From: an uncultured Bacteroidales bacterium
Lineage (GTDB): Bacteria; Bacteroidota; Bacteroidia; Bacteroidales; UBA3824
Direction: 5' to 3'
DNA length: 64,000 nt
Assembly: GCA_905234655.1 (NCBI GenBank)
Contig: CAJOJG010000017.1
Location: 1 to 64,000, forward strand
Shown here: positions 1-64,000 of the stretch, one piece after another
How positions within the stretch are numbered: the stretch's first letter is position 1
Layout: the number at the start of each line of letters is the position of its first letter
Translations under genes and position numbers: made by a program
Notes under the pieces: generated by a model
Seen by the model: the letters and a program-made list of their open reading frames with translations, nothing else
The model's database searches: none
What the model was told of the DNA's origin: nothing

Positions 1-60
1 TGCGGAAAGTGCCGCAATATGTGGTTGCAAAATTACTGACACCTACGGTGTCTTTCTTCT

Positions 61-167
61 TTCCAAAAATTAAAAGAATTTTTAAAGAATTAAAAGAATG
101 ATACAATGAAAATTCTTTCCATTCTTTCCATTCTTTCCATTCTTTCTCAATTCTTTGAATTTTCGGA
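61..167. repeat. AT-rich intergenic word-repeat palindrome (AAAGAATT... / ...AATTCTTT)
   Basis: Left arm 'ttaaaagaatttttaaagaattaaaagaat' is followed by 'attctttccattctttccattctttccattctttctcaattcttt', a repeated word and its reverse complement. Confidence 0.6.
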
Positions 168-187
168 TAAAAATAAAACTTCAATTT

Positions 188-668
188 ATGGATAATACCA
201 ACACCGCCCTCATCACCGGCATCACCGGTCAAGACGGCTCGTACCTTGCTGAGTTCCTTCTCGGCAAAGGCTACGACGTCCACGGCATCATACGTCGCAG
301 TTCTGTTGACTTCCGCGAAAGAATCGCGCACCTCGAAGGACAGAAAAATTTTCACCTGCATTACGCGGATATGGGCGACTCGATGTCGCTCGTAAAACTC
401 GTCGGCAAGGTTCAACCGAACGAGATTTACAACCTCGCCGCGCAGAGCCACGTGCAGGTAAGTCTACCGCCCGACAGATGTCGTCAACCTCTGGGGCGAC
501 CCGACAAAAGCCCGTGAACGCCTCGGCTGGAATCCGCAAAAGACATCTTTCGAGCAACTTGTCGCCATCATGGTAAAGCACGACATGGAAAAAGTCGCCG
601 CCGAGCACGTCGCAAGCGTCATGCGGACTAATCTCGCCGAATACCTCGAAAAAGGCGTGGTGAAATAA
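188..668 (+). pseudogene. gmd: GDP-mannose 4,6-dehydratase with large internal deletion and frame disruption
   Basis: N-terminal [35 protein letters not shown]...[13 protein letters not shown] is joined near 461-466, out of frame, to the C-terminal tail [43 protein letters not shown]...EYLEKGVVK*. The middle of the enzyme is absent. Confidence 0.85.
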
Positions 669-713
669 CACAAATCATTTTCCAACACCGCCTAACGGCG
701 GTTAGTTTTTTCA

Positions 714-858
714 GCCGCTTCGCGGGAAATCTCACAAATCTTTTCAAATTTTCACAAATCTTTATATTCTTTTACAAAGAAAAACAAATCAGAATGAAAA
801 TCAAAACACATTTAAAGATTTGTAAAATTTGAAAAGATTTGAAAGATTTCCGCCCGAA
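714..858. repeat. Intergenic long inverted repeat with GCTTCGCGRGAAATC-type outer arm and AAATCTTT words
   Basis: 'gccgcttcgcgggaaatctcacaaatcttttcaaattttcacaaatcttt ... aaagatttgtaaaatttgaaaagatttgaaagatttccgc'; related elements at 6696-6850 and 39411-39502. Confidence 0.65.
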
Positions 859-902
859 GGGCGCCCATACCCCCCGCCGCCAGGCGGAGACGACACCGAA
901 AA

Positions 903-939
903 AACGGCCAGGCAAACAAACTGCCTGGCCGTTTTTTTT
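903..939 (+). terminator. Rho-independent terminator-like hairpin
   Basis: aacGGCCAGGCAaacaaacTGCCTGGCCgtttttttt. Confidence 0.8.
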
Positions 940-956
940 CAAAAAAATAAGTTTTT

Positions 957-989
957 TTTGTAATCAATATAAAGTTTTACTAACTTTGC
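957..989 (+). promoter_or_regulatory. Bacteroidetes-type promoter upstream of gpsA
   Basis: TTTG - 20 nt - TAACTTTG, about 30 nt before the gpsA start. Confidence 0.6.
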
Positions 990-1021
990 ACTTGTTTATA
1001 ACCAAGACTTTATAAAGGAAC

Positions 1022-2029
1022 ATGTTTGGACAGCACAGAATAGCCGTGATAGGCGGCGGCAGTTGGGCTACGGCGATTATAAGCCTGCTTACCAACAACG
1101 TCAAGGAAGGCAACAAAGTCAACTGGTACCTCCGAAAGAAGGAACACATCGACTATGCCATTAAGCACGGCCAAAACCCTAAATACCTCAACTCGCTGAT
1201 TCTTGACACCGACAAGATCGAATTTTACAACGACCTCAACGATGTCATAAAGAAATCGGACACACTTATCTTCGCCGTACCGTCGGCGTTCATAGAGAGT
1301 ACAATGAGCCAATTCTCGGGCACATTGGAAAACCACGTCGTGGTATCCGCAATAAAAGGAATGATACCCGACAAGAACACAATCATGGCGGACTACTTCC
1401 ATGACAGCTTCGCAGTGGACCTCGAAAAAAACTTCTGCGTCCTCGCAGGACCATGCCACGCCGAAGAAGTCGCGCTCCAAAGGCTCTCGTACCTGACGAT
1501 AGCATCAAAGAACCTCAACACTGCCGAAGAAATAGCCAACTGCCTGGAGTGCAAGTATTTAAAAACATCCATAACCGACGACATCTACGGCACGGAATAC
1601 GCCGCAGTACTTAAAAACGTATTCGCAATCGCCGCCGGAATATGCTCGGGACTCGGCTACGGCGACAACTTCCTCGCAGTACTCATGTCGAACGCAATCC
1701 GCGAGATGAAACGCTTCGTCGACACCGTCCATCCGATAACACGCGACATAAAGTCCTCGGCGTACCTCGGCGACCTGCTCGTGACAGCCTACTCCAAATT
1801 CAGCCGCAACCGGACCCTCGGCGTGATGCTCGGACAAGGATACTCGCTCCAAAGCGCGCTCCTCGAAATGAAAATGGTGGCGGAAGGATTCTACGGCAGC
1901 AAGTGCATCCACCAAATCAACGAGAAATACAACATCGAACTACCAATATGCAACGCCGTTTATAACATCCTCCACAACGGAAACCCTGTCGGCTTCGAAA
2001 TAAAACTGCTAATCGACAAAATCAGATAA
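1022..2029 (+). CDS. gpsA: NAD(P)H-dependent glycerol-3-phosphate dehydrogenase
   Basis: IAVIGGGSWATAI N-terminal Rossmann motif, FAVPSAF, VVSAIKGM, LAGPCHAEEV, LKNVFAIAAGICSGLGYGDN. Confidence 0.95.
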   Translation: MFGQHRIAVIGGGSWATAIISLLTNNVKEGNKVNWYLRKKEHIDYAIKHGQNPKYLNSLILDTDKIEFYNDLNDVIKKSDTLIFAVPSAFIESTMSQFSGTLENHVVVSAIKGMIPDKNTIMADYFHDSFAVDLEKNFCVLAGPCHAEEVALQRLSYLTIASKNLNTAEEIANCLECKYLKTSITDDIYGTEYAAVLKNVFAIAAGICSGLGYGDNFLAVLMSNAIREMKRFVDTVHPITRDIKSSAYLGDLLVTAYSKFSRNRTLGVMLGQGYSLQSALLEMKMVAEGFYGSKCIHQINEKYNIELPICNAVYNILHNGNPVGFEIKLLIDKIR

Positions 2030-2068
2030 GAAAAAAGGACATTTTAAGCATTTTTATATTAAAAAGTG

Positions 2069-2098
2069 TTGCAGAATCGCAAAGGTTGATTAACTTTG
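2069..2098 (+). promoter_or_regulatory. Bacteroidetes-type promoter
   Basis: TTG - 19 nt - TAACTTTG; supports the downstream CDS starting at ATG 2128 rather than 2086. Confidence 0.55.
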
Positions 2099-2127
2099 CG
2101 CAAAACAACATCATAACAGAAACAGAC

Positions 2128-3273
2128 ATGGACAATAACGCAACCGAATTTGAGGACATACGGCCGTACAACGACACCGAAGTGCCGGCGGCGATAGAGA
2201 GGCTGCTCTCTGAACCCGGATTCAGGAAGACGCTCAAATATTTCTTCCCGAAAGTGCCCATTGAAGTCACTGAGGAAAAATTGCGCAAAATAAAGACAAT
2301 CAAAGACTTCCAACGAGAGTTCATCGCAAGGATGGTCACGGCCATAGAAGGCATGACCACTAAGGGCGTGACATTCCACGGACTCGAAAACATCCCCGAA
2401 GGCACTGGATACATCATCGTGTCCAACCACAGGGACATCATTCTCGACTCCGCAATCCTTAACACGCACCTCGCGCTATCGGGACGCGAGACATCCGAAA
2501 TAGCAATCGGGTCCAACCTCCTGATATTCCCATGGATAACAGACCTCGTCAAGCTTAACCGCACATTCGTCGTCAAGCGGAACCTGTCAGTAAAAGAACT
2601 CATGGTAAGCTCAATGATACAGTCGCGCTACATCCGCCACACAATCATCGACCGCAAGACGTCCATTTGGATTGCGCAACGGGAAGGCAGGACGAAAAAC
2701 GGCGACGACAAGACGCAGGGAAGCGTGCTTAAGATGTTCAACATGGCGGCTGAAGGCGACGTAGTCAAGAGCCTCATCGACCTTAACATCGTCCCCATGA
2801 CCATATCATACGAATACGACCCTGTGGACGTCCACAAAGTCCGTGAACAGTACAACAAGCTCATAGACACCACGTTCAAGAAAAACAAAGTAGACGACGT
2901 GACCGGAATGCGCGAAGGCCTTACATGGAAAAAAGGACGTGTAAACGTGACACTCGGCAAGCCAATCAACGACCAGCTCGCCCAGATGCCCAAAGCACCG
3001 AACAAGAACCTCCAGTACGACGAAATCGCAAAACTCATCGACAAGGAAATCTACAAAGGCTACATACTCTACCCCATCAACTACGTGAGCGCAGACATTG
3101 TGACTGGCACACAGCAGTTTGCGAGCTACTACACCGACGCCGACCGCGAAGAAGCCACGGCATACTTCGACCAGCAGTGCCAAAAATTTGAAGGCGACAT
3201 AGACATACAGCGCAAAATGCTCGTCCAAATATACGCCAACCCGGTCTTCAACTCGCTCGGCATCGAACACTAA
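2128..3273 (+). CDS. 1-acyl-sn-glycerol-3-phosphate acyltransferase family protein (PlsC-like)
   Basis: IIVSNHRDIILDSAIL (HxxxxD acyltransferase motif), FVVKRNLSVKELM, IWIAQREGRTKNGDD. Confidence 0.85.
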   Translation: MDNNATEFEDIRPYNDTEVPAAIERLLSEPGFRKTLKYFFPKVPIEVTEEKLRKIKTIKDFQREFIARMVTAIEGMTTKGVTFHGLENIPEGTGYIIVSNHRDIILDSAILNTHLALSGRETSEIAIGSNLLIFPWITDLVKLNRTFVVKRNLSVKELMVSSMIQSRYIRHTIIDRKTSIWIAQREGRTKNGDDKTQGSVLKMFNMAAEGDVVKSLIDLNIVPMTISYEYDPVDVHKVREQYNKLIDTTFKKNKVDDVTGMREGLTWKKGRVNVTLGKPINDQLAQMPKAPNKNLQYDEIAKLIDKEIYKGYILYPINYVSADIVTGTQQFASYYTDADREEATAYFDQQCQKFEGDIDIQRKMLVQIYANPVFNSLGIEH

Positions 3274-3292
3274 CACTAAAAAAGTTACTACA

Positions 3293-3685
3293 ATGGAACT
3301 TCAAAACCCCATAGACGAAGCCCGACGCTACATGGACAATGCGAAAACGATACTCCGCGACCAGGCGATAAAGGACGGCGACTTCTACCAGGACAGCAAG
3401 TATATCAAGATGGCTGGACACACAATGTGGACTGGCTGCCTTGTGGCACTTGACTATGCCCTTGCGATTAACAAAAAGAAAGGCCGCCGCAAGGACATCG
3501 ACGACTACAAAAAAGCAGCGGCAGAAATCGACAAGAAACTCCTGACATACGTCGTAACCGGCTACGGCACGATGCATCTCGCGATGGGATACGACGGCAA
3601 TAAGAGCGTAAAAGTCAGCCAAGGCGCATTCGACTGCATGAAGTACATCATCGACTGGTGCGATGTCAGAACGGCTCAAGCATAA
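3293..3685 (+). CDS. DUF5618-like protein
   Basis: MELQNPIDEARRYMDNAKTILRDQAIKDGDFYQDSKYIKMAGHTMWTGCLVALDYAL resembles this small Bacteroidetes family. Confidence 0.7.
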   Translation: MELQNPIDEARRYMDNAKTILRDQAIKDGDFYQDSKYIKMAGHTMWTGCLVALDYALAINKKKGRRKDIDDYKKAAAEIDKKLLTYVVTGYGTMHLAMGYDGNKSVKVSQGAFDCMKYIIDWCDVRTAQA

Positions 3686-3719
3686 CAAACACATCCAAGC
3701 ATATATAATAGACAAGAGA

Positions 3720-3761
3720 AACACATAGTTTGACCAACCCGACAAAACTATGTGTTTTTTT
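3720..3761 (+). terminator. Rho-independent terminator-like hairpin
   Basis: ACACATAGTTTgaccaacccgacAAAACTATGTGTttttttt. Confidence 0.8.
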
Positions 3762-3795
3762 ATTAACAACAATAATCCATACTAACACCAAAGAG

Positions 3796-6630
3796 ATGAA
3801 TAGATTACTTTCCAGAGCAACAGTAGCGATGGCATTGTCGTTATCGATAGCATCCCCGCTCACGGCGCAGCGGCAGCAGACTCTGCAAAACGACAACTGG
3901 AAATTCTCGTTCGGACACGCACTGTCCTTCGAGAAAAACTTCATGACCGGCACACGCTACTTCAACTACCTGACAAAAACCGGCTACGGCGACGGCCCGG
4001 CAGCCACAGACTTCGACGACCGCTATTGGCGGGACGTGACGCTGCCACACGACTGGGCGGTCGAGATGCCATTCGCACCAAACGCAAGCCACAGCCACGG
4101 CTATAAGGCTGTCGGATACGCATACCCCGAAAACTCAATCGGCTGGTACAGGAAACGCATCGACATACCGCAGTCCGACTACGGCAAAAAGATTTCACTA
4201 CTTTTCGAGGGCATATTCCGCAACTCCGAAGTATGGTTCAACGGCTTCTACCTCGGCAACGAGCAGAGCGGCTACCTCGACTTCCAGTACGACATCACAG
4301 ACTACATCAACTACGGCGGCGAAAACGTCATCACCGTCAAAGCCGACGCGACGCTCGAAGAAGGCTGGTTCTACGAAGGCGCGGGCATATACAGGAACGT
4401 GTGGCTCGTGAAGACCGACCCGGTTCACGTGGACAAGGACGGCATATTCGCCACCACGAACATCAACGGCACAAACGCCGACCTCGACATCCGCGCGCGC
4501 ATCGTCAACGACGACCACAAAAAGCACAAAGTCTCCCTCTCCATCGCCCTCAAGGATTCCAAAAACCAGACCGTCGCCACCGCCACCGTCCCCGAATACG
4601 AAATCAAGGGAAACTATAACCACGAATACTTCAAGCAGTTAAAAATCAACAATATACAACTTTGGTCGCCGACATCGCCGACACTTTATAATATAGAAGT
4701 GACGGTGACAAGCGACGGCAGCGTGACCGACAAGACAACGACGCGAACCGGCTTCCGAACCGTCGAGTTCACAAACGACAAAGGATTTTTCATCAACGGC
4801 CAGCACCTCAAAATCGTCGGCTCCAACATCCACCAGGACTTTGCCGGAGTGGGCTGCGCTGTGACTAAGCCGCTCCAGATCGCGAGGGTCAAGATGCTCA
4901 AGAAGTGGGGCTTTAACGCCATCAGGACATCACACAACCCCGTCAACGTCGATTTGCTCGACGTATGCGACTCGCTCGGGATGTTGGTGCTTGAGGAGAC
5001 AAGGCTCGAAGGCATTAACGACTACCACAAGTCACAACTCCGCCGCATGATTCACCGCGACCGCAACCACCCGTCCATAATCGCATGGAGCGTCGGCAAC
5101 GAGGAGTGGCAGATAGAATCCAACATACTCGGCGAGCGCATAACGCGCACAATCCAGGCATACGCAAAGACAATCGACTCGACACGCATGTACACCGTCG
5201 CTGTCAGCGGAGGGTGCGGCTACGGCTCGTCGGAGAGCATAGAGTTGATGGGCTTTAACTACCTGGCACAGTGCGACATACCAGCATACCGAGAGAAACA
5301 CCTTGGCCAACCCGGATGGCTCACGGAAGAGACTTCGGGCTGCGGCACGAGGGGGATTTACTGGGCGGATTCGTCTAAATGCCACATTCCACAATTCGAC
5401 CGCGCAGGCGGCACGTCCATCGAGCGCGGATATAAGTTCTGCATGGAACAGGAATGGATGGCGGGTCTGTTCTACTGGACAGGATTCGACTATCGCGGCG
5501 AGTCCACGCCATTCTCCTACCCTGCCAATGGAAGTTATTTTGGCATACTCGACCAGTGCGGCTTCCCAAAAGACCAGGCGTTCTACATACTTGCCAACAA
5601 CTCCCCAAAGCCCCTCGTCCACGTACTTCCCCACTGGAACCACAAAGGACACGAAGGCGAAGCCGTAGACGTTTGGGCGTATTCCAACTGCGACGCCGTC
5701 GAACTCATCGTCAACAACAAATCGCATGGAAAACAGAAAGTCCCCAAATACGGACATTGCGCCTGGAAAGTCAAGTACAAGCCAGGCTCCATCACTGTCA
5801 ACGGCTACCGTAACGGCACTGTCGCCGCCACGGAGACCGTCGTGACCACCGACGAGCCGTCTAAACTGCTACTTACCACCAACAAGGCCACATTCGCCAA
5901 GAAACGCGACGACATAATCCTCGTGACCGTCGAGGCCCAAGATTTCAAGGGGCTTAATGTCCCCGACGCATCCAACAAAGTCACATTCTCGATTTCTGGC
6001 CCGGCACAGATTATTGGCGTTGGCAATGGCGATCCGTCGTGCCTCGAGGACGACCGCGAATTTGACAAGGCTTTCGGCTTGAAAATCACAAACCATCAGG
6101 AGTTGACGCTTAAAGACCTCGCCTCGTGGCAGTCCGAAATCGCCGCCGCCAAGCCGTCCGACTGGCGGCCTGCGCTTGTGTACGACCGCAACGAGCGTTG
6201 GGACTACTACCACGACACACTGCTCGTCGTCAAGTCCTCGTTCAACATCGACAATTTTGCCAACAATGCGACCTTCACGCTATACTCAAAGAGCATTCTC
6301 CTCGACCAGGACATCTACGTCAATGGCCAGAAAATCGCGTCAAACATCAAGCGTGACGCGCCGCAGGAGTACAAACTCGACCGCAAAATCCTCCATGCCG
6401 GCGAGAACACTGTCTACTATGTCGGCAAAAAAATCCCAAAATCGAACAGTTGGGACGAGCCGAACACCGACCCAGGCACAGTCGGCGAGCGCATTCCCGC
6501 CGCCCAATATTCCCGTTCACTCTTCTCCGGCAAAGCCCTCGTCGTCATAAAGACCGACGGCACGCCCGGCAGCGTAACCCTCACCGCCCAAAGCGACGGG
6601 CTGAAAGAGGCTAAACTGACGATAAAATAG
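3796..6630 (+). CDS. Glycoside hydrolase family 2 (beta-galactosidase-like), secreted
   Basis: Signal peptide MNRLLSRATVAMALSLSIASPLTAQ; LPHDWAVE, RTSHNPVNVDLLDVCDSLGMLVLEE, WSVGNEE, DYRGESTPFSYPANGSYFGILDQCGFPKD. ATG 3796 follows the upstream terminator. Confidence 0.93.
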   Translation: MNRLLSRATVAMALSLSIASPLTAQRQQTLQNDNWKFSFGHALSFEKNFMTGTRYFNYLTKTGYGDGPAATDFDDRYWRDVTLPHDWAVEMPFAPNASHSHGYKAVGYAYPENSIGWYRKRIDIPQSDYGKKISLLFEGIFRNSEVWFNGFYLGNEQSGYLDFQYDITDYINYGGENVITVKADATLEEGWFYEGAGIYRNVWLVKTDPVHVDKDGIFATTNINGTNADLDIRARIVNDDHKKHKVSLSIALKDSKNQTVATATVPEYEIKGNYNHEYFKQLKINNIQLWSPTSPTLYNIEVTVTSDGSVTDKTTTRTGFRTVEFTNDKGFFINGQHLKIVGSNIHQDFAGVGCAVTKPLQIARVKMLKKWGFNAIRTSHNPVNVDLLDVCDSLGMLVLEETRLEGINDYHKSQLRRMIHRDRNHPSIIAWSVGNEEWQIESNILGERITRTIQAYAKTIDSTRMYTVAVSGGCGYGSSESIELMGFNYLAQCDIPAYREKHLGQPGWLTEETSGCGTRGIYWADSSKCHIPQFDRAGGTSIERGYKFCMEQEWMAGLFYWTGFDYRGESTPFSYPANGSYFGILDQCGFPKDQAFYILANNSPKPLVHVLPHWNHKGHEGEAVDVWAYSNCDAVELIVNNKSHGKQKVPKYGHCAWKVKYKPGSITVNGYRNGTVAATETVVTTDEPSKLLLTTNKATFAKKRDDIILVTVEAQDFKGLNVPDASNKVTFSISGPAQIIGVGNGDPSCLEDDREFDKAFGLKITNHQELTLKDLASWQSEIAAAKPSDWRPALVYDRNERWDYYHDTLLVVKSSFNIDNFANNATFTLYSKSILLDQDIYVNGQKIASNIKRDAPQEYKLDRKILHAGENTVYYVGKKIPKSNSWDEPNTDPGTVGERIPAAQYSRSLFSGKALVVIKTDGTPGSVTLTAQSDGLKEAKLTIK

Positions 6631-6646
6631 CGAATACGCTACACAC

Positions 6647-6683
6647 AAAAAGTGCCGTGAGAATCCATCACACGGCACTTTTT
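6647..6683. terminator. Bidirectional terminator-like hairpin
   Basis: AAAAAGTGCCGTGagaatccatCACACGGCACTTTTT between convergent genes. Confidence 0.8.
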
Positions 6684-6695
6684 ATAATTAGTGTC

Positions 6696-6850
6696 CTTAC
6701 GGACAGAAATCTTTCAAATCTTATACAAATCTTTCAAATCTTTTAAATAACCATATTTGTTTGATTTGAAAAAATTTGTAAGATTTCTCGCGAAGCGAAA
6801 AACAACTTTTCGCGAAGCGAAAAAGACCATATTTCTCGCAGAGCGAAAAA
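6696..6850. repeat. Intergenic long inverted repeat (AAATCTTTCAAATC words, CGCGAAGCGA arm)
   Basis: gaaatctttcaaatcttatacaaatctttcaaatctttt ... ttgatttgaaaaaatttgtaagatttctcgcgaagcgaaaaacaacttttcgcgaagcgaaaaag. Confidence 0.65.
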
Positions 6851-6854
6851 ACTC

Positions 6855-8657
6855 TTAGAAGAACTCTACATCGTTTTCGTCCTCGTCGTTATTGTCATCA
6901 AGGTCAACGTCCTCGCCGATGGCCTGCTGGTGGATTATGCGCTCACTCTCCATCGTGTAACGCTCCTCAAGGCTCTTGAGGTTCTCAGCCTTGTTGTTGC
7001 GGAGGACACTGATGGTGTTGTTGTCGAGTTTGGAGTAGATGTTGTTAAGTTCAGTGACGATTTCGAGCATTATCTTCTCGAAGAAGTCATAGTACTTGAC
7101 CTGCTCGACCGACGACTTGATTTCGCTACTGAGGTTGAGGCTCAACTTGGAGTTGTTGGTCAATATCTGCTCAATCTTTTGGTTATGATCCTCGATGGAC
7201 AGCAGGAGCGATGAAATCTTGCTCGAAATGAAGCGGAGGTTCGACGAAATCTCGTTTTCAGAATCCTCGTGGTTGATGTCCTGCAACTTTTTGCTGATGT
7301 TCTGCGCCTGGCTGAAGAACAGGACGACATCGTTGAGGTTCTCGGAAATCGTGTCCACAAGTTGTGTCACCTCGTCGGTAATACGCGAGAGGCCATCACG
7401 CGACTCGCTTTCAGAAATTGAATTGAGGATTTCCTCGATGCGGTCGTTTATGCCGTCGTAGAGCGTCTTGATTTCGTTGACGCGATCCTGTTTTTCCTCG
7501 ATTGTGCTGGAAATTATGTCGATTTCGTTGCCAAAATCCTCATTCGCGCTGATAAGGCGTTTGAGGACTGTGGTGGTGCCGCGAAGACGGTCTTGGACAT
7601 CCTTATAGTAACTGTCCGTCAGGTCGTTGTCGCCGACAAACTCATTGCTCAACTGCGAGATGACGCTCATGTCCTCGCTGATGTCCCAAAACTTGCGCAT
7701 GATGACTGCGAAAGCCTTTTGGTACTCCTTGTTTGTATTTATGAGTTGTGCGACCTGCACACCGGCGATGTCGCGGATTTGGAGGAACTGCTGCGCCTGC
7801 TCGCTGAGGTCTATCTTGCCGGAGTCGTCCGTCGTCATGTCGAGCGCGGAAAGTTCCTTGATGATATTCTTGTGGGTCTCCTGCACGTGTTCCATCTTCT
7901 GGCGGATGATGTCGTGGTACTGGAGGTTCATTATAATCTTGTTGACGCTGTCGAAGTAGTTCTGGGTTCGCTTAGTGAGTTCGGGCATCTTGCGCGCGGC
8001 GACGGTCTGCTTCTCCTTTAACAGGAGCACGGAATCATTGATTTGACCAGTCACGCGGTCGATGTCGAGGATGTTCTTCTTACGGATTTCGATGAGTTTT
8101 CCCGACGAAAGGCGCGTCACGTTCTTGACCATCAGGAGCGATTCGGAAATCTTTGGCAGAATCATCTTGAGTTTGCTGATTTCGGCGGTTATCCAGTCGA
8201 TATGCTCGGCTATGCCGCTTAACTTCGGGTCGCTCGAATATGCCACGTTAAGTTTCAGGTTGACAAGCAGGAAGTTGAGCGTCAAGATGTTGAGGTTAAA
8301 GTTTTTCAACGGCACAAAGACAAGGTTAAGCGATGTCAACATCTTCTCCAGACCACGTATGCTCTTAAGAATCTTGTTCTTGAACATGTTGATGCGGCTG
8401 TTAAGCGAGTACTGCACATTAAGGAGTTCCTCGAAGAACTTGTCGTGCTGGTTGCCCGCGATGATGTCGTATATCTGCTCTGTCTGCCCGGAAATGACCT
8501 TGGCGTCCTTGTAAAACTTCTTCAGATAGTTATTCAACGAGAGGAAATCCTCCGCCGAACATTCCGTCAACGCTGTGATTTTCACATCGATGTCAGAAAA
8601 AACAAGGATTATCTCCTTTATCGATTTCTGGGACTTTTCGTCGTTAAACGCTGCCAT
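6855..8657 (-). CDS. Cytosolic coiled-coil chemotaxis/MCP-like protein with CheZ-like DxxxQ helix
   Basis: 600 aa, no signal peptide or TM, long helical repeats; motif NLQYHDIIRQKMEHVQETH. Confidence 0.55.
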   Translation of the reverse strand: MAAFNDEKSQKSIKEIILVFSDIDVKITALTECSAEDFLSLNNYLKKFYKDAKVISGQTEQIYDIIAGNQHDKFFEELLNVQYSLNSRINMFKNKILKSIRGLEKMLTSLNLVFVPLKNFNLNILTLNFLLVNLKLNVAYSSDPKLSGIAEHIDWITAEISKLKMILPKISESLLMVKNVTRLSSGKLIEIRKKNILDIDRVTGQINDSVLLLKEKQTVAARKMPELTKRTQNYFDSVNKIIMNLQYHDIIRQKMEHVQETHKNIIKELSALDMTTDDSGKIDLSEQAQQFLQIRDIAGVQVAQLINTNKEYQKAFAVIMRKFWDISEDMSVISQLSNEFVGDNDLTDSYYKDVQDRLRGTTTVLKRLISANEDFGNEIDIISSTIEEKQDRVNEIKTLYDGINDRIEEILNSISESESRDGLSRITDEVTQLVDTISENLNDVVLFFSQAQNISKKLQDINHEDSENEISSNLRFISSKISSLLLSIEDHNQKIEQILTNNSKLSLNLSSEIKSSVEQVKYYDFFEKIMLEIVTELNNIYSKLDNNTISVLRNNKAENLKSLEERYTMESERIIHQQAIGEDVDLDDNNDEDENDVEFF

Positions 8658-8726
8658 ATTATGATTGAATTTGTTTTGTTTGTTTAGTTTTCAGTTGCAA
8701 AAAAAATACCAAACACGCCGCCCTCG

Positions 8727-9668
8727 TCACTCCATCTGCGACTTTTTCTCTATGATGTACGAGTTCCTGTCTGAGGACGACCGCGCAACTAACTCACTGA
8801 CAAAGCCTGTCAGGAAAAGTTGGCTGCCGAAGATGATGGTCAACAGTCCAAAATAAAACAGCGGCCTGTCGGTCATCTTCCACTGGTTCCAGAACAATTT
8901 TGCCGCGCTCAGGTACGCCAAGACTACGAACCCGACGAGGAAACTTAGCGTGCCAATCAGCCCGAAAATGTGCATCGGGCTTTTGCCGAACCTGAGGACG
9001 ATGTTGACCGTCAGGAGGTCGAGGAACCCGTTCATGAACCGCTCCATGCCAAATTTTGTCACGCCGTACTTCCGCGCCTGATGCTGGACGACCTTCTCCC
9101 CTATCTTCTTGAAACCGGCTTGCTTGGCGAGAACGGGGATGTACCGGTGCATGTCGCCGTAGACCTCGACGCTCTTCACGACCGTGTTACGGTACGCCTT
9201 AAGCCCACAATTAAAGTCATGGAGGCTCAATCCTGAGAACCACCGCGTGACGGCGTTGAAAAGCTTAGTCGGGATGGTCTTGGAAAGCGGGTCGTAGCGT
9301 TTCTTCTTCCAGCCCGAAACGAGGTCGTACTTCTCCTCCTTAATCATGCGGTAGAGTTCGGGAATCTCGTCCGGCGAGTCCTGCAGGTCGGCGTCCATCG
9401 TAATCACGACGTCGCCCTGCGCGGCTCGGAACCCTTCGTTCAATGCCGCCGACTTGCCATAATTCCGGCGGAACTTAATGCCCTTTATGCGGCTGTCCTC
9501 GACGCCCATCTGCTCAATGCGCTTCCACGAGGTGTCGGCGCTGCCGTCGTCGACCATGATGACTTCATAACTGAAACCATTGGCATCCATGACCTTGGCA
9601 ATCCAGTCACGGAGCTCGCCGATGGACTCCTCCTCGTTATATACCGGGACGATTACTGTTATATCCAT
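8727..9668 (-). CDS. Glycosyltransferase family 2 (polyprenol-phosphate mannosyltransferase/ArnC-like) with C-terminal TM segments
   Basis: MDITVIVPVYNEEESIGELRDW, VDDGSADTSW, ITMDADLQDSPDEIPELY, C-terminal hydrophobic helices. Confidence 0.93.
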   Translation of the reverse strand: MDITVIVPVYNEEESIGELRDWIAKVMDANGFSYEVIMVDDGSADTSWKRIEQMGVEDSRIKGIKFRRNYGKSAALNEGFRAAQGDVVITMDADLQDSPDEIPELYRMIKEEKYDLVSGWKKKRYDPLSKTIPTKLFNAVTRWFSGLSLHDFNCGLKAYRNTVVKSVEVYGDMHRYIPVLAKQAGFKKIGEKVVQHQARKYGVTKFGMERFMNGFLDLLTVNIVLRFGKSPMHIFGLIGTLSFLVGFVVLAYLSAAKLFWNQWKMTDRPLFYFGLLTIIFGSQLFLTGFVSELVARSSSDRNSYIIEKKSQME

Positions 9669-9672
9669 TTTC

Positions 9673-10209
9673 TTACTGCTGCTTGTCCTTGCTGTTGTTT
9701 TTTAATGAACGCCACCAAACCATCAACGCCGAAACCGCCGAGAATATCAGCGACACAAAAGTATAGAATATCGTCACAGAGGCCATCATGGCAGGAACCA
9801 TGACGATGTCCGCGACTTCCATGGCCTCCTGTATCGTGTCCTCCGAGTATATCCTCATCTGTCGCAAGATGACCTCGGACTGTGCCGCAAGCTGGCCTAT
9901 GTACTCGGGGTGGAGCATCTTCATGTACACCGACACGTAGAGATCCACTATCAGCGACCCCGCCATGCCCATTACAATGCCCGCGAGCAACAATTCCGAG
10001 TAGCGCATCCCACGCTTTGAACGCGCAAAATCGTACTGCCCGAGCATTATGACCACTGCAATAATCATGCAAGGCGCAAAACTCGTGACCGAAAACTCCC
10101 TGTCCCACAGCCATGAGCCTATGAGACAGAATGTGACGACATCGGCTCCGAGTTCAAGCCCCCAATACAAGGCTCTCGACCAATAGCGTTTAGTTTCTTC
10201 GCTAACCAT
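9673..10209 (-). CDS. DUF4199-like membrane protein
   Basis: YWSRALYWGLELGADVVTFCLIGSW, four hydrophobic segments; next to a GT2 gene, a common Bacteroidetes arrangement. Confidence 0.75.
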   Translation of the reverse strand: MVSEETKRYWSRALYWGLELGADVVTFCLIGSWLWDREFSVTSFAPCMIIAVVIMLGQYDFARSKRGMRYSELLLAGIVMGMAGSLIVDLYVSVYMKMLHPEYIGQLAAQSEVILRQMRIYSEDTIQEAMEVADIVMVPAMMASVTIFYTFVSLIFSAVSALMVWWRSLKNNSKDKQQ

Positions 10210-10360
10210 TTGATGTCTTTAATGCGTTTAGTTTCATATTACAAAGATAGTATAATTATTTCAATATCCACATCACAAAAATTAAATATTTTCTTAATTA
10301 TCTGTCACACAATCGAATAAAAAGCGAAAAATTTTTTTTATAAAAAAAATGCCAAAAAAA

Positions 10361-10391
10361 TTTGGTATGTCACAAATAGTTTCTACCTTTG
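10361..10391 (+). promoter_or_regulatory. Bacteroidetes-type promoter of the SRP RNA
   Basis: TTTG - 19 nt - TACCTTTG, just 5' of the RNA. Confidence 0.7.
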
Positions 10392-10395
10392 CAGT

Positions 10396-10500
10396 CGGAG
10401 TAAGTCTTGAACGACCAGCTCCTGCGAACCTCCCCAGGTGCGGAAGTAAGCAAGGATAAGCGGTTGTAGCGGTGCGTCTCAAGGTGCTTGCTCCTTTTTT
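10396..10500 (+). ncRNA. ffs: Small bacterial SRP RNA (4.5S-type)
   Basis: ggagtaagtcttgaacgaccagctcctgcgaacctccccaggtgcggaagtaagcaaggataagcggttgtagcggtgcgtctcaaggtgcttgctcc + T-run. It has the conserved CAGGtgCGGAAGtAAGCA apical domain, and the ends pair (GGAGtAAGtcttGA / TCaaggtgCTTgCTCC). Confidence 0.92.
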
Positions 10501-10560
10501 TAATGCATAATTCACAATGCATAATCATAACCAAAAATTCACAATTCAAAATTTCATAAT

Positions 10561-11415
10561 TCAAATTACTGTATCCAAGAAATTTGCGAAATTTTCCATG
10601 TAAACTTTTAACTGTACTGAATCTAAATCCTTCAGCCCGTGGCCGTTACCGCGAAATGAAACGAAATGGCTGTTACCTGCCATTTTTTCGTGCAACTTCC
10701 TCGACTGGCCTATATTGACGACATTGTCATCCTCGCCGTGGAATATCAAGACTGGCATCTTTGAATCGTAATTAATTGGCGAATAGACACTTGTCAACGA
10801 ATCGAACTTCTCCAAACTCTTTCCGTCAATATCGAAAACAATGTCCGACATGGCATACCTGCCCCACGTCGGCACTTTGTCAAACATCTCGTGTATGTCC
10901 ACCGGACCGAAGTCGTCTATCAAGAACTTGACCCGCCGCGCAGTGACAGTGTCCGCGAAAGCCGCCACCATTGCCAAATGCGCACCTGCCGACGAGCCCC
11001 ACAGCCCTATATTTGCAGTGTCGACGCCGAACTTGTCACCATTCATAACCACAAACTCCACCGCGTCGCGGCAGTCCTCGACCGCGCCTTCGAGATGTCC
11101 GCGTCCAAGCCCGACAAGCCTGTAATCCACCGAAAACACGACTACCCCGCGCCCGACAAGCCACCGCAAGACCTCCTCGCGGTAACGCTGATGGATCTTT
11201 GAGCGTGAGCCGCTTATCCAACTGCCGCCGTGGAAGTACAAAACCGCCGGTTTCATAGCCTGTGGCTCCGCGCCGTAGACGTCCATTTCGAGACTTTCGC
11301 CGTCGCGTGCGGTATACGTGGCAGTATCGCCCACGGTGACTTCGCCTCCGCACGACGCGACGACCATAATCAAAACTAAGAAAAACGAACCGAGACGGCT
11401 AACCGAGTTTGTCAT
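10561..11415 (-). CDS. Alpha/beta hydrolase (esterase/lipase-like), lipoprotein
   Basis: Lipobox VVASC; LYFHGGSWISGS oxyanion motif, IGLWGSSAGAHLA nucleophile elbow, FHGEDDNVV, GNGHGL. Confidence 0.88.
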   Translation of the reverse strand: MTNSVSRLGSFFLVLIMVVASCGGEVTVGDTATYTARDGESLEMDVYGAEPQAMKPAVLYFHGGSWISGSRSKIHQRYREEVLRWLVGRGVVVFSVDYRLVGLGRGHLEGAVEDCRDAVEFVVMNGDKFGVDTANIGLWGSSAGAHLAMVAAFADTVTARRVKFLIDDFGPVDIHEMFDKVPTWGRYAMSDIVFDIDGKSLEKFDSLTSVYSPINYDSKMPVLIFHGEDDNVVNIGQSRKLHEKMAGNSHFVSFRGNGHGLKDLDSVQLKVYMENFANFLDTVI

Positions 11416-12055
11416 TGAAGAATATCACAGTTACCACGACCGACAGGCCGAACAGCATGACGCACACGCCGGTAATGCGGTTAATCCACATGATGTGCCT
11501 CGGGCCGATTTGGTTACGGAAGATATTGACCACAAACGCCAGGAACGCCCACCAAATCACCGCGCCGCTTATCACTCCCAACAAGAGGAAGGACGTCTCG
11601 AGCGGCGGGGTCTCGCTGCTTATCGCGCCCGATGCCGTGAAAAGGACACCGAAAGAGAGTATCGTGAGCGGATTAGAAATCGTCAGTCCAAAACTTGCCG
11701 CAAAGTCGCCCAAGACTTTCAGTTTTGAGAACGAGTTGTTCATCTTCTTGTTCTCCTTCCACTGCTCGACGGGGTTCTTGCTGAAGATATTGTACCCCAG
11801 CCCGAGCATAAGCACACCGCCGATAATGCCGATGATGATTCTATGGTTGACGAAGAAGTCGGAGATGAACGAGAGGCTGAACCCCGTCACCAAAGCATAG
11901 AAAAAGTCGCCTAACGCCGAACCTATGCCCATCAGGAATCCCTGCCAAAAGCCTTTCTGTATTGTCTTCTGGACACACAGAATAGCGACTGCCCCTATCG
12001 GACAGGCCGCCAAAAAGCCAATGACAATGCCTCTATATAATATCGATATATCCAA
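11399..12055 (-). CDS. LysE family translocator
   Basis: FLAACPIGAVAILCVQKTIQKGFWQGFLMGIGSALGDFFYA, ISNPLTILSFGVLF. Confidence 0.88.
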   Translation of the reverse strand: MDISILYRGIVIGFLAACPIGAVAILCVQKTIQKGFWQGFLMGIGSALGDFFYALVTGFSLSFISDFFVNHRIIIGIIGGVLMLGLGYNIFSKNPVEQWKENKKMNNSFSKLKVLGDFAASFGLTISNPLTILSFGVLFTASGAISSETPPLETSFLLLGVISGAVIWWAFLAFVVNIFRNQIGPRHIMWINRITGVCVMLFGLSVVVTVIFFNDKLG

Positions 12056-12157
12056 TTTTTTTTTAGTATGTTTCTCTTTTTTCGGTCCGGCTGCAAAGTT
12101 ACAAAAAATAGGAAATAGAAAACATAATTTTGGACGATATTTTTGCAGAAAAATAAC

Positions 12158-12193
12158 AGCCCCCTGTACCGTTCCGGATACAGAGGGCTGAAG
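12158..12193 (-). terminator. Terminator hairpin downstream of gldK
   Basis: Minus strand CAGCCCTCTGTATCCGGAACGGTACAGGGGGCTGttattttt. Confidence 0.7.
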
Positions 12194-12222
12194 CGATGTC
12201 TTTTTATGTCAGGTAATAACGA

Positions 12223-13788
12223 TTATTTTTTCTTGCCGGACACACCGCTCGGGCTGCCCACGCGGATCATCGCGCAACGGAAACCGATGTCGTCGGCGCA
12301 GCGATCCTGCTGCAAGAACCTCCTCGTGCCAGGTACCATCCAGTATACACGGTCTCTCCAACCGCCACCTTTGTAAACCCTTACGCGGTCGTTGACCAAA
12401 GAAGTCATAGGATTGTCCTCGCTGTGCTGGTTGTGGTACATGCGCTCGGTGCCCTTGTCGTCAGAGCCGCCTTCCTCGCCGCCTACAAGCCATGCGTTCC
12501 TGTCGATAGAAGACTTCAAGTCACCGTCCTTGTAGTTGATATTGTCGGCAGTCTGGTAGTTGACACGGTCGGCACTCTCCTCGTCGGTCATGTTGCGGTA
12601 CTTCAAGCGGCCGGTGGTGTCGTCGAGGATGTACTCGTTGTTAGCGTCCATATCGAGGACTTGGAACACGTTACCACGGAAGGGGTTGAACTCCTCGACA
12701 TCCTGGTTAGTGAAGTTACGGTAAACGTCAAGAACCCACTCGTTGACGTTACCCGCCATACAGTAGAGGCCGTAGTCATTAGGCCAGTAGCTGTCCACAG
12801 GCGCGGTCGGTGCGGCGTTATCGTTCAAGTAGCCGGCCACACCCATAAGGTCGCCTCGTCCACGCTGCATATTGGCACGGAACAAGCCTCGGTTAGCCTT
12901 CTCGTCGTTACGGACATAGTGGCCGTTCCAAGGATAGAGCCTCTGGTTCACGATACGTTCCGGCGAAGTGGTCGCATTGCCGATAAGGGCGAGCGCCGCA
13001 TATTCCCATTCAGCCTCGGTAGGGAGCCTGTACGACGGGAGCATGATACCGTCCTCCATTTTTGCGGGACGCTCGCCGTCGGGGGACGATGGCGAAGGGA
13101 TGTTGCGCCTTACAGTACCGATGTACTTTCCGGCGATGTAGGCATCTGTGTTGAAGTTGTTGGAGCCTTTCTGCTCGGGGTCATACTCGAGGATGCCGTA
13201 GTCGATAAGAGCTTTCTCGTTCACACGGTCGGTACGCCATAAGCAGTACTCGTTGGCCTGGTCCCAGCTAACGCCGACCGCCGGATAGTCGTTATAGGCG
13301 GGGTGGCGGAAATAGAACTGGACGTAAGGCTCGTTGAACGCCAGACGCCTGCGCCAGCACAACGTGTCGGGCAACGCCTTGTAATATAACTCGGGATACT
13401 CGTCGAAGTACACCCTATATATCCAGTTAAGGTACTCGCGGTAGTCCACATTGGAGATTTCGGTCTCGTCCATGTAGAAAGAGGATACCGTCACACGCTT
13501 ACGCATTGAGTTCCAGTCGTACATGACGTCCTGCTCGACACTACCCATCGTAAACGTACCGCCTTCTATAAGCACCAAGCCCGGTCCGGCCTGCTGCTCG
13601 ACGTATTCGGCAACTTCGAATCCACCCATCTTCGGATCATTGTATGCCCATCCGGTCTTGCCAGACGAGCCGCTTCGCTGCTGGATCTTTGGTCCGCAGG
13701 ATGTCATAAACAGCGAACTCCCTGATACCAAGCATACAAGCATCATTATTTTCAATCGCGCTTTCATATTGACTTGAGTTTTAAACAT
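12223..13788 (-). CDS. gldK: T9SS/gliding lipoprotein GldK (PorK), SUMF1/FGE-like
   Basis: Lipobox MTSCGPK; GWAYNDPKMGGFEVAEYVEQQAGPGLVLIEGGTFTMGSVEQDVMYDWNSMRKRVTVSSFYMDETEISNVDYREYL; C-terminal GGWRDRVYWMVPGTRRFLQQDRCADDIGFRCAM. Confidence 0.92.
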   Translation of the reverse strand: MFKTQVNMKARLKIMMLVCLVSGSSLFMTSCGPKIQQRSGSSGKTGWAYNDPKMGGFEVAEYVEQQAGPGLVLIEGGTFTMGSVEQDVMYDWNSMRKRVTVSSFYMDETEISNVDYREYLNWIYRVYFDEYPELYYKALPDTLCWRRRLAFNEPYVQFYFRHPAYNDYPAVGVSWDQANEYCLWRTDRVNEKALIDYGILEYDPEQKGSNNFNTDAYIAGKYIGTVRRNIPSPSSPDGERPAKMEDGIMLPSYRLPTEAEWEYAALALIGNATTSPERIVNQRLYPWNGHYVRNDEKANRGLFRANMQRGRGDLMGVAGYLNDNAAPTAPVDSYWPNDYGLYCMAGNVNEWVLDVYRNFTNQDVEEFNPFRGNVFQVLDMDANNEYILDDTTGRLKYRNMTDEESADRVNYQTADNINYKDGDLKSSIDRNAWLVGGEEGGSDDKGTERMYHNQHSEDNPMTSLVNDRVRVYKGGGWRDRVYWMVPGTRRFLQQDRCADDIGFRCAMIRVGSPSGVSGKKK

Positions 13789-13804
13789 TTTTTACTATTT
13801 ATAA

Positions 13805-14770
13805 CTAAAAAGCAGGGCATAATATTGTTTTACCATCACTATTTTTTTCTGATTTTTCAAATTTGTACTTCAAACCCACCTCATACGAGCCGTAAGTCTG
13901 CCTGACAACCGCCGAAGTCTCGACTTCGTGGCCTATGCCGACCTCTATCCGCCCGAGGTCGAAGCCCGCGCCCATGACGACCGCCGAGGACACCGCCACT
14001 GACTTTTCGATGCGGTAGCCCAACGACAACAACAGCCTGTAGCCTGAAAAATAGACATTCGGCATTATCATGTCGCTGTACCGTGAATGTGAAAAACAAA
14101 TTCCCGGAACCACAATGCGCTCCAGCTTGTTCTGCGTCCCGCCAATCTTTATCTTGTGGTTGGCCACGGCAGCCATGGTCATCGGCGAGTAGTTGGAGTC
14201 GCCGGCGAGCCGGAAGTTGGCAAGCCGGTGGAATCCCAAAGCCACCATGGTCTCCTTAGTATATACAGCGATGCCGGTGCCAAAAGTCAGGCTGCGGTAG
14301 CCGTCGGACGCCATGTCCTCCGCCAACGAGCCAATCTCGCCGGTCGTCGGCTCTATCATCGAGTAGTAGACCATGTCCTCCTGACGGACAAAACGGCCGA
14401 TAAAGCCGGCTGAAATACCCATGCTGCACTTCAAGTCGCCGGTTATCTCGAAGTCATAGCCATATAACAAGTCGACGCACGTTGTCGAAAAGGCACTCTG
14501 ACCGCCATAATCGCCGTATATCCGCGCGCCAACGCCGCTCGAAAAAGTCGGCAGCTTCTGCTGGTACTCCGCCATATAGATTTTATAGCCGCCATCGACA
14601 CCCGGCCACTGGCTGCGCAAGGCGAAACCCAACTCGTTATAGTCGCCCACCGAAACAAACGCAGGCGACATGCCAAGCTTGTCCAAGTAATACTGCGAAA
14701 AGTTATATTCCTGCGAGTATCCCGCCTTGACGACACATCCTATCAGCAATATGAGCCATAATTTCTTCAT
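13805..14770 (-). CDS. PorP/SprF family type IX secretion outer-membrane protein
   Basis: MKKLWLILLIGCVVKAGYSQEYNFSQYYLDKLGMSPAFVSVGDYNELGFALRSQWPGVDGGYKIYMAEYQQKL; directly upstream of gldK, as in known porP-porK loci. Confidence 0.9.
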   Translation of the reverse strand: MKKLWLILLIGCVVKAGYSQEYNFSQYYLDKLGMSPAFVSVGDYNELGFALRSQWPGVDGGYKIYMAEYQQKLPTFSSGVGARIYGDYGGQSAFSTTCVDLLYGYDFEITGDLKCSMGISAGFIGRFVRQEDMVYYSMIEPTTGEIGSLAEDMASDGYRSLTFGTGIAVYTKETMVALGFHRLANFRLAGDSNYSPMTMAAVANHKIKIGGTQNKLERIVVPGICFSHSRYSDMIMPNVYFSGYRLLLSLGYRIEKSVAVSSAVVMGAGFDLGRIEVGIGHEVETSAVVRQTYGSYEVGLKYKFEKSEKNSDGKTILCPAF

Positions 14771-14893
14771 CAGATAAAATAGATTACCCTTTGAAAACGC
14801 AAAATTACGAAAAAAATTAACAAAAAAATGCAAAAAATGTCACGTTTCTGAAAAATAAAAATTAGTTTTACACTCTGAATTAAAAACAAAAGG

Positions 14894-16054
14894 ATGAAGA
14901 CATTAATAACAATAGCGGCGATACTACTCGGCAGCATCGCCTCAGTCGCCCAAACTAAAGACAACGACTTGAAAATAAGCATACTAACATGCGCCCACGG
15001 CGAAGAGATATACGCTGCGTTCGGCCACTGTGCATTCAGGGCATCATCGCAGAGCAGGCACTTCGACAAGGTATATAACTACGGCACGTTCAACTACAAC
15101 CAGCCGTTCTTCGTACTTAAATTTGTGCGCGGCTTCCTCGACTACGCCGTATCGAGCTACGACTACAAGCTTTTCCGATACGAGTACGTCCGCGAAAAGC
15201 GCAAAGTCAAAGAACAAGTCCTCAACCTCAGCCCCGAACAGGCGCAGGCCGTGTACGACTTCCTCGAATGGAACTCCATGCCGGAGAACCGAAACTACAA
15301 ATACAACTTCCTCGAAGACAACTGCGCCACACGCATACGCGACGTACTGACAAACGCATGCAGCCCCGACATACAGTACCCCGACACGACATACGCCTTC
15401 ACCCTCCGCGACGCCATAGACGAGCGAATCGAAGACATGCCATGGTTCAGGTTCGGAATAACACTGCTCATGGGACTGCCTGTCGACAAGAAAGCGACCG
15501 CAATGACCGCAATGTTCCTGCCCGACTACGTGCACTCCACGATTGCCGACACAAAAATCGTCCGCGACGGCGCGCTGGAGCCCATTGTGAAGGACAGCTC
15601 CGTCGTCGTAGCCGCAGACAAGCCGGTAAGCCACGTAGACTTCCTGACATACTGCTCGCCCGCGCTGCTGCTGTGGATTCTGCTATTGGCATGGGGCTGG
15701 GCGACATACAAGGAAATTAAGAACCACACATACCACGCCGCGCCCGACAAAGTCCTGCTCTTTATCGTCGGACTGTTCGGCATACTGTTCGTCGTGATGT
15801 GGTTCTTCACCGAGCACACCGTCACTGCAAACAATCTCAACATAATCTGGGCAATACCGCTCCACGCGATTGCGGCATGGATGGTGAAGTCAAAATCCAC
15901 ACTCTGGAAAACATATTATAAAGTGACAGCCATAACAACCGCCGCCATGCTCGTATGCGCGCCGATCGTGCCACAGCACTACGACCCGGCATTCTACCCG
16001 CTCTTGGCAATCATAACGATGCGCCTTGCGAGAATCGGATGGCGGAACGAATAA
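14894..16054 (+). CDS. DUF4105-like membrane protein
   Basis: ISILTCAHGEEIYAAFGHCAFRAS, YNYGTFNY, NYKYNFLEDNCATRIRDVL; C-terminal TM segments. Confidence 0.85.
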   Translation: MKTLITIAAILLGSIASVAQTKDNDLKISILTCAHGEEIYAAFGHCAFRASSQSRHFDKVYNYGTFNYNQPFFVLKFVRGFLDYAVSSYDYKLFRYEYVREKRKVKEQVLNLSPEQAQAVYDFLEWNSMPENRNYKYNFLEDNCATRIRDVLTNACSPDIQYPDTTYAFTLRDAIDERIEDMPWFRFGITLLMGLPVDKKATAMTAMFLPDYVHSTIADTKIVRDGALEPIVKDSSVVVAADKPVSHVDFLTYCSPALLLWILLLAWGWATYKEIKNHTYHAAPDKVLLFIVGLFGILFVVMWFFTEHTVTANNLNIIWAIPLHAIAAWMVKSKSTLWKTYYKVTAITTAAMLVCAPIVPQHYDPAFYPLLAIITMRLARIGWRNE

Positions 16055-16101
16055 CCCGAACATACATCACCCCCACCCCACCCTTAACTGCACAAAAAGA
16101 C

Positions 16102-18012
16102 ATGGTATACAAAATCCTAAAAACGACAGCATTGATAGCGGCACTGACGATAGCAGCGGCACAATCATACGCACAGGACATCCTCGTCGTGAACCCCGAG
16201 TTCAAGAAGACCTCGCCATACGAATTTAACAGCGAGTGGCACTACCTGACATCGGACATGTACCTCTTCAACGGAACAAAATTCCAGACAGTCCTTAACG
16301 GAATGTACGCCGCACTGCCCAAAAAACGCCGCGCCGAATGTCCAAACCCCGAAAACATACTCATCACCGCCACGATAGACGGAACCGCCCTCGGAAAACT
16401 AAACTACCCGATTTTCAACTTCAACATCAAAAACACCGACGGCCAGATGAAGACAATGACCGCCGACAGCTACGAGGCCATCCGCATAATGGACAACCTC
16501 CCGCTGACATCAATCGGCAACGGAAAGATTGACTGTGGAATTAACGTCGAAATAATAACCCAAGCCAACCCCAACAAGATATTCGACTTCGTGGCGTCAC
16601 AACTAAAATCCATCTCCGAATTCCCGACCCCGCTGTCCGCAGCGAAGACACTCGTCGGCGAGCTTGGCGGGCTAATAACCTCAAAAACAACAAAAACCGA
16701 ATACAAGTTCAGCTCCACAATCCGCCTCTACGAAGAAAACGACTTCAGCAAAAGGGTCGCATCGGTAAGCGTCTACTCATTCGTACCATCACAGAAAACG
16801 CAGCCCATGATAGACTCGTCCTCAATATCAAAATACATCGACACATACGACAACCCGCAGATAGACCGTAACCGCCTCGCCTCGCTCATCAAATGTCCCC
16901 AATACCCCTACATGGTCATCGTCAACTACAAGTCAAAATACATCTCCGAACCCGTCATCGGCGACCAGACCACCTCAGAGACCATCGAGGCAAGGCTTGC
17001 AAAAGTCAAGAAAGCATACGAGAACGGACTCCTCAGCGCGGAGATCTACACGCAGGAACTTAAACTCATCGACTACCTCGGCGAGTTCGTCAACCTAAAA
17101 TCCAGCATCAGCAACTACATCCTCAACAACAAAAACCGAATCACCGACGACTTCAAAATGCTTTTTTTGCATATTTTTAACAATTACGTCACACTCCGCG
17201 AGACAATGTCCTCGAGAGTGAAAGAATTTGGCAAAAACCCGCTTTTTAAGAACGAGTTCCTGCCCACGTACCAGACCATCATGACAAACGCGGAAGGCTA
17301 CCTCGACACTGACAATAACCTCAAGAGCATCAAGAACATAGCACAGACCATCAACAACTACAAGTCGCAGTCACAGCCCTCGACCCCGGAGGCTAACGAA
17401 AAGGCGCTCGCCGTACTCCACTCCATAACATTCCCCGACGAGACACCCACGCCAGGCCAGTTCGACGACCTTAAAAGCCTGATACAAAGGCTCGAACAAG
17501 ACCAGCTCGCCAAAGTCTTCGACGCAAAGATAAACAAACTAAAATCCATGCGCCCGTCCACAGACGCGACAGCCTTCTGCGAAAAGCTGCGTAACGAGGT
17601 CAACTCGACATACTGCCGCCTGTGCAGCGAGACAGCGACCTCGGTCATCAACGACTATATGCAACGCCAAGAGGCTGAAAACAAACGACTTGCCGAACAG
17701 AAATTAGAGGCCGCAATATCTAACGCCCGCGACCAAATCCTTACATCGTTACAACAAGAAAAGGTAATCCGCCGCCATTTTGAGCAGGACTACGCGGACG
17801 GGATGCCCGACGACGTGGCGTACATGAAAGAAGACTTCGACAAACTCATACAGACCCGAAAAAAACTTCAATCAGCCATAAAAATCGACCACGCCGACCT
17901 AAATACGACTCAACTTGACCTCGCATCTGAAGATATAGCTTACGAAACGAAAGATTTGGCAAAAATTTTGGAGCAACTTTGCAGGCGGATGCCGGAACTG
18001 TGCAATGAATGA
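16102..18012 (+). CDS. Secreted protein of unknown function (636 aa)
   Basis: Signal peptide MVYKILKTTALIAALTIAAAQSYAQ; no family recognised; long helical C-terminal half. Confidence 0.75.
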   Translation: MVYKILKTTALIAALTIAAAQSYAQDILVVNPEFKKTSPYEFNSEWHYLTSDMYLFNGTKFQTVLNGMYAALPKKRRAECPNPENILITATIDGTALGKLNYPIFNFNIKNTDGQMKTMTADSYEAIRIMDNLPLTSIGNGKIDCGINVEIITQANPNKIFDFVASQLKSISEFPTPLSAAKTLVGELGGLITSKTTKTEYKFSSTIRLYEENDFSKRVASVSVYSFVPSQKTQPMIDSSSISKYIDTYDNPQIDRNRLASLIKCPQYPYMVIVNYKSKYISEPVIGDQTTSETIEARLAKVKKAYENGLLSAEIYTQELKLIDYLGEFVNLKSSISNYILNNKNRITDDFKMLFLHIFNNYVTLRETMSSRVKEFGKNPLFKNEFLPTYQTIMTNAEGYLDTDNNLKSIKNIAQTINNYKSQSQPSTPEANEKALAVLHSITFPDETPTPGQFDDLKSLIQRLEQDQLAKVFDAKINKLKSMRPSTDATAFCEKLRNEVNSTYCRLCSETATSVINDYMQRQEAENKRLAEQKLEAAISNARDQILTSLQQEKVIRRHFEQDYADGMPDDVAYMKEDFDKLIQTRKKLQSAIKIDHADLNTTQLDLASEDIAYETKDLAKILEQLCRRMPELCNE

Positions 18013-18100
18013 AAATGAAAACCACTTCAAAAAAATCATTGCCAAATAAAATAAATATACATCATCAACGTTATCAAATAAGATACGAGCAAATACATAT

Positions 18101-19141
18101 ATGAGTACCGTTATGAAAAAACTTATAATATACATAAACACACTCGCCGCGCTGTTGATTGTCCTGGTCCAGCAAGCCCAGGGGCAGATAATACAGTTCT
18201 CGCAGTTCTACGCCGCGCCGCTGTTCCTGGCGCCGTCATACGCGGGAGAGTGTTTTGGCAGCCGCATATCGCTTAACTACCGTAACCAATGGCCAGAGGT
18301 CGGTACGTTCAACACGTATGCTTTAGCCTACGACCAGAACCTCCATAAGATTAACAGCGGCGTAGGTTTGATGGTACTCAGGGACGAGGCCGGCGAAGGC
18401 AGCCTTTCCCTCACCACGATAGACATCTGTTATTCCTGGTGGACTCATATCAACAGGGAATGGATCGTAAGACCCGGAATAGGCTTTAAATACAACCAAA
18501 GAAGCGTGGATTTTGAAAAACTTATTTTTGGCGACATGATTGACGAGCTCGGTGTCGTCGCCCATAACACAAGCGAGCAGCCCCCCTTAGCAAAAAAACC
18601 ATACCTCGACATACAAGTTTCAGGCATAGCGTACTCTGACAAATATTGGGGCGGCATCTCCGTCGACCACCTTCTGCGCCCGAAAGCATCGCTCTACGAC
18701 GACGACTCATACCATGAGAACATAAAAGTATCGCTCATCGGCGGCGCAAAAATCTACGTCGGACGACCGACTACAAGCCGTGGACGTCAGAGCAGGGAAG
18801 ACCTTCAGAACGTGACTTTCACACTCCTCTACGACTTCACAACCCAGGCCGACAACCTCAGCCTTGGAACATACTGGCACAAAGACCCTTTCACACTCGG
18901 CGTATGGGTCAGGGGCATCCCGGTGGCAGTCCGTGCTGAATCATACAGCAACCTCGACGCTATCGCCGTCATGCTCGGATATAAAATCTTCAACCTCCAC
19001 ATCGGATACAGCTACGACTTCACCATCGGCCACCTCCTCAGCTCCACCGGCGGCAGCCACGAACTCTCCGTTCAGTACGAGTTCCAGCCAAAGGCCAAGT
19101 CCAAGAAACGCCACAGCGTAATCGCCTGCCCGAAATTGTAG
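18101..19141 (+). CDS. PorP/SprF family type IX secretion protein (second paralogue)
   Basis: QIIQFSQFYAAPLFLAPSYAGECFGSRISLNYRNQWPEVGTFNTYALAYDQNLHKINSGVGLMVLRDEAGEG. Confidence 0.92.
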   Translation: MSTVMKKLIIYINTLAALLIVLVQQAQGQIIQFSQFYAAPLFLAPSYAGECFGSRISLNYRNQWPEVGTFNTYALAYDQNLHKINSGVGLMVLRDEAGEGSLSLTTIDICYSWWTHINREWIVRPGIGFKYNQRSVDFEKLIFGDMIDELGVVAHNTSEQPPLAKKPYLDIQVSGIAYSDKYWGGISVDHLLRPKASLYDDDSYHENIKVSLIGGAKIYVGRPTTSRGRQSREDLQNVTFTLLYDFTTQADNLSLGTYWHKDPFTLGVWVRGIPVAVRAESYSNLDAIAVMLGYKIFNLHIGYSYDFTIGHLLSSTGGSHELSVQYEFQPKAKSKKRHSVIACPKL

Positions 19142-19205
19142 GGTGGAATGAGGAAAGATTTAAAGAGGAGAGATTAAAGAGTAGCGAAGAAAATGCTTAA
19201 TGTTT

Positions 19206-20132
19206 TTAATGCAAAACGCTCCTTTTGATGAGGTAGGGAACGAGGATTTCCTTGAAAGGGGTAGCGACATCGGTCTCGACATAATCCATCTCGTACATTC
19301 CGCACCGTGTCTTCAGACGGTCACAGAAGGCAGTCGACTGGCTGCGGTATATTTCCTTATACTCCAACGGATTGAGCGCAACCTGCTCGCCGCTTTCCAT
19401 ATCCACAAACTTATACGGACGGTTCTCAAAATCAAACTCCAATTCCGTCTTGCAATCCATGACATGGAACATGATGACGTCATGCTTGGCATGGCGAAGA
19501 TGCTGGAGCGCGGAGAATATGTCCTCCTCACTGCCACTGTCCATCATGTCACTGAATATCAGCACAAGACTGCGCTTGTGGGTGTTTTCCGCAACCTGGT
19601 GGAGACACGCCGCAATACCGCCCCCGTCGTCCTCGCGCGGCGACGGCGTACCAAAGTCACGGCTGCGCACCATCTCCTCAAGCTTTGAAAAAAGCATTTT
19701 GCTGTGGGTCATGGACACCTTACAATCGCTGGCGAAATACACGTCCCGGTCAAACAATGTCAAGGACGCAGCGTCCCTCTGCCCGCGAAGAAGATTGATA
19801 ATCGCGGCGGCGCATACGGCGGACATCTCGAGTTTGTTGAACTTCCCGGACTGTGGGTACTTCATGCTTGAGGACGTGTCGATGACTATATTACAACGGA
19901 GATTACTCTCGTCCTCATAGCGTTTCACAAACAGTTTCTCACTGCGCGCAAAGAGTTTCCAGTCGATATGCCGCGTCGATTCGCCTTTATTATATAGGCG
20001 GTGTTCGTTGAACTCTGACGAAAAGCCATGGAACGGACTTTTATGAAGCCCGGTGATGAAGCCTTCGGTCACATGGGCTGCGACGAGCTCAAGATTGTTA
20101 AGGTCTGTTATTTCGGACAAATTAGTAATCAT
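19206..20132 (-). CDS. DUF58 domain protein (vWA-like)
   Basis: FHGFSSEFNEHRLYNKGESTRHIDWKLFARSEKLFVKRYEDESNLRCNIVIDTSSSM. Confidence 0.92.
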   Translation of the reverse strand: MITNLSEITDLNNLELVAAHVTEGFITGLHKSPFHGFSSEFNEHRLYNKGESTRHIDWKLFARSEKLFVKRYEDESNLRCNIVIDTSSSMKYPQSGKFNKLEMSAVCAAAIINLLRGQRDAASLTLFDRDVYFASDCKVSMTHSKMLFSKLEEMVRSRDFGTPSPREDDGGGIAACLHQVAENTHKRSLVLIFSDMMDSGSEEDIFSALQHLRHAKHDVIMFHVMDCKTELEFDFENRPYKFVDMESGEQVALNPLEYKEIYRSQSTAFCDRLKTRCGMYEMDYVETDVATPFKEILVPYLIKRSVLH

Positions 20133-21121
20133 AGGTTCATGGAGTTTACTACCGACAATAGAGCATCATAATCCACAGGCACGACCCCCACCCTCTCGCA
20201 CACAAGACCTCCGGCGATGTTGGCAATCTTAGCGGCGGTGACGATGTCCATGCCCGAGGCGAGGCAAATACTTGCTGTGGCGATGACGGTATCGCCCGCG
20301 CCCGAAACGTCCGTGACTTCGCGTATCATCGACGGAAAACGGCTGTACCGCTCGCCGTCGGACAGAAAGACGCCATGCTCCGATAGCGTCACAAAACCAT
20401 ACTTATAGCCCAGCAAGTTCCTGAGCCTGCGCTCCGCCTCGAACAGCGCGTCGAAGTCGCCCTTGCCGATGCTCACGCCAACGCCTTCACACAATTCCTT
20501 GAAGTTTGGCTTGAAGACATCGACACCTTTATAATGAAGGAAATTGCGCTTTTTGGGGTCCACAAGCACAGGAATGTCCTTCTCATGCGCCAACTTGACG
20601 ACCTTCTCGATGAGCCACGGTGTTATTACGCCCTTGTCATAGTCCTCGAACACAATCGCACTGGCTCTGCCACCGCCCACGACAGACGCAATGCTGTCAT
20701 ACAGACGCTCCGAGATTTCAAAAGGTATTGGCGCAGTGACTTCCTCGTCAATCCTGAGCAGATGCTGTCCGGCGCATATAACGCGGTGCTTTATTGTGCT
20801 GACGCGCCCCGGGCATTTTATGATTCCGCCACAGTCGAGTGAGTCGCTTTCCATCAGCCGCATGAAGTCGTCGCCATGTACATCGTCGCCGATTACGGAA
20901 CATAATATTGGATTGGCTTTGAGCGACTTGACATTAAGCGCGACATTAGCCGCGCCGCCCATGCGTATCTCGCGCTTAGTGGCGTTGACGATGGGAATCG
21001 GAGCCTCCGGCGATATGCGCGTGACGCTACCCCAGATGTACGAGTCGGTCATTACATCGCCAATCACCACGACGTTCTGCTCCCTGAACCCGCCAAACGC
21101 CTGCGTAAAATCCATTGACAA
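20129..21121 (-). CDS. PfkB family kinase, RfaE1/HldE kinase-domain-like
   Basis: VVIGDVMTDSYIWGSVTRISPEAPIPIVNATKREIRMGGAANVALNVKSL, VSGAGDTVIAT. Confidence 0.9.
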   Translation of the reverse strand: MSMDFTQAFGGFREQNVVVIGDVMTDSYIWGSVTRISPEAPIPIVNATKREIRMGGAANVALNVKSLKANPILCSVIGDDVHGDDFMRLMESDSLDCGGIIKCPGRVSTIKHRVICAGQHLLRIDEEVTAPIPFEISERLYDSIASVVGGGRASAIVFEDYDKGVITPWLIEKVVKLAHEKDIPVLVDPKKRNFLHYKGVDVFKPNFKELCEGVGVSIGKGDFDALFEAERRLRNLLGYKYGFVTLSEHGVFLSDGERYSRFPSMIREVTDVSGAGDTVIATASICLASGMDIVTAAKIANIAGGLVCERVGVVPVDYDALLSVVNSMNL

Positions 21122-21155
21122 TTCTTTTCTGTGATGTTTTTTATGATGATACTTT

Positions 21156-22319
21156 TTACTTCATCGGCACGACGTACTCCTTGATGTCGTTGCCCGTGAC
21201 AACCTGGCCGCACAGGATGATGAGCCTTTCGAGGACATTACGGAACTCGCGGATATTGCCAGTCCAGTTTATCTTCTGCAACTCCTCGATAGCGTCCTGC
21301 GTGAACTCCTTCGGCGCGCCGTTATATTCCTCGCTGATCTGCCTGTTGAAATAGTCGACGAGCAGCGGGATGTCCTCGAGACGCTCGTTGAGCGACGGCA
21401 CTTTTATTATTATCACGCTCAGGCGGTGGTACAAGTCCTCGCGGAATCGTCCGGCCTTGATTTCCTCCTTGAGGTTCTTGTTTGTGGCGGCGATGACGCG
21501 GACATCGATGCTTATCTCCTTGTCGCTGCCGACACGCGAAATCTTGTTTTCCTGGAGCACGCGCAGAACCTTAGCCTGGGCAGCAAGCGACATGTCGCCA
21601 ATCTCGTCCAAGAAAATCGTTCCGCCGTTAGCCGCCTCGAACTTACCGCGCTGCTGCTTGACAGCCGAGGTGAACGCGCCCTTCTCGTGTCCGAAAAGTT
21701 CGCTCTCGATGAGTTCGGAGGGTATAGCCGCACAATTGACTTCCACGAAGGGGCCGCTCGCACGGTTGCTCTTCTCGTGCAGCCACCTTGAAACGACCTC
21801 CTTGCCTGTGCCGTTCTCGCCGAGAATCAGGACGCGGGCGTCAGTCGGAGCCACACGCTCTATCATCTCCTTCACGTGGCGGATTTTTTCGGAATCGCCA
21901 ATCATGTCGTACTTGTGCGTAATGCGGTGCTTGAGCTCCTTAGTCTCGGTGAGCAACGCCTTGCGCTCCGTCGCGTTCTTGATGACCACAAGCAGCCTGT
22001 TGAGGTCGATAGGCTTCTCGATAAAGTCGTATGCGCCTAACTTAATGGCCTCCACAGCGTTCTCCACCGTGCCATGACCAGAAATCATGACCACGGGCGT
22101 ATCTATGCCCATGGACATAATCTGAGCCAGGACTTCCATGCCGTCCACTTTCGGCATCTTGATGTCGCAGAGGATTATGTCACACTTGTTCTTCTTGACC
22201 ATCTCGATGCCTTCCACGCCGTCACACGCCAGGATTGTCTCGTGATTTTCGTATGATAATATGTCTTTAAGAGTGTTACGTATCGCACGCTCGTCGTCTA
22301 TAATGAGTACTTTTGCCAT
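21156..22319 (-). CDS. NtrC-type sigma-54 response regulator lacking a C-terminal Fis-type HTH
   Basis: Receiver (LIIDDERAIRNTL...ILCDIKMPKVDG), AAA+ (GENGTGKEVVSRWLHEKSNR, GAFTSA, GGTIFLDEIGDM); ends ...GNDIKEYVVPMK*. Confidence 0.93.
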   Translation of the reverse strand: MAKVLIIDDERAIRNTLKDILSYENHETILACDGVEGIEMVKKNKCDIILCDIKMPKVDGMEVLAQIMSMGIDTPVVMISGHGTVENAVEAIKLGAYDFIEKPIDLNRLLVVIKNATERKALLTETKELKHRITHKYDMIGDSEKIRHVKEMIERVAPTDARVLILGENGTGKEVVSRWLHEKSNRASGPFVEVNCAAIPSELIESELFGHEKGAFTSAVKQQRGKFEAANGGTIFLDEIGDMSLAAQAKVLRVLQENKISRVGSDKEISIDVRVIAATNKNLKEEIKAGRFREDLYHRLSVIIIKVPSLNERLEDIPLLVDYFNRQISEEYNGAPKEFTQDAIEELQKINWTGNIREFRNVLERLIILCGQVVTGNDIKEYVVPMK

Positions 22320-22471
22320 TACAATTTGCGTATTAAAAAGCGGTTAAAAAAAGTTTTTACAAAAATACAATAATTTTGATAGATTTTTCAAAAATAAAAA
22401 GTATTTTTCGGAAAAATTTTAAAGTTAAAAAGTTTATAAATTAAGAATCAAATTATTTTAACCGAAAAACC

Positions 22472-23383
22472 ATGAGAAACATATACGCCATAGGCGAGAC
22501 AGTGTTCGACATCATGCTGCGCGGCGGCAGACCAATAGGCGGCAACCCCGGCGGCTCGGTGCTTAACAGCGTCGTGACGCTCGGACGGCTCGGCATGAAG
22601 CCAATATTCATGTCCGACTTCTGCGACGACATGATTGGAAAGGTGATTTCGCAGTTCCTCGTCGACAACGGCGTCACGCCCAAGCACCTCGTGGACGGCT
22701 CGACGATGCAGACTTCCATCGCCCTCGCCTTCCTCAACAAGGACAATGACGCTCAATACGAGTTCTACAAACAGCACCCGAAATCGCCCGACCTGTCGCT
22801 CTTCGAGGCGGACTTCAAGAAGGACGACATCCTGCTTTTCGGCTCGTACTACGCCATCATGCCCGAAATCCGCGAAGGCGTAAAGCACCTCGTGTCCTTG
22901 GCGCGCAAGCAGGGCGCAATCATCGTCTACGACCCCAACTTCCGGAAGCCGCACCTCAAGGACTTGCCCACTGTAAAGAAGTCCATCGAGGAGAACATCG
23001 CGCTCTCGGACGTGATAAAAGGCAGCGACGAGGACTACAAGCTCATCTTCAACTGCGAATGGGAGGCGAGCGTCTTTGAACAACTGTCGGCCATTAACCG
23101 CAATGCCGTGTTATTCTATACGAAAGGCAAGGACGGCTGCACATACTACCACCGTGGCGTAACGCTCGAATATCCAGTGCCGAAGATAAAGCCCGTAAGC
23201 ACAATCGGCGCGGGCGACAACTTCAACGCCGGCATCGTCTACGGCATCGTAAAGAACAACCTCACACGCAACGACATCCGCGCTAACATAAACAAGACGG
23301 CGGTCGACGAAATCGTCAGACACGCCGTCAAGTTCTCGCAGGAAGTCTGCATGAGCAGTGAAAACTACATCTCAAGACCCTAA
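22472..23383 (+). CDS. PfkB family carbohydrate kinase (fructokinase-like)
   Basis: YAIGETVFDIMLRGGRPIGGNPGGSVLNSVVTLGRLG, TIGAGDNFNAGIVYG. Confidence 0.9.
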   Translation: MRNIYAIGETVFDIMLRGGRPIGGNPGGSVLNSVVTLGRLGMKPIFMSDFCDDMIGKVISQFLVDNGVTPKHLVDGSTMQTSIALAFLNKDNDAQYEFYKQHPKSPDLSLFEADFKKDDILLFGSYYAIMPEIREGVKHLVSLARKQGAIIVYDPNFRKPHLKDLPTVKKSIEENIALSDVIKGSDEDYKLIFNCEWEASVFEQLSAINRNAVLFYTKGKDGCTYYHRGVTLEYPVPKIKPVSTIGAGDNFNAGIVYGIVKNNLTRNDIRANINKTAVDEIVRHAVKFSQEVCMSSENYISRP

Positions 23384-24021
23384 TCCAACTCGAAAGAGCT
23401 GAGGAACTTCTTGGAATCCTTGTCGGAAATCTCGGAATTTGCGGCGATGGTGCCGAACTGGTAGTAGCGGCGGCCGACGAAATAACTCCTCATGTTGATT
23501 TTGATGGAGTCGTTGCATGTGCCGGTGAAAGTAATGCCCTTATTGCCGCCGAGACGCTCCTCGACAGTCGAGCCAGCCTTCGCGCCGAAGTTCTTCAGGA
23601 AGTTGGAGGCTTCGAGCTTCAGCTTCTCGTTAGTGTTCGAATCAGTAATCACGCCGACGGGATAGTCCTTGTAGACAGCCACATACATCGCGCTGTTACT
23701 TATCTGGTCCACGTACTGGAAAATCTGGACCATGCCCGCCTTGTTAGTCTCCTCGGACACGATAGGGCCGTCCGGCGGATTGAGGAAGTTGATGGAGAAC
23801 TTTCCATTATTAGAATGGAAGCTCTTCTTGGTGTAGCTGTCCGTGTCCGTAGTGGTCGTCGTAGTCGTCGTGGTCGTGTTCCCATTGTCGTCCGTGGTGG
23901 TCGTGGTAGTGGTGGTCGTGGAGCCGCCATTATTAGTCTTCTTGTTCTGGTAGGTAGTCTCCATACAGCCACTGAACATCGCTGCCGAACACAACGCAGC
24001 AACTATAAACAATCGTTTCAT
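23380..24021 (-). CDS. Lipoprotein with two poly-threonine linker blocks
   Basis: Lipobox MFSGCMETTYQ, then GGS(T)9DDNGN(T)10DTD and a ~145 aa folded domain. Confidence 0.8.
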   Translation of the reverse strand: MKRLFIVAALCSAAMFSGCMETTYQNKKTNNGGSTTTTTTTTTDDNGNTTTTTTTTTTDTDSYTKKSFHSNNGKFSINFLNPPDGPIVSEETNKAGMVQIFQYVDQISNSAMYVAVYKDYPVGVITDSNTNEKLKLEASNFLKNFGAKAGSTVEERLGGNKGITFTGTCNDSIKINMRSYFVGRRYYQFGTIAANSEISDKDSKKFLSSFELD

Positions 24022-24232
24022 AATGTTAAATAAATTAATTGGTTATTTTCTTGTGCAAATATAATCATAAAATCCAAAAAAATATTTTACTTTGCACCTA
24101 AAATAAAAAAAAACTAATTCTTTTTGTCAAATTCCTTATGGTATGGATTTTGATTAAAGGATATTGAACGTTTTTATAAGAAAACACAAACAGAATTAAA
24201 TTCAACCCAACACTATAACACATATTCACGTT

Positions 24233-24859
24233 ATGAAAAAAAAGACTTTGACACTAATACTCACGATGGCGTTAATGCTTATATCTAACACGATATTCGC
24301 CACCGGCATAGACCCACAAGAGACAGGCGCGCTCCCCGTCGCGGTGTCATGCGAAGGAGACAGCCCGTGCTTTGTGGACGACCACGAGCCTGAGATTCCG
24401 GTCTTCTGGTATTTCATCCGAATCCGCATCGACGGCAAGAAACGCGAAGTAGAGATAACCGGCGGCGGCGGAAAAATATCCTCCGGCACCAAAAAGGCGT
24501 TCTCGAAGGCCGTATGGTGGGGCATCGCCCACCGTCAGATGGCCGTAGGCCCGTTCTACAGCGAGGCAGAGGCTTTGAACTCGAAGATTTACTACAAGAA
24601 GACCAAGGACAAAATCAACGAAATCCCACAGGCGACCGCGCCGAGCACGATGCACTGGTTTGAAGTCCAGTTGACCGAGCTCAAGAGGCTTAACAGCTTC
24701 GAGTTCACGCACAGCCCCGCCGCCGTTTCGTCCGGCTCCGCCGAAACCTTCACGGACGCGCTCTACGAAGGCCTCTCGTTCCAACGCCTTTCCATCGGCC
24801 CGTTCTGGGACTACACACAGGCGGAGGAGGCGAAGTCCATCTACCGTCTTAACGAATAG
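24233..24859 (+). CDS. Secreted protein with two SPOR-like repeats (tentative)
   Basis: Signal peptide; two similar blocks, 'FYFIRIRIDGKKR..AVGPFYSEAEAL' type and 'HWFEVQLTELKRL..SIGPFWDYTQAEEA'. Confidence 0.55.
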   Translation: MKKKTLTLILTMALMLISNTIFATGIDPQETGALPVAVSCEGDSPCFVDDHEPEIPVFWYFIRIRIDGKKREVEITGGGGKISSGTKKAFSKAVWWGIAHRQMAVGPFYSEAEALNSKIYYKKTKDKINEIPQATAPSTMHWFEVQLTELKRLNSFEFTHSPAAVSSGSAETFTDALYEGLSFQRLSIGPFWDYTQAEEAKSIYRLNE

Positions 24860-24895
24860 TTTTTCCCCACAGTCCACCCCTAAAATGCGCAGAAA

Positions 24896-25474
24896 ATGGC
24901 GGTCACTGGTCTGTACTTCGGGTCGTTCAACCCCGTGCACAACGGGCATCTGATGCTCGCGAACTACCTCGTGGAAAACTCGGGGCTTGATGTTCTGTGG
25001 TTTGTCATCAGCCCACAGAACCCTTTCAAGACCAAGGAATCACTGCTGCCTGACTACCAGCGGCTCGAACTGATGAACCGCGCAATAGAGGGCTATAAAA
25101 AATTTGCGGCTTGCGACATCGAGTTTTCGATGCCCAAGCCGTCTTATACTATCGACACCCTCACCTATCTGAAAGAAAAATATCCTAAGCGCGAGTTTGC
25201 GCTCATCATGGGCACTGACAATCTCGAAAGGCTCGACCGCTGGAAGAATTACGAACAAATCCTCAACAACCACAAAATCATTGTCTTTCCCCGCAATGGC
25301 TCCGACGGCGGCTCTCTCCGCTCCCACCCCAATATCCAAATCGTGAACACTCCTATTATAGAGGTGTCCAGCACTTTCATCCGCGAATCCGTCCGCGCCG
25401 GAAAGGATGTGAGGTTCTTCATGCCGGAAAGGGTTTTCCAATATATCGATGAAATGAATTTCTGGAAACGGTAG
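24896..25474 (+). CDS. nadD: Nicotinate-nucleotide adenylyltransferase
   Basis: GLYFGSFNPVHNGHLMLANYL, PSYTIDTL, FALIMGTDNLERLDRWKN, VSSTFIRESVRAGKDVRFFMPE. Confidence 0.93.
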   Translation: MAVTGLYFGSFNPVHNGHLMLANYLVENSGLDVLWFVISPQNPFKTKESLLPDYQRLELMNRAIEGYKKFAACDIEFSMPKPSYTIDTLTYLKEKYPKREFALIMGTDNLERLDRWKNYEQILNNHKIIVFPRNGSDGGSLRSHPNIQIVNTPIIEVSSTFIRESVRAGKDVRFFMPERVFQYIDEMNFWKR

Positions 25475-25501
25475 TTTTTTTCCACTATGAAATAAAGAAA
25501 T

Positions 25502-25530
25502 GCCCGGCGGATTTGCGCCGGGCTTTTGGA
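25502..25530. terminator. Terminator-like hairpin
   Basis: GCCCGGCGgatttGCGCCGGGCtttt. Confidence 0.7.
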
Positions 25531-25567
25531 TTTTGATTTTTAAGTTGATGTTCTGTGTGTGGCTGTC

Positions 25568-25732
25568 TTAGTCGAGGTAGTCGTTGCGGTAGTACTGGTT
25601 GCCGTCGGGACTGCTTGCGGCGAGTAGGACTGGTACAGTGGGCAGTTCGAGGACTTCGATCATGGGTGGCGTGTAGGGCTTCTTGGATGCGCCTACGGGC
25701 GTTGGTACTGTTGTTTCTATTGGTGTTTCCAT
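25568..25732 (-). CDS. Small 54-aa peptide of the 'YxPPxIEVxE...LLAAS' type
   Basis: METPIETTVPTPVGASKKPYTPPMIEVLELPTVPVLLAASSPDGNQYYRNDYLD*, read from the reverse complement; below the ORF-track length cut-off. Confidence 0.6.
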   Translation of the reverse strand: METPIETTVPTPVGASKKPYTPPMIEVLELPTVPVLLAASSPDGNQYYRNDYLD

Positions 25733-25738
25733 TGGTTT

Positions 25739-26617
25739 TTAGTATTTAAGTTTGTATGTTTTGTTGTTGATGAGGACGATGACGATGCCGGGGCGAGGCG
25801 GCAGGTGGATTTCGTCGCGGTCGGTGGCGGTGATGCCTTTGAACTGCCATTTAGAGTCTATCGTCGTGGTCTTTTCGACGGTGCGGACGAGCGTTACGCC
25901 AGTGAAGGTAATGCCGCCTTCGATGTCCGCTGTGGGTTTGAAAAGGTAGGGCGTGTCGGGGTCTGTGGTGGTGACGGCAGTGGATGCCTCGGCTACCCAC
26001 CATTTGTCGTCCTGTTCGTAGATACGGTCGATGGTGTGAAGTGTGCCGTTAAGGACAGATGCATCGAAGGCGAAGGGAAGCATTATCGTCGAGGTCTGGT
26101 AGCCGACGATGCCGCCGACTTTGTCAGAGCCTTTGATTGTGCTGTTGACGAGTATTACGTTCTGGACAGTGCCTTTGTACATGTTGCCGAAAAGACCTTT
26201 GTATGTGCCGGAAGTGGATGTGATTTTGATTCCGCTGATGGTGTGGTTGCCGCCGTCGTAGATGCCGTGGAATGATTTCCCACTTGGCGTAGAATGTGCG
26301 GTCGCCAGTAGAGCCGGACTTGATTTTCGTTACGGCCGTGCCGCTGAAATCTTCGTTTTCGTACCAGCCCATGAAGTCGTAGCCGTCCCGCTTTGGGGTG
26401 TGTAGGGTGATGTCTTTGGATTCGATTGTGTATTTGGTGGGTGTCCATTTGGCGTAGAGCGTATAGTCGCGGGGTTCGGCAGAGGGGATCTGGGTGATTT
26501 GGCTGCCTGAAAAGTCGGCTTCGTAGTACCAAGCGGCGGTGTAGCCAAGTTTTTCGGGCGTTGGAAAAAACAAACTTTACTTTTTGTAAAGTCGGTGGTT
26601 TTGGTGTTGTTTCTCAT
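25739..26617 (-). pseudogene. Remnant of an InlB B-repeat / GLUG surface protein, frameshifted
   Basis: Frame 1: LGYTAAWYYEADFSGSQITQIPSAEPRDYTLYAKWTPTKYTI...KRDGYDFMGWYENEDFSGTAVTKIKSGSTGDRTFYAKWEI. The reading shifts to GLUG-like MYKGTVQNVILVNSTIKGSDKVGGIVGYQTST...NNKTYKLKY*. Confidence 0.75.
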
Positions 26618-26943
26618 ATTTTATGCTTTAAAAAATTTATGTGATTTTTTGATTTCCTGACAAAGTTATGAAACATAAAAATATTTTTGGTTGGCATGGG
26701 CAAACTTTCGGTTGGCATAGAGGGTATTTTGTTGTTACAGGTATCTGTGGCGGGGGTCGGTTTTTTGGGATTTTTGATGAAAAATAGCGGATTTTGGTGG
26801 GTTTAACGATTTGTTAACATTGGGAAGTTGCGGGAAGTCGACTTTTTGTAAGGTTTGGTTAGAAAGTAAAGTTTCGGGTGAAGTGGATTGTGGTAATGTG
26901 GTGTGGGCGAAGGGATTCGCTATGAGGTGGAAATTTTTTTGGT

Positions 26944-27040
26944 CACGGAAAACACGGAAGGGAGGATGTTTTTCTGTGTTTTCTGTGTTTTCCGTGTCCA
27001 AAAAAGATTTTAACTACGAAAAACACGAAAAACACGAAAT
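26944..27040. repeat. Intergenic word-repeat palindrome (AAAACACGG / CCGTGTTTT words)
   Basis: cacggaaaacacggaag...tctgtgttttctgtgttttccgtgtcc...cgaaaaacacgaaaaacacgaaa. Confidence 0.5.
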
Positions 27041-27178
27041 TTTACGGGCTGTGGGGCGGTATTTGTATAGATATGAGTTAACAGGGGCAAAGGTAATTGT
27101 TTTTCGGAATTGCAAAAAATAATTTTCAGATTTCAAAATATTGTTGCATCTTTGCATTGTCATCAAAAATTGCAGGCT

Positions 27179-28478
27179 ATGAAAAAGATTCCAATCGGCA
27201 TACAGTCGTTTTCGGCGTTGATAAGGGAGGGTTTTGTCTATCTCGACAAGACGGATATGATTTATAATATCGCCAATACCAAGGCGTGTTATTTCCTGTC
27301 GCGACCGAGGCGGTTTGGCAAAAGCCTTACGCTCAGTACGTTGCATGAATATTTCGACGGACAGAAGGATTTGTTTGTCGGCACGAAGATGGAACAATTG
27401 GAACAGAAATGGGAAACGTATCCGGTGCTGCATTTTGATTTCAACAATGAGGAATACAAAACTTCAAATGACGTGAAGTCGCGTATCAATTATTATTTGT
27501 CGCAATACGAAAAAATCTACGGTCATGATGTGGCAAGCGAAACGATTGCGCAACGGTTTGAGTCGTTGGTAAAAGCCGCTGCATCACAGACCGGCAAAAA
27601 GGTCGTCGTACTCGTTGACGAATATGACAAGCCATTGATTAACAATATTTTGAACGACGACCTCAAAGACGAAATCCGCACCGTCCTAAAACCGTTTTAT
27701 GGCGTGTTGAAGACCTGCGACGACAATATCAAGATTGCGTTCATCACCGGCGTTACTCGTTTCAGCAAGGTGAGCCTTTTCAGCGACATCAACAATCTTT
27801 CCGACATATCGCAAGAGCGCGAGTTTTCAACGCTTTGCGGAATCACCGAACAAGAAATCCACGAGCAACTCGACGGTTATGTGCAGGAAATGGCGACTGC
27901 CAACGGCATCAGCAAAGAGGATTGCTACAAGGAACTCAAAACATGGTATGAAGGCTATCATTTCAGCAAAAATGTGGTTGACATATACAATCCGTTCGGT
28001 CTAATGAAGGCGTTGCATAGTCAAGAGTTCAGCGATTATTGGTTTGAGAGCGGCACGCCGACTTTCCTCGTCAAGGTGATTAAGAAACACAACATGAATC
28101 TCTGCGACCTCGACAATGTGCGCAGGACCGAGCAACAGTTGGCGAAGATTGACAATTTCAACAACGACCCCGTGCCGTTGCTTTATCAGAGCGGATACCT
28201 GACTATCAAGGGTTACGACCCGGTTCTGAAACGCTACACGCTGTCTATGCCCAACAAGGAAATCGGCGAGGCGTTGCCGAAAGTCATCCTCAATTTCAAC
28301 TTTCCGAAGACCGACGGCGGCGAAGTTCAAGGTAGATAAGTCCGCAAAAGATGCCCTCGACCAAATCAACAGCAAGGAATACGCTATTCCGTTCAGCGTT
28401 GACGACAGGAAACTATACAAGGTCGGCGTAAGTTTCTCGTCTGAGACACGAAAAATCGCCGAATGGGTGAAAGGATAG
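27179..28478 (+). pseudogene. AAA-ATPase / PD-(D/E)XK nuclease family protein with internal deletion and frameshift
   Basis: The N-terminal ATPase is intact (MKKIPIGIQSFSALIREGFVYLDKTDMIY...YFLSRPRRFGKSLTLSTLHEYF...VVVLVDEYDKPL). The C-terminal tail KFKVDKSAKDALDQINSKEYAIPFSVDDRKLYKVGVSFSSETRKIAEWVKG* is in another frame from about 28322, and the nuclease core between them is missing. Confidence 0.8.
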
Positions 28479-28517
28479 ATTTGTAGTTGTATATTGAAGG
28501 ATAAAAAATCCCGTCCG

Positions 28518-29915
28518 TCATTCCCTTCTCAGCGCGTCGAGCGGGTCGATGCTGGCAGCGCGGTTAGCGGGATAGACGGAGGCGAGGACGCTGACGACCA
28601 CAGAAAACAGAATCGCCGCCAATGCCAATGTCCATGAAAAATCAAAAAATTCAAGGTTGCAGCCGATGATTTTGCCGATTTGGGTGTTTGCAAACGAACT
28701 TGCAGCCTGGGACGCGAGTTTGGCGCCAGCAACGCCACACACACCGCCAACAAAACCTATGAACGCCGCCTCGACGTAGAATATCAACTTAATCTGGAAC
28801 TGTGTGCCGCCGAGCGACTTCATGATTCCAATCTCCTTGCGCCGCTCGTAAATCGCCATTATCAGGGTGTTGACAATCCCCAAAACCGACACCACCAACG
28901 CGATGACTCCCACGGCCGCAAATATGGAATCCAACATGAGGAAAAGATTTTCGATGTCGTCGAGTTTGTCGCCGACGGAAAAGACCTGAAGCCCCATTTC
29001 TTCAAGCCAGAACTTGACAGTCTTGAGGTTGCGGTGCTCCTTTACGCGGACGTGGACGGAGCCATACTTGTTCTTGCTGTCAATCTTGCCGTCCATGATG
29101 TCGTATATGCTGCGCAGGTCGATGCAAGGCACGTAGTCGATGGCCTTCGACGGAATGAAGACATCGGAACTGTTAAAAACGCCGGACGAAAACGCGCCGT
29201 TGTCGATAATGCCGGCGATACGGAGCGAGGTGTATTCATTGCTGAGCGGCAGTTCGTTCTTGCGTGGGTTCGCGGTGCTGAATTTTGAAACGTCAAAAAC
29301 CCTCGTGACGACAGTCAACTCCTTGCCTATCACTGAATCCAACGGCAGGACAAGCACATCGCCGCCCAGCCCTACATTGTCGCTCTCGCCTTCGATGAGG
29401 ATTTTCATCTGCTGGAGCATCTGGCGGCTGACGATGACCCTCGGCTCGTCTGCGGACTTGAAAAACCGGCCGCGTGTGATGTTGATGAAAGGCGGATAGC
29501 CGCCCATCTCCATCGGCACGGCCTTGAGGCTCGCCTTCACGGAACGTCCGGCGAGTTGGATTGTGGCAGGCTTGGAAACTATCGGGAAGGCAATCGCCAC
29601 CTCGTTCCATTCGCCAATGCCCGAGATGACAGAATCATTAAGCGGCACTTCCTCCTTATTCTGTGAAAGGATATTGGTTCCACGGCTCGAGCCAGGGTCG
29701 TCGGGGTCGATGGCACGGCTCGTGGCGGTAAGGCCTGTGAAAATGTCGTTATTTTCCATCGAAAGAGAGATGTTTTCCGTAATGCCCTGCGCAAACGAAA
29801 TCATCGCCGCAAGCGAGCCGATGCCGACCGCCACGCCGAGGGACGTGAGGATTGTGCGCATAGTGTTGCGGCGCAGGTTGTAAAATGCAAGTATGGCTAT
29901 ATCAGAGGCTTTCAT
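28518..29915 (-). CDS. ABC transporter permease (FtsX/MacB type)
   Basis: AFYNLRRNTMRTILTSLGVAVGIGSLAAMISFAQG; C-terminal IYERRKEIGIMKSLGGTQFQIKLIFYVEAAFIGFVGGV. Confidence 0.93.
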   Translation of the reverse strand: MKASDIAILAFYNLRRNTMRTILTSLGVAVGIGSLAAMISFAQGITENISLSMENNDIFTGLTATSRAIDPDDPGSSRGTNILSQNKEEVPLNDSVISGIGEWNEVAIAFPIVSKPATIQLAGRSVKASLKAVPMEMGGYPPFINITRGRFFKSADEPRVIVSRQMLQQMKILIEGESDNVGLGGDVLVLPLDSVIGKELTVVTRVFDVSKFSTANPRKNELPLSNEYTSLRIAGIIDNGAFSSGVFNSSDVFIPSKAIDYVPCIDLRSIYDIMDGKIDSKNKYGSVHVRVKEHRNLKTVKFWLEEMGLQVFSVGDKLDDIENLFLMLDSIFAAVGVIALVVSVLGIVNTLIMAIYERRKEIGIMKSLGGTQFQIKLIFYVEAAFIGFVGGVCGVAGAKLASQAASSFANTQIGKIIGCNLEFFDFSWTLALAAILFSVVVSVLASVYPANRAASIDPLDALRRE

Positions 29916-30607
29916 GGATTTGGGTTCGTGGAAATTTTAATAATCTCGCCGTCGGAGAGCAGCACGGTCTTATGCGACACACGCCCGGCGGTCTCCTTGT
30001 CGTGCGTCACCATGACGATAGTGATGTGGTGCTTTTGGTTGAACATCTGCAACAACGCGATAATCTCCGCCGAAGTCGCAGTGTCGAGGTTTCCCGTCGG
30101 CTCGTCGGCGAGGATGATTTTGGGCTTGTTGGCGAGTGCGCGGGCGATGGCGACACGCTGTGCCTCGCCGCCCGAAAGTTCCGAGGGATAATGGAGCGCA
30201 CGGTTGTACAGCCCCATGTTGTACAATAATTCACACGCCCTCGTCTCGCGGAGCCGCCGTGGATAGTTGCTGAAAATCAGCGGCAACTTCACATTGTCAA
30301 TCGCCGTGCGCGAAGGAATGAGGTTAAAGGACTGGAAAATCATCCCGACAGTGAACTTGCGGTACTGTGAGAGTTGCTTTTCGCTCATCGTCAGGATATT
30401 GACTCCACCGACAGACACGCTCCCCTCGGCGGTAGTGTCCATGCCGCCCAAGAGGTTGAGGAGCGTCGATTTTCCCGAGCCGCTCTTTCCCACAATCGAC
30501 ACAAACTCGCCTTCCTCAACGTCGAAATTGATGTTGCGGAGGGCGTAGATTTTGTTGTCGCCCTTGTAATATGTCTTGCAAAGATTGCTAACTTTTACTA
30601 ATGCCAA
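29912..30607 (-). CDS. ABC transporter ATP-binding protein (LolD/MacB type)
   Basis: GKSGSGKSTLLNLLGGMD, LSGGEAQRVAIARALANKPKIILADEPTGNLD. Confidence 0.95.
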   Translation of the reverse strand: MALVKVSNLCKTYYKGDNKIYALRNINFDVEEGEFVSIVGKSGSGKSTLLNLLGGMDTTAEGSVSVGGVNILTMSEKQLSQYRKFTVGMIFQSFNLIPSRTAIDNVKLPLIFSNYPRRLRETRACELLYNMGLYNRALHYPSELSGGEAQRVAIARALANKPKIILADEPTGNLDTATSAEIIALLQMFNQKHHITIVMVTHDKETAGRVSHKTVLLSDGEIIKISTNPNP

Positions 30608-30696
30608 TTTTTTTTGCTAAATTTTTGCGGTAAAGATAGGAATTTTTTTTTAAATTTACACCGCAAAAAATACAAACATTTTTTACAAAATTAATC

Positions 30697-31626
30697 ATGC
30701 AGTTCAAAGACTATTACAAGATACTCGAAGTAGAGCCCACGGCCACTGCGGACCAGATAAAAAAATCGTACCGCAGGCTCGCCATGACCTACCATCCCGA
30801 CCGCAACCCCGGCAACAAGGCCGCCGAGGACATGTTCAAGGAAATCAACGAGGCATACGACGTGTTGAGCAACGCCGAAAAGCGCAAAAAATTCGACCTC
30901 ATGCGAAACGGCAAGACAAACACGACAGACTTCTACACAAAGAACAGCGGCTCTTCATATTCCAGCAAATCATCCACCACATCCACCGGCTCGAAGTCCA
31001 CGAGCAAGGCGCAGAAGGACGCCGACGACTTCGACCTCGACCTCGAATATTTCAAACGCAAGACGAGCGAATATTCCGACTTCTTCAACAACTTCTTCCG
31101 CAACAGCACCCTGTTCAAGGGCGACGACTTCACCGGCTCCATAAACATCACGCTCCAGGAGGCCTACACCGGCTCGAAGCGCATCATCGAAATCCTCGGT
31201 CAAAAACTCCGCATCACCATACAGCCGGGCATCGCCGACGACCAACTCCTCAAAATCCCCGAGCAGGGCTACCCCGGCATCGCTGGCGGTAAGAAGGGCG
31301 ACTTGTATGTGAGGGTAAAAATCGACAAGGACAACTATTTCACACGGCGCGGCGACGAGTTGTTCACGGAAATATACGTTGATATTTTCAAGGTGCTGCT
31401 CGGCGGCGACATACTCCTCCGCACGCTCTCCGGCGACATCAAAATCACAATCCCCCAGGGCATCGAATATGGCAAGCAACTCCGCGTCAAAGGCAAGGGA
31501 ATGCCAGTCTATAACGTCCCGGGAATGTACGGCGACCTGTTCGTGAAAGTCAAATATTTCATTCCAAAAGACCTCACCGAGGAGCAGATAGACCTCATCA
31601 AGCAGGCGGCGGAAATCAAGAAGTAA
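30697..31626 (+). CDS. J-domain protein (CbpA/DnaJ-like, no zinc finger)
   Basis: DYYKILEVEPTATADQIKKSYRRLAMTYHPDRNPGNKAAEDMFKEINEAYDVLSN plus C-terminal DnaJ substrate-binding repeats. Confidence 0.93.
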   Translation: MQFKDYYKILEVEPTATADQIKKSYRRLAMTYHPDRNPGNKAAEDMFKEINEAYDVLSNAEKRKKFDLMRNGKTNTTDFYTKNSGSSYSSKSSTTSTGSKSTSKAQKDADDFDLDLEYFKRKTSEYSDFFNNFFRNSTLFKGDDFTGSINITLQEAYTGSKRIIEILGQKLRITIQPGIADDQLLKIPEQGYPGIAGGKKGDLYVRVKIDKDNYFTRRGDELFTEIYVDIFKVLLGGDILLRTLSGDIKITIPQGIEYGKQLRVKGKGMPVYNVPGMYGDLFVKVKYFIPKDLTEEQIDLIKQAAEIKK

Positions 31627-31660
31627 TTGAAGTAATCGAAGTAATTGAAGTAATTGAAAA
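31620..31660. repeat. 9-bp tandem repeat (GAAGTAATT)n
   Basis: gaagtaattgaagtaatcgaagtaattgaagtaattgaa. Confidence 0.8.
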
Positions 31661-31662
31661 TC

Positions 31663-32256
31663 ATGGGAAAGAACACTTTATTAATAATAATGATGCTCCT
31701 TTTGATGAGCGTCGGGCGCGGATATGCGCAGTTCAGGGATTTTGAGGATGACAATTCAAATTCCAACAACAATCGTGGCAACAACACTCAGCGTTACCGC
31801 CTGATAGACCATTTGAGGTTTGGCGGCGACTTTGGACTTGGATTCGGCTCCGGCTCTTTCACCGTCCAGTTCAGCCCGCAGGTCGGCTACTGTTTTAACC
31901 AATATGTAACTGCCGGTGTGATTGGCACTTACGAATATTACAAATATGGTTCGAGTTACGGCTCGCGAGCCAGCAGCGTCTATGGCGGCGGTCTGTATGC
32001 CGATGCGACGCCACTGGATTTTTTGGTTGTCCACGCCGAGGCACAGGCGATTTGCTACGACAATTATTGGGCGAACTACAATGACCCCGACAAGAAAGTC
32101 GATGTCCCCATCCTCATCGGCGGCGGCTACCATCGCCAACTCACCGACCGCGCGTCAATGAACCTCATGTTGCTATGGAACCTCAACGCCACGAAAGGCC
32201 TTGAAAACAACACCTCGTTCCAAAATCCAATCGTGAGGGTGAATGTAACGTTCTGA
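31663..32256 (+). CDS. Outer-membrane beta-barrel-like protein
   Basis: Signal peptide MGKNTLLIIMMLLLMSVGRGYAQ; FGGDFGLGFGSGSFTVQFSPQVGYCFNQYVTAGVIGTYEYYKYG... ends in an aromatic barrel strand NPIVRVNVTF*. Confidence 0.8.
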   Translation: MGKNTLLIIMMLLLMSVGRGYAQFRDFEDDNSNSNNNRGNNTQRYRLIDHLRFGGDFGLGFGSGSFTVQFSPQVGYCFNQYVTAGVIGTYEYYKYGSSYGSRASSVYGGGLYADATPLDFLVVHAEAQAICYDNYWANYNDPDKKVDVPILIGGGYHRQLTDRASMNLMLLWNLNATKGLENNTSFQNPIVRVNVTF

Positions 32257-32271
32257 GTTTGCTATTGACAA

Positions 32272-32320
32272 TAATTATCCGTCGGCACAAAATGTTTTTG
32301 GCGCGACGGATAATTTTTGG
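32272..32320. terminator. Terminator-like hairpin
   Basis: AATTATCCGTCGgcacaaaatgtttttggcgCGACGGATAATTttt. Confidence 0.75.
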
Positions 32321-32331
32321 CATGTACATTT

Positions 32332-32955
32332 TTACATCCTCTCTTTTTCCTCGTTTCCTGCGCCGGTGCCTTTGTACTTGGACTTTGCGGGGTTGAAGCG
32401 GTAAATGAACGTCAAATAAAAACTTCTTGTATCTGTTTTTTCAAATACACTTTGATAACCTTTTGAGGAAAATATTTTTACATCCCTGCGTTCTTTGTTG
32501 GTAATATCAGAAACTCCGGCTTCCACTATCAATGCATCTTTAAAAAACGCTTTATTAACACAAAAATCAAATGTCCAATAATTTGACTGATAGAAGTATT
32601 CTTCGTTGTGTCCCTTACTGTTGAAATAACAGTCAAGTTCAAAACTCAAACCGTTGTCAAAATCCAAACAATGGTCAATTCCCCCGATAAATCGAGCCTT
32701 GTTCAGATGTTCTGTTATTCCTTGTGAAACAAGATCTATATTTTGTTTCCTAACAGAGAGAAAAAAAGTTGGAGAATAAATGCCAAATTCAGGAGAAACA
32801 TCAAGATTTACATAAAACTGCGAAAAGTTTGTTATTTATTTTATCAGCAGCCGATATAATCCGTTCGTCAAAGTTGAGACTGTTTTCTTTGTTTTCTGAA
32901 CAATCAGTGCTCTGTTTCGCATAATAATCAACATTAAAATCAACTGACATTTTTC
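32332..32955 (-). pseudogene. C-terminal remnant of an outer-membrane beta-barrel family protein (copy A)
   Basis: ...SRSFYLTFIYRFNPAKSKYKGTGAGNEEKERM*; the upstream region is frame-broken. Confidence 0.65.
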
Positions 32956-33342
32956 CTATATTTCCGTTGTAATACCATTTATATATTCACTTTGTGGCAG
33001 AGAAAAATTTTAAAGTGTTTCGATATGAAAACCATACAATCAATGACAAAAGCCATCGCCGAATATTTCAAAACACAACCGAACTTGAAGACATCCTTGA
33101 CCGCTCGGTAGATCTCGTGTCAGAAAAAATGTCTTCGCCAGCGTGTCGCAGAAAGTATTAACAGAGATAAAGTTTTGATTTATGAGAGATGAATTTGCAG
33201 CATCACCGGTCTGGGCAAGGAAGAAGTAGAAAGATTGTAAAAGAAATTATGCGCATATTTTTTTCAATATTTTTCGCTGTTGCAGTTTTGTTGCAGATGA
33301 AGTCTGAAGTACAGGATTGACAAGGCGAAAAAGGGGTGAGGG

Positions 33343-34788
33343 CTACCCGAACAAATCGTCCGCCACCACTTCCGACTGGACAATCCCGCTGTAGAGGTTT
33401 TGTTTGACACCGTAAGTGGTTATGAATGTGTGGTGTACGGTCTTCCTTGTTTTTGTAACCTGCTCAAAAAGTGCCGCACGGTCGCGAAGGCGTTCCTCGT
33501 AGTCGGCGTCGATGGCAAACTTGTTGTTGACATGCTTGATTTCGCAGAGGTTGACCACACCGTCGGCGCGGTCGATGACGAGGTCCACCTGCCCGCCTTG
33601 CCACTGCGTGCCGTTTTTGTCGGTGAATGGACGGCAATTCCACGAATGAATGTCGCCGATGATGCCGCTGATGCCCAAGGACTTCTTGATTTGCGCCAAA
33701 TGGTGCAGGCACACTTGCTCGAAGGCGTATCCACGCCACGCAATCACCGGCGGCTTGTCGGAAAGTTTAGTCCAAAGGTTTTCTTCCTGTCCGCTGCCCT
33801 GCCCGATAAATTTAAGGTAAAACAGCGAAAACAAGTCGGTCAACTGGAACATGGCATCCCTTTCTGACTTGCCGAAAGCGGTATATTTGCGGATAAAGTC
33901 GCATTTGATGAGGTTGTCAAGCGCCTCGGTCAACATTCCGCCCTCTTTGATTTTCAGGATTGCGATAAGTTCCTGACGGGTGAGGCCTTTGAGTTTTTTT
34001 GACAACGCTTCCACCACCGAGCGGTAGATTTTTGTGTTCAAAAACAGCGTCCGGAACAGGAAGTCGAACTCGTGCCGCAGCGGCGCGTCCTGATAAAACA
34101 GAAGTTCGTCAATATTGACATCCAGCGGCTTGCCTTTCACAAGCATATCCAAGTAATATGGTATGCCGCCAAAAATCATATAAACTTCCAAAATCTGTTT
34201 GCGGCTGAGGGACATGCCTTTGACGGTTTTCAAAAACTGTTCGGCCTCGCCGAGGGTGAATGGCCTCAGCCATATCGAGCGGCTTACACGCCCGTATATT
34301 CCGCCCTTGTCGCCCACAAATTTAGAGAGCATCCAAGTCGTGGCGGAACCGCAGACAAAGAGTTTTAAATTGTTTTTGACCGACGCCCACACGTTCCAAA
34401 ACTGTCCGAATGCCGCCAAAAAATTGCTTTTGGGCGTGTCGAGCCACGGAATTTCGTCGATAAAGACGATTATCTTTTCCTTGTCGAGCGTCGCCAAATA
34501 TTCTTTCAGCATGTCAAACGCCTCGAACCAATCTTTGGGCTTTTTGATTTGCCGGCGCGAATATTCTTCCAACGTCTTATGGAATTGGGCGAGTTGCACC
34601 GATTTTGTAACGTTGTAAATGCCAGTGAACGCAAAGTCGAATTTGTTTGCGAAATAACTTTTGATGAGGAACGTTTTGCCGACGCGCCGCCTTCCATACA
34701 CGGCTATCATCTCAGCCTTGCCGCTGTCCACGTAGTTTTGGATGATTTTTTGCTCGTCTTTGCGCCCTATAATGCTTTGTTTTCCCAT
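33343..34788 (-). CDS. AAA ATPase, archaeal-ATPase / DUF234-like family
   Basis: GRKDEQKIIQNYVDSGKAEMIAVYGRRRVGKTFLIKSYF (Walker A), KIIVFIDEIPWLDT (Walker B); C-terminal WQGGQVDLVIDRADGVVNLCEIKHVNNKFAID nuclease-like segment. Confidence 0.88.
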   Translation of the reverse strand: MGKQSIIGRKDEQKIIQNYVDSGKAEMIAVYGRRRVGKTFLIKSYFANKFDFAFTGIYNVTKSVQLAQFHKTLEEYSRRQIKKPKDWFEAFDMLKEYLATLDKEKIIVFIDEIPWLDTPKSNFLAAFGQFWNVWASVKNNLKLFVCGSATTWMLSKFVGDKGGIYGRVSRSIWLRPFTLGEAEQFLKTVKGMSLSRKQILEVYMIFGGIPYYLDMLVKGKPLDVNIDELLFYQDAPLRHEFDFLFRTLFLNTKIYRSVVEALSKKLKGLTRQELIAILKIKEGGMLTEALDNLIKCDFIRKYTAFGKSERDAMFQLTDLFSLFYLKFIGQGSGQEENLWTKLSDKPPVIAWRGYAFEQVCLHHLAQIKKSLGISGIIGDIHSWNCRPFTDKNGTQWQGGQVDLVIDRADGVVNLCEIKHVNNKFAIDADYEERLRDRAALFEQVTKTRKTVHHTFITTYGVKQNLYSGIVQSEVVADDLFG

Positions 34789-35027
34789 ATCTTGACGGTT
34801 TATATTCTGGCGACAAAGTTAATACATTTTTCCTTAAAAACAAGCGGATACTTGCTCCGTAACCCAATTTTTTTGATAGTTACGGCGCAAGTATCGGCGA
34901 TATTGGCTCCGTAACTCTTTTTTTTTGAGGGTTACGGCGTAGGTATCAGGGGAAAAATATTATCGTAGCCGCCACCGTCAACACCGCCTACAAATAGCCT
35001 TGACATTTTAAGGGCGTAATTACATCC

Positions 35028-35544
35028 TCACATCCTCTCTTTTTCCCCGTTCCCTGCCCCCGTGCCTTTGTACTTGCTCTTTGCGGCGTTGAAACGGTAT
35101 TTTACGACGAGCGAAAATTCGCGGGTGTCGCTCTTTTTGTGAATGTCAAGATAGCCCGTTTCGGTGGTCTTGGATATGTCGTTGCGCTGTTTGTAAAAAA
35201 TGTCCGAAACGCCGATTTCAACACTCAAAGCGTCTTTGAAAAACGATTTTTCAACGTATGTCCTCAAACGTGAAATAATCGCGGCTCAAATAGACATATT
35301 CGTTATTCAAAAGGTTTTTGACATTGTTTTTGCGGTAGGAATTGCCGCTTACCGCAATCTCGTCGTAAAAGGCATTGTCCTTAAAAACCGTCAAATTGTT
35401 TACAAAATCGCTTTCATTGACCGAATTAACTGTCGCGGTGAATTTTGCGCCGAAAGAATTTTTGTCGTCAGCCTGATAATTGAAGCCGCCGACGAATGAC
35501 GAATCCGCCGCCGTCAAAACCACGCGACCTCGCCCACCTCGCAT
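35028..35544 (-). pseudogene. C-terminal remnant of an outer-membrane beta-barrel family protein (copy B)
   Basis: ...EFSLVVKYRFNAAKSKYKGTGAGNGEKERM*, preceded in another frame by SSFVGGFNYQADDKNSFGAKFTATVNSVNESDFVNNLTVF; paralogous to copy A. Confidence 0.7.
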
Positions 35545-35975
35545 ACGCCTACAATTACAAAAGCGGGTTTCTTCTCACCTATTCGTCCGACATCAGCAAC
35601 GCATTCATTTTCAACAAGGAAGCCGAGTCCCTCGCCGAAAACATCGACGACGACATATTAAAATACAACATTTTTGCCAACGGATACGTGATTTCGGCGT
35701 ACCATTCCGACACCGAAGAGTGCTTCAAATACGCCGAGAGAGCCTACCGAATCGGCGAAAAACTTCACGACAAGGCGCGGATGGCGTACCCCGCGCTTTA
35801 CCTCGAACAGGGCGACTTGGAAAAAGCATCGCAATATTACCCGAAATCGTTGCGCACCGATGCCCACGAGGGCAACGTCGAACTGATGACGCTCTACGCC
35901 CAAAGCCTTCCGAAGTTTGAAGTACAGGATCGACAAGGCGAAAAAGGGGTGGGGGCTATTCCCTTGTTTTTGTAA
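35496..35975 (+). pseudogene. TPR-protein fragment
   Basis: LAHLAYAYNYKSGFLLTYSSDISNAFIFNKEAESLAENIDDDILKYNIFANGYVISAYHSDTEECFKYAERAYRIGEKLHDKARMAYPALYLEQGDLEKASQYY; no proper N- or C-terminus. Confidence 0.6.
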
Positions 35976-36112
35976 CTTGCTCAAAAAGTGCCGCACTGTC
36001 GCGAAGGCGTTCCTCGTAGTCGGCGTCGATGGCAAACTTGTTGTTGACGTGCAAAAACAAGCTGATACTTGCCCCGTAACTCATTTTTTTTGAGGGTTAC
36101 GGCGTGCCGATT
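35925..36112 (-). pseudogene. Collapsed remnant of a second copy of the 33.3-34.9 kb ATPase locus
   Basis: Matches in order: 'gaagtacaggatYgacaaggcgaaaaaggggtg' (33305), 'cttgtttttgtaacYtgctcaaaaagtgccgcac.gtcgcgaaggcgttcctcgtagtcggcgtcgatggcaaacttgttgttgac' (33448-33530), 'aaaacaagc.gatacttgc.ccgtaac...tttttttgagggttacggcg' (34837-34938). Confidence 0.75.
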
Positions 36113-38256
36113 TAGTTAGCCGACAGAGCCATCACCTTGTTGTTCAGGAGTTCGTTCTCGGCCTTCAGTTCGTTAATCTGAGCCTCGAGAGCGTCCATGC
36201 GCTCTATCGCCGGGGTGATGTTCTTGGAGATGACGCATATCTTAGTCAATACGTTGTACTCGTCGCGGATTGGGGTGAAAGTCTCGTTCAGGACAACGAC
36301 CTTGCCATTGAACGAATACTTGGTCATCGCGGTGTAGATAAGGCCGTCAGCGAGCTTTTTAAGACCCTCGTTGAAGTTGTTGATGGACTCGTCCTCGACC
36401 ATGTAGGAGCGGATGTCGTGGGTGTCGATTTCCGAATACTGCATTACAATCGAGTTGAGCAGGCGCGCATTCATGTACGTGAAGAATCCCTGGGCATCGA
36501 GCTCATAATAGCCCGCAGAATTGTTCAGGATATACTGGTGCATCGTGATGTCGTCCTTCAGAGCCTCGTTCTTGTCGTTGAGTTTCTGAATCGTGGAGGC
36601 ATTGGTCTCCGCCTGGTTCTCAAAGTCGTCGTGGAGTTTCTGGTACTTGACGGACTCGCGCTTGTTCATTTCCTCGAGGTTCTCGATTTGAGCCTTGAGG
36701 TTCTCGATGTTCTTGTGGACTTCCGCCTCCTGCTGGGCAAGACGCTCTGACTTCTGGTGGGATTCCTCGAGGAGTTTTGCAGTGTTCATGTTAATCTTCA
36801 CACTCGCAATCGTGGACGCGATAGTCTCGCCGATTTTCTCGATGAACTCCACTTGGTATTTTTCGATGACCTGGAACGACGCAAGCTCAACGATGCCGTA
36901 TGTCTCGGCGTTCACCTTAAGCGGAACAATCACCAAACATGTCGGGTCAGCCTCCCCCAACCCACTGCTGATATGCACGTAGTCCTTCGGAATGTCGGTC
37001 ATGTAGACGGTCTCGTTCTCGCGGAAACACTGTCCGACAAGGTTCTCGCCGATTTCAATGCGCTGTTTTGCATACTTCAGGCGGTCGTATGCGTAGAACG
37101 CGGTAAGCTCGAGGTGGATGTCGTCAGGATTGGAGTCGTCGACGATGTATATGCCGCCCATGTTTGCGTCGAGGTAGCGCACAAGCCTCTCGATGACCCT
37201 GTTGGAGAGTACCTGCATGTCGTCGCCGGCGTTACGGAGGACTTCATTGAACTCCGCCAGGCCTTGCGACGCCCAGTTGCGCTGCGAGTTCTCGACCTTA
37301 CGCTGCTCGGCTTCCTTCTCGGCTTTGATGAGGTTGTCGCGCATGACGAGCAGTGAGTTTGCGAGCACGTCATGCTTGCTCCTTGGCTTGAACTCTGAAG
37401 AGAAGTTGCCTTCACCGATGGTTATCGCGAAGTGAGAAGTCTCGTCGAGGTTGCTGATGAGCGTCTTCAATGTGCCTGTCATTTCCGCAATCTCGTCGCT
37501 GCCCTTCACTTCGACCTCCGGCAGGATACCTTCGGACATTTCCTTTATCTTATCCTTGAAGTAGTTGAGTTTGCGCAGGTTACGGTTGAGGATGAAATAT
37601 AATGCCACGATGAACAATAGCAGCACGGCAATGCCAAGGCGCAGCGACGACTGCGTGTCGGCCATGTTGTCCTGGAGGATGTCGAGGTTCTCGCCCATCT
37701 CCTTCCTGAACGTGTTGGACAACTGGGTCGCGGTGGCGTATGCCCTCTTGTAACATGACATTATCTCGCCGTCCACGACACTGTAACGCCTGAAGGAGTA
37801 GTTACTCTGGTCGGCGAATTTTTCGGGGGTGTTGAGGTTGTCCACGAGGTCGCTCTGCAGCGAGAACAGTGTGTCCACTATCGATGTAACCTTGAAATAC
37901 AATTCCTTGTTCTTGTCGCTCCAAAGGTCTTTATCCACATACTTGACAATCTGAGCCTTGAGCGAATCGTACAACTCGCCGTGGCATGACTCGATTTCGC
38001 CCTGGAGCTTTCCGTCACGCGCCTCGCCCTTTAGCGTCCACTTTGTCACAAGGTATTGCGAGGCCTCTATCAAGTCTTTGAGCCTCTCGGTCTGGACTAA
38101 CGAGGGATAGACCAACTCGTCGCTTTCCTTCACCTGGTTTTTGTTGACCTGTTGTGAGACATTCATGGTCCTGTACGTCATAAAAAGCAGTATGCCGAGC
38201 ATAAGAAAGCCCAACATAAACTTCAAATTCAACGTAAACCTAAATTTATATTTCAT
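36112..38256 (-). CDS. Membrane sensor protein (extracytoplasmic domain-TM-HAMP-GAF-coiled coil-PAS) without a recognisable output domain
   Basis: Two TM segments, HAMP-like NRNLRKLNYFKDKIKEMSEGILPEVEVKGSDEIAEMTGTLKTL, GAF-like YLDANMGGIYIVDDS...GENLVGQCFRENETVYMTDIPKDYVHISSGLG, PAS-like ILNNSAGYYELDAQGFFTYMNARLL; ends in a leucine-rich coil. Confidence 0.75.
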   Translation of the reverse strand: MKYKFRFTLNLKFMLGFLMLGILLFMTYRTMNVSQQVNKNQVKESDELVYPSLVQTERLKDLIEASQYLVTKWTLKGEARDGKLQGEIESCHGELYDSLKAQIVKYVDKDLWSDKNKELYFKVTSIVDTLFSLQSDLVDNLNTPEKFADQSNYSFRRYSVVDGEIMSCYKRAYATATQLSNTFRKEMGENLDILQDNMADTQSSLRLGIAVLLLFIVALYFILNRNLRKLNYFKDKIKEMSEGILPEVEVKGSDEIAEMTGTLKTLISNLDETSHFAITIGEGNFSSEFKPRSKHDVLANSLLVMRDNLIKAEKEAEQRKVENSQRNWASQGLAEFNEVLRNAGDDMQVLSNRVIERLVRYLDANMGGIYIVDDSNPDDIHLELTAFYAYDRLKYAKQRIEIGENLVGQCFRENETVYMTDIPKDYVHISSGLGEADPTCLVIVPLKVNAETYGIVELASFQVIEKYQVEFIEKIGETIASTIASVKINMNTAKLLEESHQKSERLAQQEAEVHKNIENLKAQIENLEEMNKRESVKYQKLHDDFENQAETNASTIQKLNDKNEALKDDITMHQYILNNSAGYYELDAQGFFTYMNARLLNSIVMQYSEIDTHDIRSYMVEDESINNFNEGLKKLADGLIYTAMTKYSFNGKVVVLNETFTPIRDEYNVLTKICVISKNITPAIERMDALEAQINELKAENELLNNKVMALSAN

Positions 38257-38386
38257 GTCGTGGTATTGTTAAATTTCTAATTATCAACTATTTACATCTT
38301 CGCACGAACCCACAGGCCCACGCTCGGATTTTCTGCATAAAAATAAGCAACAAATACGCCAAATGCAAATAAAAAAGCAAAAAAAT

Positions 38387-39385
38387 TTAGTGCATCAGTT
38401 TGAAGACTAATTCTTGGAGCAGCGAGCCGGGGTCTGTGGTGGCGTTTCCGACACCTTTACTCCTCATGTCGTACTCCCTCAGCAGCGATATTCCTGCCAT
38501 GACTTTTGGCAATGTAAGCCGCTGGGACGCATCGCGGTAGTCCTTCAGGAAATACGGGCTGCATCCCATCGCCGCCGCCAAGGTGTTGTTGTCCTTGTTA
38601 TAGTACTGCCAGTATATCAGCATCTTGGCATAAAATCCGTACAACGATGTCACGGTCAAGACGAGAGGGTTGTCCTTCTGGTTCTTGGCGAAATGGGACA
38701 CAATCCGCGCCGCCTTCTCGACATTGCCAGTGCTGATGACCTTCTGGAGCTCAAAGTTATTGTAGTCCTTCGAAATTCCGATGTTGTCCTGTATGACTTC
38801 GGGCGTTACCGTAGAACCCTTCGGGAGCGCGATGGCGAGTTTGTCGAGTTCGTTGCTTATCTTCGAGAGGTCTGTGCCGAGATATTCGGTCAGCAACCTT
38901 GTCGAGCGTGGATCCGACACAAGCCCGATGCTCTTTACATAACTGTCTATCCACGCCGGAATCTTGTTCTCGTACAACTTAGTGGAGGTGAACAGCACGC
39001 CTGTCTTGTCGACGAGCGTGGCGAGCTTCTTGCGCTTGTCCACAGTCTTGTACTTATGGCACAGCACAAGTATCGTCGTCTTCTGAGGCTTTTGGGCGTA
39101 GAAGGCGAGGTCGTCGATTTTCTTCAAGTCCTGGGCCTCCTTGACGATGACGACCTGGTACTTCGCCATTGCAGGAAAGCGGCGGGCCATCACGTCGAGG
39201 TTCCTCACATCGATGTCCTTGCCATAGACGACGGTCTGGTTAAAGATGCGCTCGTCAGGGCTGAGGACATTATTCTCGATGTAGTTCGAGATTTTGTCGA
39301 TGAAGTATGGCTCGTCGCCTTGCAGCAGGTAGACATTAGCGTACTTCCCCGCCTTGAGGTCGGACATTATGGATTCGTATGTCAT
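38387..39385 (-). CDS. holA: DNA polymerase III subunit delta
   Basis: KYANVYLLQGDEPYFIDKISNYIENNVL...FNQTVVYGKD, AMAKYQVVIVKEAQDL, DLSKISNELDKLAI. Confidence 0.9.
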   Translation of the reverse strand: MTYESIMSDLKAGKYANVYLLQGDEPYFIDKISNYIENNVLSPDERIFNQTVVYGKDIDVRNLDVMARRFPAMAKYQVVIVKEAQDLKKIDDLAFYAQKPQKTTILVLCHKYKTVDKRKKLATLVDKTGVLFTSTKLYENKIPAWIDSYVKSIGLVSDPRSTRLLTEYLGTDLSKISNELDKLAIALPKGSTVTPEVIQDNIGISKDYNNFELQKVISTGNVEKAARIVSHFAKNQKDNPLVLTVTSLYGFYAKMLIYWQYYNKDNNTLAAAMGCSPYFLKDYRDASQRLTLPKVMAGISLLREYDMRSKGVGNATTDPGSLLQELVFKLMH

Positions 39386-39410
39386 TGTGGCTATGTTATA
39401 ATTTTTTGTC

Positions 39411-39502
39411 GCTTCGCGAGAAATCTTTCAAATTCATTTCAAATCTTTCAAATCCTTTATTTGTACGGTTTGTATAAGATTTGAAAGATTTCCCGCGAAG
39501 CG
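39411..39502. repeat. Intergenic long inverted repeat (GCTTCGCGAGAAATCTTTCAAAT ... ATTTGAAAGATTTCCCGCGAAGC)
   Basis: gcttcgcgagaaatctttcaaattcatttcaaatctttcaaatcc ... tataagatttgaaagatttcccgcgaagcgg; arms nearly perfect. Confidence 0.75.
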
Positions 39503-39558
39503 GCATTATAATTTTTCGTCCACAAAGGTAAACATAAATTGGACAACGCCAAAAATTT

Positions 39559-40338
39559 TTAGTCATGGTCGAACCTCAGATGGCGGACGCTCATGCAGTT
39601 GTTCATTATCTCACGGAGCGTGCGGATTCCCATCTCGAGGTGGTCGTCGACATAGTTTTTAGTGACACTATTGTCGCTCTCACGGGTCTTCACGCCCGAG
39701 GCTACCATCGGCTGGTCGGACACCAGGAGCATCGCGCCGCAGGGTATCTTGTTCTTGAACCCCACAGTAAAAAGCGTCGCGGTCTCCATGTCCACGCCCA
39801 TCGCGCGAATCTTGCGGAGATAGTCCTTGAAATCCTCGTCCCACTCCCACACGCGGCGGTTAGTGGTGTAGACCGTGCCTGTCCAGTAGTCGTGTCCAAG
39901 GTCGCGCACAACCGCCGAGGCAGCCCTGAGAAGCTGGAACGCGGGCAGTGCCGGGACTTCGGGCGGAAGGTACTGGTCGGAGGTGCCCTCGCCCCTTATG
40001 GCGGCTATCGGGAGGATTACGTCGCCGAGCTTGTTGATTTTCTTCAGGCCGCCACACTTACCGAGGAACATGACCGCCTCGGGCTTTACCGCGCTCAGGA
40101 GATCCATGATTGTGGCGGCGTTCGGGCTGCCCATGCCGAAGTTAATCAGCGTTATGCCTTCAGCGGAGACGCTCGGCATGTTCTTGTCGAGCCCCATGAC
40201 CGGCACGCTAAAACGCTTGGAGAACAGCTCGAGGTAGTTCTGGAAGTTAGTCAGAAGGATGTACTTGTCAAAATCGCCGAGTTCCCGTCCCGTGTACCTC
40301 GGCAACCAGTTGTTAACGATTTCTTCTTTTGTCCTCAT
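39559..40338 (-). CDS. amn: AMP nucleosidase
   Basis: LPRYTGRELGDFDKYILLTNFQNYLELFS, INFGMGSPNAATIMDLLSAVKPEAVMFLGKCGGL, AIRGEGTSDQYLPPEVPALPAF, VDMETATLFTVGF. Confidence 0.92.
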   Translation of the reverse strand: MRTKEEIVNNWLPRYTGRELGDFDKYILLTNFQNYLELFSKRFSVPVMGLDKNMPSVSAEGITLINFGMGSPNAATIMDLLSAVKPEAVMFLGKCGGLKKINKLGDVILPIAAIRGEGTSDQYLPPEVPALPAFQLLRAASAVVRDLGHDYWTGTVYTTNRRVWEWDEDFKDYLRKIRAMGVDMETATLFTVGFKNKIPCGAMLLVSDQPMVASGVKTRESDNSVTKNYVDDHLEMGIRTLREIMNNCMSVRHLRFDHD

Positions 40339-40413
40339 TTTGTTTTTAAGTTTTTAATTGTTAATTTTGCACCATGTTATTATCAACCTCAACAATGTCA
40401 AACACTTTCGGCA

Positions 40414-40866
40414 ATGGAAAAGCTAAATCTGCCTCAGTATGGCCTTAACATCAAGACTGATGCACAAAATAAATACATTTTTGACATAATACGAAAAAAA
40501 TTTTTGGTCTTGACCCCGGAAGAATGGGTCCGGCAGAATTTTGTGCATTTTCTCATAAACGACCTCCACTACCCTCAGTCGCTCATAGCCACTGAAAACG
40601 GCCTCAAACTTTTCAACACCCAAAAACGCGCCGACATCGTCATATACGGCCGCGACATGAAGCCCTTGGTCGTCGTCGAATGTAAGGCGACGGACGTGAC
40701 GATAACCCAAGAAACGTTCAACCAGGTCGCCCGCTACAACATCAACTTCAAGGCGCGGCTCGTCATTGTCACCAATGGAATGAAGCACTATTGCGCCCGG
40801 TTCGACGCCGCGAGCTCAAGGTACACTTTCCTTAATGAAATTCCTGACTATTCACAGTTGATTTAG
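40414..40866 (+). CDS. Stand-alone HsdR N-terminal-like (PD-(D/E)XK) domain protein
   Basis: LTPEEWVRQNFVHFLINDLHYPQSLIATENGLKLFNTQKRADIVIYGRDMKPLVVVECKATDVTITQETFNQVARYN; D..VECK nuclease signature. Confidence 0.88.
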   Translation: MEKLNLPQYGLNIKTDAQNKYIFDIIRKKFLVLTPEEWVRQNFVHFLINDLHYPQSLIATENGLKLFNTQKRADIVIYGRDMKPLVVVECKATDVTITQETFNQVARYNINFKARLVIVTNGMKHYCARFDAASSRYTFLNEIPDYSQLI

Positions 40867-40950
40867 AGGACAGCTACACAAGGAAAAATGTTGAGAATCA
40901 ACAAGACTCCCAACATTCCAGAATACGTAATACAATGTTTCATGTGCATT
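40863..40950 (-). pseudogene. Truncated 5' end (signal-peptide region) of a propeller-type cassette gene
   Basis: 'gctacacaaggaaaaatgttgagaatcaacaagactcccaacattcc.gaata' is nearly identical to 42162-42211; encodes MLGVLLILNIFPCVAVL* versus MLGVLLILNIFPWVAISQ. Confidence 0.75.
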
Positions 40951-40971
40951 TTTGATTGCGAGCAATAAATA

Positions 40972-41100
40972 AGTACCATATTCCACGCCACAAAAATATA
41001 CACATTTTTCCGAAAACACGTGCCACTTTTGGGTGATTTTTCAACGCGAAAGCCAAAAAAATACACAAAAGTGGCAGATTAGATTAAAGTATCATTCGCG
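40972..41100. repeat. Cassette-array spacer repeat, copy 1 (hairpin about 41020-41077)
   Basis: ttccacgccacaaaaatatacacatttttccgaaaacacgtgccacttttgggtgattttt...cacaaaagtggcagattagattaaagtatcattcgcgga. Confidence 0.8.
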
Positions 41101-42237
41101 GAGGATTTTTGGAACAGGGAGAAAGCAAGGAGGACTTTCGCCGTCACAAGGATTTGCGGAAAACCAGGAGGCGGGAAATATTTGGTTTGACGGTTCTATT
41201 TTGTCTTTTGACGGAACGTAGATGTATTCCATCTCCGTGTTTCCAAGCTTGTCAGTAGAGAGCGATATGGCATATTTTTCATACGAGTAGAAACACGTCT
41301 TATGGTGAAAAACATCATAAAACGGACTTGAACTTAACTCAATACCATAGTAATCAATAATGTTTGTTATTTTTTCTGACCCAAAATCGACATATCCATC
41401 TTTAAGGTCATATTCCAATAAATCCGTAACCCGGGCACGAGATTTATCATGGATAAAGTTGCAATATATCTTTTTCCCGTCGTATGAAAATGCAGATGTA
41501 ATATAAAATTCATCAGGGAAATCGGCGAGTTTAATGCTTTTGACCTTGAAAGTACCAGTCATTCGGTCAAAATCTCCGTAATGAAGCTCTGCAAATCTCA
41601 AGACTGAAGTAAAATGTTTGCAATCAGGACTGAGCATTACATATAAATCGTTATCACGACTGGGTTGTTTTTTATTCTCAAATATCCAATCTTCACTGCC
41701 ACAATATATAACCTCATCATTTGACAACAAATATTTCCGTATCTCGTCATCTCCAGAATAGAACAACCACACTCCACTGCAATCTGACTTGTGCACGGCA
41801 AGCACTATATCGCCCGTCTCAAAATTATCTATTTTCTTTATGACTTTGTTCTTCTCAAGATCTATCATCATATAATTTCTCCCAAAATAATGGACGATAT
41901 TACTTGAACTGCCTGGCACAAAACATTTTGACTCGTAAACAAGCATTGAACTGCCCTCTATGACATTGTTGTCGGCATCATGTAGAATACCATCATACCC
42001 AATTAGCCTCGTATCTCCATTTTCATCTACATAATAGCATTGTTCGACATCATAGTATTCTTTTAAGTAAACATTGTCGCAGACCTCAACACTCGGGTGA
42101 TTTAAATCAAGATAATATCCACCAATGAAAAAACGCGACACATGCTTTGACTGTGAAATGGCTACCCAAGGAAAAATGTTGAGAATCAACAAGACTCCCA
42201 ACATTCTGTAATACACGAAAAAAACTCTGATTACCAT
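41092..42237 (-). CDS. Secreted beta-propeller-like protein, cassette 1
   Basis: Start ATG 42237 overlaps the upstream lipoprotein stop (ATGGTAA); signal peptide MLGVLLILNIFPWVAISQ; repeated strand pattern (e.g. CVDNVYL..., YDGKKIYCNFI); ends CFLPVPKILRE*. Confidence 0.7.
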   Translation of the reverse strand: MVIRVFFVYYRMLGVLLILNIFPWVAISQSKHVSRFFIGGYYLDLNHPSVEVCDNVYLKEYYDVEQCYYVDENGDTRLIGYDGILHDADNNVIEGSSMLVYESKCFVPGSSSNIVHYFGRNYMMIDLEKNKVIKKIDNFETGDIVLAVHKSDCSGVWLFYSGDDEIRKYLLSNDEVIYCGSEDWIFENKKQPSRDNDLYVMLSPDCKHFTSVLRFAELHYGDFDRMTGTFKVKSIKLADFPDEFYITSAFSYDGKKIYCNFIHDKSRARVTDLLEYDLKDGYVDFGSEKITNIIDYYGIELSSSPFYDVFHHKTCFYSYEKYAISLSTDKLGNTEMEYIYVPSKDKIEPSNQIFPASWFSANPCDGESPPCFLPVPKILRE

Positions 42238-42995
42238 TGTTCTGGAGTAATAGTACGGACAAGACGGATTCTCGCTTTTTGGGTAGGGTTGTTCGTATAA
42301 CCGTAAGTGACCTTGCCATTTTGACTTGTCGGCCACCATACTACAACCCCACATCCCTTTTTCTTGTTCGCGCTATTGGAATTAATCCACATAGATGTAA
42401 CGAAATCGATATAATTTCTCAAGTCCCTATCTATCAGTTCTTCTTCTCCTTCGATATACAATTCCAAATCATTTGGAATCAAACTCTTGTCGGAATAGAT
42501 CAAACCAATATTACGAATATCATCTTCGGTAGGAATGTGGAACCCGTTCTCGCGAGCCAAAGTCTTACGATTGAATATAACATTGTCAAAACTTCTCATA
42601 CGGCTGCCTGTTCCAAAATTTCTTTCCCACTCGTAGAAGTAGCCATATTTCACACCAGCCTCATCTCCAGGTAACGTACTATACCATTGTCCACAATTAG
42701 TATGCACATAGTCAAGAAACCACTCTTGAAGAATTGTGAAATCTTCGTTAGCCACTTTTACCGTTCTGTAGGCATCGTATTCTTTACGATTCCTTTTCAT
42801 CATTAGCACAGAGGAGGTATCCAAAAAGGAGAAGCTCTTTGACAGACGTCGCCCCTGCCTGACGCTTGTATCGGACATTTGTGAAATGACTTCAGTGACA
42901 GAGGAATCCTCTTCCTCCTCGCAGGCCGTCATGCCTGCGAGCATCACGGCAACGACTGCCGCAAATGCAATTAGCTTCATGATTCTGTTTTTCAT
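42231..42995 (-). CDS. FISUMP-like lipoprotein, cassette 1
   Basis: MKNRIMKLIAFAAVVAVMLAGMTACEEEE lipobox; VKYGYFYEWERNFG...NGFHIPTEDDIRNIGLI...ARIRLVRTI resembles Fibrobacter succinogenes major paralogous domain features. Confidence 0.65.
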   Translation of the reverse strand: MKNRIMKLIAFAAVVAVMLAGMTACEEEEDSSVTEVISQMSDTSVRQGRRLSKSFSFLDTSSVLMMKRNRKEYDAYRTVKVANEDFTILQEWFLDYVHTNCGQWYSTLPGDEAGVKYGYFYEWERNFGTGSRMRSFDNVIFNRKTLARENGFHIPTEDDIRNIGLIYSDKSLIPNDLELYIEGEEELIDRDLRNYIDFVTSMWINSNSANKKKGCGVVVWWPTSQNGKVTYGYTNNPTQKARIRLVRTITPEQW

Positions 42996-43137
42996 GTTAA
43001 TATGAATTATTTATTGATTACGGGCAAGCAATATTGCTTCCACGCCACAAAATTTTCCGAAAACACGTGCCACTTTTGGGTAATTTTTCGTGCGGAAGTC
43101 AAAAATTACCCAAAAGCGGCATGTTAGATTAAAGCAT
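42990..43137. repeat. Cassette-array spacer repeat, copy 2 (hairpin 43067-43121; palindrome AAGCAATATTGCTT 43026-43039)
   Basis: GTGCCACTTTTGGGTAATTTTTcgtgcggaagtcAAAAATTACCCAAAAGCGGCA; nearly identical to 45463-45600. Confidence 0.88.
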
Positions 43138-44546
43138 CATTCGCGGATTATTTTTGGAAGAGAAACCTGTTTTGGAATTTTCACAAATTTTGAAACCGTC
43201 TTCATTTCATCATTATGGAACAAAACACTCATGGTGACATTGCAAATCCCGAATGACATGAAATTATGAACGACATGCCTTCCTTCAGCAATAACACCAT
43301 CGCCAAAATCCCACGATACTTTTTTAGCGCCAATACCTCGGTAATCGAAACTTGCCGAACCACACTCCACCGCATAAAGGAATGACGGCAGGTAACGAGG
43401 AACATGAAGAAACGAATTTTCACACACAGCTCCGTCGAGATACAACGCTTGGTAATTGAACTTACAATCATTCGACGGAGCATCCGGACTTTCTATGACA
43501 GAAACATATCCATCACCAGAAAAACCAAGGTATATATTTCCATCAGGACCTACTATCATGTCAGACCGACTGTTAAAAATATCCCCCGACATTTGCTTCC
43601 GTAGGACGACAATGGTGTCTGCAACCTCACTTGCTTTGTGAATTGAGCCCACAATCCTGTACCTGATAACCATAAATTCCGACTTTGTTTTTCCATATTT
43701 GCCACAGAACAAATATTCACCCGACGGCGAAAACTCAAAACAACTAACACTGTCTATACCCATGTCCACCTTACCTGCCACATCGCCATACTCGCCGATC
43801 TCAGTTCTGTAATACTTCTCTCCATTTTTGAACAATAAAAAAGAGCCGTCAGCAGAAATCCTCAGATTAGAACGGTAGACGGTCGTAGTCATTTTAAAAT
43901 CACGTGCAGTCGATACCAACATAAGGCTATCAGAAACTTCAAATGTTTTAAGGCAACCTTCCTCGTCATTATACACAATCAGACACGGATAATCATTGAC
44001 ACTTACAGTCACAAAATCGTCTATCCTTAAACCACGATAAACATCATGCGAAGCCAAGGAAACTATACCTTTGGCACAATTAATTATCAAATGATGAAGT
44101 TCATGCACACTTCCTACCTTGGCATTCTCCTTTTTCACAAAAAGATGGTGTACATCCTTGTTTTCATTGTCGCCGATATTACAAATCCCGAAATCAAACG
44201 CGGAAACAAAAGAATCATTGTATATTACCCTATTTTCAAAATCAGCAACCTCAAAATACAGGACTCCATTCTTCTTTACGAGATAACAATAAAACAGGAG
44301 ATTCCCGTAATCATCGGAATATGCGACAAAATAGTCGTGCATATTATGACTATTATGATAATCTTCGCTTCCCTCATAAACTGGCATGACCACGGCCCTC
44401 CCGTCCTGAAAAGACACATGCGCACCAGACCCGAAAATCCAATTGTCATAATTTTTCTGACAAACCGCCGATGGAACGGAGCTTGTCAGAAAAAAAATGA
44501 ACAGAATTGCCAGGATTGCATTACTGATATTTCGGCTCGAAAACAT
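43137..44546 (-). CDS. Secreted propeller-like protein with C-terminal PKD-like domain, cassette 2
   Basis: Start MFSSRNISN at 44546 overlaps the lipoprotein stop at 44521; signal peptide; NYDNWIFGSGAHVSFQDGRAVVM resembles the 'NWYFG' start of Bacteroidetes T9SS propeller/PKD proteins; KKVSWDFGDGVIAEGRHVVHNF is PKD-like; ends IPKQVSLPKIIRE*. Confidence 0.72.
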   Translation of the reverse strand: MFSSRNISNAILAILFIFFLTSSVPSAVCQKNYDNWIFGSGAHVSFQDGRAVVMPVYEGSEDYHNSHNMHDYFVAYSDDYGNLLFYCYLVKKNGVLYFEVADFENRVIYNDSFVSAFDFGICNIGDNENKDVHHLFVKKENAKVGSVHELHHLIINCAKGIVSLASHDVYRGLRIDDFVTVSVNDYPCLIVYNDEEGCLKTFEVSDSLMLVSTARDFKMTTTVYRSNLRISADGSFLLFKNGEKYYRTEIGEYGDVAGKVDMGIDSVSCFEFSPSGEYLFCGKYGKTKSEFMVIRYRIVGSIHKASEVADTIVVLRKQMSGDIFNSRSDMIVGPDGNIYLGFSGDGYVSVIESPDAPSNDCKFNYQALYLDGAVCENSFLHVPRYLPSFLYAVECGSASFDYRGIGAKKVSWDFGDGVIAEGRHVVHNFMSFGICNVTMSVLFHNDEMKTVSKFVKIPKQVSLPKIIRE

Positions 44547-45468
44547 AGCGTATTGAATAGCACTCACGATCAAGCGTCTGAAGTCCAATAAATGCTACAT
44601 AATCGTAATATTTCTTGTCAAGCGGATTCTTGTAATGACGTTTCACCGTGAAAAAACGGTGCCCATTATCTGAACCATCCTGCATGTGAAATACTCCTTC
44701 CTCTCCAAGCGCATTAAACCAACCGCATGAAAGAGTTTCATTGTATGTGCCATACCGATAACCAGCAAATGTCTTGTCACAATCCTTATCAGTACCTTTT
44801 TTCAAACCACATAAAAAAGCATCGAAATACATTTCATCCCAACCTGAAAAATCATGAACGCTTTTCAATTGTTGCTGATATACATCATGGTCTTCTTCCA
44901 TCAAATCATTAATGTCAATTCTGTTTGGCAACCTACCCACATGTTCATAAACTCTTGTAGGTCTTCCGTTAGCTCTGTAATCAGGCAATTTCATATAGAA
45001 ATCATTACGAAGTTGGTATGCCAGCGGCCATTGATACAGATAGCCATATTTCGCCGCATTCGATTCCTTGAAGTCATACACTGTGCATTGATGATTGAAT
45101 TCTACTTTTTCAGCCACATTGTCAATCATCATGTAGAAGTACCTGCCAGGGTTAGATACTCGATAGACTTTTACCGCAAGGTATTTTTTCTTTGGATCTG
45201 AATAGCAATAGACAGTGTCAACTTCCAAATAGTCCGATTCATCGGCGACAAGACCCTTAGATACGCCAGCAGCATACTTCTGACTGAACGTCCACTCCAT
45301 CCTCTTACCGTCAACGACAAGTACGCCGTCATTAGCCACTTCCACTTGCTCACTGACTGATTCTGCCTCAACCACTACCGGTTCTTCCTCCTCGCAGGCC
45401 GTCATGCCTGCGAGCACCACGGCAATGACTGCCGCAAATGCAATTAGCTTCATGATTCTGTTTTTCAT
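44521..45468 (-). CDS. FISUMP-like lipoprotein, cassette 2
   Basis: MKNRIMKLIAFAAVIAVVLAGMTACEEEE, nearly identical to cassette 1; AKYGYLYQWPLAYQL...LKSVHDFSGWDE..FAGYRYG...GWFNALGEEGVFHM...SIRYVFE. Confidence 0.7.
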   Translation of the reverse strand: MKNRIMKLIAFAAVIAVVLAGMTACEEEEPVVVEAESVSEQVEVANDGVLVVDGKRMEWTFSQKYAAGVSKGLVADESDYLEVDTVYCYSDPKKKYLAVKVYRVSNPGRYFYMMIDNVAEKVEFNHQCTVYDFKESNAAKYGYLYQWPLAYQLRNDFYMKLPDYRANGRPTRVYEHVGRLPNRIDINDLMEEDHDVYQQQLKSVHDFSGWDEMYFDAFLCGLKKGTDKDCDKTFAGYRYGTYNETLSCGWFNALGEEGVFHMQDGSDNGHRFFTVKRHYKNPLDKKYYDYVAFIGLQTLDRECYSIRYVFEPKYQ

Positions 45469-45600
45469 GTTAATATGAATTATTTATTGATTACGGGCAA
45501 GCAATATTGCTTCCACGCCACAAAAAACACGTGCCACTTTTGGGTAATTTTTCGTGCGGAAGTCAAAAATTACCCAAAAGCGGCAGGTTAGATTAAAGCA
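45463..45600. repeat. Cassette-array spacer repeat, copy 3 (hairpin 45531-45585; palindrome 45499-45512)
   Basis: ttcatgttaatatgaattatttattgattacgggcaagcaatattgcttccacgccacaaaa..., same as copy 2 with a small deletion. Confidence 0.88.
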
Positions 45601-46336
45601 TCTTGTGATTCACGCAATAAAACAACGCCTCGGAGATATTAGAGACATCAAGTTTCTTAAAAAGACGCTTCCTGTAAGTCTTCACGGAATCCACTGACAG
45701 GCATATAGATTTTGCGATGTCGTCCATGGTGCGCCCCTGTGCCGAGAGCCACAGTATTTGCCTTTCGATGTCAGTCAAGACGACAACCTCCTGCCGCGTC
45801 CAGCAGCGCGTAGACAACGAATACTCATAATAATCAGGCTCACCTTCCTTGCACAAGACAATATTGCCGGAACTTTGTCCCGTAGGCATCGTCAGGACAA
45901 AAAGTCCGACCTTGACATTGCCATCCACAACTTTGACAGGCACAAAATATTGGAGCATCAGCATCTTGCCAAGATGGAAATTATACGAAACCTTGACTTT
46001 CAAGATTTCATCGTCAGGCATCCCCCGCAAGAACGAGAACACGGCCTCATTAATCTTCACAAGCATCTTATAATCCTCGTCCGGCACGCACTTCACAAAC
46101 TTGTCGCAGTCCACGTCCCCCACCTCTGATGTATCGACACCGCACCACCGCGCAATATTGTCGGTCATATACAGCACCTTGTTATCCTCATAGTCCACGA
46201 GGTACATCCCGCACCCAAATATTTGCGTCATGGACTTGGCGAGCCTTAAGTCCACACCGGCAACACCGCCGCCACATTCCCCACGTCCCATGATAAAATT
46301 TGGATAACTGAAAAAATCTTTGATGCTCTTTTCCAT
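45593..46336 (-). CDS. LuxR-type HTH transcriptional regulator with N-terminal PAS-like sensor
   Basis: C-terminal LTDIERQILWLSAQGRTMDDIAKSICLSVDSVKTYRKRLFKKLDVSNISEALFYCVNHKML*; ATG 46336. Confidence 0.88.
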   Translation of the reverse strand: MEKSIKDFFSYPNFIMGRGECGGGVAGVDLRLAKSMTQIFGCGMYLVDYEDNKVLYMTDNIARWCGVDTSEVGDVDCDKFVKCVPDEDYKMLVKINEAVFSFLRGMPDDEILKVKVSYNFHLGKMLMLQYFVPVKVVDGNVKVGLFVLTMPTGQSSGNIVLCKEGEPDYYEYSLSTRCWTRQEVVVLTDIERQILWLSAQGRTMDDIAKSICLSVDSVKTYRKRLFKKLDVSNISEALFYCVNHKML

Positions 46337-46404
46337 CGTGTCTTTTTTTAATATTTCCGCCGCAAATATAGACACAATGAAGAAAAAAGCAAAATTAATT
46401 TCGG

Positions 46405-46926
46405 TTATTCGCGGATTATTTTTGGAAGAGGGAGCAGGCAGGGATTAATGTGCGACATCTGCCGACGCATAATTTGAGGAAAATAATAGCCACCGAAATT
46501 CATGGAACAATCTGATCCAATCGTATTTACAAGCACTTCTCCTTCCTCAACTCCGTCAATGACATAAACCACTCCGCCACCACCATTCGTCGCATACAGA
46601 CTTCCATCGATGCCTTGTTGAATCATAAACAGCCCTTCATTGTTCCCGCCAAAATCATAAAACACCTTAAACTTAGAAAAAACCAATCCTTCGGACAAAT
46701 CATAACCAATAAGCAAATCATTTCTTACAGCCATCAAATATTTGTCATTTCTTGTCAGTGCAAAAAACAGGTTTCCATCTGGCTTTGTGACAGAAGATAC
46801 AGAAATTTCTTCCGTATGGCGGTCAACATCCAAGATAAAAAAATCGGAACTTGTACACGCATATACCCTTGCCCCATCCAACGTCTGCCTAATGCAACAA
46901 ATGAACGAAGTTATTATTGCTTCCAC
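46405..46926 (-). pseudogene. 5'-truncated propeller-like protein, cassette 3 remnant
   Basis: Propeller-like strands; ends INPCLLPLPKIIRE*; no signal peptide; 5' side runs directly into spacer repeat copy 4. Confidence 0.65.
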
Positions 46927-46982
46927 GCCACAAAAATATACACATTATTCCGAAAACACGTGCCACTTTTGGGTAATTTTAT
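46912..46982. repeat. Cassette-array spacer repeat, copy 4 (half, hairpin truncated)
   Basis: attgcttccacgccacaaaaatatacacattattccgaaaacacgtgccacttttgggtaatttta. Confidence 0.8.
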
Positions 46983-47004
46983 TATCACTCTTTAACATTT
47001 TTTT

Positions 47005-47034
47005 TTGCCATAACACAAAAACTGATTACCTTTG
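47005..47034 (+). promoter_or_regulatory. Bacteroidetes-type promoter
   Basis: TTG - 19 nt - TACCTTTG, upstream of the OmpA-family gene. Confidence 0.6.
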
Positions 47035-47069
47035 CAGCGCACAAGGCAACCATACAAAACTACCCAAAC

Positions 47070-49334
47070 ATGAAAAAAACTGTTTTAATACACGCGCTCG
47101 GGCTAATGGCCTTCGCAGCCAACAGCACGGCGCAGACGACATCCTACGACCTGTTCCCAGTCCCTGAAGGGTTCAAGGCCGTCGCTGCCAACATTTCGGC
47201 AAACGGACTTAACGCCATTGTCGAAATAGAGAACGAGCCGCAGTCAAAAAAAGAAGAAAAAATAACAAAATACATCTTCTTCACCAAGACTAACGGCCAA
47301 TTCGGAAACCCATCGGAAAACAACCCTCTCAACAGCCTCATCGAGAAAAACATAAAGCCGATGCAGCCATCGCTATCCAACGACGGCAACAAAATATACT
47401 TCGCCGCCGACAATGGCTCTGGAAACACCGACATATACGTAGTCTCTAAGTCAAACGGACAATGGAGCGACATGACGCCGCTCAGCGACAGCATAAACTC
47501 ACCAGCCCAGGAGCAGTACCCAGCCATATCGGCAGACGGCAACACGATATACTTCACGAGGATTAAAGTCCCGGCAAAAGGCGAAAAACTCATCGACCCG
47601 CGATGCGGCATAATCTACATGAGCACCCACAAGCCCGACGGCACATGGACAAAAGCCAAAGACGTGCCGGAGCCCGTAACGCTCGGCTGTGACGCATCAC
47701 TGTACGTCGCGCCCGACAACCAGACCCTGTATTTCGCCTCAATCCGCAAGGAAGGCAGGACAGACTTTGACATATACTACACGCACAGGCCAAACCAAAA
47801 GTCATGGATAATCCCGCTGCCAATCGACTCGGTCAACGGCCTCTACAACGACTTCTCGCCATCATTCGACTACCAAAGCAAGATGATGTACTCACTGCAT
47901 AGCGAAAAGAAGTCACAGGCTCTCGTCAAAACCGAAATCCCGCCCAACTTCCACCACCTGCCGGTCACAAGGTACATCGGAAAGACAATCGACAAATACA
48001 CAAACCAGCCGCTCCAGACCGACATTACAATCAAGGACGCGCGAAGCTCCGAAATCCTCGCCCAATATAAAAGCGACGAGAAAACCGGCGAGTACGACTT
48101 CTTCATCACCGAACCGTCGCCGGTGTTCATCGACTTCAGCCACCCAGGCTACTCCCACAACATCATCGAGACAACCCCGGACGGCAAGGAACACAAGCAG
48201 GACTACACCTTCTTCAATAAAGTCGACATCCAGGTCAACGTATTCGACTCCGAAATGTTCGACGCATTGGAAGGCGACTTCTACGTCCAGGCCGACGGCA
48301 AAGACACGACACTGAACATCGACGAATTTGCCACTGGCCGCTACAAAACCACACTACCCATCGGAACAAACTTCGACTTCAAAATCACAAAAGACCTCTT
48401 CCTCGACTACGACTTTAAGGTCGACCTATCGCAAGTCGTGCTGTTCGAATCCGTAGAACGCGACGCCGAGCTTGTCTCGAGCAAGACACTGCTCAAAGTC
48501 CAGGTCAAAGGCCTCGAAGAAGGCGAGACCGCCGACGTGACCATTGTGGACATATCCACAATCTCAAAATACTCCACCACCGCCACCACCGACGACAACG
48601 GATACGTCGAGTTCTGGCTCCGCAAAGGCGACCTCTACACCGTCAGCATCTTCAAGAAAGGCTATACGCCATTCAACCAGACTACCGCCCTCGGCGCAAA
48701 AGACCTCGCATTCGACAAACTCCGCAGACGCACAGGCCGTCAGACTAAGGACGCCGACTTCCAGACAAGCGGCCAAGGCCTCGACTACACAAGGCAAAGG
48801 CGCGCACACGGCGACGACTTCGACGAGGACGACGAAGAAGCATACCTCCTCTCAGACGAAGATAGGCAGAGGAGAAGCACCAAGGACTTCGACTTCTCTA
48901 ACCTCAACTTCTCCACCGACGAGACCATCAACCTCGACGGTAGCGTCACCGTCGTCGCCGAAATCCGAAAAATCAAGGAAGGCGTAGTAATGGAAATTCC
49001 CAACATCAACTTCGAGACTAACAGCTCCACACTCACCGAGTCAAGCTACGAAGGCCTCGAAATCCTCGTCAACATCATGAAATCGAACCCGGACGTCAGC
49101 GTCGAAATATCCGCACACACCGACGACACCGGCTCCGACGAATATAACAACAAACTGTCCGACCAAAGGGCCGCCTCCGCTGCGGCATACTTCATAACAA
49201 AAGGTGTATCCAGGAAAAGGATCATTACCAAAGGATACGGAAAGTCAATGCCGATTGTACCAAACGACAGCGACGAAAACAGGGCTAAAAACCGCCGTGT
49301 CGAAGTCAAAGTCATCAGCACAGTTAAAAGCTAA
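47070..49334 (+). CDS. OmpA-family protein with N-terminal WD40/PD40-like propeller and carboxypeptidase-regulatory-like domain (PorE-like)
   Basis: PSLSNDGNKIYFAADNGSGNTDIYV, YPAISADGNTIYFTR; C-terminal INFETNSSTLTESSYEGLEILVNIMKSNPDVSVEISAHTDDTGSDEYNNKLSDQRAASAAAYFITKGVSRKRIITKGYGKSMP. Confidence 0.9.
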   Translation: MKKTVLIHALGLMAFAANSTAQTTSYDLFPVPEGFKAVAANISANGLNAIVEIENEPQSKKEEKITKYIFFTKTNGQFGNPSENNPLNSLIEKNIKPMQPSLSNDGNKIYFAADNGSGNTDIYVVSKSNGQWSDMTPLSDSINSPAQEQYPAISADGNTIYFTRIKVPAKGEKLIDPRCGIIYMSTHKPDGTWTKAKDVPEPVTLGCDASLYVAPDNQTLYFASIRKEGRTDFDIYYTHRPNQKSWIIPLPIDSVNGLYNDFSPSFDYQSKMMYSLHSEKKSQALVKTEIPPNFHHLPVTRYIGKTIDKYTNQPLQTDITIKDARSSEILAQYKSDEKTGEYDFFITEPSPVFIDFSHPGYSHNIIETTPDGKEHKQDYTFFNKVDIQVNVFDSEMFDALEGDFYVQADGKDTTLNIDEFATGRYKTTLPIGTNFDFKITKDLFLDYDFKVDLSQVVLFESVERDAELVSSKTLLKVQVKGLEEGETADVTIVDISTISKYSTTATTDDNGYVEFWLRKGDLYTVSIFKKGYTPFNQTTALGAKDLAFDKLRRRTGRQTKDADFQTSGQGLDYTRQRRAHGDDFDEDDEEAYLLSDEDRQRRSTKDFDFSNLNFSTDETINLDGSVTVVAEIRKIKEGVVMEIPNINFETNSSTLTESSYEGLEILVNIMKSNPDVSVEISAHTDDTGSDEYNNKLSDQRAASAAAYFITKGVSRKRIITKGYGKSMPIVPNDSDENRAKNRRVEVKVISTVKS

Positions 49335-49363
49335 AACAACCTCAAAAAATGAATAAGATGATC

Positions 49364-51526
49364 ACAAAAAAGATAATATTGACGTTGATTGTGGCGGTTA
49401 CATGCACCGCCGCATACGCCCAACGCATGAAATACAAGGACATATACGGCCTAATCGGAATCGAACCCGCCGAACACACGCTCATCAAACTCAACGAGTA
49501 CCAGAGCGCAGACCCCGAGTTCCCCAACACATACGTCCAGACCGCAGTAATAAAGTGGAAATGGCTCCAGGAAGAAGACCCGTTCCTCAACTACAAATAT
49601 GTCCGCCAGCTTATCTACGACACAAGGCTTTACCTCGGCCTCGCCATAAGCAAAATCAAAGCCGACGACAAGGAGGTCAAGACTAACCGCGACTACTACA
49701 CCAACCTCGGCGTTGGAAACCTCAAGACCGTCACACAGGAAGGCGTGCTCGGATACCTCGACAACATCATGTCCACTCTTAACGAGTACGACGAGCATGT
49801 CACCGCCATTATCGACAACTTCAACCTCGCCATCGACAAGTACAACGACTGCACACAGACTTTCAACAAAATCGTCGGCCACTCCAACAACTACAAGAAC
49901 CTTCTTGTGACAAACTCCGACGAGCTCCGCAGCGAAATCAAGAAACTGTCCATGGACTTCGACAGCGTAAAACTATGCTTCGGACTCTTCAGGAACGAAC
50001 TCGCCAACTACCCCATCAAACAATACGACCAAAAACTGGACATAAAGCCCATAGAGACATACAGGCTCGAAGGCCTCACGTCGTCCAACTTCATCCAGCC
50101 GCGAATCCCCGTGTGGGACTACCAAGGATGGTGCAAGGACGCGCTCAAACTCCTCGACGGAAACATCAAGGACATAAAGACAAACACCGAAAAGGCCATC
50201 AAGGACATCCGCGCCCGCGTCGCCAAGCTCCAACGCGCAAACGCCGAGACCGACAGCATACAGAACATAATCCCGTCGAACAAAATCCTCAACCTCACTG
50301 AAAAATACGACTACGAGTCGCTCCTGTCCTCCGCGCTCAGGTACGAAGTCTCAAAGGCAAACCTACAGATTGCCTCCCTGCGCTCCACTAACAACATCGA
50401 CAACCCGGAGTCCTACAACAGCGACTATAACCAAAAGGCGAACTACTACTACGACCTCTACCTCATGGTGCGCACATGCAAGAACAACCTCCGCGCAATG
50501 AACGCCAGGATTAACGACAAGAGCCTTCACCTCCACGAACAGACCATCACGAACCTGTACGGCAACACATCAAAATTCTCCAAGACATACAAAACCGAAC
50601 AGGAAAAGGAAATCGACAAAATCCAGGAGAAGAACTTCGAGCATTTCCGCGCATTCACCGTCGACCAGTACACGCCGATGAACGCCTCATACACATTCAA
50701 GGAAAAGGAAATCAACGCCGCGCCATACGAAATCCCTTTCGACGAAGCCGACCAGGACGAATACACCACGGTATTCTCATGCAAGGACGGCACCGGCAAC
50801 AGGCTTATCGGCGGCTACCGGAAGACCTCAGACGTCGCGTCGACCGCCTTCGTCGCAAAAGGCGACCCCGACGGACAGCTCCTTTGGGCTACCGACATCA
50901 CGATGCCCGCCGGCCAAAACGCAATCATACAACTCGCTCCCTCCAAGACCGAAGGCCTCTACGCACTCGCCACTAACGGCACTAAGAGCAGCGTCATCAA
51001 GCTTGACAAAGAGGGAAAAGTCGTCTCAAAAACAGACCTCACATCGACAATGTACCCCGTGGCGTTCACATTGGACGAAATAGCCGCCACAGTGTCCGTC
51101 GTGTCAAAAGGCGCAAACGGCAACGCCGACACAGACACCTACGACGATGTCGTCCTGGAGACCGTGAGCCTTGGACAGAAGAACCCGGCATTCAGCAAAT
51201 ACTTCAAACTGAAAGGCAAAGTCGCCGACATCATAAAGTCGTCCACCGGCTACGTCATCGTATGCAACTACACCGCGCTTAACGTGAACGGCAAAGAGTT
51301 CACATCTAAATCCGACATTGCCTCCGTGGCCATCAGCGGCGACAACATAACCGCCAACGCCTGCAACTCGAAAGAAGAAATCAGAGCCATCAAAGCCTTC
51401 CAGATTAACGCCGAGACCATTAACATCACCGGCGCATACGACAACCTGAACTCCAAGACATCCTCCGACGAAAAGCCGGCATACCTGCTCCTATCGACAA
51501 GAGGAAAGTTCTTCTACAAAAACTGA
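49364..51526 (+). CDS. Secreted protein of unknown function (about 720 aa), helical N-terminal region plus propeller-like C-terminal region
   Basis: Signal peptide MITKKIILTLIVAVTCTAAYAQ; no family recognised. Confidence 0.75.
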   Translation, partial: TKKIILTLIVAVTCTAAYAQRMKYKDIYGLIGIEPAEHTLIKLNEYQSADPEFPNTYVQTAVIKWKWLQEEDPFLNYKYVRQLIYDTRLYLGLAISKIKADDKEVKTNRDYYTNLGVGNLKTVTQEGVLGYLDNIMSTLNEYDEHVTAIIDNFNLAIDKYNDCTQTFNKIVGHSNNYKNLLVTNSDELRSEIKKLSMDFDSVKLCFGLFRNELANYPIKQYDQKLDIKPIETYRLEGLTSSNFIQPRIPVWDYQGWCKDALKLLDGNIKDIKTNTEKAIKDIRARVAKLQRANAETDSIQNIIPSNKILNLTEKYDYESLLSSALRYEVSKANLQIASLRSTNNIDNPESYNSDYNQKANYYYDLYLMVRTCKNNLRAMNARINDKSLHLHEQTITNLYGNTSKFSKTYKTEQEKEIDKIQEKNFEHFRAFTVDQYTPMNASYTFKEKEINAAPYEIPFDEADQDEYTTVFSCKDGTGNRLIGGYRKTSDVASTAFVAKGDPDGQLLWATDITMPAGQNAIIQLAPSKTEGLYALATNGTKSSVIKLDKEGKVVSKTDLTSTMYPVAFTLDEIAATVSVVSKGANGNADTDTYDDVVLETVSLGQKNPAFSKYFKLKGKVADIIKSSTGYVIVCNYTALNVNGKEFTSKSDIASVAISGDNITANACNSKEEIRAIKAFQINAETINITGAYDNLNSKTSSDEKPAYLLLSTRGKFFYKN

Positions 51527-51547
51527 CACAATCCTTTACTTCCATAA

Positions 51548-51597
51548 TGACAATGGCCGTGGACTGCTGCAAGACGCCTCCATGGCCATTTTTTTAG
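51548..51597 (+). terminator. Terminator-like hairpin
   Basis: AATGGCCgtgg...ccatGGCCATTttttt. Confidence 0.65.
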
Positions 51598-51686
51598 CCC
51601 GAAATCGAAAAAAAACAAAAATGGAGCATTTTTTGTACAAAAAAACATTGTAACTTTACGCACTGAAAGTAAACACGGAAAACGAG

Positions 51687-54600
51687 ATGAAATTAATAGC
51701 GAAAATACTGGCATACACTATATTAGTTCTGACATTAACAATCCAAGCAAAGGCTCAAATCAAGACCGTTGGCGAGCCATACGGCGTGACATACAACACT
51801 ACGGAATATAATGTCAGCGCGCAAAACTGGTGTGCCGTCAAAGACAAGAAAGGCGTGATGTACTTCGGCAACAGCAGCGGCGTGCTGATATTCGACGGAA
51901 CATACTGGAACATCGTGAAAACAAAGAACGCCGCCGCTGTAAAAGCACTCGCCATCGACACAGCCACAAACCGCGTCTACGTCGGCGCAAAATCCGACAT
52001 CGGGTACCTCGAGACTAACTCGAGCGGAGAATACGAGTTCAAGAGCATCATCGAAAAAATCCCCGACGGAAACCGGTATTTTAACGACATAACCAACATA
52101 ATCGTCGACAACGGCGAAGGAATCATATACGAGGCACGCTCCGCGCTGTATATCCTTAAGAACGACACTATCACCGTCATCCCCGCCGAGGGCAACAACT
52201 CGCTCCGTGCATTCAAGACCGGCGGCAAAATCTTCGTCGCCTCCACAAAATCGGGCATAATGACCCTCAAGAATGGCGAAGTCCGCATAGACAAACGGCT
52301 TGCCGACGCCGGATACAACATAACAAGCATGGATCTCTCGGACAACAGGCTCCTGATTATCAACAAGGACTTGGGCATATTCGAGTACCAGAACGACACC
52401 CTCGAAAAAATAGACACCCCACTTCCCGACGACCTCAGGAGGGACATTTTCTGTGCGACGCGCACCCACGACGGACAGTACGCATTCGGCACAATCTCCA
52501 ACGGCGCTGTCATCACCGACAAAGACCTCAAGCCAATCAAAAGGCTCAAGTCGAGCCAGGTAAGCAACATCTACGAGGACGACACACACCTGCTTTGGAT
52601 TTCCACATACACACAGATTATTTCGGTCGACCTTTACTCGCCGTTCTCGTGGTTTCCACACTCACAGACAGGCATTAACGGCACTGTACGCTCCATACTC
52701 CGCACCCGCAACCAGCTCTACCTCGGCGCGAACGCAGTGTTCAACATCAACATCGACTCGCTCCAAAACCCAAAATTCCGCGAACTTAAGAACCGCAGCG
52801 GCAACGGTGCAATATGGAAACTCGACACTATCGGCGGCAAGATTATCGGCGGCGGCGTCATAGGCATGTTCTCCATCGACACTAACAACACCCTCCGCAC
52901 AATCGACGAGAAAGCGCGGCTTATCCGTAACTTCATAATCCCGCGCCGTAACAAAAACATCCTCCTCGCTGACGGCGGCAGCGGAATCTCCATCTACGAA
53001 AACAAGAACAACAAATGGGAATACCGTGGCAGCGCGCAGGGCATGTCCGCAGAAGTGCGTCAGCTCGGCGAAGAACCCGACGGAACGATTATGGCATCGC
53101 TCAGGAACACAGGCGTATTCCGCATCTCCCTCAACGAAAACTTCGACACCGCGACCTTCAAGAGGTACACATCAATGAACGGCCTTCCGTCCGACATCGA
53201 CAACTACGTATTCGACACTGGCAACGACCTTAAGGTATTCACTACCAACGGCATATACCAATATGACAAGGAATCTGACTCCTTCATCGAAGACTCCGCC
53301 ACTAACGCTCATTTCGGCGGCCGCAAGACATTCGACCTGCTCTACAACGACCACCGGGGGAACCTGTGGGCAAAACACGTCGTGACAAACAAGCGCGAAA
53401 AACAGACAAACATCTGGCTGCTTGAACGTTATAAGATAAAGAAGGACACATTTGAACTCTTGAGCGACATATTCCTGCCGTTTAAGAGCCACATTTCGTC
53501 ATTCGGATATATCGGCGACGGATGCTACATCATCGGCGACAATAATGGCTTTGTCCACTACGACGAAAATATAAAGAAAGACATCAGCAAGCCATACAAC
53601 GCGCATATCCGCAAGGTCGAGAATATCTACAACGACTCGCTGATTTATGGCGGGAACACCGACCTCGACGAGATAAAAATCGTCCTGCCCTACGAACACC
53701 ACAGCATCAGAGTAAGGTTCTCCGCGTCCTTCTACGAACACCCCGAGGACATCAAATTCAAGTCGTTCCTCGAGAACAACGACGACGAATGGTCAGACTT
53801 CCGAAGTGAGAACTACAAGGAATACCCCAACCTGCGCCCCGGAAAATACATCCTCCACGTCAAGGCCATCAACTGCTACAACGTCGAAAGCCAGGAGGCG
53901 AGGATTACATTCGAAATCCTCGCGCCGTGGTACTTGACAAAATGGGCGATAATGCTCTACGTACTCCTCTTTGCGCTTGCCATCTGGGGACTTGTCAAGG
54001 CATACACCAAAAAACTCATCCGCGACAAGCAAAAACTCGAGCACATCGTCGAGGAACGCACCGCCGAAATCCGCAAACAGAGCCAGCTCATCATGGAAAA
54101 AAACGAGGAAATCACCGCCAAAAACAAAGAAATCACCGATTCCATAAAATACGCCCAGCGCATACAGACCGCGATGCTTCCGCTCGAAGAAAAAATCAAA
54201 AACGTCCTGCCCGAGCATTTCATCCTCTTCCGCCCCAAAGACATCGTGAGCGGCGACTACTACTGGTTTGCCGAGACCGAAAACAGCATCATCTTCACCG
54301 CCGCCGACTGCACCGGACACGGCGTGCCGGGCGCGTTCATGAGCATGATTGGCTCGCAGATACTCACCGAAATCGTCGCCGACGGCATCACCTCGCCCGA
54401 CGACATCCTCACCAACCAAAACCGCCGCATCCGCAAGGCACTCAAACAAGACACCACCGACAATCAGGACGGCATGGACATGGCACTCTGCACCATCGAC
54501 AAGAAGACCCACCTCGTGGAATATTCCGGCGCAAAAAACCAGCTCGTCGTCATCCAAAACGACGAACTAACAGAATACAAAGCCGACAAGCAGAGCATCG

Positions 54601-54884
54601 GCGGCCAGCAGCTCTACGGCGACGACTTCCAGTACAAGAAGACCGCCATCCAGCCCGACGGCAACACGTGGTTCTACATGTTTTCTGACGGCTACAAGGA
54701 TCAGTTTGGCGGCAAGGACAATTCCAAGTTCCTCATCAAAAACCTACGCAACCTCTTCCTCAAAATCCACAACGAGCCGCCCGAGAAGCAGCGCGAAATC
54801 CTCAACGACACCATCGAGAAGTGGATTAAGGACGGCAACACCGAGCAGACCGACGACATCATAGTCATTGGCTTCAAGTGCTGA
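51687..54884 (+). CDS. Two-component-regulator-propeller / Y_Y_Y-type sensor with C-terminal SpoIIE (PP2C) phosphatase
   Basis: N-terminal propeller, YEHHSIRVRFSASFYEHPEDIKFKSFLENNDDEWSDFRSENYKEYPNLRPGKYILHVKA, TM, coiled coil, FRPKDIVSGDYYWFAETENSIIFTAADCTGHGVPGAFMSMIG...TDDIIVIGFKC. Confidence 0.92.
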   Translation: MKLIAKILAYTILVLTLTIQAKAQIKTVGEPYGVTYNTTEYNVSAQNWCAVKDKKGVMYFGNSSGVLIFDGTYWNIVKTKNAAAVKALAIDTATNRVYVGAKSDIGYLETNSSGEYEFKSIIEKIPDGNRYFNDITNIIVDNGEGIIYEARSALYILKNDTITVIPAEGNNSLRAFKTGGKIFVASTKSGIMTLKNGEVRIDKRLADAGYNITSMDLSDNRLLIINKDLGIFEYQNDTLEKIDTPLPDDLRRDIFCATRTHDGQYAFGTISNGAVITDKDLKPIKRLKSSQVSNIYEDDTHLLWISTYTQIISVDLYSPFSWFPHSQTGINGTVRSILRTRNQLYLGANAVFNINIDSLQNPKFRELKNRSGNGAIWKLDTIGGKIIGGGVIGMFSIDTNNTLRTIDEKARLIRNFIIPRRNKNILLADGGSGISIYENKNNKWEYRGSAQGMSAEVRQLGEEPDGTIMASLRNTGVFRISLNENFDTATFKRYTSMNGLPSDIDNYVFDTGNDLKVFTTNGIYQYDKESDSFIEDSATNAHFGGRKTFDLLYNDHRGNLWAKHVVTNKREKQTNIWLLERYKIKKDTFELLSDIFLPFKSHISSFGYIGDGCYIIGDNNGFVHYDENIKKDISKPYNAHIRKVENIYNDSLIYGGNTDLDEIKIVLPYEHHSIRVRFSASFYEHPEDIKFKSFLENNDDEWSDFRSENYKEYPNLRPGKYILHVKAINCYNVESQEARITFEILAPWYLTKWAIMLYVLLFALAIWGLVKAYTKKLIRDKQKLEHIVEERTAEIRKQSQLIMEKNEEITAKNKEITDSIKYAQRIQTAMLPLEEKIKNVLPEHFILFRPKDIVSGDYYWFAETENSIIFTAADCTGHGVPGAFMSMIGSQILTEIVADGITSPDDILTNQNRRIRKALKQDTTDNQDGMDMALCTIDKKTHLVEYSGAKNQLVVIQNDELTEYKADKQSIGGQQLYGDDFQYKKTAIQPDGNTWFYMFSDGYKDQFGGKDNSKFLIKNLRNLFLKIHNEPPEKQREILNDTIEKWIKDGNTEQTDDIIVIGFKC

Positions 54885-55119
54885 ATTTTGGGATTTCAAT
54901 CCAAAAAGTTTGGATTTTGTTTTGATGGTTCCAAACTACGCAAAGGAAATCCATCAAATCGCTGCCGGAATTTTGATTGGACTACAATTCGATTTATCAG
55001 GCGGCGATCATGGCGCAAGTGGACACGACTGCCCCGCGTATGGCAACTGACCCAAAAAAAATTTTGCAATCCCGCGCCAAACCACTATATTTGCGCAAAC
55101 AAACAAAAATTGCAAAATC

Positions 55120-56433
55120 ATGAACAAAAAACTCGACGAACCACAGGAATTTGCAAACGACCTGATAGACTTCATATCATACAGCCCGAGCACATTCCAC
55201 GTAGTCAGGAACATAAAAGCCGCGCTCTTGCGCAAAGGCTACAAAGAACTGCCCCTCACCGAGCCATGGCAGATAGAAAAAGAAGGCAAATACTTCGCCG
55301 CTCAAAACGACACCACCCTCGCAGTGTTCACCGTCGGAATGGGGCAGCCCGAAAAAGACGGATTCCGCATCATCGCCGCCCACACCGACTCGCCCACAAT
55401 CAAGATAAAGCCATCGCCCGAAATCGTCGTCGCAAACTCATACATAAAACTCAACACCGAAATCTACGGCGGCGCGATATACAACACATGGTTTGACCGG
55501 CCGCTCAGCATCGCAGGGCGCGTCGTCCTCAAATCCAAAAACCCCTTCAAGCCCGAAGTGCGGCAGCTCAACCTCAAACGCCCGCTCTTGCAGATACCCA
55601 ACCTCGCCATCCACTTCAACCGCAAAGTGAACGACGGCGTAAGAATCGACCCGCAAAAAGAGATGACGCCGCTATTGGCCTGCATCAAGTCGCCCCTCGA
55701 AAACCAAAACTACCTCGTGGAAATCATCGCCCGCGAGCTCAACGCATCCCCCGACTCAATCCTCGACTTCGACCTCTCGCTCTACGACACCGAAAAAGGA
55801 TGCCTCATCGGCGCCAACAACGAGTTCATATCCAGCGCGCGCCTCGACAACCTCTCGATGATACACGCCGGCATGGAAGGCCTATTCACAAGCCCCAACA
55901 TCAACGCCACGCAGATGATGGTATGCTTCGACAACGAGGAAGTAGGCAGCCGCACGCGACAAGGCGCAGCGTCCCCGTTCCTCAAAAACGTCCTCGAACG
56001 CATCATCTACTGCCTCGGCGGCGACAAGGAAGAATACATCCGCGCCATCTACAATTCGTTCATGATTTCAGCCGACCCGGCCCACGGACTGCACCCCAAC
56101 TATCCCGAAATGAGCTGCCCGACCAACCGCCCAATCGTCAACAAAGGCCCGGTAATCAAATACAACGCCGACCAACGCTACTGCACCGACGCGGAAAGCG
56201 CGGCGATATTCGCCCACCTCGCCGAAATCGCCAACTCGCCTATCCAGCGGTTCACCAACCGCAGCGACCTCGCGGGCGGCTCAACACTCGGCAGCATCTC
56301 TACGTCGCAGACCGACTTCAAGTGCGTCGATGTAGGCACGCCGATACTCGCAATGCACTCAATCAGAGAGATATGCGGTGTCTACGACCACTTCAACATC
56401 AAAAACATTTTCAAGACATTCTACACAATTTAG
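55120..56433 (+). CDS. M18 family aminopeptidase
   Basis: FRIIAAHTDSPTIKIKPSPE, GGAIYNTWFDRPLSIAGRV, CFDNEEVGSRTRQGAASPFL, SADPAHGLHPNYPEM. Confidence 0.93.
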   Translation: MNKKLDEPQEFANDLIDFISYSPSTFHVVRNIKAALLRKGYKELPLTEPWQIEKEGKYFAAQNDTTLAVFTVGMGQPEKDGFRIIAAHTDSPTIKIKPSPEIVVANSYIKLNTEIYGGAIYNTWFDRPLSIAGRVVLKSKNPFKPEVRQLNLKRPLLQIPNLAIHFNRKVNDGVRIDPQKEMTPLLACIKSPLENQNYLVEIIARELNASPDSILDFDLSLYDTEKGCLIGANNEFISSARLDNLSMIHAGMEGLFTSPNINATQMMVCFDNEEVGSRTRQGAASPFLKNVLERIIYCLGGDKEEYIRAIYNSFMISADPAHGLHPNYPEMSCPTNRPIVNKGPVIKYNADQRYCTDAESAAIFAHLAEIANSPIQRFTNRSDLAGGSTLGSISTSQTDFKCVDVGTPILAMHSIREICGVYDHFNIKNIFKTFYTI

Positions 56434-56514
56434 AAAAAAAACGAAAAAAAATTTGCGTATAACCAAAATTTGCGCTAAATTGCGCCGAATAAAAAACACC
56501 CAAAAACGACAAAT

Positions 56515-57585
56515 ATGGAACTTAAGAACAACAGGGTAACTGGCGACAACTTCAACACATTCGTAGAGGCATACGCCTACGACAAGAAATCTGTCATCAC
56601 GCCCGACGCAATCATCATACACTACACCGCAGGCTCAAGCGGCGCCGCCACAGTAAAAATGTTTTCCGCAAAGACCGCGACCACATCGGCGCACTTCGTC
56701 GTAAGCGAAGACGGCTCGATAACACAGATGGTGGACCTTAACAGGAAAGCATACCACGCCGGCACATCGAGCTACAACGGACGCTCAAGCTACAACGGAT
56801 TCTCCATCGGAATCGAAATAAGCAACCCCGGCTACCTCCAGAAAATCGACGGCAAGTACTACACATGGTGGGAAGCCACAAAAGCCAACAAGACCGCAAC
56901 GCCGGCCTCAAAAGTCTACACCGGCAAGCACCGCAACGCCGTGACCACCATGACCTACTGGTACAAGTACACCGACGAGCAGATAGCATCGGTAAAAGCA
57001 CTCTGCAAGTTCCTGTGCTCGAAATTCAAGATAATCGAAATCCTCGGACACGAAGAAATTGCGCCCGGACGCAAGTGCGACCCAGGGCCGGCATTCCCCC
57101 TCGACGCACTGAGGGACGAAATCTTCGCCCAAAACTCGACCGTCAGCATCAGCGACATGTTCAAGAACGCCGTCAGCAAATCTGCGGCATCGTCGCTCGT
57201 AATCGGAAAAGCCACCGTAAAACTCAACTTCCGCCAGCAGCCCTCCACAAACGCGCCACTGAAGTCGAGCCCGATGGCGGCAGGCACGTACATCTACATC
57301 ATCGGCCAGGACTCCACAAAGGAATGGTACAACATCCTCCACGAAATAACCGGCTGGATTGACAAACAGTACATCGAGCAGGACAACACCGACAGCGAGT
57401 ACGACGGCGAACTCACCACAGACAACGCTATGTTGTACAGCGACTGCAAAAAATCGCGCCGCCTCGTCAGCGACCTCAAGAGCGGCACAAAGTTCAACAT
57501 CATCGAGCAGCAGGAGAACATGTTCCGCATAAAGGCCGTCGTGGAAGGCTGGGCATGTGCCAAGTACATCGCGAAAGAAAGCTAA
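56515..57585 (+). CDS. N-acetylmuramoyl-L-alanine amidase with C-terminal SH3-like domains
   Basis: DAIIIHYTAGSSGAATVKMF...TSAHFVVSEDGSITQMVDLNRKAYHAGTSS, GHEEIAPGRKCDPGPAFPLDALR. Confidence 0.92.
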   Translation: MELKNNRVTGDNFNTFVEAYAYDKKSVITPDAIIIHYTAGSSGAATVKMFSAKTATTSAHFVVSEDGSITQMVDLNRKAYHAGTSSYNGRSSYNGFSIGIEISNPGYLQKIDGKYYTWWEATKANKTATPASKVYTGKHRNAVTTMTYWYKYTDEQIASVKALCKFLCSKFKIIEILGHEEIAPGRKCDPGPAFPLDALRDEIFAQNSTVSISDMFKNAVSKSAASSLVIGKATVKLNFRQQPSTNAPLKSSPMAAGTYIYIIGQDSTKEWYNILHEITGWIDKQYIEQDNTDSEYDGELTTDNAMLYSDCKKSRRLVSDLKSGTKFNIIEQQENMFRIKAVVEGWACAKYIAKES

Positions 57586-57688
57586 AAAGACACATTAACA
57601 ACGATTTGACAAAGCGGCTGACCAGACAAAAGCGATTATTTTTGAATGGCCAGCCACTTTCATTTTTTTACCACACATACAAACAACT

Positions 57689-58729
57689 TTGAAAATCATC
57701 GACGACATAAAAGGGCGCACAATCTTAGTCGCGCCATTGGACTGGGGACTTGGCCACGCGGCACGGTCTGTGCCAGTCATCAAAAGGCTCAGCCTCAACA
57801 ACAAAATCATCGTCGCATGCGGCCCCGGCGCAGAAAAATTCCTGCGACAAGAACTCCCGTCGACCATAATCATAACCATCGACGACTGGAATATCCACTA
57901 CCCCAAACACCGCATTAACATCTTCACAATCCTCGGCTGGATTCCCGTAGTACTGCGCAACTCGATTAACGAACACCGCCGCATAAAGGAAGCCATACGC
58001 CGGCACGACATCGACTGCATCATATCCGACAACCGCTACGGCCTGTCATTCAGGCACATGGAATGTTACATCATAACCCACCAAGTCTACCCCAAAATGC
58101 CACGCGGACTCTCATGGCTCGAAGACATCGGCGGATGGATGTTCAAGAAATACCTCACGAAATTCCGCAAAGTGCTAATCCCCGACTTTGAGGACGGCGA
58201 AAGCCTGTCAGGGAAACTGGCAGCCGACCGGGCACTTCCGACCGACCGGTTTGTCAGAATCGGGATTTTGTCACGCTTCCATAAATCCAACTCCACCGCC
58301 ACTGCCCCACTCCACGATGTCATGGTCTTGATGTCCGGGCAGGAAAACCAACGCACAGTACTCGAAAACATCCTCATAGCCGCACTCGCCGACTGCGGAA
58401 AAAAGACACTGTTCGTCCGTGGCGTATCCCCCGACCGCCCCACCCTGCCAGACACCTCAAACATCACATTCCACAACATTCTGAGCGGCAACGACTTGCT
58501 AAATGCACTGAACTCATCGTCCACGGTAATATGCCGCGCCGGATACAGCACGCTGTGCGACATCGTGGCACTCGACAAAAAAGCCATCATCATCCCGACG
58601 CCCGGGCAGACCGAACAGGAATACCTCGCAGAAAGGCTTGACGGAAAGTTTGGATTCAGGAGCATATCGCAAAACGCCACACACTTCGCCACCAAAATTC
58701 GCGAATTATTAGACCAAGAACCAAAATAA
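57689..58729 (+). CDS. Glycosyltransferase (MurG/GT28-like), TTG start
   Basis: ILVAPLDWGLGHAARSVPVIKRL...VICRAGYSTLCDIVALDKKAIIIPTPGQTEQEYLAERL. Confidence 0.85.
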   Translation: MKIIDDIKGRTILVAPLDWGLGHAARSVPVIKRLSLNNKIIVACGPGAEKFLRQELPSTIIITIDDWNIHYPKHRINIFTILGWIPVVLRNSINEHRRIKEAIRRHDIDCIISDNRYGLSFRHMECYIITHQVYPKMPRGLSWLEDIGGWMFKKYLTKFRKVLIPDFEDGESLSGKLAADRALPTDRFVRIGILSRFHKSNSTATAPLHDVMVLMSGQENQRTVLENILIAALADCGKKTLFVRGVSPDRPTLPDTSNITFHNILSGNDLLNALNSSSTVICRAGYSTLCDIVALDKKAIIIPTPGQTEQEYLAERLDGKFGFRSISQNATHFATKIRELLDQEPK

Positions 58730-58730
58730 A

Positions 58731-58762
58731 TTTGCATCGGTGGAGATAATTGAATACCTTTG
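58731..58762 (+). promoter_or_regulatory. Bacteroidetes-type promoter upstream of purN
   Basis: TTTG - 20 nt - TACCTTTG. Confidence 0.55.
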
Positions 58763-58784
58763 CGGTCAAAAGGATATAAACACG

Positions 58785-59366
58785 ATGATAAACATAGCAA
58801 TCTTCGTCTCCGGCGGCGGCACAAACTGCGAAAGCATCATCCGCCATTTCAAAGGGAGCGACAAATACAACACAGCACTCGTAGTAAGTAACAAACCCGA
58901 CGCATACGCCCTTGTACGCGCCAAAAACCACAATGTACCTTCCGTCGTAACTCCAAAATCCATCCTCAACAATCCGAAGGAGTTCATGCCACTGATGACA
59001 AAATACGGCATCCAGTTCATCGTATTGGCGGGCTTTCTGCCGATTGTGCCGGACTACCTCATCGACGCATACCCAAACCGCATCATCAACATCCACCCCG
59101 CCCTGCTCCCCAAATACGGCGGTAAAGGAATGTGGGGACACCATGTCCACGAGGCCGTCAAAGCCGCCGGAGAGACCGAGACCGGCATGACCGTCCACTA
59201 CGTGTCGCCGGTATGCGACGGCGGCGAAATCATATTCCGCCACACATGCGCCATATCGCCCGACGACACCGCCGACGACATCGCCGAAAAGGAACACGCC
59301 CTCGAAATGGAACATTACGCCAAAGACGTAGAAACCATACTGGAAAAGACATTCCACGGACTATAA
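58785..59366 (+). CDS. purN: Phosphoribosylglycinamide formyltransferase
   Basis: IAIFVSGGGTNCESIIRHF, LAGFLPIVPDYLIDAYPNRIINIHPALLPKYGGKGMWGHHVHEAV, TVHYVSPVCDGGEII. Confidence 0.93.
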   Translation: MINIAIFVSGGGTNCESIIRHFKGSDKYNTALVVSNKPDAYALVRAKNHNVPSVVTPKSILNNPKEFMPLMTKYGIQFIVLAGFLPIVPDYLIDAYPNRIINIHPALLPKYGGKGMWGHHVHEAVKAAGETETGMTVHYVSPVCDGGEIIFRHTCAISPDDTADDIAEKEHALEMEHYAKDVETILEKTFHGL

Positions 59367-59384
59367 AAATTTTTGAACATATAC

Positions 59385-60000
59385 ATGCAAAGTAAACCTA
59401 TGCCGAAACCTTTACTTATTGCCATGTGGCTAATATGCAACATTCACATTTGCAAAGCGCAACATGAATTTGACAACCTGGCATTAAGTAAAGTTTTCAC
59501 ACTCAGGAAAATACCTTTACATCTCAAAGGGCACTGAACACGATTTTTTTATATCCCGCTTTAAAGTCGCTGACCTTAATAAAGGCAACGTCGAATCGGA
59601 AGACACAATTTACGCAGAAAGGCTCGAATTATACATTTTACGACCGAACACATCTGTCCAAGATAGAACAGCCCGACTCAGACCACCCTGTCTTTATACC
59701 AAAAGTCATCGAACTGCCACATAGCGTCGGATTTCAAATATTTCCACATTTCATACAGATTAAAACCGTAAGTTTTGATAGTTTTATATTTTATAGAATA
59801 AAAAACCGTAAGTTTTGATGGTTTTATATTTTATGGAATATAAAATTACAAGTTTAACACTTTTTGTGTTTTATAAAAGATAATAAAGCGCGAATTTGGC
59901 AACCTCGTGAATATCAACGACAATTACCCAAAATATGTAATTTCCACCACGCCGCTCGTTACATCAAGCGACTACAATGGAATCAAACACCTCGGGCTTA
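59385..60000 (+). pseudogene. Decayed secreted-protein remnant(s)
   Basis: MQSKPMPKPLLIAMWLICNIHICKAQHEFDNLALSKVF... soon stops; frame-broken fragments follow (e.g. INDNYPKYVISTTPLVTSSDYNGIKHLGL) without a long ORF. Confidence 0.5.
59762..59878. repeat. About 40-bp imperfect tandem repeat (2 full copies + partial)
   Basis: aaaaccgtaagttttgatRgttttatattttatRgaata x2, then 'taaaattacaagttt...'. Confidence 0.75.
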
Positions 60001-60566
60001 GGAAATTTTTGACGGACGGTTTGTCGTAACAATCCCCCGCACACCACGCAGTCCATCCTAACGTCGTGCGGCTCGCTCGGTATCTCGTCAAAAAACTGGA
60101 ACGGAAAGCACACGCCGATTTTGTAAGCGTTCCTCAGCCTCGGCAACAGCCTGTCGTAATAGCCTTTGCCGCGTCCGAGCCTGTGTCCGGCTTTATCAAA
60201 CGCCATGCCAGGCACAACCACAAAATCAACAGCGTCATAATCTGTGAACATCTCGCCCACCGGCTCCAAAATCCCAAACGCACCCTTCTCGAGGCTGTCA
60301 AAGCCGTCAAAAATTCGCAGTTCCAAATCATCGCCGACGACCTTCGGCAGCAGCACCTTGTGGTCGTCCCAATTAACAAACAGCGACTCGTCCAGCCACA
60401 CCTCGTCTGCCAGCGGACAATATAGGAGAACGACCTTTGCCGAAAAAAACTTCATCCCAAGCAGTTGTGCCACAACACGATCCGACATTTCCGCCAGTTC
60501 TCCATCAGAATATTTGCACTTCTCCATGCGGATATATTTCCGCAGTTCGTTTTTAGTCATAATCAA
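59964..60566 (-). CDS. 5-formyltetrahydrofolate cyclo-ligase family protein
   Basis: LRKYIRMEKCKYSDGELAEMSDRVVAQL, FVVVPGMAFDKAGHRLGRGKGYYDRLLPRL. Confidence 0.92.
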   Translation of the reverse strand: MIMTKNELRKYIRMEKCKYSDGELAEMSDRVVAQLLGMKFFSAKVVLLYCPLADEVWLDESLFVNWDDHKVLLPKVVGDDLELRIFDGFDSLEKGAFGILEPVGEMFTDYDAVDFVVVPGMAFDKAGHRLGRGKGYYDRLLPRLRNAYKIGVCFPFQFFDEIPSEPHDVRMDCVVCGGLLRQTVRQKFPKPEVFDSIVVA

Positions 60567-60763
60567 ATAAACCAGTTTTCGATTTTCAAGCCCGTTATTT
60601 CCGCTATATTACTGAAATCCTTGACATTGCGCGTAACATTTCATAAAGAGTTATATTTCCTCCTAAAATTTTTCCACAAATTTACAAATTCTATCTCATA
60701 ATCCAAAAAAAATCATTAAATTTGCCGCATTGTAAAAAATAATACCAAAAACGCAAAAGCAAA

Positions 60764-62095
60764 ATGTTTGAAAGTCTATCCGAAAAACTTGAACAATCGT
60801 TCAAGATGATTAAAGGCGAGGGCAAACTCACCGAAATCAACGTCGTCGAGGCGTTGAAGGAAGTGCGCAGGGCTTTGCTCGACGCCGACGTCAACTACAA
60901 TATAGTCAAGGAGTTCACAAACAAGGTCAAGGAAAAAGCCTTAGGAACCCAGGTGCAGGGCGAATTGAAGCCTAACCAGCTGATGATAAAACTCGTCCAC
61001 GACGAGCTCATCACGCTAATGGGAACATCCGAGACCGAAGTCAACCTCAAAGCCAACCCCGCCATAATCCTCATCGCAGGCCTCCAGGGTTCCGGCAAGA
61101 CCACATTCTCCGGCAAGTTCGCCAACTTCATCAAGAAAAACAAAGGCAAGAAGCCATTGCTCGTGGCGGGCGACGTATACCGTCCGGCGGCAATCGAACA
61201 GCTGAAAGTACTCGCCGACCAAATCCAAGTGCCGGTATACACCGAGGACGGCAACAAGAACCCCGTCAAAATCGCAAAAGCCGCCATCGACCAAGCGAAG
61301 AAAAACGGCAACGACGTTGTAATCATCGACACCGCCGGGCGCCTCGCCGTTGACGAGGAGATGATGAACGAAATCTCAAACATCAAGAAAGAGACCAACC
61401 CGACGGAAATCCTATTTGTCGTCGACTCGATGACCGGACAGGACGCTGTCAACACCGCAAAAGCCTTCAACGAAAGGCTCAACTTCGACGGCGTGGTGCT
61501 CACAAAACTCGACGGCGACACACGCGGCGGCGCGGCCCTCAGCATCCGCTATACCGTCAACAAGCCCATCAAATTCGTCTCCACAGGTGAAAAAATAGAA
61601 GCCCTCGACATCTTCTATCCATCGCGCATGGCAGACCGAATCCTCGGCATGGGCGACATCGTGTCACTCGCAGAACGTCTCCAACAGCAATACGACGAAG
61701 AAGCGGCGAAGAAACTTCAGAAGAAAATCCTCAAAGACCAGTTCAACTTCAACGACTTCCTCGCCCAAATCCAGCAAATCAAGAAGATGGGCAACCTCAA
61801 GGAACTCGCATCGATGATTCCTGGTGTCGGCAAGGCAATCAAAAACCTCGACATCTCCGACGACGCATTCAAGGAAATAGAGGCCATCATCATGTCCATG
61901 ACGCCATACGAGCGCGAAAACCCACAGATAATCAATGGCAGCCGCCGACGCAGGATAGCCGACGGCTCGGGGTCAAACGTCGCCATCGTCAACCGCCTCC
62001 TCAAACAATTCGAGGAAACCCGCAAACTCATGAAAATGATGTCCGGCGGCGGCGCGCGCCGCATCGCCGGCATGATGCAAAAAATGAAACGATAA
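60764..62095 (+). CDS. ffh: Signal recognition particle protein Ffh
   Basis: MFESLSEKLEQSFKMIKGEGKLTEINVVEALKEVRRALLDADVNY, GLQGSGKTTFSGKFA, TRGGAALSI, C-terminal M-domain MTPYERENPQIINGSRRRRIADGSG. Confidence 0.97.
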   Translation: MFESLSEKLEQSFKMIKGEGKLTEINVVEALKEVRRALLDADVNYNIVKEFTNKVKEKALGTQVQGELKPNQLMIKLVHDELITLMGTSETEVNLKANPAIILIAGLQGSGKTTFSGKFANFIKKNKGKKPLLVAGDVYRPAAIEQLKVLADQIQVPVYTEDGNKNPVKIAKAAIDQAKKNGNDVVIIDTAGRLAVDEEMMNEISNIKKETNPTEILFVVDSMTGQDAVNTAKAFNERLNFDGVVLTKLDGDTRGGAALSIRYTVNKPIKFVSTGEKIEALDIFYPSRMADRILGMGDIVSLAERLQQQYDEEAAKKLQKKILKDQFNFNDFLAQIQQIKKMGNLKELASMIPGVGKAIKNLDISDDAFKEIEAIIMSMTPYERENPQIINGSRRRRIADGSGSNVAIVNRLLKQFEETRKLMKMMSGGGARRIAGMMQKMKR

Positions 62096-62102
62096 TTTTT
62101 CT

Positions 62103-62232
62103 TTTTTAAACGAGAATAAAAACGAATTTAAATGAATTAAAACGAATTTAATTTACGGAAAAATTCGTTTTAATTCGTTCTAATTCGTTTAATTTGTGTG
62201 AAAAATTACGGAATAATTCGTTTTAATTTGTA
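62103..62232. repeat. Intergenic word-repeat palindrome (AACGAATT / AATTCGTT words)
   Basis: aaaaacgaatttaaatgaattaaaacgaatttaatttacggaaaaattcgttttaattcgttctaattcgtttaatttg...ttacggaataattcgttttaattt. Confidence 0.7.
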
Positions 62233-62256
62233 TTTAAAAATTATTAATGCAAATAA

Positions 62257-63123
62257 ATGGAACTGATAGACGGAAAGAAGACCTCGGCGGAGATTAAGCA
62301 AGAAATCGCCGCTGAAGTTAAAAACATAATCGCCAACGGCGGACGCGCGCCGCACCTCGCAGCAGTACTCGTGGGACACGACGGCGGCAGCGAGACATAC
62401 GTGGCGCACAAAATAAAATCGTGCGAAGAAGTGGGATTCAAGTCAACACTCATACGCTACGAGGCGGACGTGACCGAAGACGAACTCCTCAAGGCTGTTG
62501 ACCGCCTCAACAACGACAACGACGTCGACGGCTTTATCGTCCAACTCCCACTGCCAAAGCACATCGACGAGCAGAAAGTAATCGAAGCCATAGACCCAAA
62601 GAAGGACGTCGACGGCTTCCATCCCACAAACCTCGGACGACTTGTAGCCGGACTCGACACCTTTGTATCGGCGACGCCCTCCGGCATCGTCGATTTGCTC
62701 AAACGCTACAACATCCCCACCGCAGGCAAACACTGCGTAATCATCGGCCGCAGCAACATTGTCGGCCGTCCGCTCAGCATCCTGATGAGCCAAAAGGGCA
62801 TCGACGCGACCGTCACCGTATGCCACTCGCGCACCGAAAACCTCAAGGAAATAGCGCGCACCGCAGACATCCTCGTCGCTGCCATCGGCAAACCCGGCTT
62901 CGTGACCGCCGACATGGTAAAGCCCGGCGCGGCAGTCATCGACGTCGGCACAACCCGCGTCAAGAGCGACCAGACCAAGTCGGGCTGGAAACTCAAAGGC
63001 GACGTTGACTTCGACACCGTGTCGCCCCTGTGCTCCTACATAACCCCCGTCCCCGGCGGCGTAGGCCCGATGACGATATGCTCGTTGCTTAAAAATACTC
63101 TGAAAGCAGGGAAACAAAGATAA
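62257..63123 (+). CDS. folD: Bifunctional methylenetetrahydrofolate dehydrogenase / methenyltetrahydrofolate cyclohydrolase
   Basis: [89 protein letters not shown]. Confidence 0.96.
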
Positions 63124-63132
63124 AAAAATGAG

Positions 63133-63178
63133 GTTGTCCAAAAAGGGATTGTGAAAACGTCTTTTTGGACAATCCAAT
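63133..63178 (+). terminator. Terminator-like hairpin
   Basis: GTTGTCCAAAAAGggattgtgaaaacgtCTTTTTGGACAAT. Confidence 0.7.
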
Positions 63179-63194
63179 TTTTCATTTTCGCGAA

Positions 63195-63698
63195 CTAATA
63201 CTTTCCGTGGGTATTAGTCTTTTCGTGGATTATCTCCTCACGGTTATAGATGATAGTCTTTTCACGCTGGTTAATGAGCGCATCTACAGAGCCTTGCATA
63301 TTGTCGAGCTGGGACTTTGTGCGGCGGATACCCTTTTCCATCGCGTCGCGGATTTCTTCGAGGCTTACCTTTTCTTCTTCAAGTTCATGGAACATGCGCT
63401 CGAGCTCAATAGTGTTGTTTATGGTCTCGGCGAGCTTAAGGCTCATTTCCTGAAGTTTCTTTTCAAGGTTTGAGTTTGCGATGGTCTGTAGATAATAATT
63501 CTGCTTGGATTCCTCAAGCTCCTTGAGGTGACGGCCCACTACAGCATCGTGCCTGTACCTGTCATACACTAACCATCCCATCGCCAATAGCAGCAATAGT
63601 ATCAATGCAACAACGGCGATAAAAATCCACGCTTTTGTATTTGGCGTCATCTCGCCATAGCGTCGGTCAATCTTCTTGGATAATGTATACAGGCTCAT
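63195..63698 (-). CDS. Membrane-anchored coiled-coil protein, unknown function
   Basis: One TM (AWIFIAVVALILLLLLAMGWLVY) followed by a ~110 aa coiled coil. Confidence 0.75.
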   Translation of the reverse strand: MSLYTLSKKIDRRYGEMTPNTKAWIFIAVVALILLLLLAMGWLVYDRYRHDAVVGRHLKELEESKQNYYLQTIANSNLEKKLQEMSLKLAETINNTIELERMFHELEEEKVSLEEIRDAMEKGIRRTKSQLDNMQGSVDALINQREKTIIYNREEIIHEKTNTHGKY

Positions 63699-63748
63699 AT
63701 CAATAAATCAATAAATCAATAAATAAATCAACAAATCAACAAATCAAA

Positions 63749-63786
63749 AGCAAGCCCCGCAATTTCTTGATTGCAAGGCTTGCTAA
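63749..63786. terminator. Terminator-like hairpin
   Basis: AGCAAGCCccgcaatttcttgattgcaaGGCTTGCT. Confidence 0.65.
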
Positions 63787-63809
63787 AATTATGAAATTTC
63801 AGGATTATG

Positions 63810-64000
63810 CTACTCCAAAGGCGCCTGGTCGGCCTGCTGCATCGGGCGGTCGGCGGATGCGGTCTGCTGTGAAGCCGCCATTTCCCTCTTCAGCTGGTCG
63901 AGGTCGGAGGCTATCGCGTCGCCGACAGTCTTTGCGTCTTCGACGTTGCCGCTGGCGATGGCTTTCGTCTCCTGCATTTTTGCTTTGAGGGCGAGGAGTT
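63810..64000 (-). CDS. C-terminal part of a CDS running off the window end
   Basis: Reverse complement reads ...LLALKAKMQETKAIASGNVEDAKTVGDAIASDLDQLKREMAASQQTASADRPMQQADQAPLE*. Confidence 0.55.
   Translation of the reverse strand, partial: LLALKAKMQETKAIASGNVEDAKTVGDAIASDLDQLKREMAASQQTASADRPMQQADQAPLE

Follow-up and report, generated by a model that had tools for sequence, protein, structure and literature searches.

Known T9SS type-B adhesins each consist of one long chain. The array described here, from an uncultured Bacteroidales bacterium of the rumen, resembles the T9SS type-B systems SprB/SprF of Flavobacterium johnsoniae and PG1035-PorP-PorE of Porphyromonas gingivalis (PMC9143113, PMC12618676) in its propeller, PKD and Ig domains, in the TIGR04131 domain found in the operon of relatives, in a PorE-like neighbour and in the PorP/SprF genes of the genome. 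It differs from the one-chain adhesins in that separate, coupled genes are headed by a FISUMP lipoprotein and the head cassettes form an array linked to LuxR; as found in the window (the whole 64,000-nucleotide stretch that was analysed), this array has no CTD in cis. Its lipoproteins share family and lipoprotein form with other FISUMP proteins (Fib_succ_major, PF09603/TIGR02145), including DGR-diversified gut lipoproteins (PMC4159848); unlike the latter, they have a fixed partner gene, and no DGR template was found for these genes. The genome has two DGR-like loci, neither of which matches the array genes, and the idea that a diversity-generating retroelement targets the FISUMP genes was rejected for want of a matching template repeat. 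A likeness to the Sus-like surface lipoprotein pairs of Bacteroidota (PMC5080379) lies in the acid-rich export signal and the paired surface gene, but the partner here is a soluble propeller and not a TonB-dependent barrel.

Literature searches for 'FISUMP', for T9SS with LuxR, adhesin and Bacteroidota, and for the rumen/operon combination found no paper in the library covered, and in the collections searched the rumen lineage is represented by metagenome assemblies only. We consider it somewhat probable that the genes encode a T9SS type-B-like surface adhesin split into separate parts and controlled by LuxR, and that recombination multiplied its head cassettes.

Array layout and mosaic ends

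The features of the array, with the related genes of the window, are as follows (promoters and operators are predicted).
40863-40953, minus strand: 5' remnant encoding a signal peptide region of the propeller type; 40873-40953 match the PROP1 start at 79% identity
40981-41091, minus strand: tail operator/promoter copy that keeps TATATTTTTG intact and precedes the 5' remnant
41092-42237, minus strand: PROP1, secreted propeller of 381 aa that lacks PKD, C-terminal tag VPKILRE
42231-42995, minus strand: LIPO1, type-1 FISUMP-family lipoprotein, 254 aa, Cys then EEEED, C-terminus TPEQW
43000-43138, minus strand: operator/promoter upstream of LIPO1 with a pair of inverted boxes; a deletion of about 12 nt has reduced the -7 element
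43137-44546, minus strand: PROP2, secreted beta-propeller and PKD protein, 469 aa, C-terminal tag LPKIIRE
44521-45468, minus strand: LIPO2, type-2 FISUMP-family lipoprotein, 315 aa, Cys then EEEE, C-terminus SIRYVFEPKYQ
45473-45602, minus strand: operator/promoter before LIPO2, two inverted boxes (hairpin), -7 element lost, deletion of about 19 nt
45593-46336, minus strand: LuxR-type regulator, 247 aa, GerE HTH at the C-terminus
46363-46393, minus strand: promoter TTTG-N19-TATATTTG, probably that of the LuxR gene itself
46405-46926, minus strand: 3' part of a third propeller gene, a remnant with the tag LPLPKIIRE, immediately after the head promoter
46921-46980, minus strand: head operator/promoter copy, TTACCCAAAAGTGGCA ... 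TATATTTTTG, intact -7 element, single operator arm
47070-49334, plus strand: PorE-like protein (PD40 propeller and OmpA domain), a neighbour conserved at the array locus
18113-19084, plus strand: member of the PorP/SprF family of T9SS type-B shuttles, away from the array (TIGR03519, 2.6e-54)
13859-14770, minus strand: second PorP/SprF-family protein of the window (TIGR03519, 1.6e-32)

The two coupled lipoprotein/propeller pairs and the LuxR-type gene thus lie on the minus strand where the original prediction had placed them, and the propeller remnant of its third cassette is recovered by the PROP2 HMM (3e-27). The 5' remnant that had been assigned to a fourth cassette is present, but its signal peptide is of the propeller type and a lipoprotein start is missing.

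Near-identical repeats of 143 nt (42910-43052 and 45383-45525, 99% identity) and 79 nt (99%) run through the array. The cassettes are mosaics, in which 99% identical promoter and signal peptide sequences are joined to very different mature sequences, and these mosaic ends show past recombination. The head cassettes were most likely multiplied by recombination at these promoter/signal-peptide ends. The idea of an 'expandable or exchangeable' array is thereby borne out as regards past recombination, but overall only in part. Might the array be an artefact of assembly, as had been considered? This is unlikely, because both of its flanks are syntenic in other species.

A lipoprotein and a propeller kept as a pair

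Family matches to TIGR02145 (24 of 33 members) and PF09603 (14 of 33; both at E<=0.01) identify the lipoproteins as FISUMP. LIPO1 alone gives a weak match (E 0.024) and LIPO2 alone gives none; both were placed through the family HMM. The concern that the two lipoproteins might have unrelated folds does not apply, since both belong to FISUMP. A predicted lipoprotein model (pLDDT 80) gave no usable fold match in the PDB (best E 0.23), which leaves a lectin-like or ligand-binding role hypothetical. Acidic residues directly follow the lipobox Cys in 32/32 members with a visible Cys, a stretch that resembles the surface-lipoprotein export signal of PMC5080379. Both products look surface-directed, as had been proposed.

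Both overlaps on which translational coupling had been proposed are present: the PROP1 start and the LIPO1 stop share ATGGTAA, and PROP2 overlaps the 3' end of LIPO2 by 26 nt. Of 39 FISUMP-type lipoproteins found in relatives, 35 have a propeller gene directly downstream, as expected if pairs are kept as pairs, and the ATGGTA junction is retained in 12/15 type-1 pairs. Lipoprotein and propeller trees match among 30 non-redundant pairs (Mantel r=0.75, 0/5000 permutations), with agreement of nearest-neighbour type in 30/30. Taken alone, type 2 retains the co-evolution signal (r 0.65, 0/5000 permutations); in type 1 alone it is not significant (r 0.18, 940/5000). The lipoprotein/propeller pair is real biology, kept together across the whole genus.

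PROP2 matches PKD_4 (E 1.8e-5), and its best PDB fold match is the propeller-PKD protein 1l0q (E 2e-13). A T9SS signal on the propellers was rejected: no T9SS model occurs among the NCBIfam matches of 31 propellers, and the propeller itself has no type-B sorting domain (TIGR04131/CHU_C). The propellers share instead a C-terminal tag, PKIIxE. In single-chain homologues the PKD domain continues into the stretch P-x-I-x-LG-x-D-T-x-I-C of the next Ig domain, and the tag occupies the position of that stretch; it is probably a docking strand. Broken propellers occur in G014 and G017 as well.

The spacer as a predicted promoter and operator

The same spacer with its hairpin had been thought to end each cassette. 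The repeats are real (99%), but the spacer is the predicted promoter region of the next cassette and not a cassette end, and the head copy has no hairpin. The region combines a Bacteroidota -7 element with two inverted copies of a box akin to TTACCC-N4-GGGTAA, and the hairpin is accounted for by the two inverted boxes. Compared with shuffled sequences, the hairpin folds much better (z about -5) at 43040-43140 and at 45500-45605, and less well at 40990-41095 (z -3.3); the head copy at 46905-46990 has one arm only (z -0.2). Could it be a terminator or a REP-like hairpin? Both were rejected, because the head copy is one-armed and relatives have the same box as tandem copies with a spacing of 33-34 nt in front of a lipoprotein or propeller gene. 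The box TACCCRAAAGTGNCA occurs 17 times in 19 same-genus genomes versus 0 for a reversed control, and its intergenic occurrences are almost all at these LuxR/module loci. Seven more genomes have the operator/promoter region next to a LuxR homologue, and in two genomes the dyads beside LuxR are perfect.

The LuxR-type protein has a C-terminal GerE helix-turn-helix (PF00196, E 2.5e-10); only HTH-type families match it at E<=0.1, with no autoinducer-binding domain. The promoter consensus of Bacteroidota is TAnnTTTG, to which the probable promoter of the LuxR gene is a perfect fit. Among 35 independently found LuxR homologues, 16 have a module gene within 3 kb; about half are not near one, and several of these lie at contig ends. 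This linkage, together with the shared operator, speaks for the LuxR control originally proposed, with binding of the protein to the operator as a prediction.

Relatives, T9SS and competing explanations

The full operon of relatives consists of genes for LuxR, a FISUMP lipoprotein, a propeller-PKD protein, an Ig protein and a stand-alone T9SS type-B signal protein. Stand-alone TIGR04131 proteins adjoin the pair or the propeller in G003, G005, G011, G013, RGIG1595 and a more distant Bacteroidetes MAG. The array's place is occupied in G011 by LuxR-PROP-IG-CTD, between HolA-nucleosidase-HsdR_N and PorE; at the array locus G012 has LuxR-CTD and G008 LuxR-IG, with a CTD match just downstream. It is because relatives add Ig and type-B CTD genes, as G011 does in the array's place, that a split type-B-like adhesin is proposed. 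The array itself contains neither a CTD nor an Ig gene; the window species has an Ig-CTD gene pair elsewhere in its genome. The T9SS component GldN and the PorP/SprF family are each present in 20/20 genomes, so that machinery and a PorP/SprF-type shuttle are at hand, the latter in two copies in the window. A complex of PorE, PorP and a type-B CTD has been described (PMC9143113).

The closest competitor is a self-sufficient two-subunit surface complex, with a lipoprotein anchor and a propeller head on the lipoprotein-export route, a complex unconnected with T9SS; the CTD genes of relatives would then be separate neighbours. Many pairs in relatives, indeed most pairs overall, including both in the window, have no adjoining CTD gene, and the propellers match no T9SS model. 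Yet several species, the distant MAG among them, have CTD and Ig genes immediately after the propeller, and several single-chain homologues outside the genus carry a type-B CTD, so that this explanation seems somewhat unlikely. It is improbable that the array consists of decaying duplicates with no function today: deletions in the interior promoters, the loss of interior -7 elements, two remnants among four cassettes and the broken propellers of G014/G017 fit decay, but both full pairs keep intact long frames, signal peptides, coupling junctions and tags, and the head and LuxR promoters are intact. A polymorphic competition or self-recognition system, with cognate pairs of an effector and a protecting lipoprotein diversified, would suit the co-evolution, the paralogous arrays with remnants and the mosaic ends with divergent middles, but is very improbable and its toxin-immunity form was rejected, as none of the 31 propellers has a convincing toxin domain, PKD, propeller, Ig and FISUMP are structural or binding domains, and orphan 'immunity' lipoproteins are not in excess.

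How might a split adhesin work? A housekeeping promoter of its own would supply the LuxR-type protein, which would bind the dyad operators and switch the cassettes on. Stop-start coupling would yield lipoprotein and propeller together, and at the outer membrane the two would join as cognate partners, the FISUMP lipoprotein carrying the acidic export signal and the propeller being secreted without a T9SS signal. The C-terminal tag may dock the propeller onto the lipoprotein or onto the T9SS-exported Ig/CTD protein, itself perhaps held by PorP/PorE-type partners. In the window species the head cassettes would have been multiplied by recombination and the Ig/CTD pair kept elsewhere in the genome. 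The physical complex, the docking, the binding by LuxR and adhesion as the function are what we infer from these patterns. A further step, unlikely but worth stating, would be a combinatorial, non-covalent adhesin, in which interchangeable head pairs with the same PKIIxE strand plug into a common T9SS-exported Ig/CTD base, one anchor displays several heads, and LuxR-controlled arrays grow by recombination.

The pairing of operator and LuxR makes regulation testable in the rumen lineage, and the split system offers a direct test of whether the CTD protein carries partners across the outer membrane. If the adhesin is indeed divided into coupled subunits, with a short conserved tag and a lipoprotein cognate to the propeller, Bacteroidota could exchange surface heads and leave the secretion signal as it is.

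Layout and possible origin of the array

The genes and overlaps read in the original prediction are present on the minus strand at the coordinates given there; they are listed below as transcribed, starting at 46.98 kb.

Features of the array in transcriptional order
operator/promoter copy, minus
46405-46926, minus: propeller 3' remnant
45593-46336, minus: LuxR-type gene
operator copy, minus
44521-45468, minus: LIPO2, type-2 lipoprotein
43137-44546, minus: PROP2, secreted propeller, overlapping LIPO2 by 26 nt
operator copy, minus
42231-42995, minus: LIPO1, type-1 lipoprotein
41092-42237, minus: PROP1, secreted propeller, joined to LIPO1 at ATGGTAA
operator copy, minus
short 5' propeller remnant, minus

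How did the cassettes originate? The inter-cassette repeats, consisting of the spacer and lipoprotein signal peptide, show 99% identity across about 220 nt, and LIPO1 and LIPO2 as whole proteins only 15% in alignment. Such a mosaic is hard to reach by one duplication and even divergence, and indicates that recombination took place at the promoter/signal-peptide end. Even the final bases of the LuxR frame (TGCTTTAA) can be read in the PROP2-LIPO1 spacer, suggesting that this spacer came from the LuxR-LIPO2 junction.

Elsewhere in the window's genome are two loci resembling diversity-generating retroelements, both with a reverse transcriptase. One (L288, G000:C76:4000-15132, at 7618-11021) has a 686-aa target frame and a pair of 122-bp repeats showing 16 differences, 14 of them at template adenines; the other (L289, G000:C83:5000-15115, at 7274-10114) has a target ending in YGVRPVRAQ and a pair of 142-bp repeats showing 22 differences, 19 of them at template adenines.

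Lipoprotein/propeller pairs

The lipoprotein/propeller pair is real. In a search of 60 related genomes, lipoprotein relatives were found in 12 of the 19 same-genus genomes (the window's own counted) and propeller relatives in most of them. With gene calling and family HMMs, 39 lipoprotein genes were identified, a few of them near-identical and from closely related genomes; immediately downstream of 35 lies a propeller gene in the same orientation. The four without one include a 93-aa fragment, a weak match and a gene at a contig end.

By their sequences the lipoproteins are members of the FISUMP family (TIGR02145 matches 24 of 33, PF09603 14 of 33). All 32 with a visible lipobox cysteine carry acidic residues directly after it, the same arrangement as the export signal of Bacteroidetes surface lipoproteins (PMC5080379). 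There are two types: type 1 has a W-rich C-terminal tail (..xW), at times extended by a few acidic residues, and type 2 ends in SVRYVFEPxY. In 12 of 15 type-1 pairs the lipoprotein stop codon lies within ATGGTA(A), the propeller start. The two partners have co-evolved: lipoprotein-tree and propeller-tree distances correlate across 30 non-redundant pairs (r=0.75, 0/5000 permutations), a value that includes the contribution of shared species history, and the nearest propeller is paired with the same lipoprotein type in 30/30 cases. The correlation is present within type 2 (r=0.65, 0/5000 permutations, species history included) and does not hold within type 1 (n=11).

By inspection, the propellers begin with type-I signal peptides, and a PKD domain is present in 17 of 31. 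The PROP2 model resembles 1l0q, a propeller-PKD surface-layer protein (E 2e-13). No T9SS (type IX secretion) sorting model is among the NCBIfam matches of the propellers. Two related genomes, G014 and G017, have the same interrupted propeller frames (L068 2999-4164, L070 3551-4719, L098/L099), representing either shared pseudogenes or a frameshifted form.

A short tag, PKII-x-E or a variant of it, lies at the C-terminus of nearly all propellers, with or without PKD. A DNA pattern for it has 14 matches in 20 genomes vs 1 for the control; of 13 in-genus matches, 11 are at the ends of propeller frames, one (G000:C111) is immediately behind such a frame and one (G001:C130) marks none. In single-chain homologues outside the genus, PKD runs into the P-x-I-x-LG-x-D-T-x-I-C of the next Ig domain; thus, the tag corresponds to a first strand of a missing domain, and may be used as a docking strand.

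Operator box and LuxR

The hairpin of the original prediction is formed by a box, TTACCC[AG]AAAGTG[GT]CA, present in two inverted copies. The same box occurs in tandem, 33-34 nt apart, before lipoprotein or propeller genes (G009, G004), where TATATTTTTG follows, and between PorE and LuxR in G002. A search for the exact pattern gave 17 copies across 19 same-genus genomes vs none for the reversed control. Copies outside coding regions are at these loci, with two exceptions. One (L263, G011:C88, box at 305, then TATATTTG) precedes the gene of an unrelated 243-aa lipoprotein (MACNDEDDNNN...), which may also belong to the regulon. The other (L272, G015:C191, 1501) adjoins a gene whose counterpart in L081 flanks the pair locus; no lipoprotein-propeller pair was seen on this short contig piece, possibly a solo promoter after pair loss.

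In G009:C48 (TTACCC-GAAA-GGGTAA) and G007:C40 the box forms a perfect dyad immediately downstream of LuxR, and at this position it is recognisable in G012, G008 and G010; of 400 random pieces of 400 nt drawn from these loci, only 4 had three or fewer mismatches. Among 35 LuxR homologues, found independently of the pair, 16 lie no more than 3 kb from a gene of the module and several others are at contig ends; at 37% identity or more, the figure is 10 of 16. The probable LuxR promoter, TTTG-N19-TATATTTG (46393-46363), is a perfect match to the housekeeping promoter. Little of the -7 element is left in the window's interior operators, and the full pairs may therefore be read as one operon from the head promoter.

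Wider operon and putative function

Several relatives have, 3' of the propeller, an Ig-like protein (about 200 aa) and a protein with a T9SS type-B sorting domain (TIGR04131; about 200-245 aa; CTD below), or only the second of these: G003, G005, G011, G013, RGIG1595 and, at a greater distance, a Bacteroidetes MAG. In this MAG (L205), LuxR, lipoprotein, propeller, Ig and CTD lie in a row, with the LuxR gene divergent. The locus orthologous to the array is flanked by HolA, a nucleosidase and an HsdR_N-like gene on one side and by the PorE-like gene (47070-49334, plus strand, in the window) and two further genes on the other.

Gene content of the orthologous locus
G011: LuxR-propeller-Ig-CTD
G012: LuxR-CTD
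G008: LuxR-Ig, CTD match just downstream
G002: Ig-CTD on one contig, LuxR-PorE on another

The window's genome has an Ig-CTD pair on a different contig (L244). Two neighbours of the array were also noted: a small stand-alone protein at 40399-40866, similar to the type I restriction HsdR N-terminus (HSDR_N_2, E 1.8e-39), with similar short genes at the same locus in relatives; and a 725-aa secreted protein at 49349-51526, adjoining the PorE-like gene, conserved there across the genus and with no Pfam match.

GldN and PorP/SprF genes of T9SS are present in 20/20 genomes checked, and two PorP/SprF genes lie inside the window. PorP- and PorE-type partners hold type-B proteins (PMC9143113), and type-B proteins rely on PorP/SprF shuttles (PMC12618676).

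The domains and machinery are already known. For the split, lipoprotein-headed, arrayed and LuxR-linked form no description was found in the literature searched, which omits most subscription journals. How does the system most likely work? The analysis establishes gene content and pairing, the co-evolution of the partners, the operators and the tag, and for relatives the content of the operon and its synteny. In the proposed working, LuxR would bind the operator, the lipoprotein and propeller would form a complex, the C-terminal tag would serve for docking, and the base would be carried by T9SS. Adhesion would be the function of the system.
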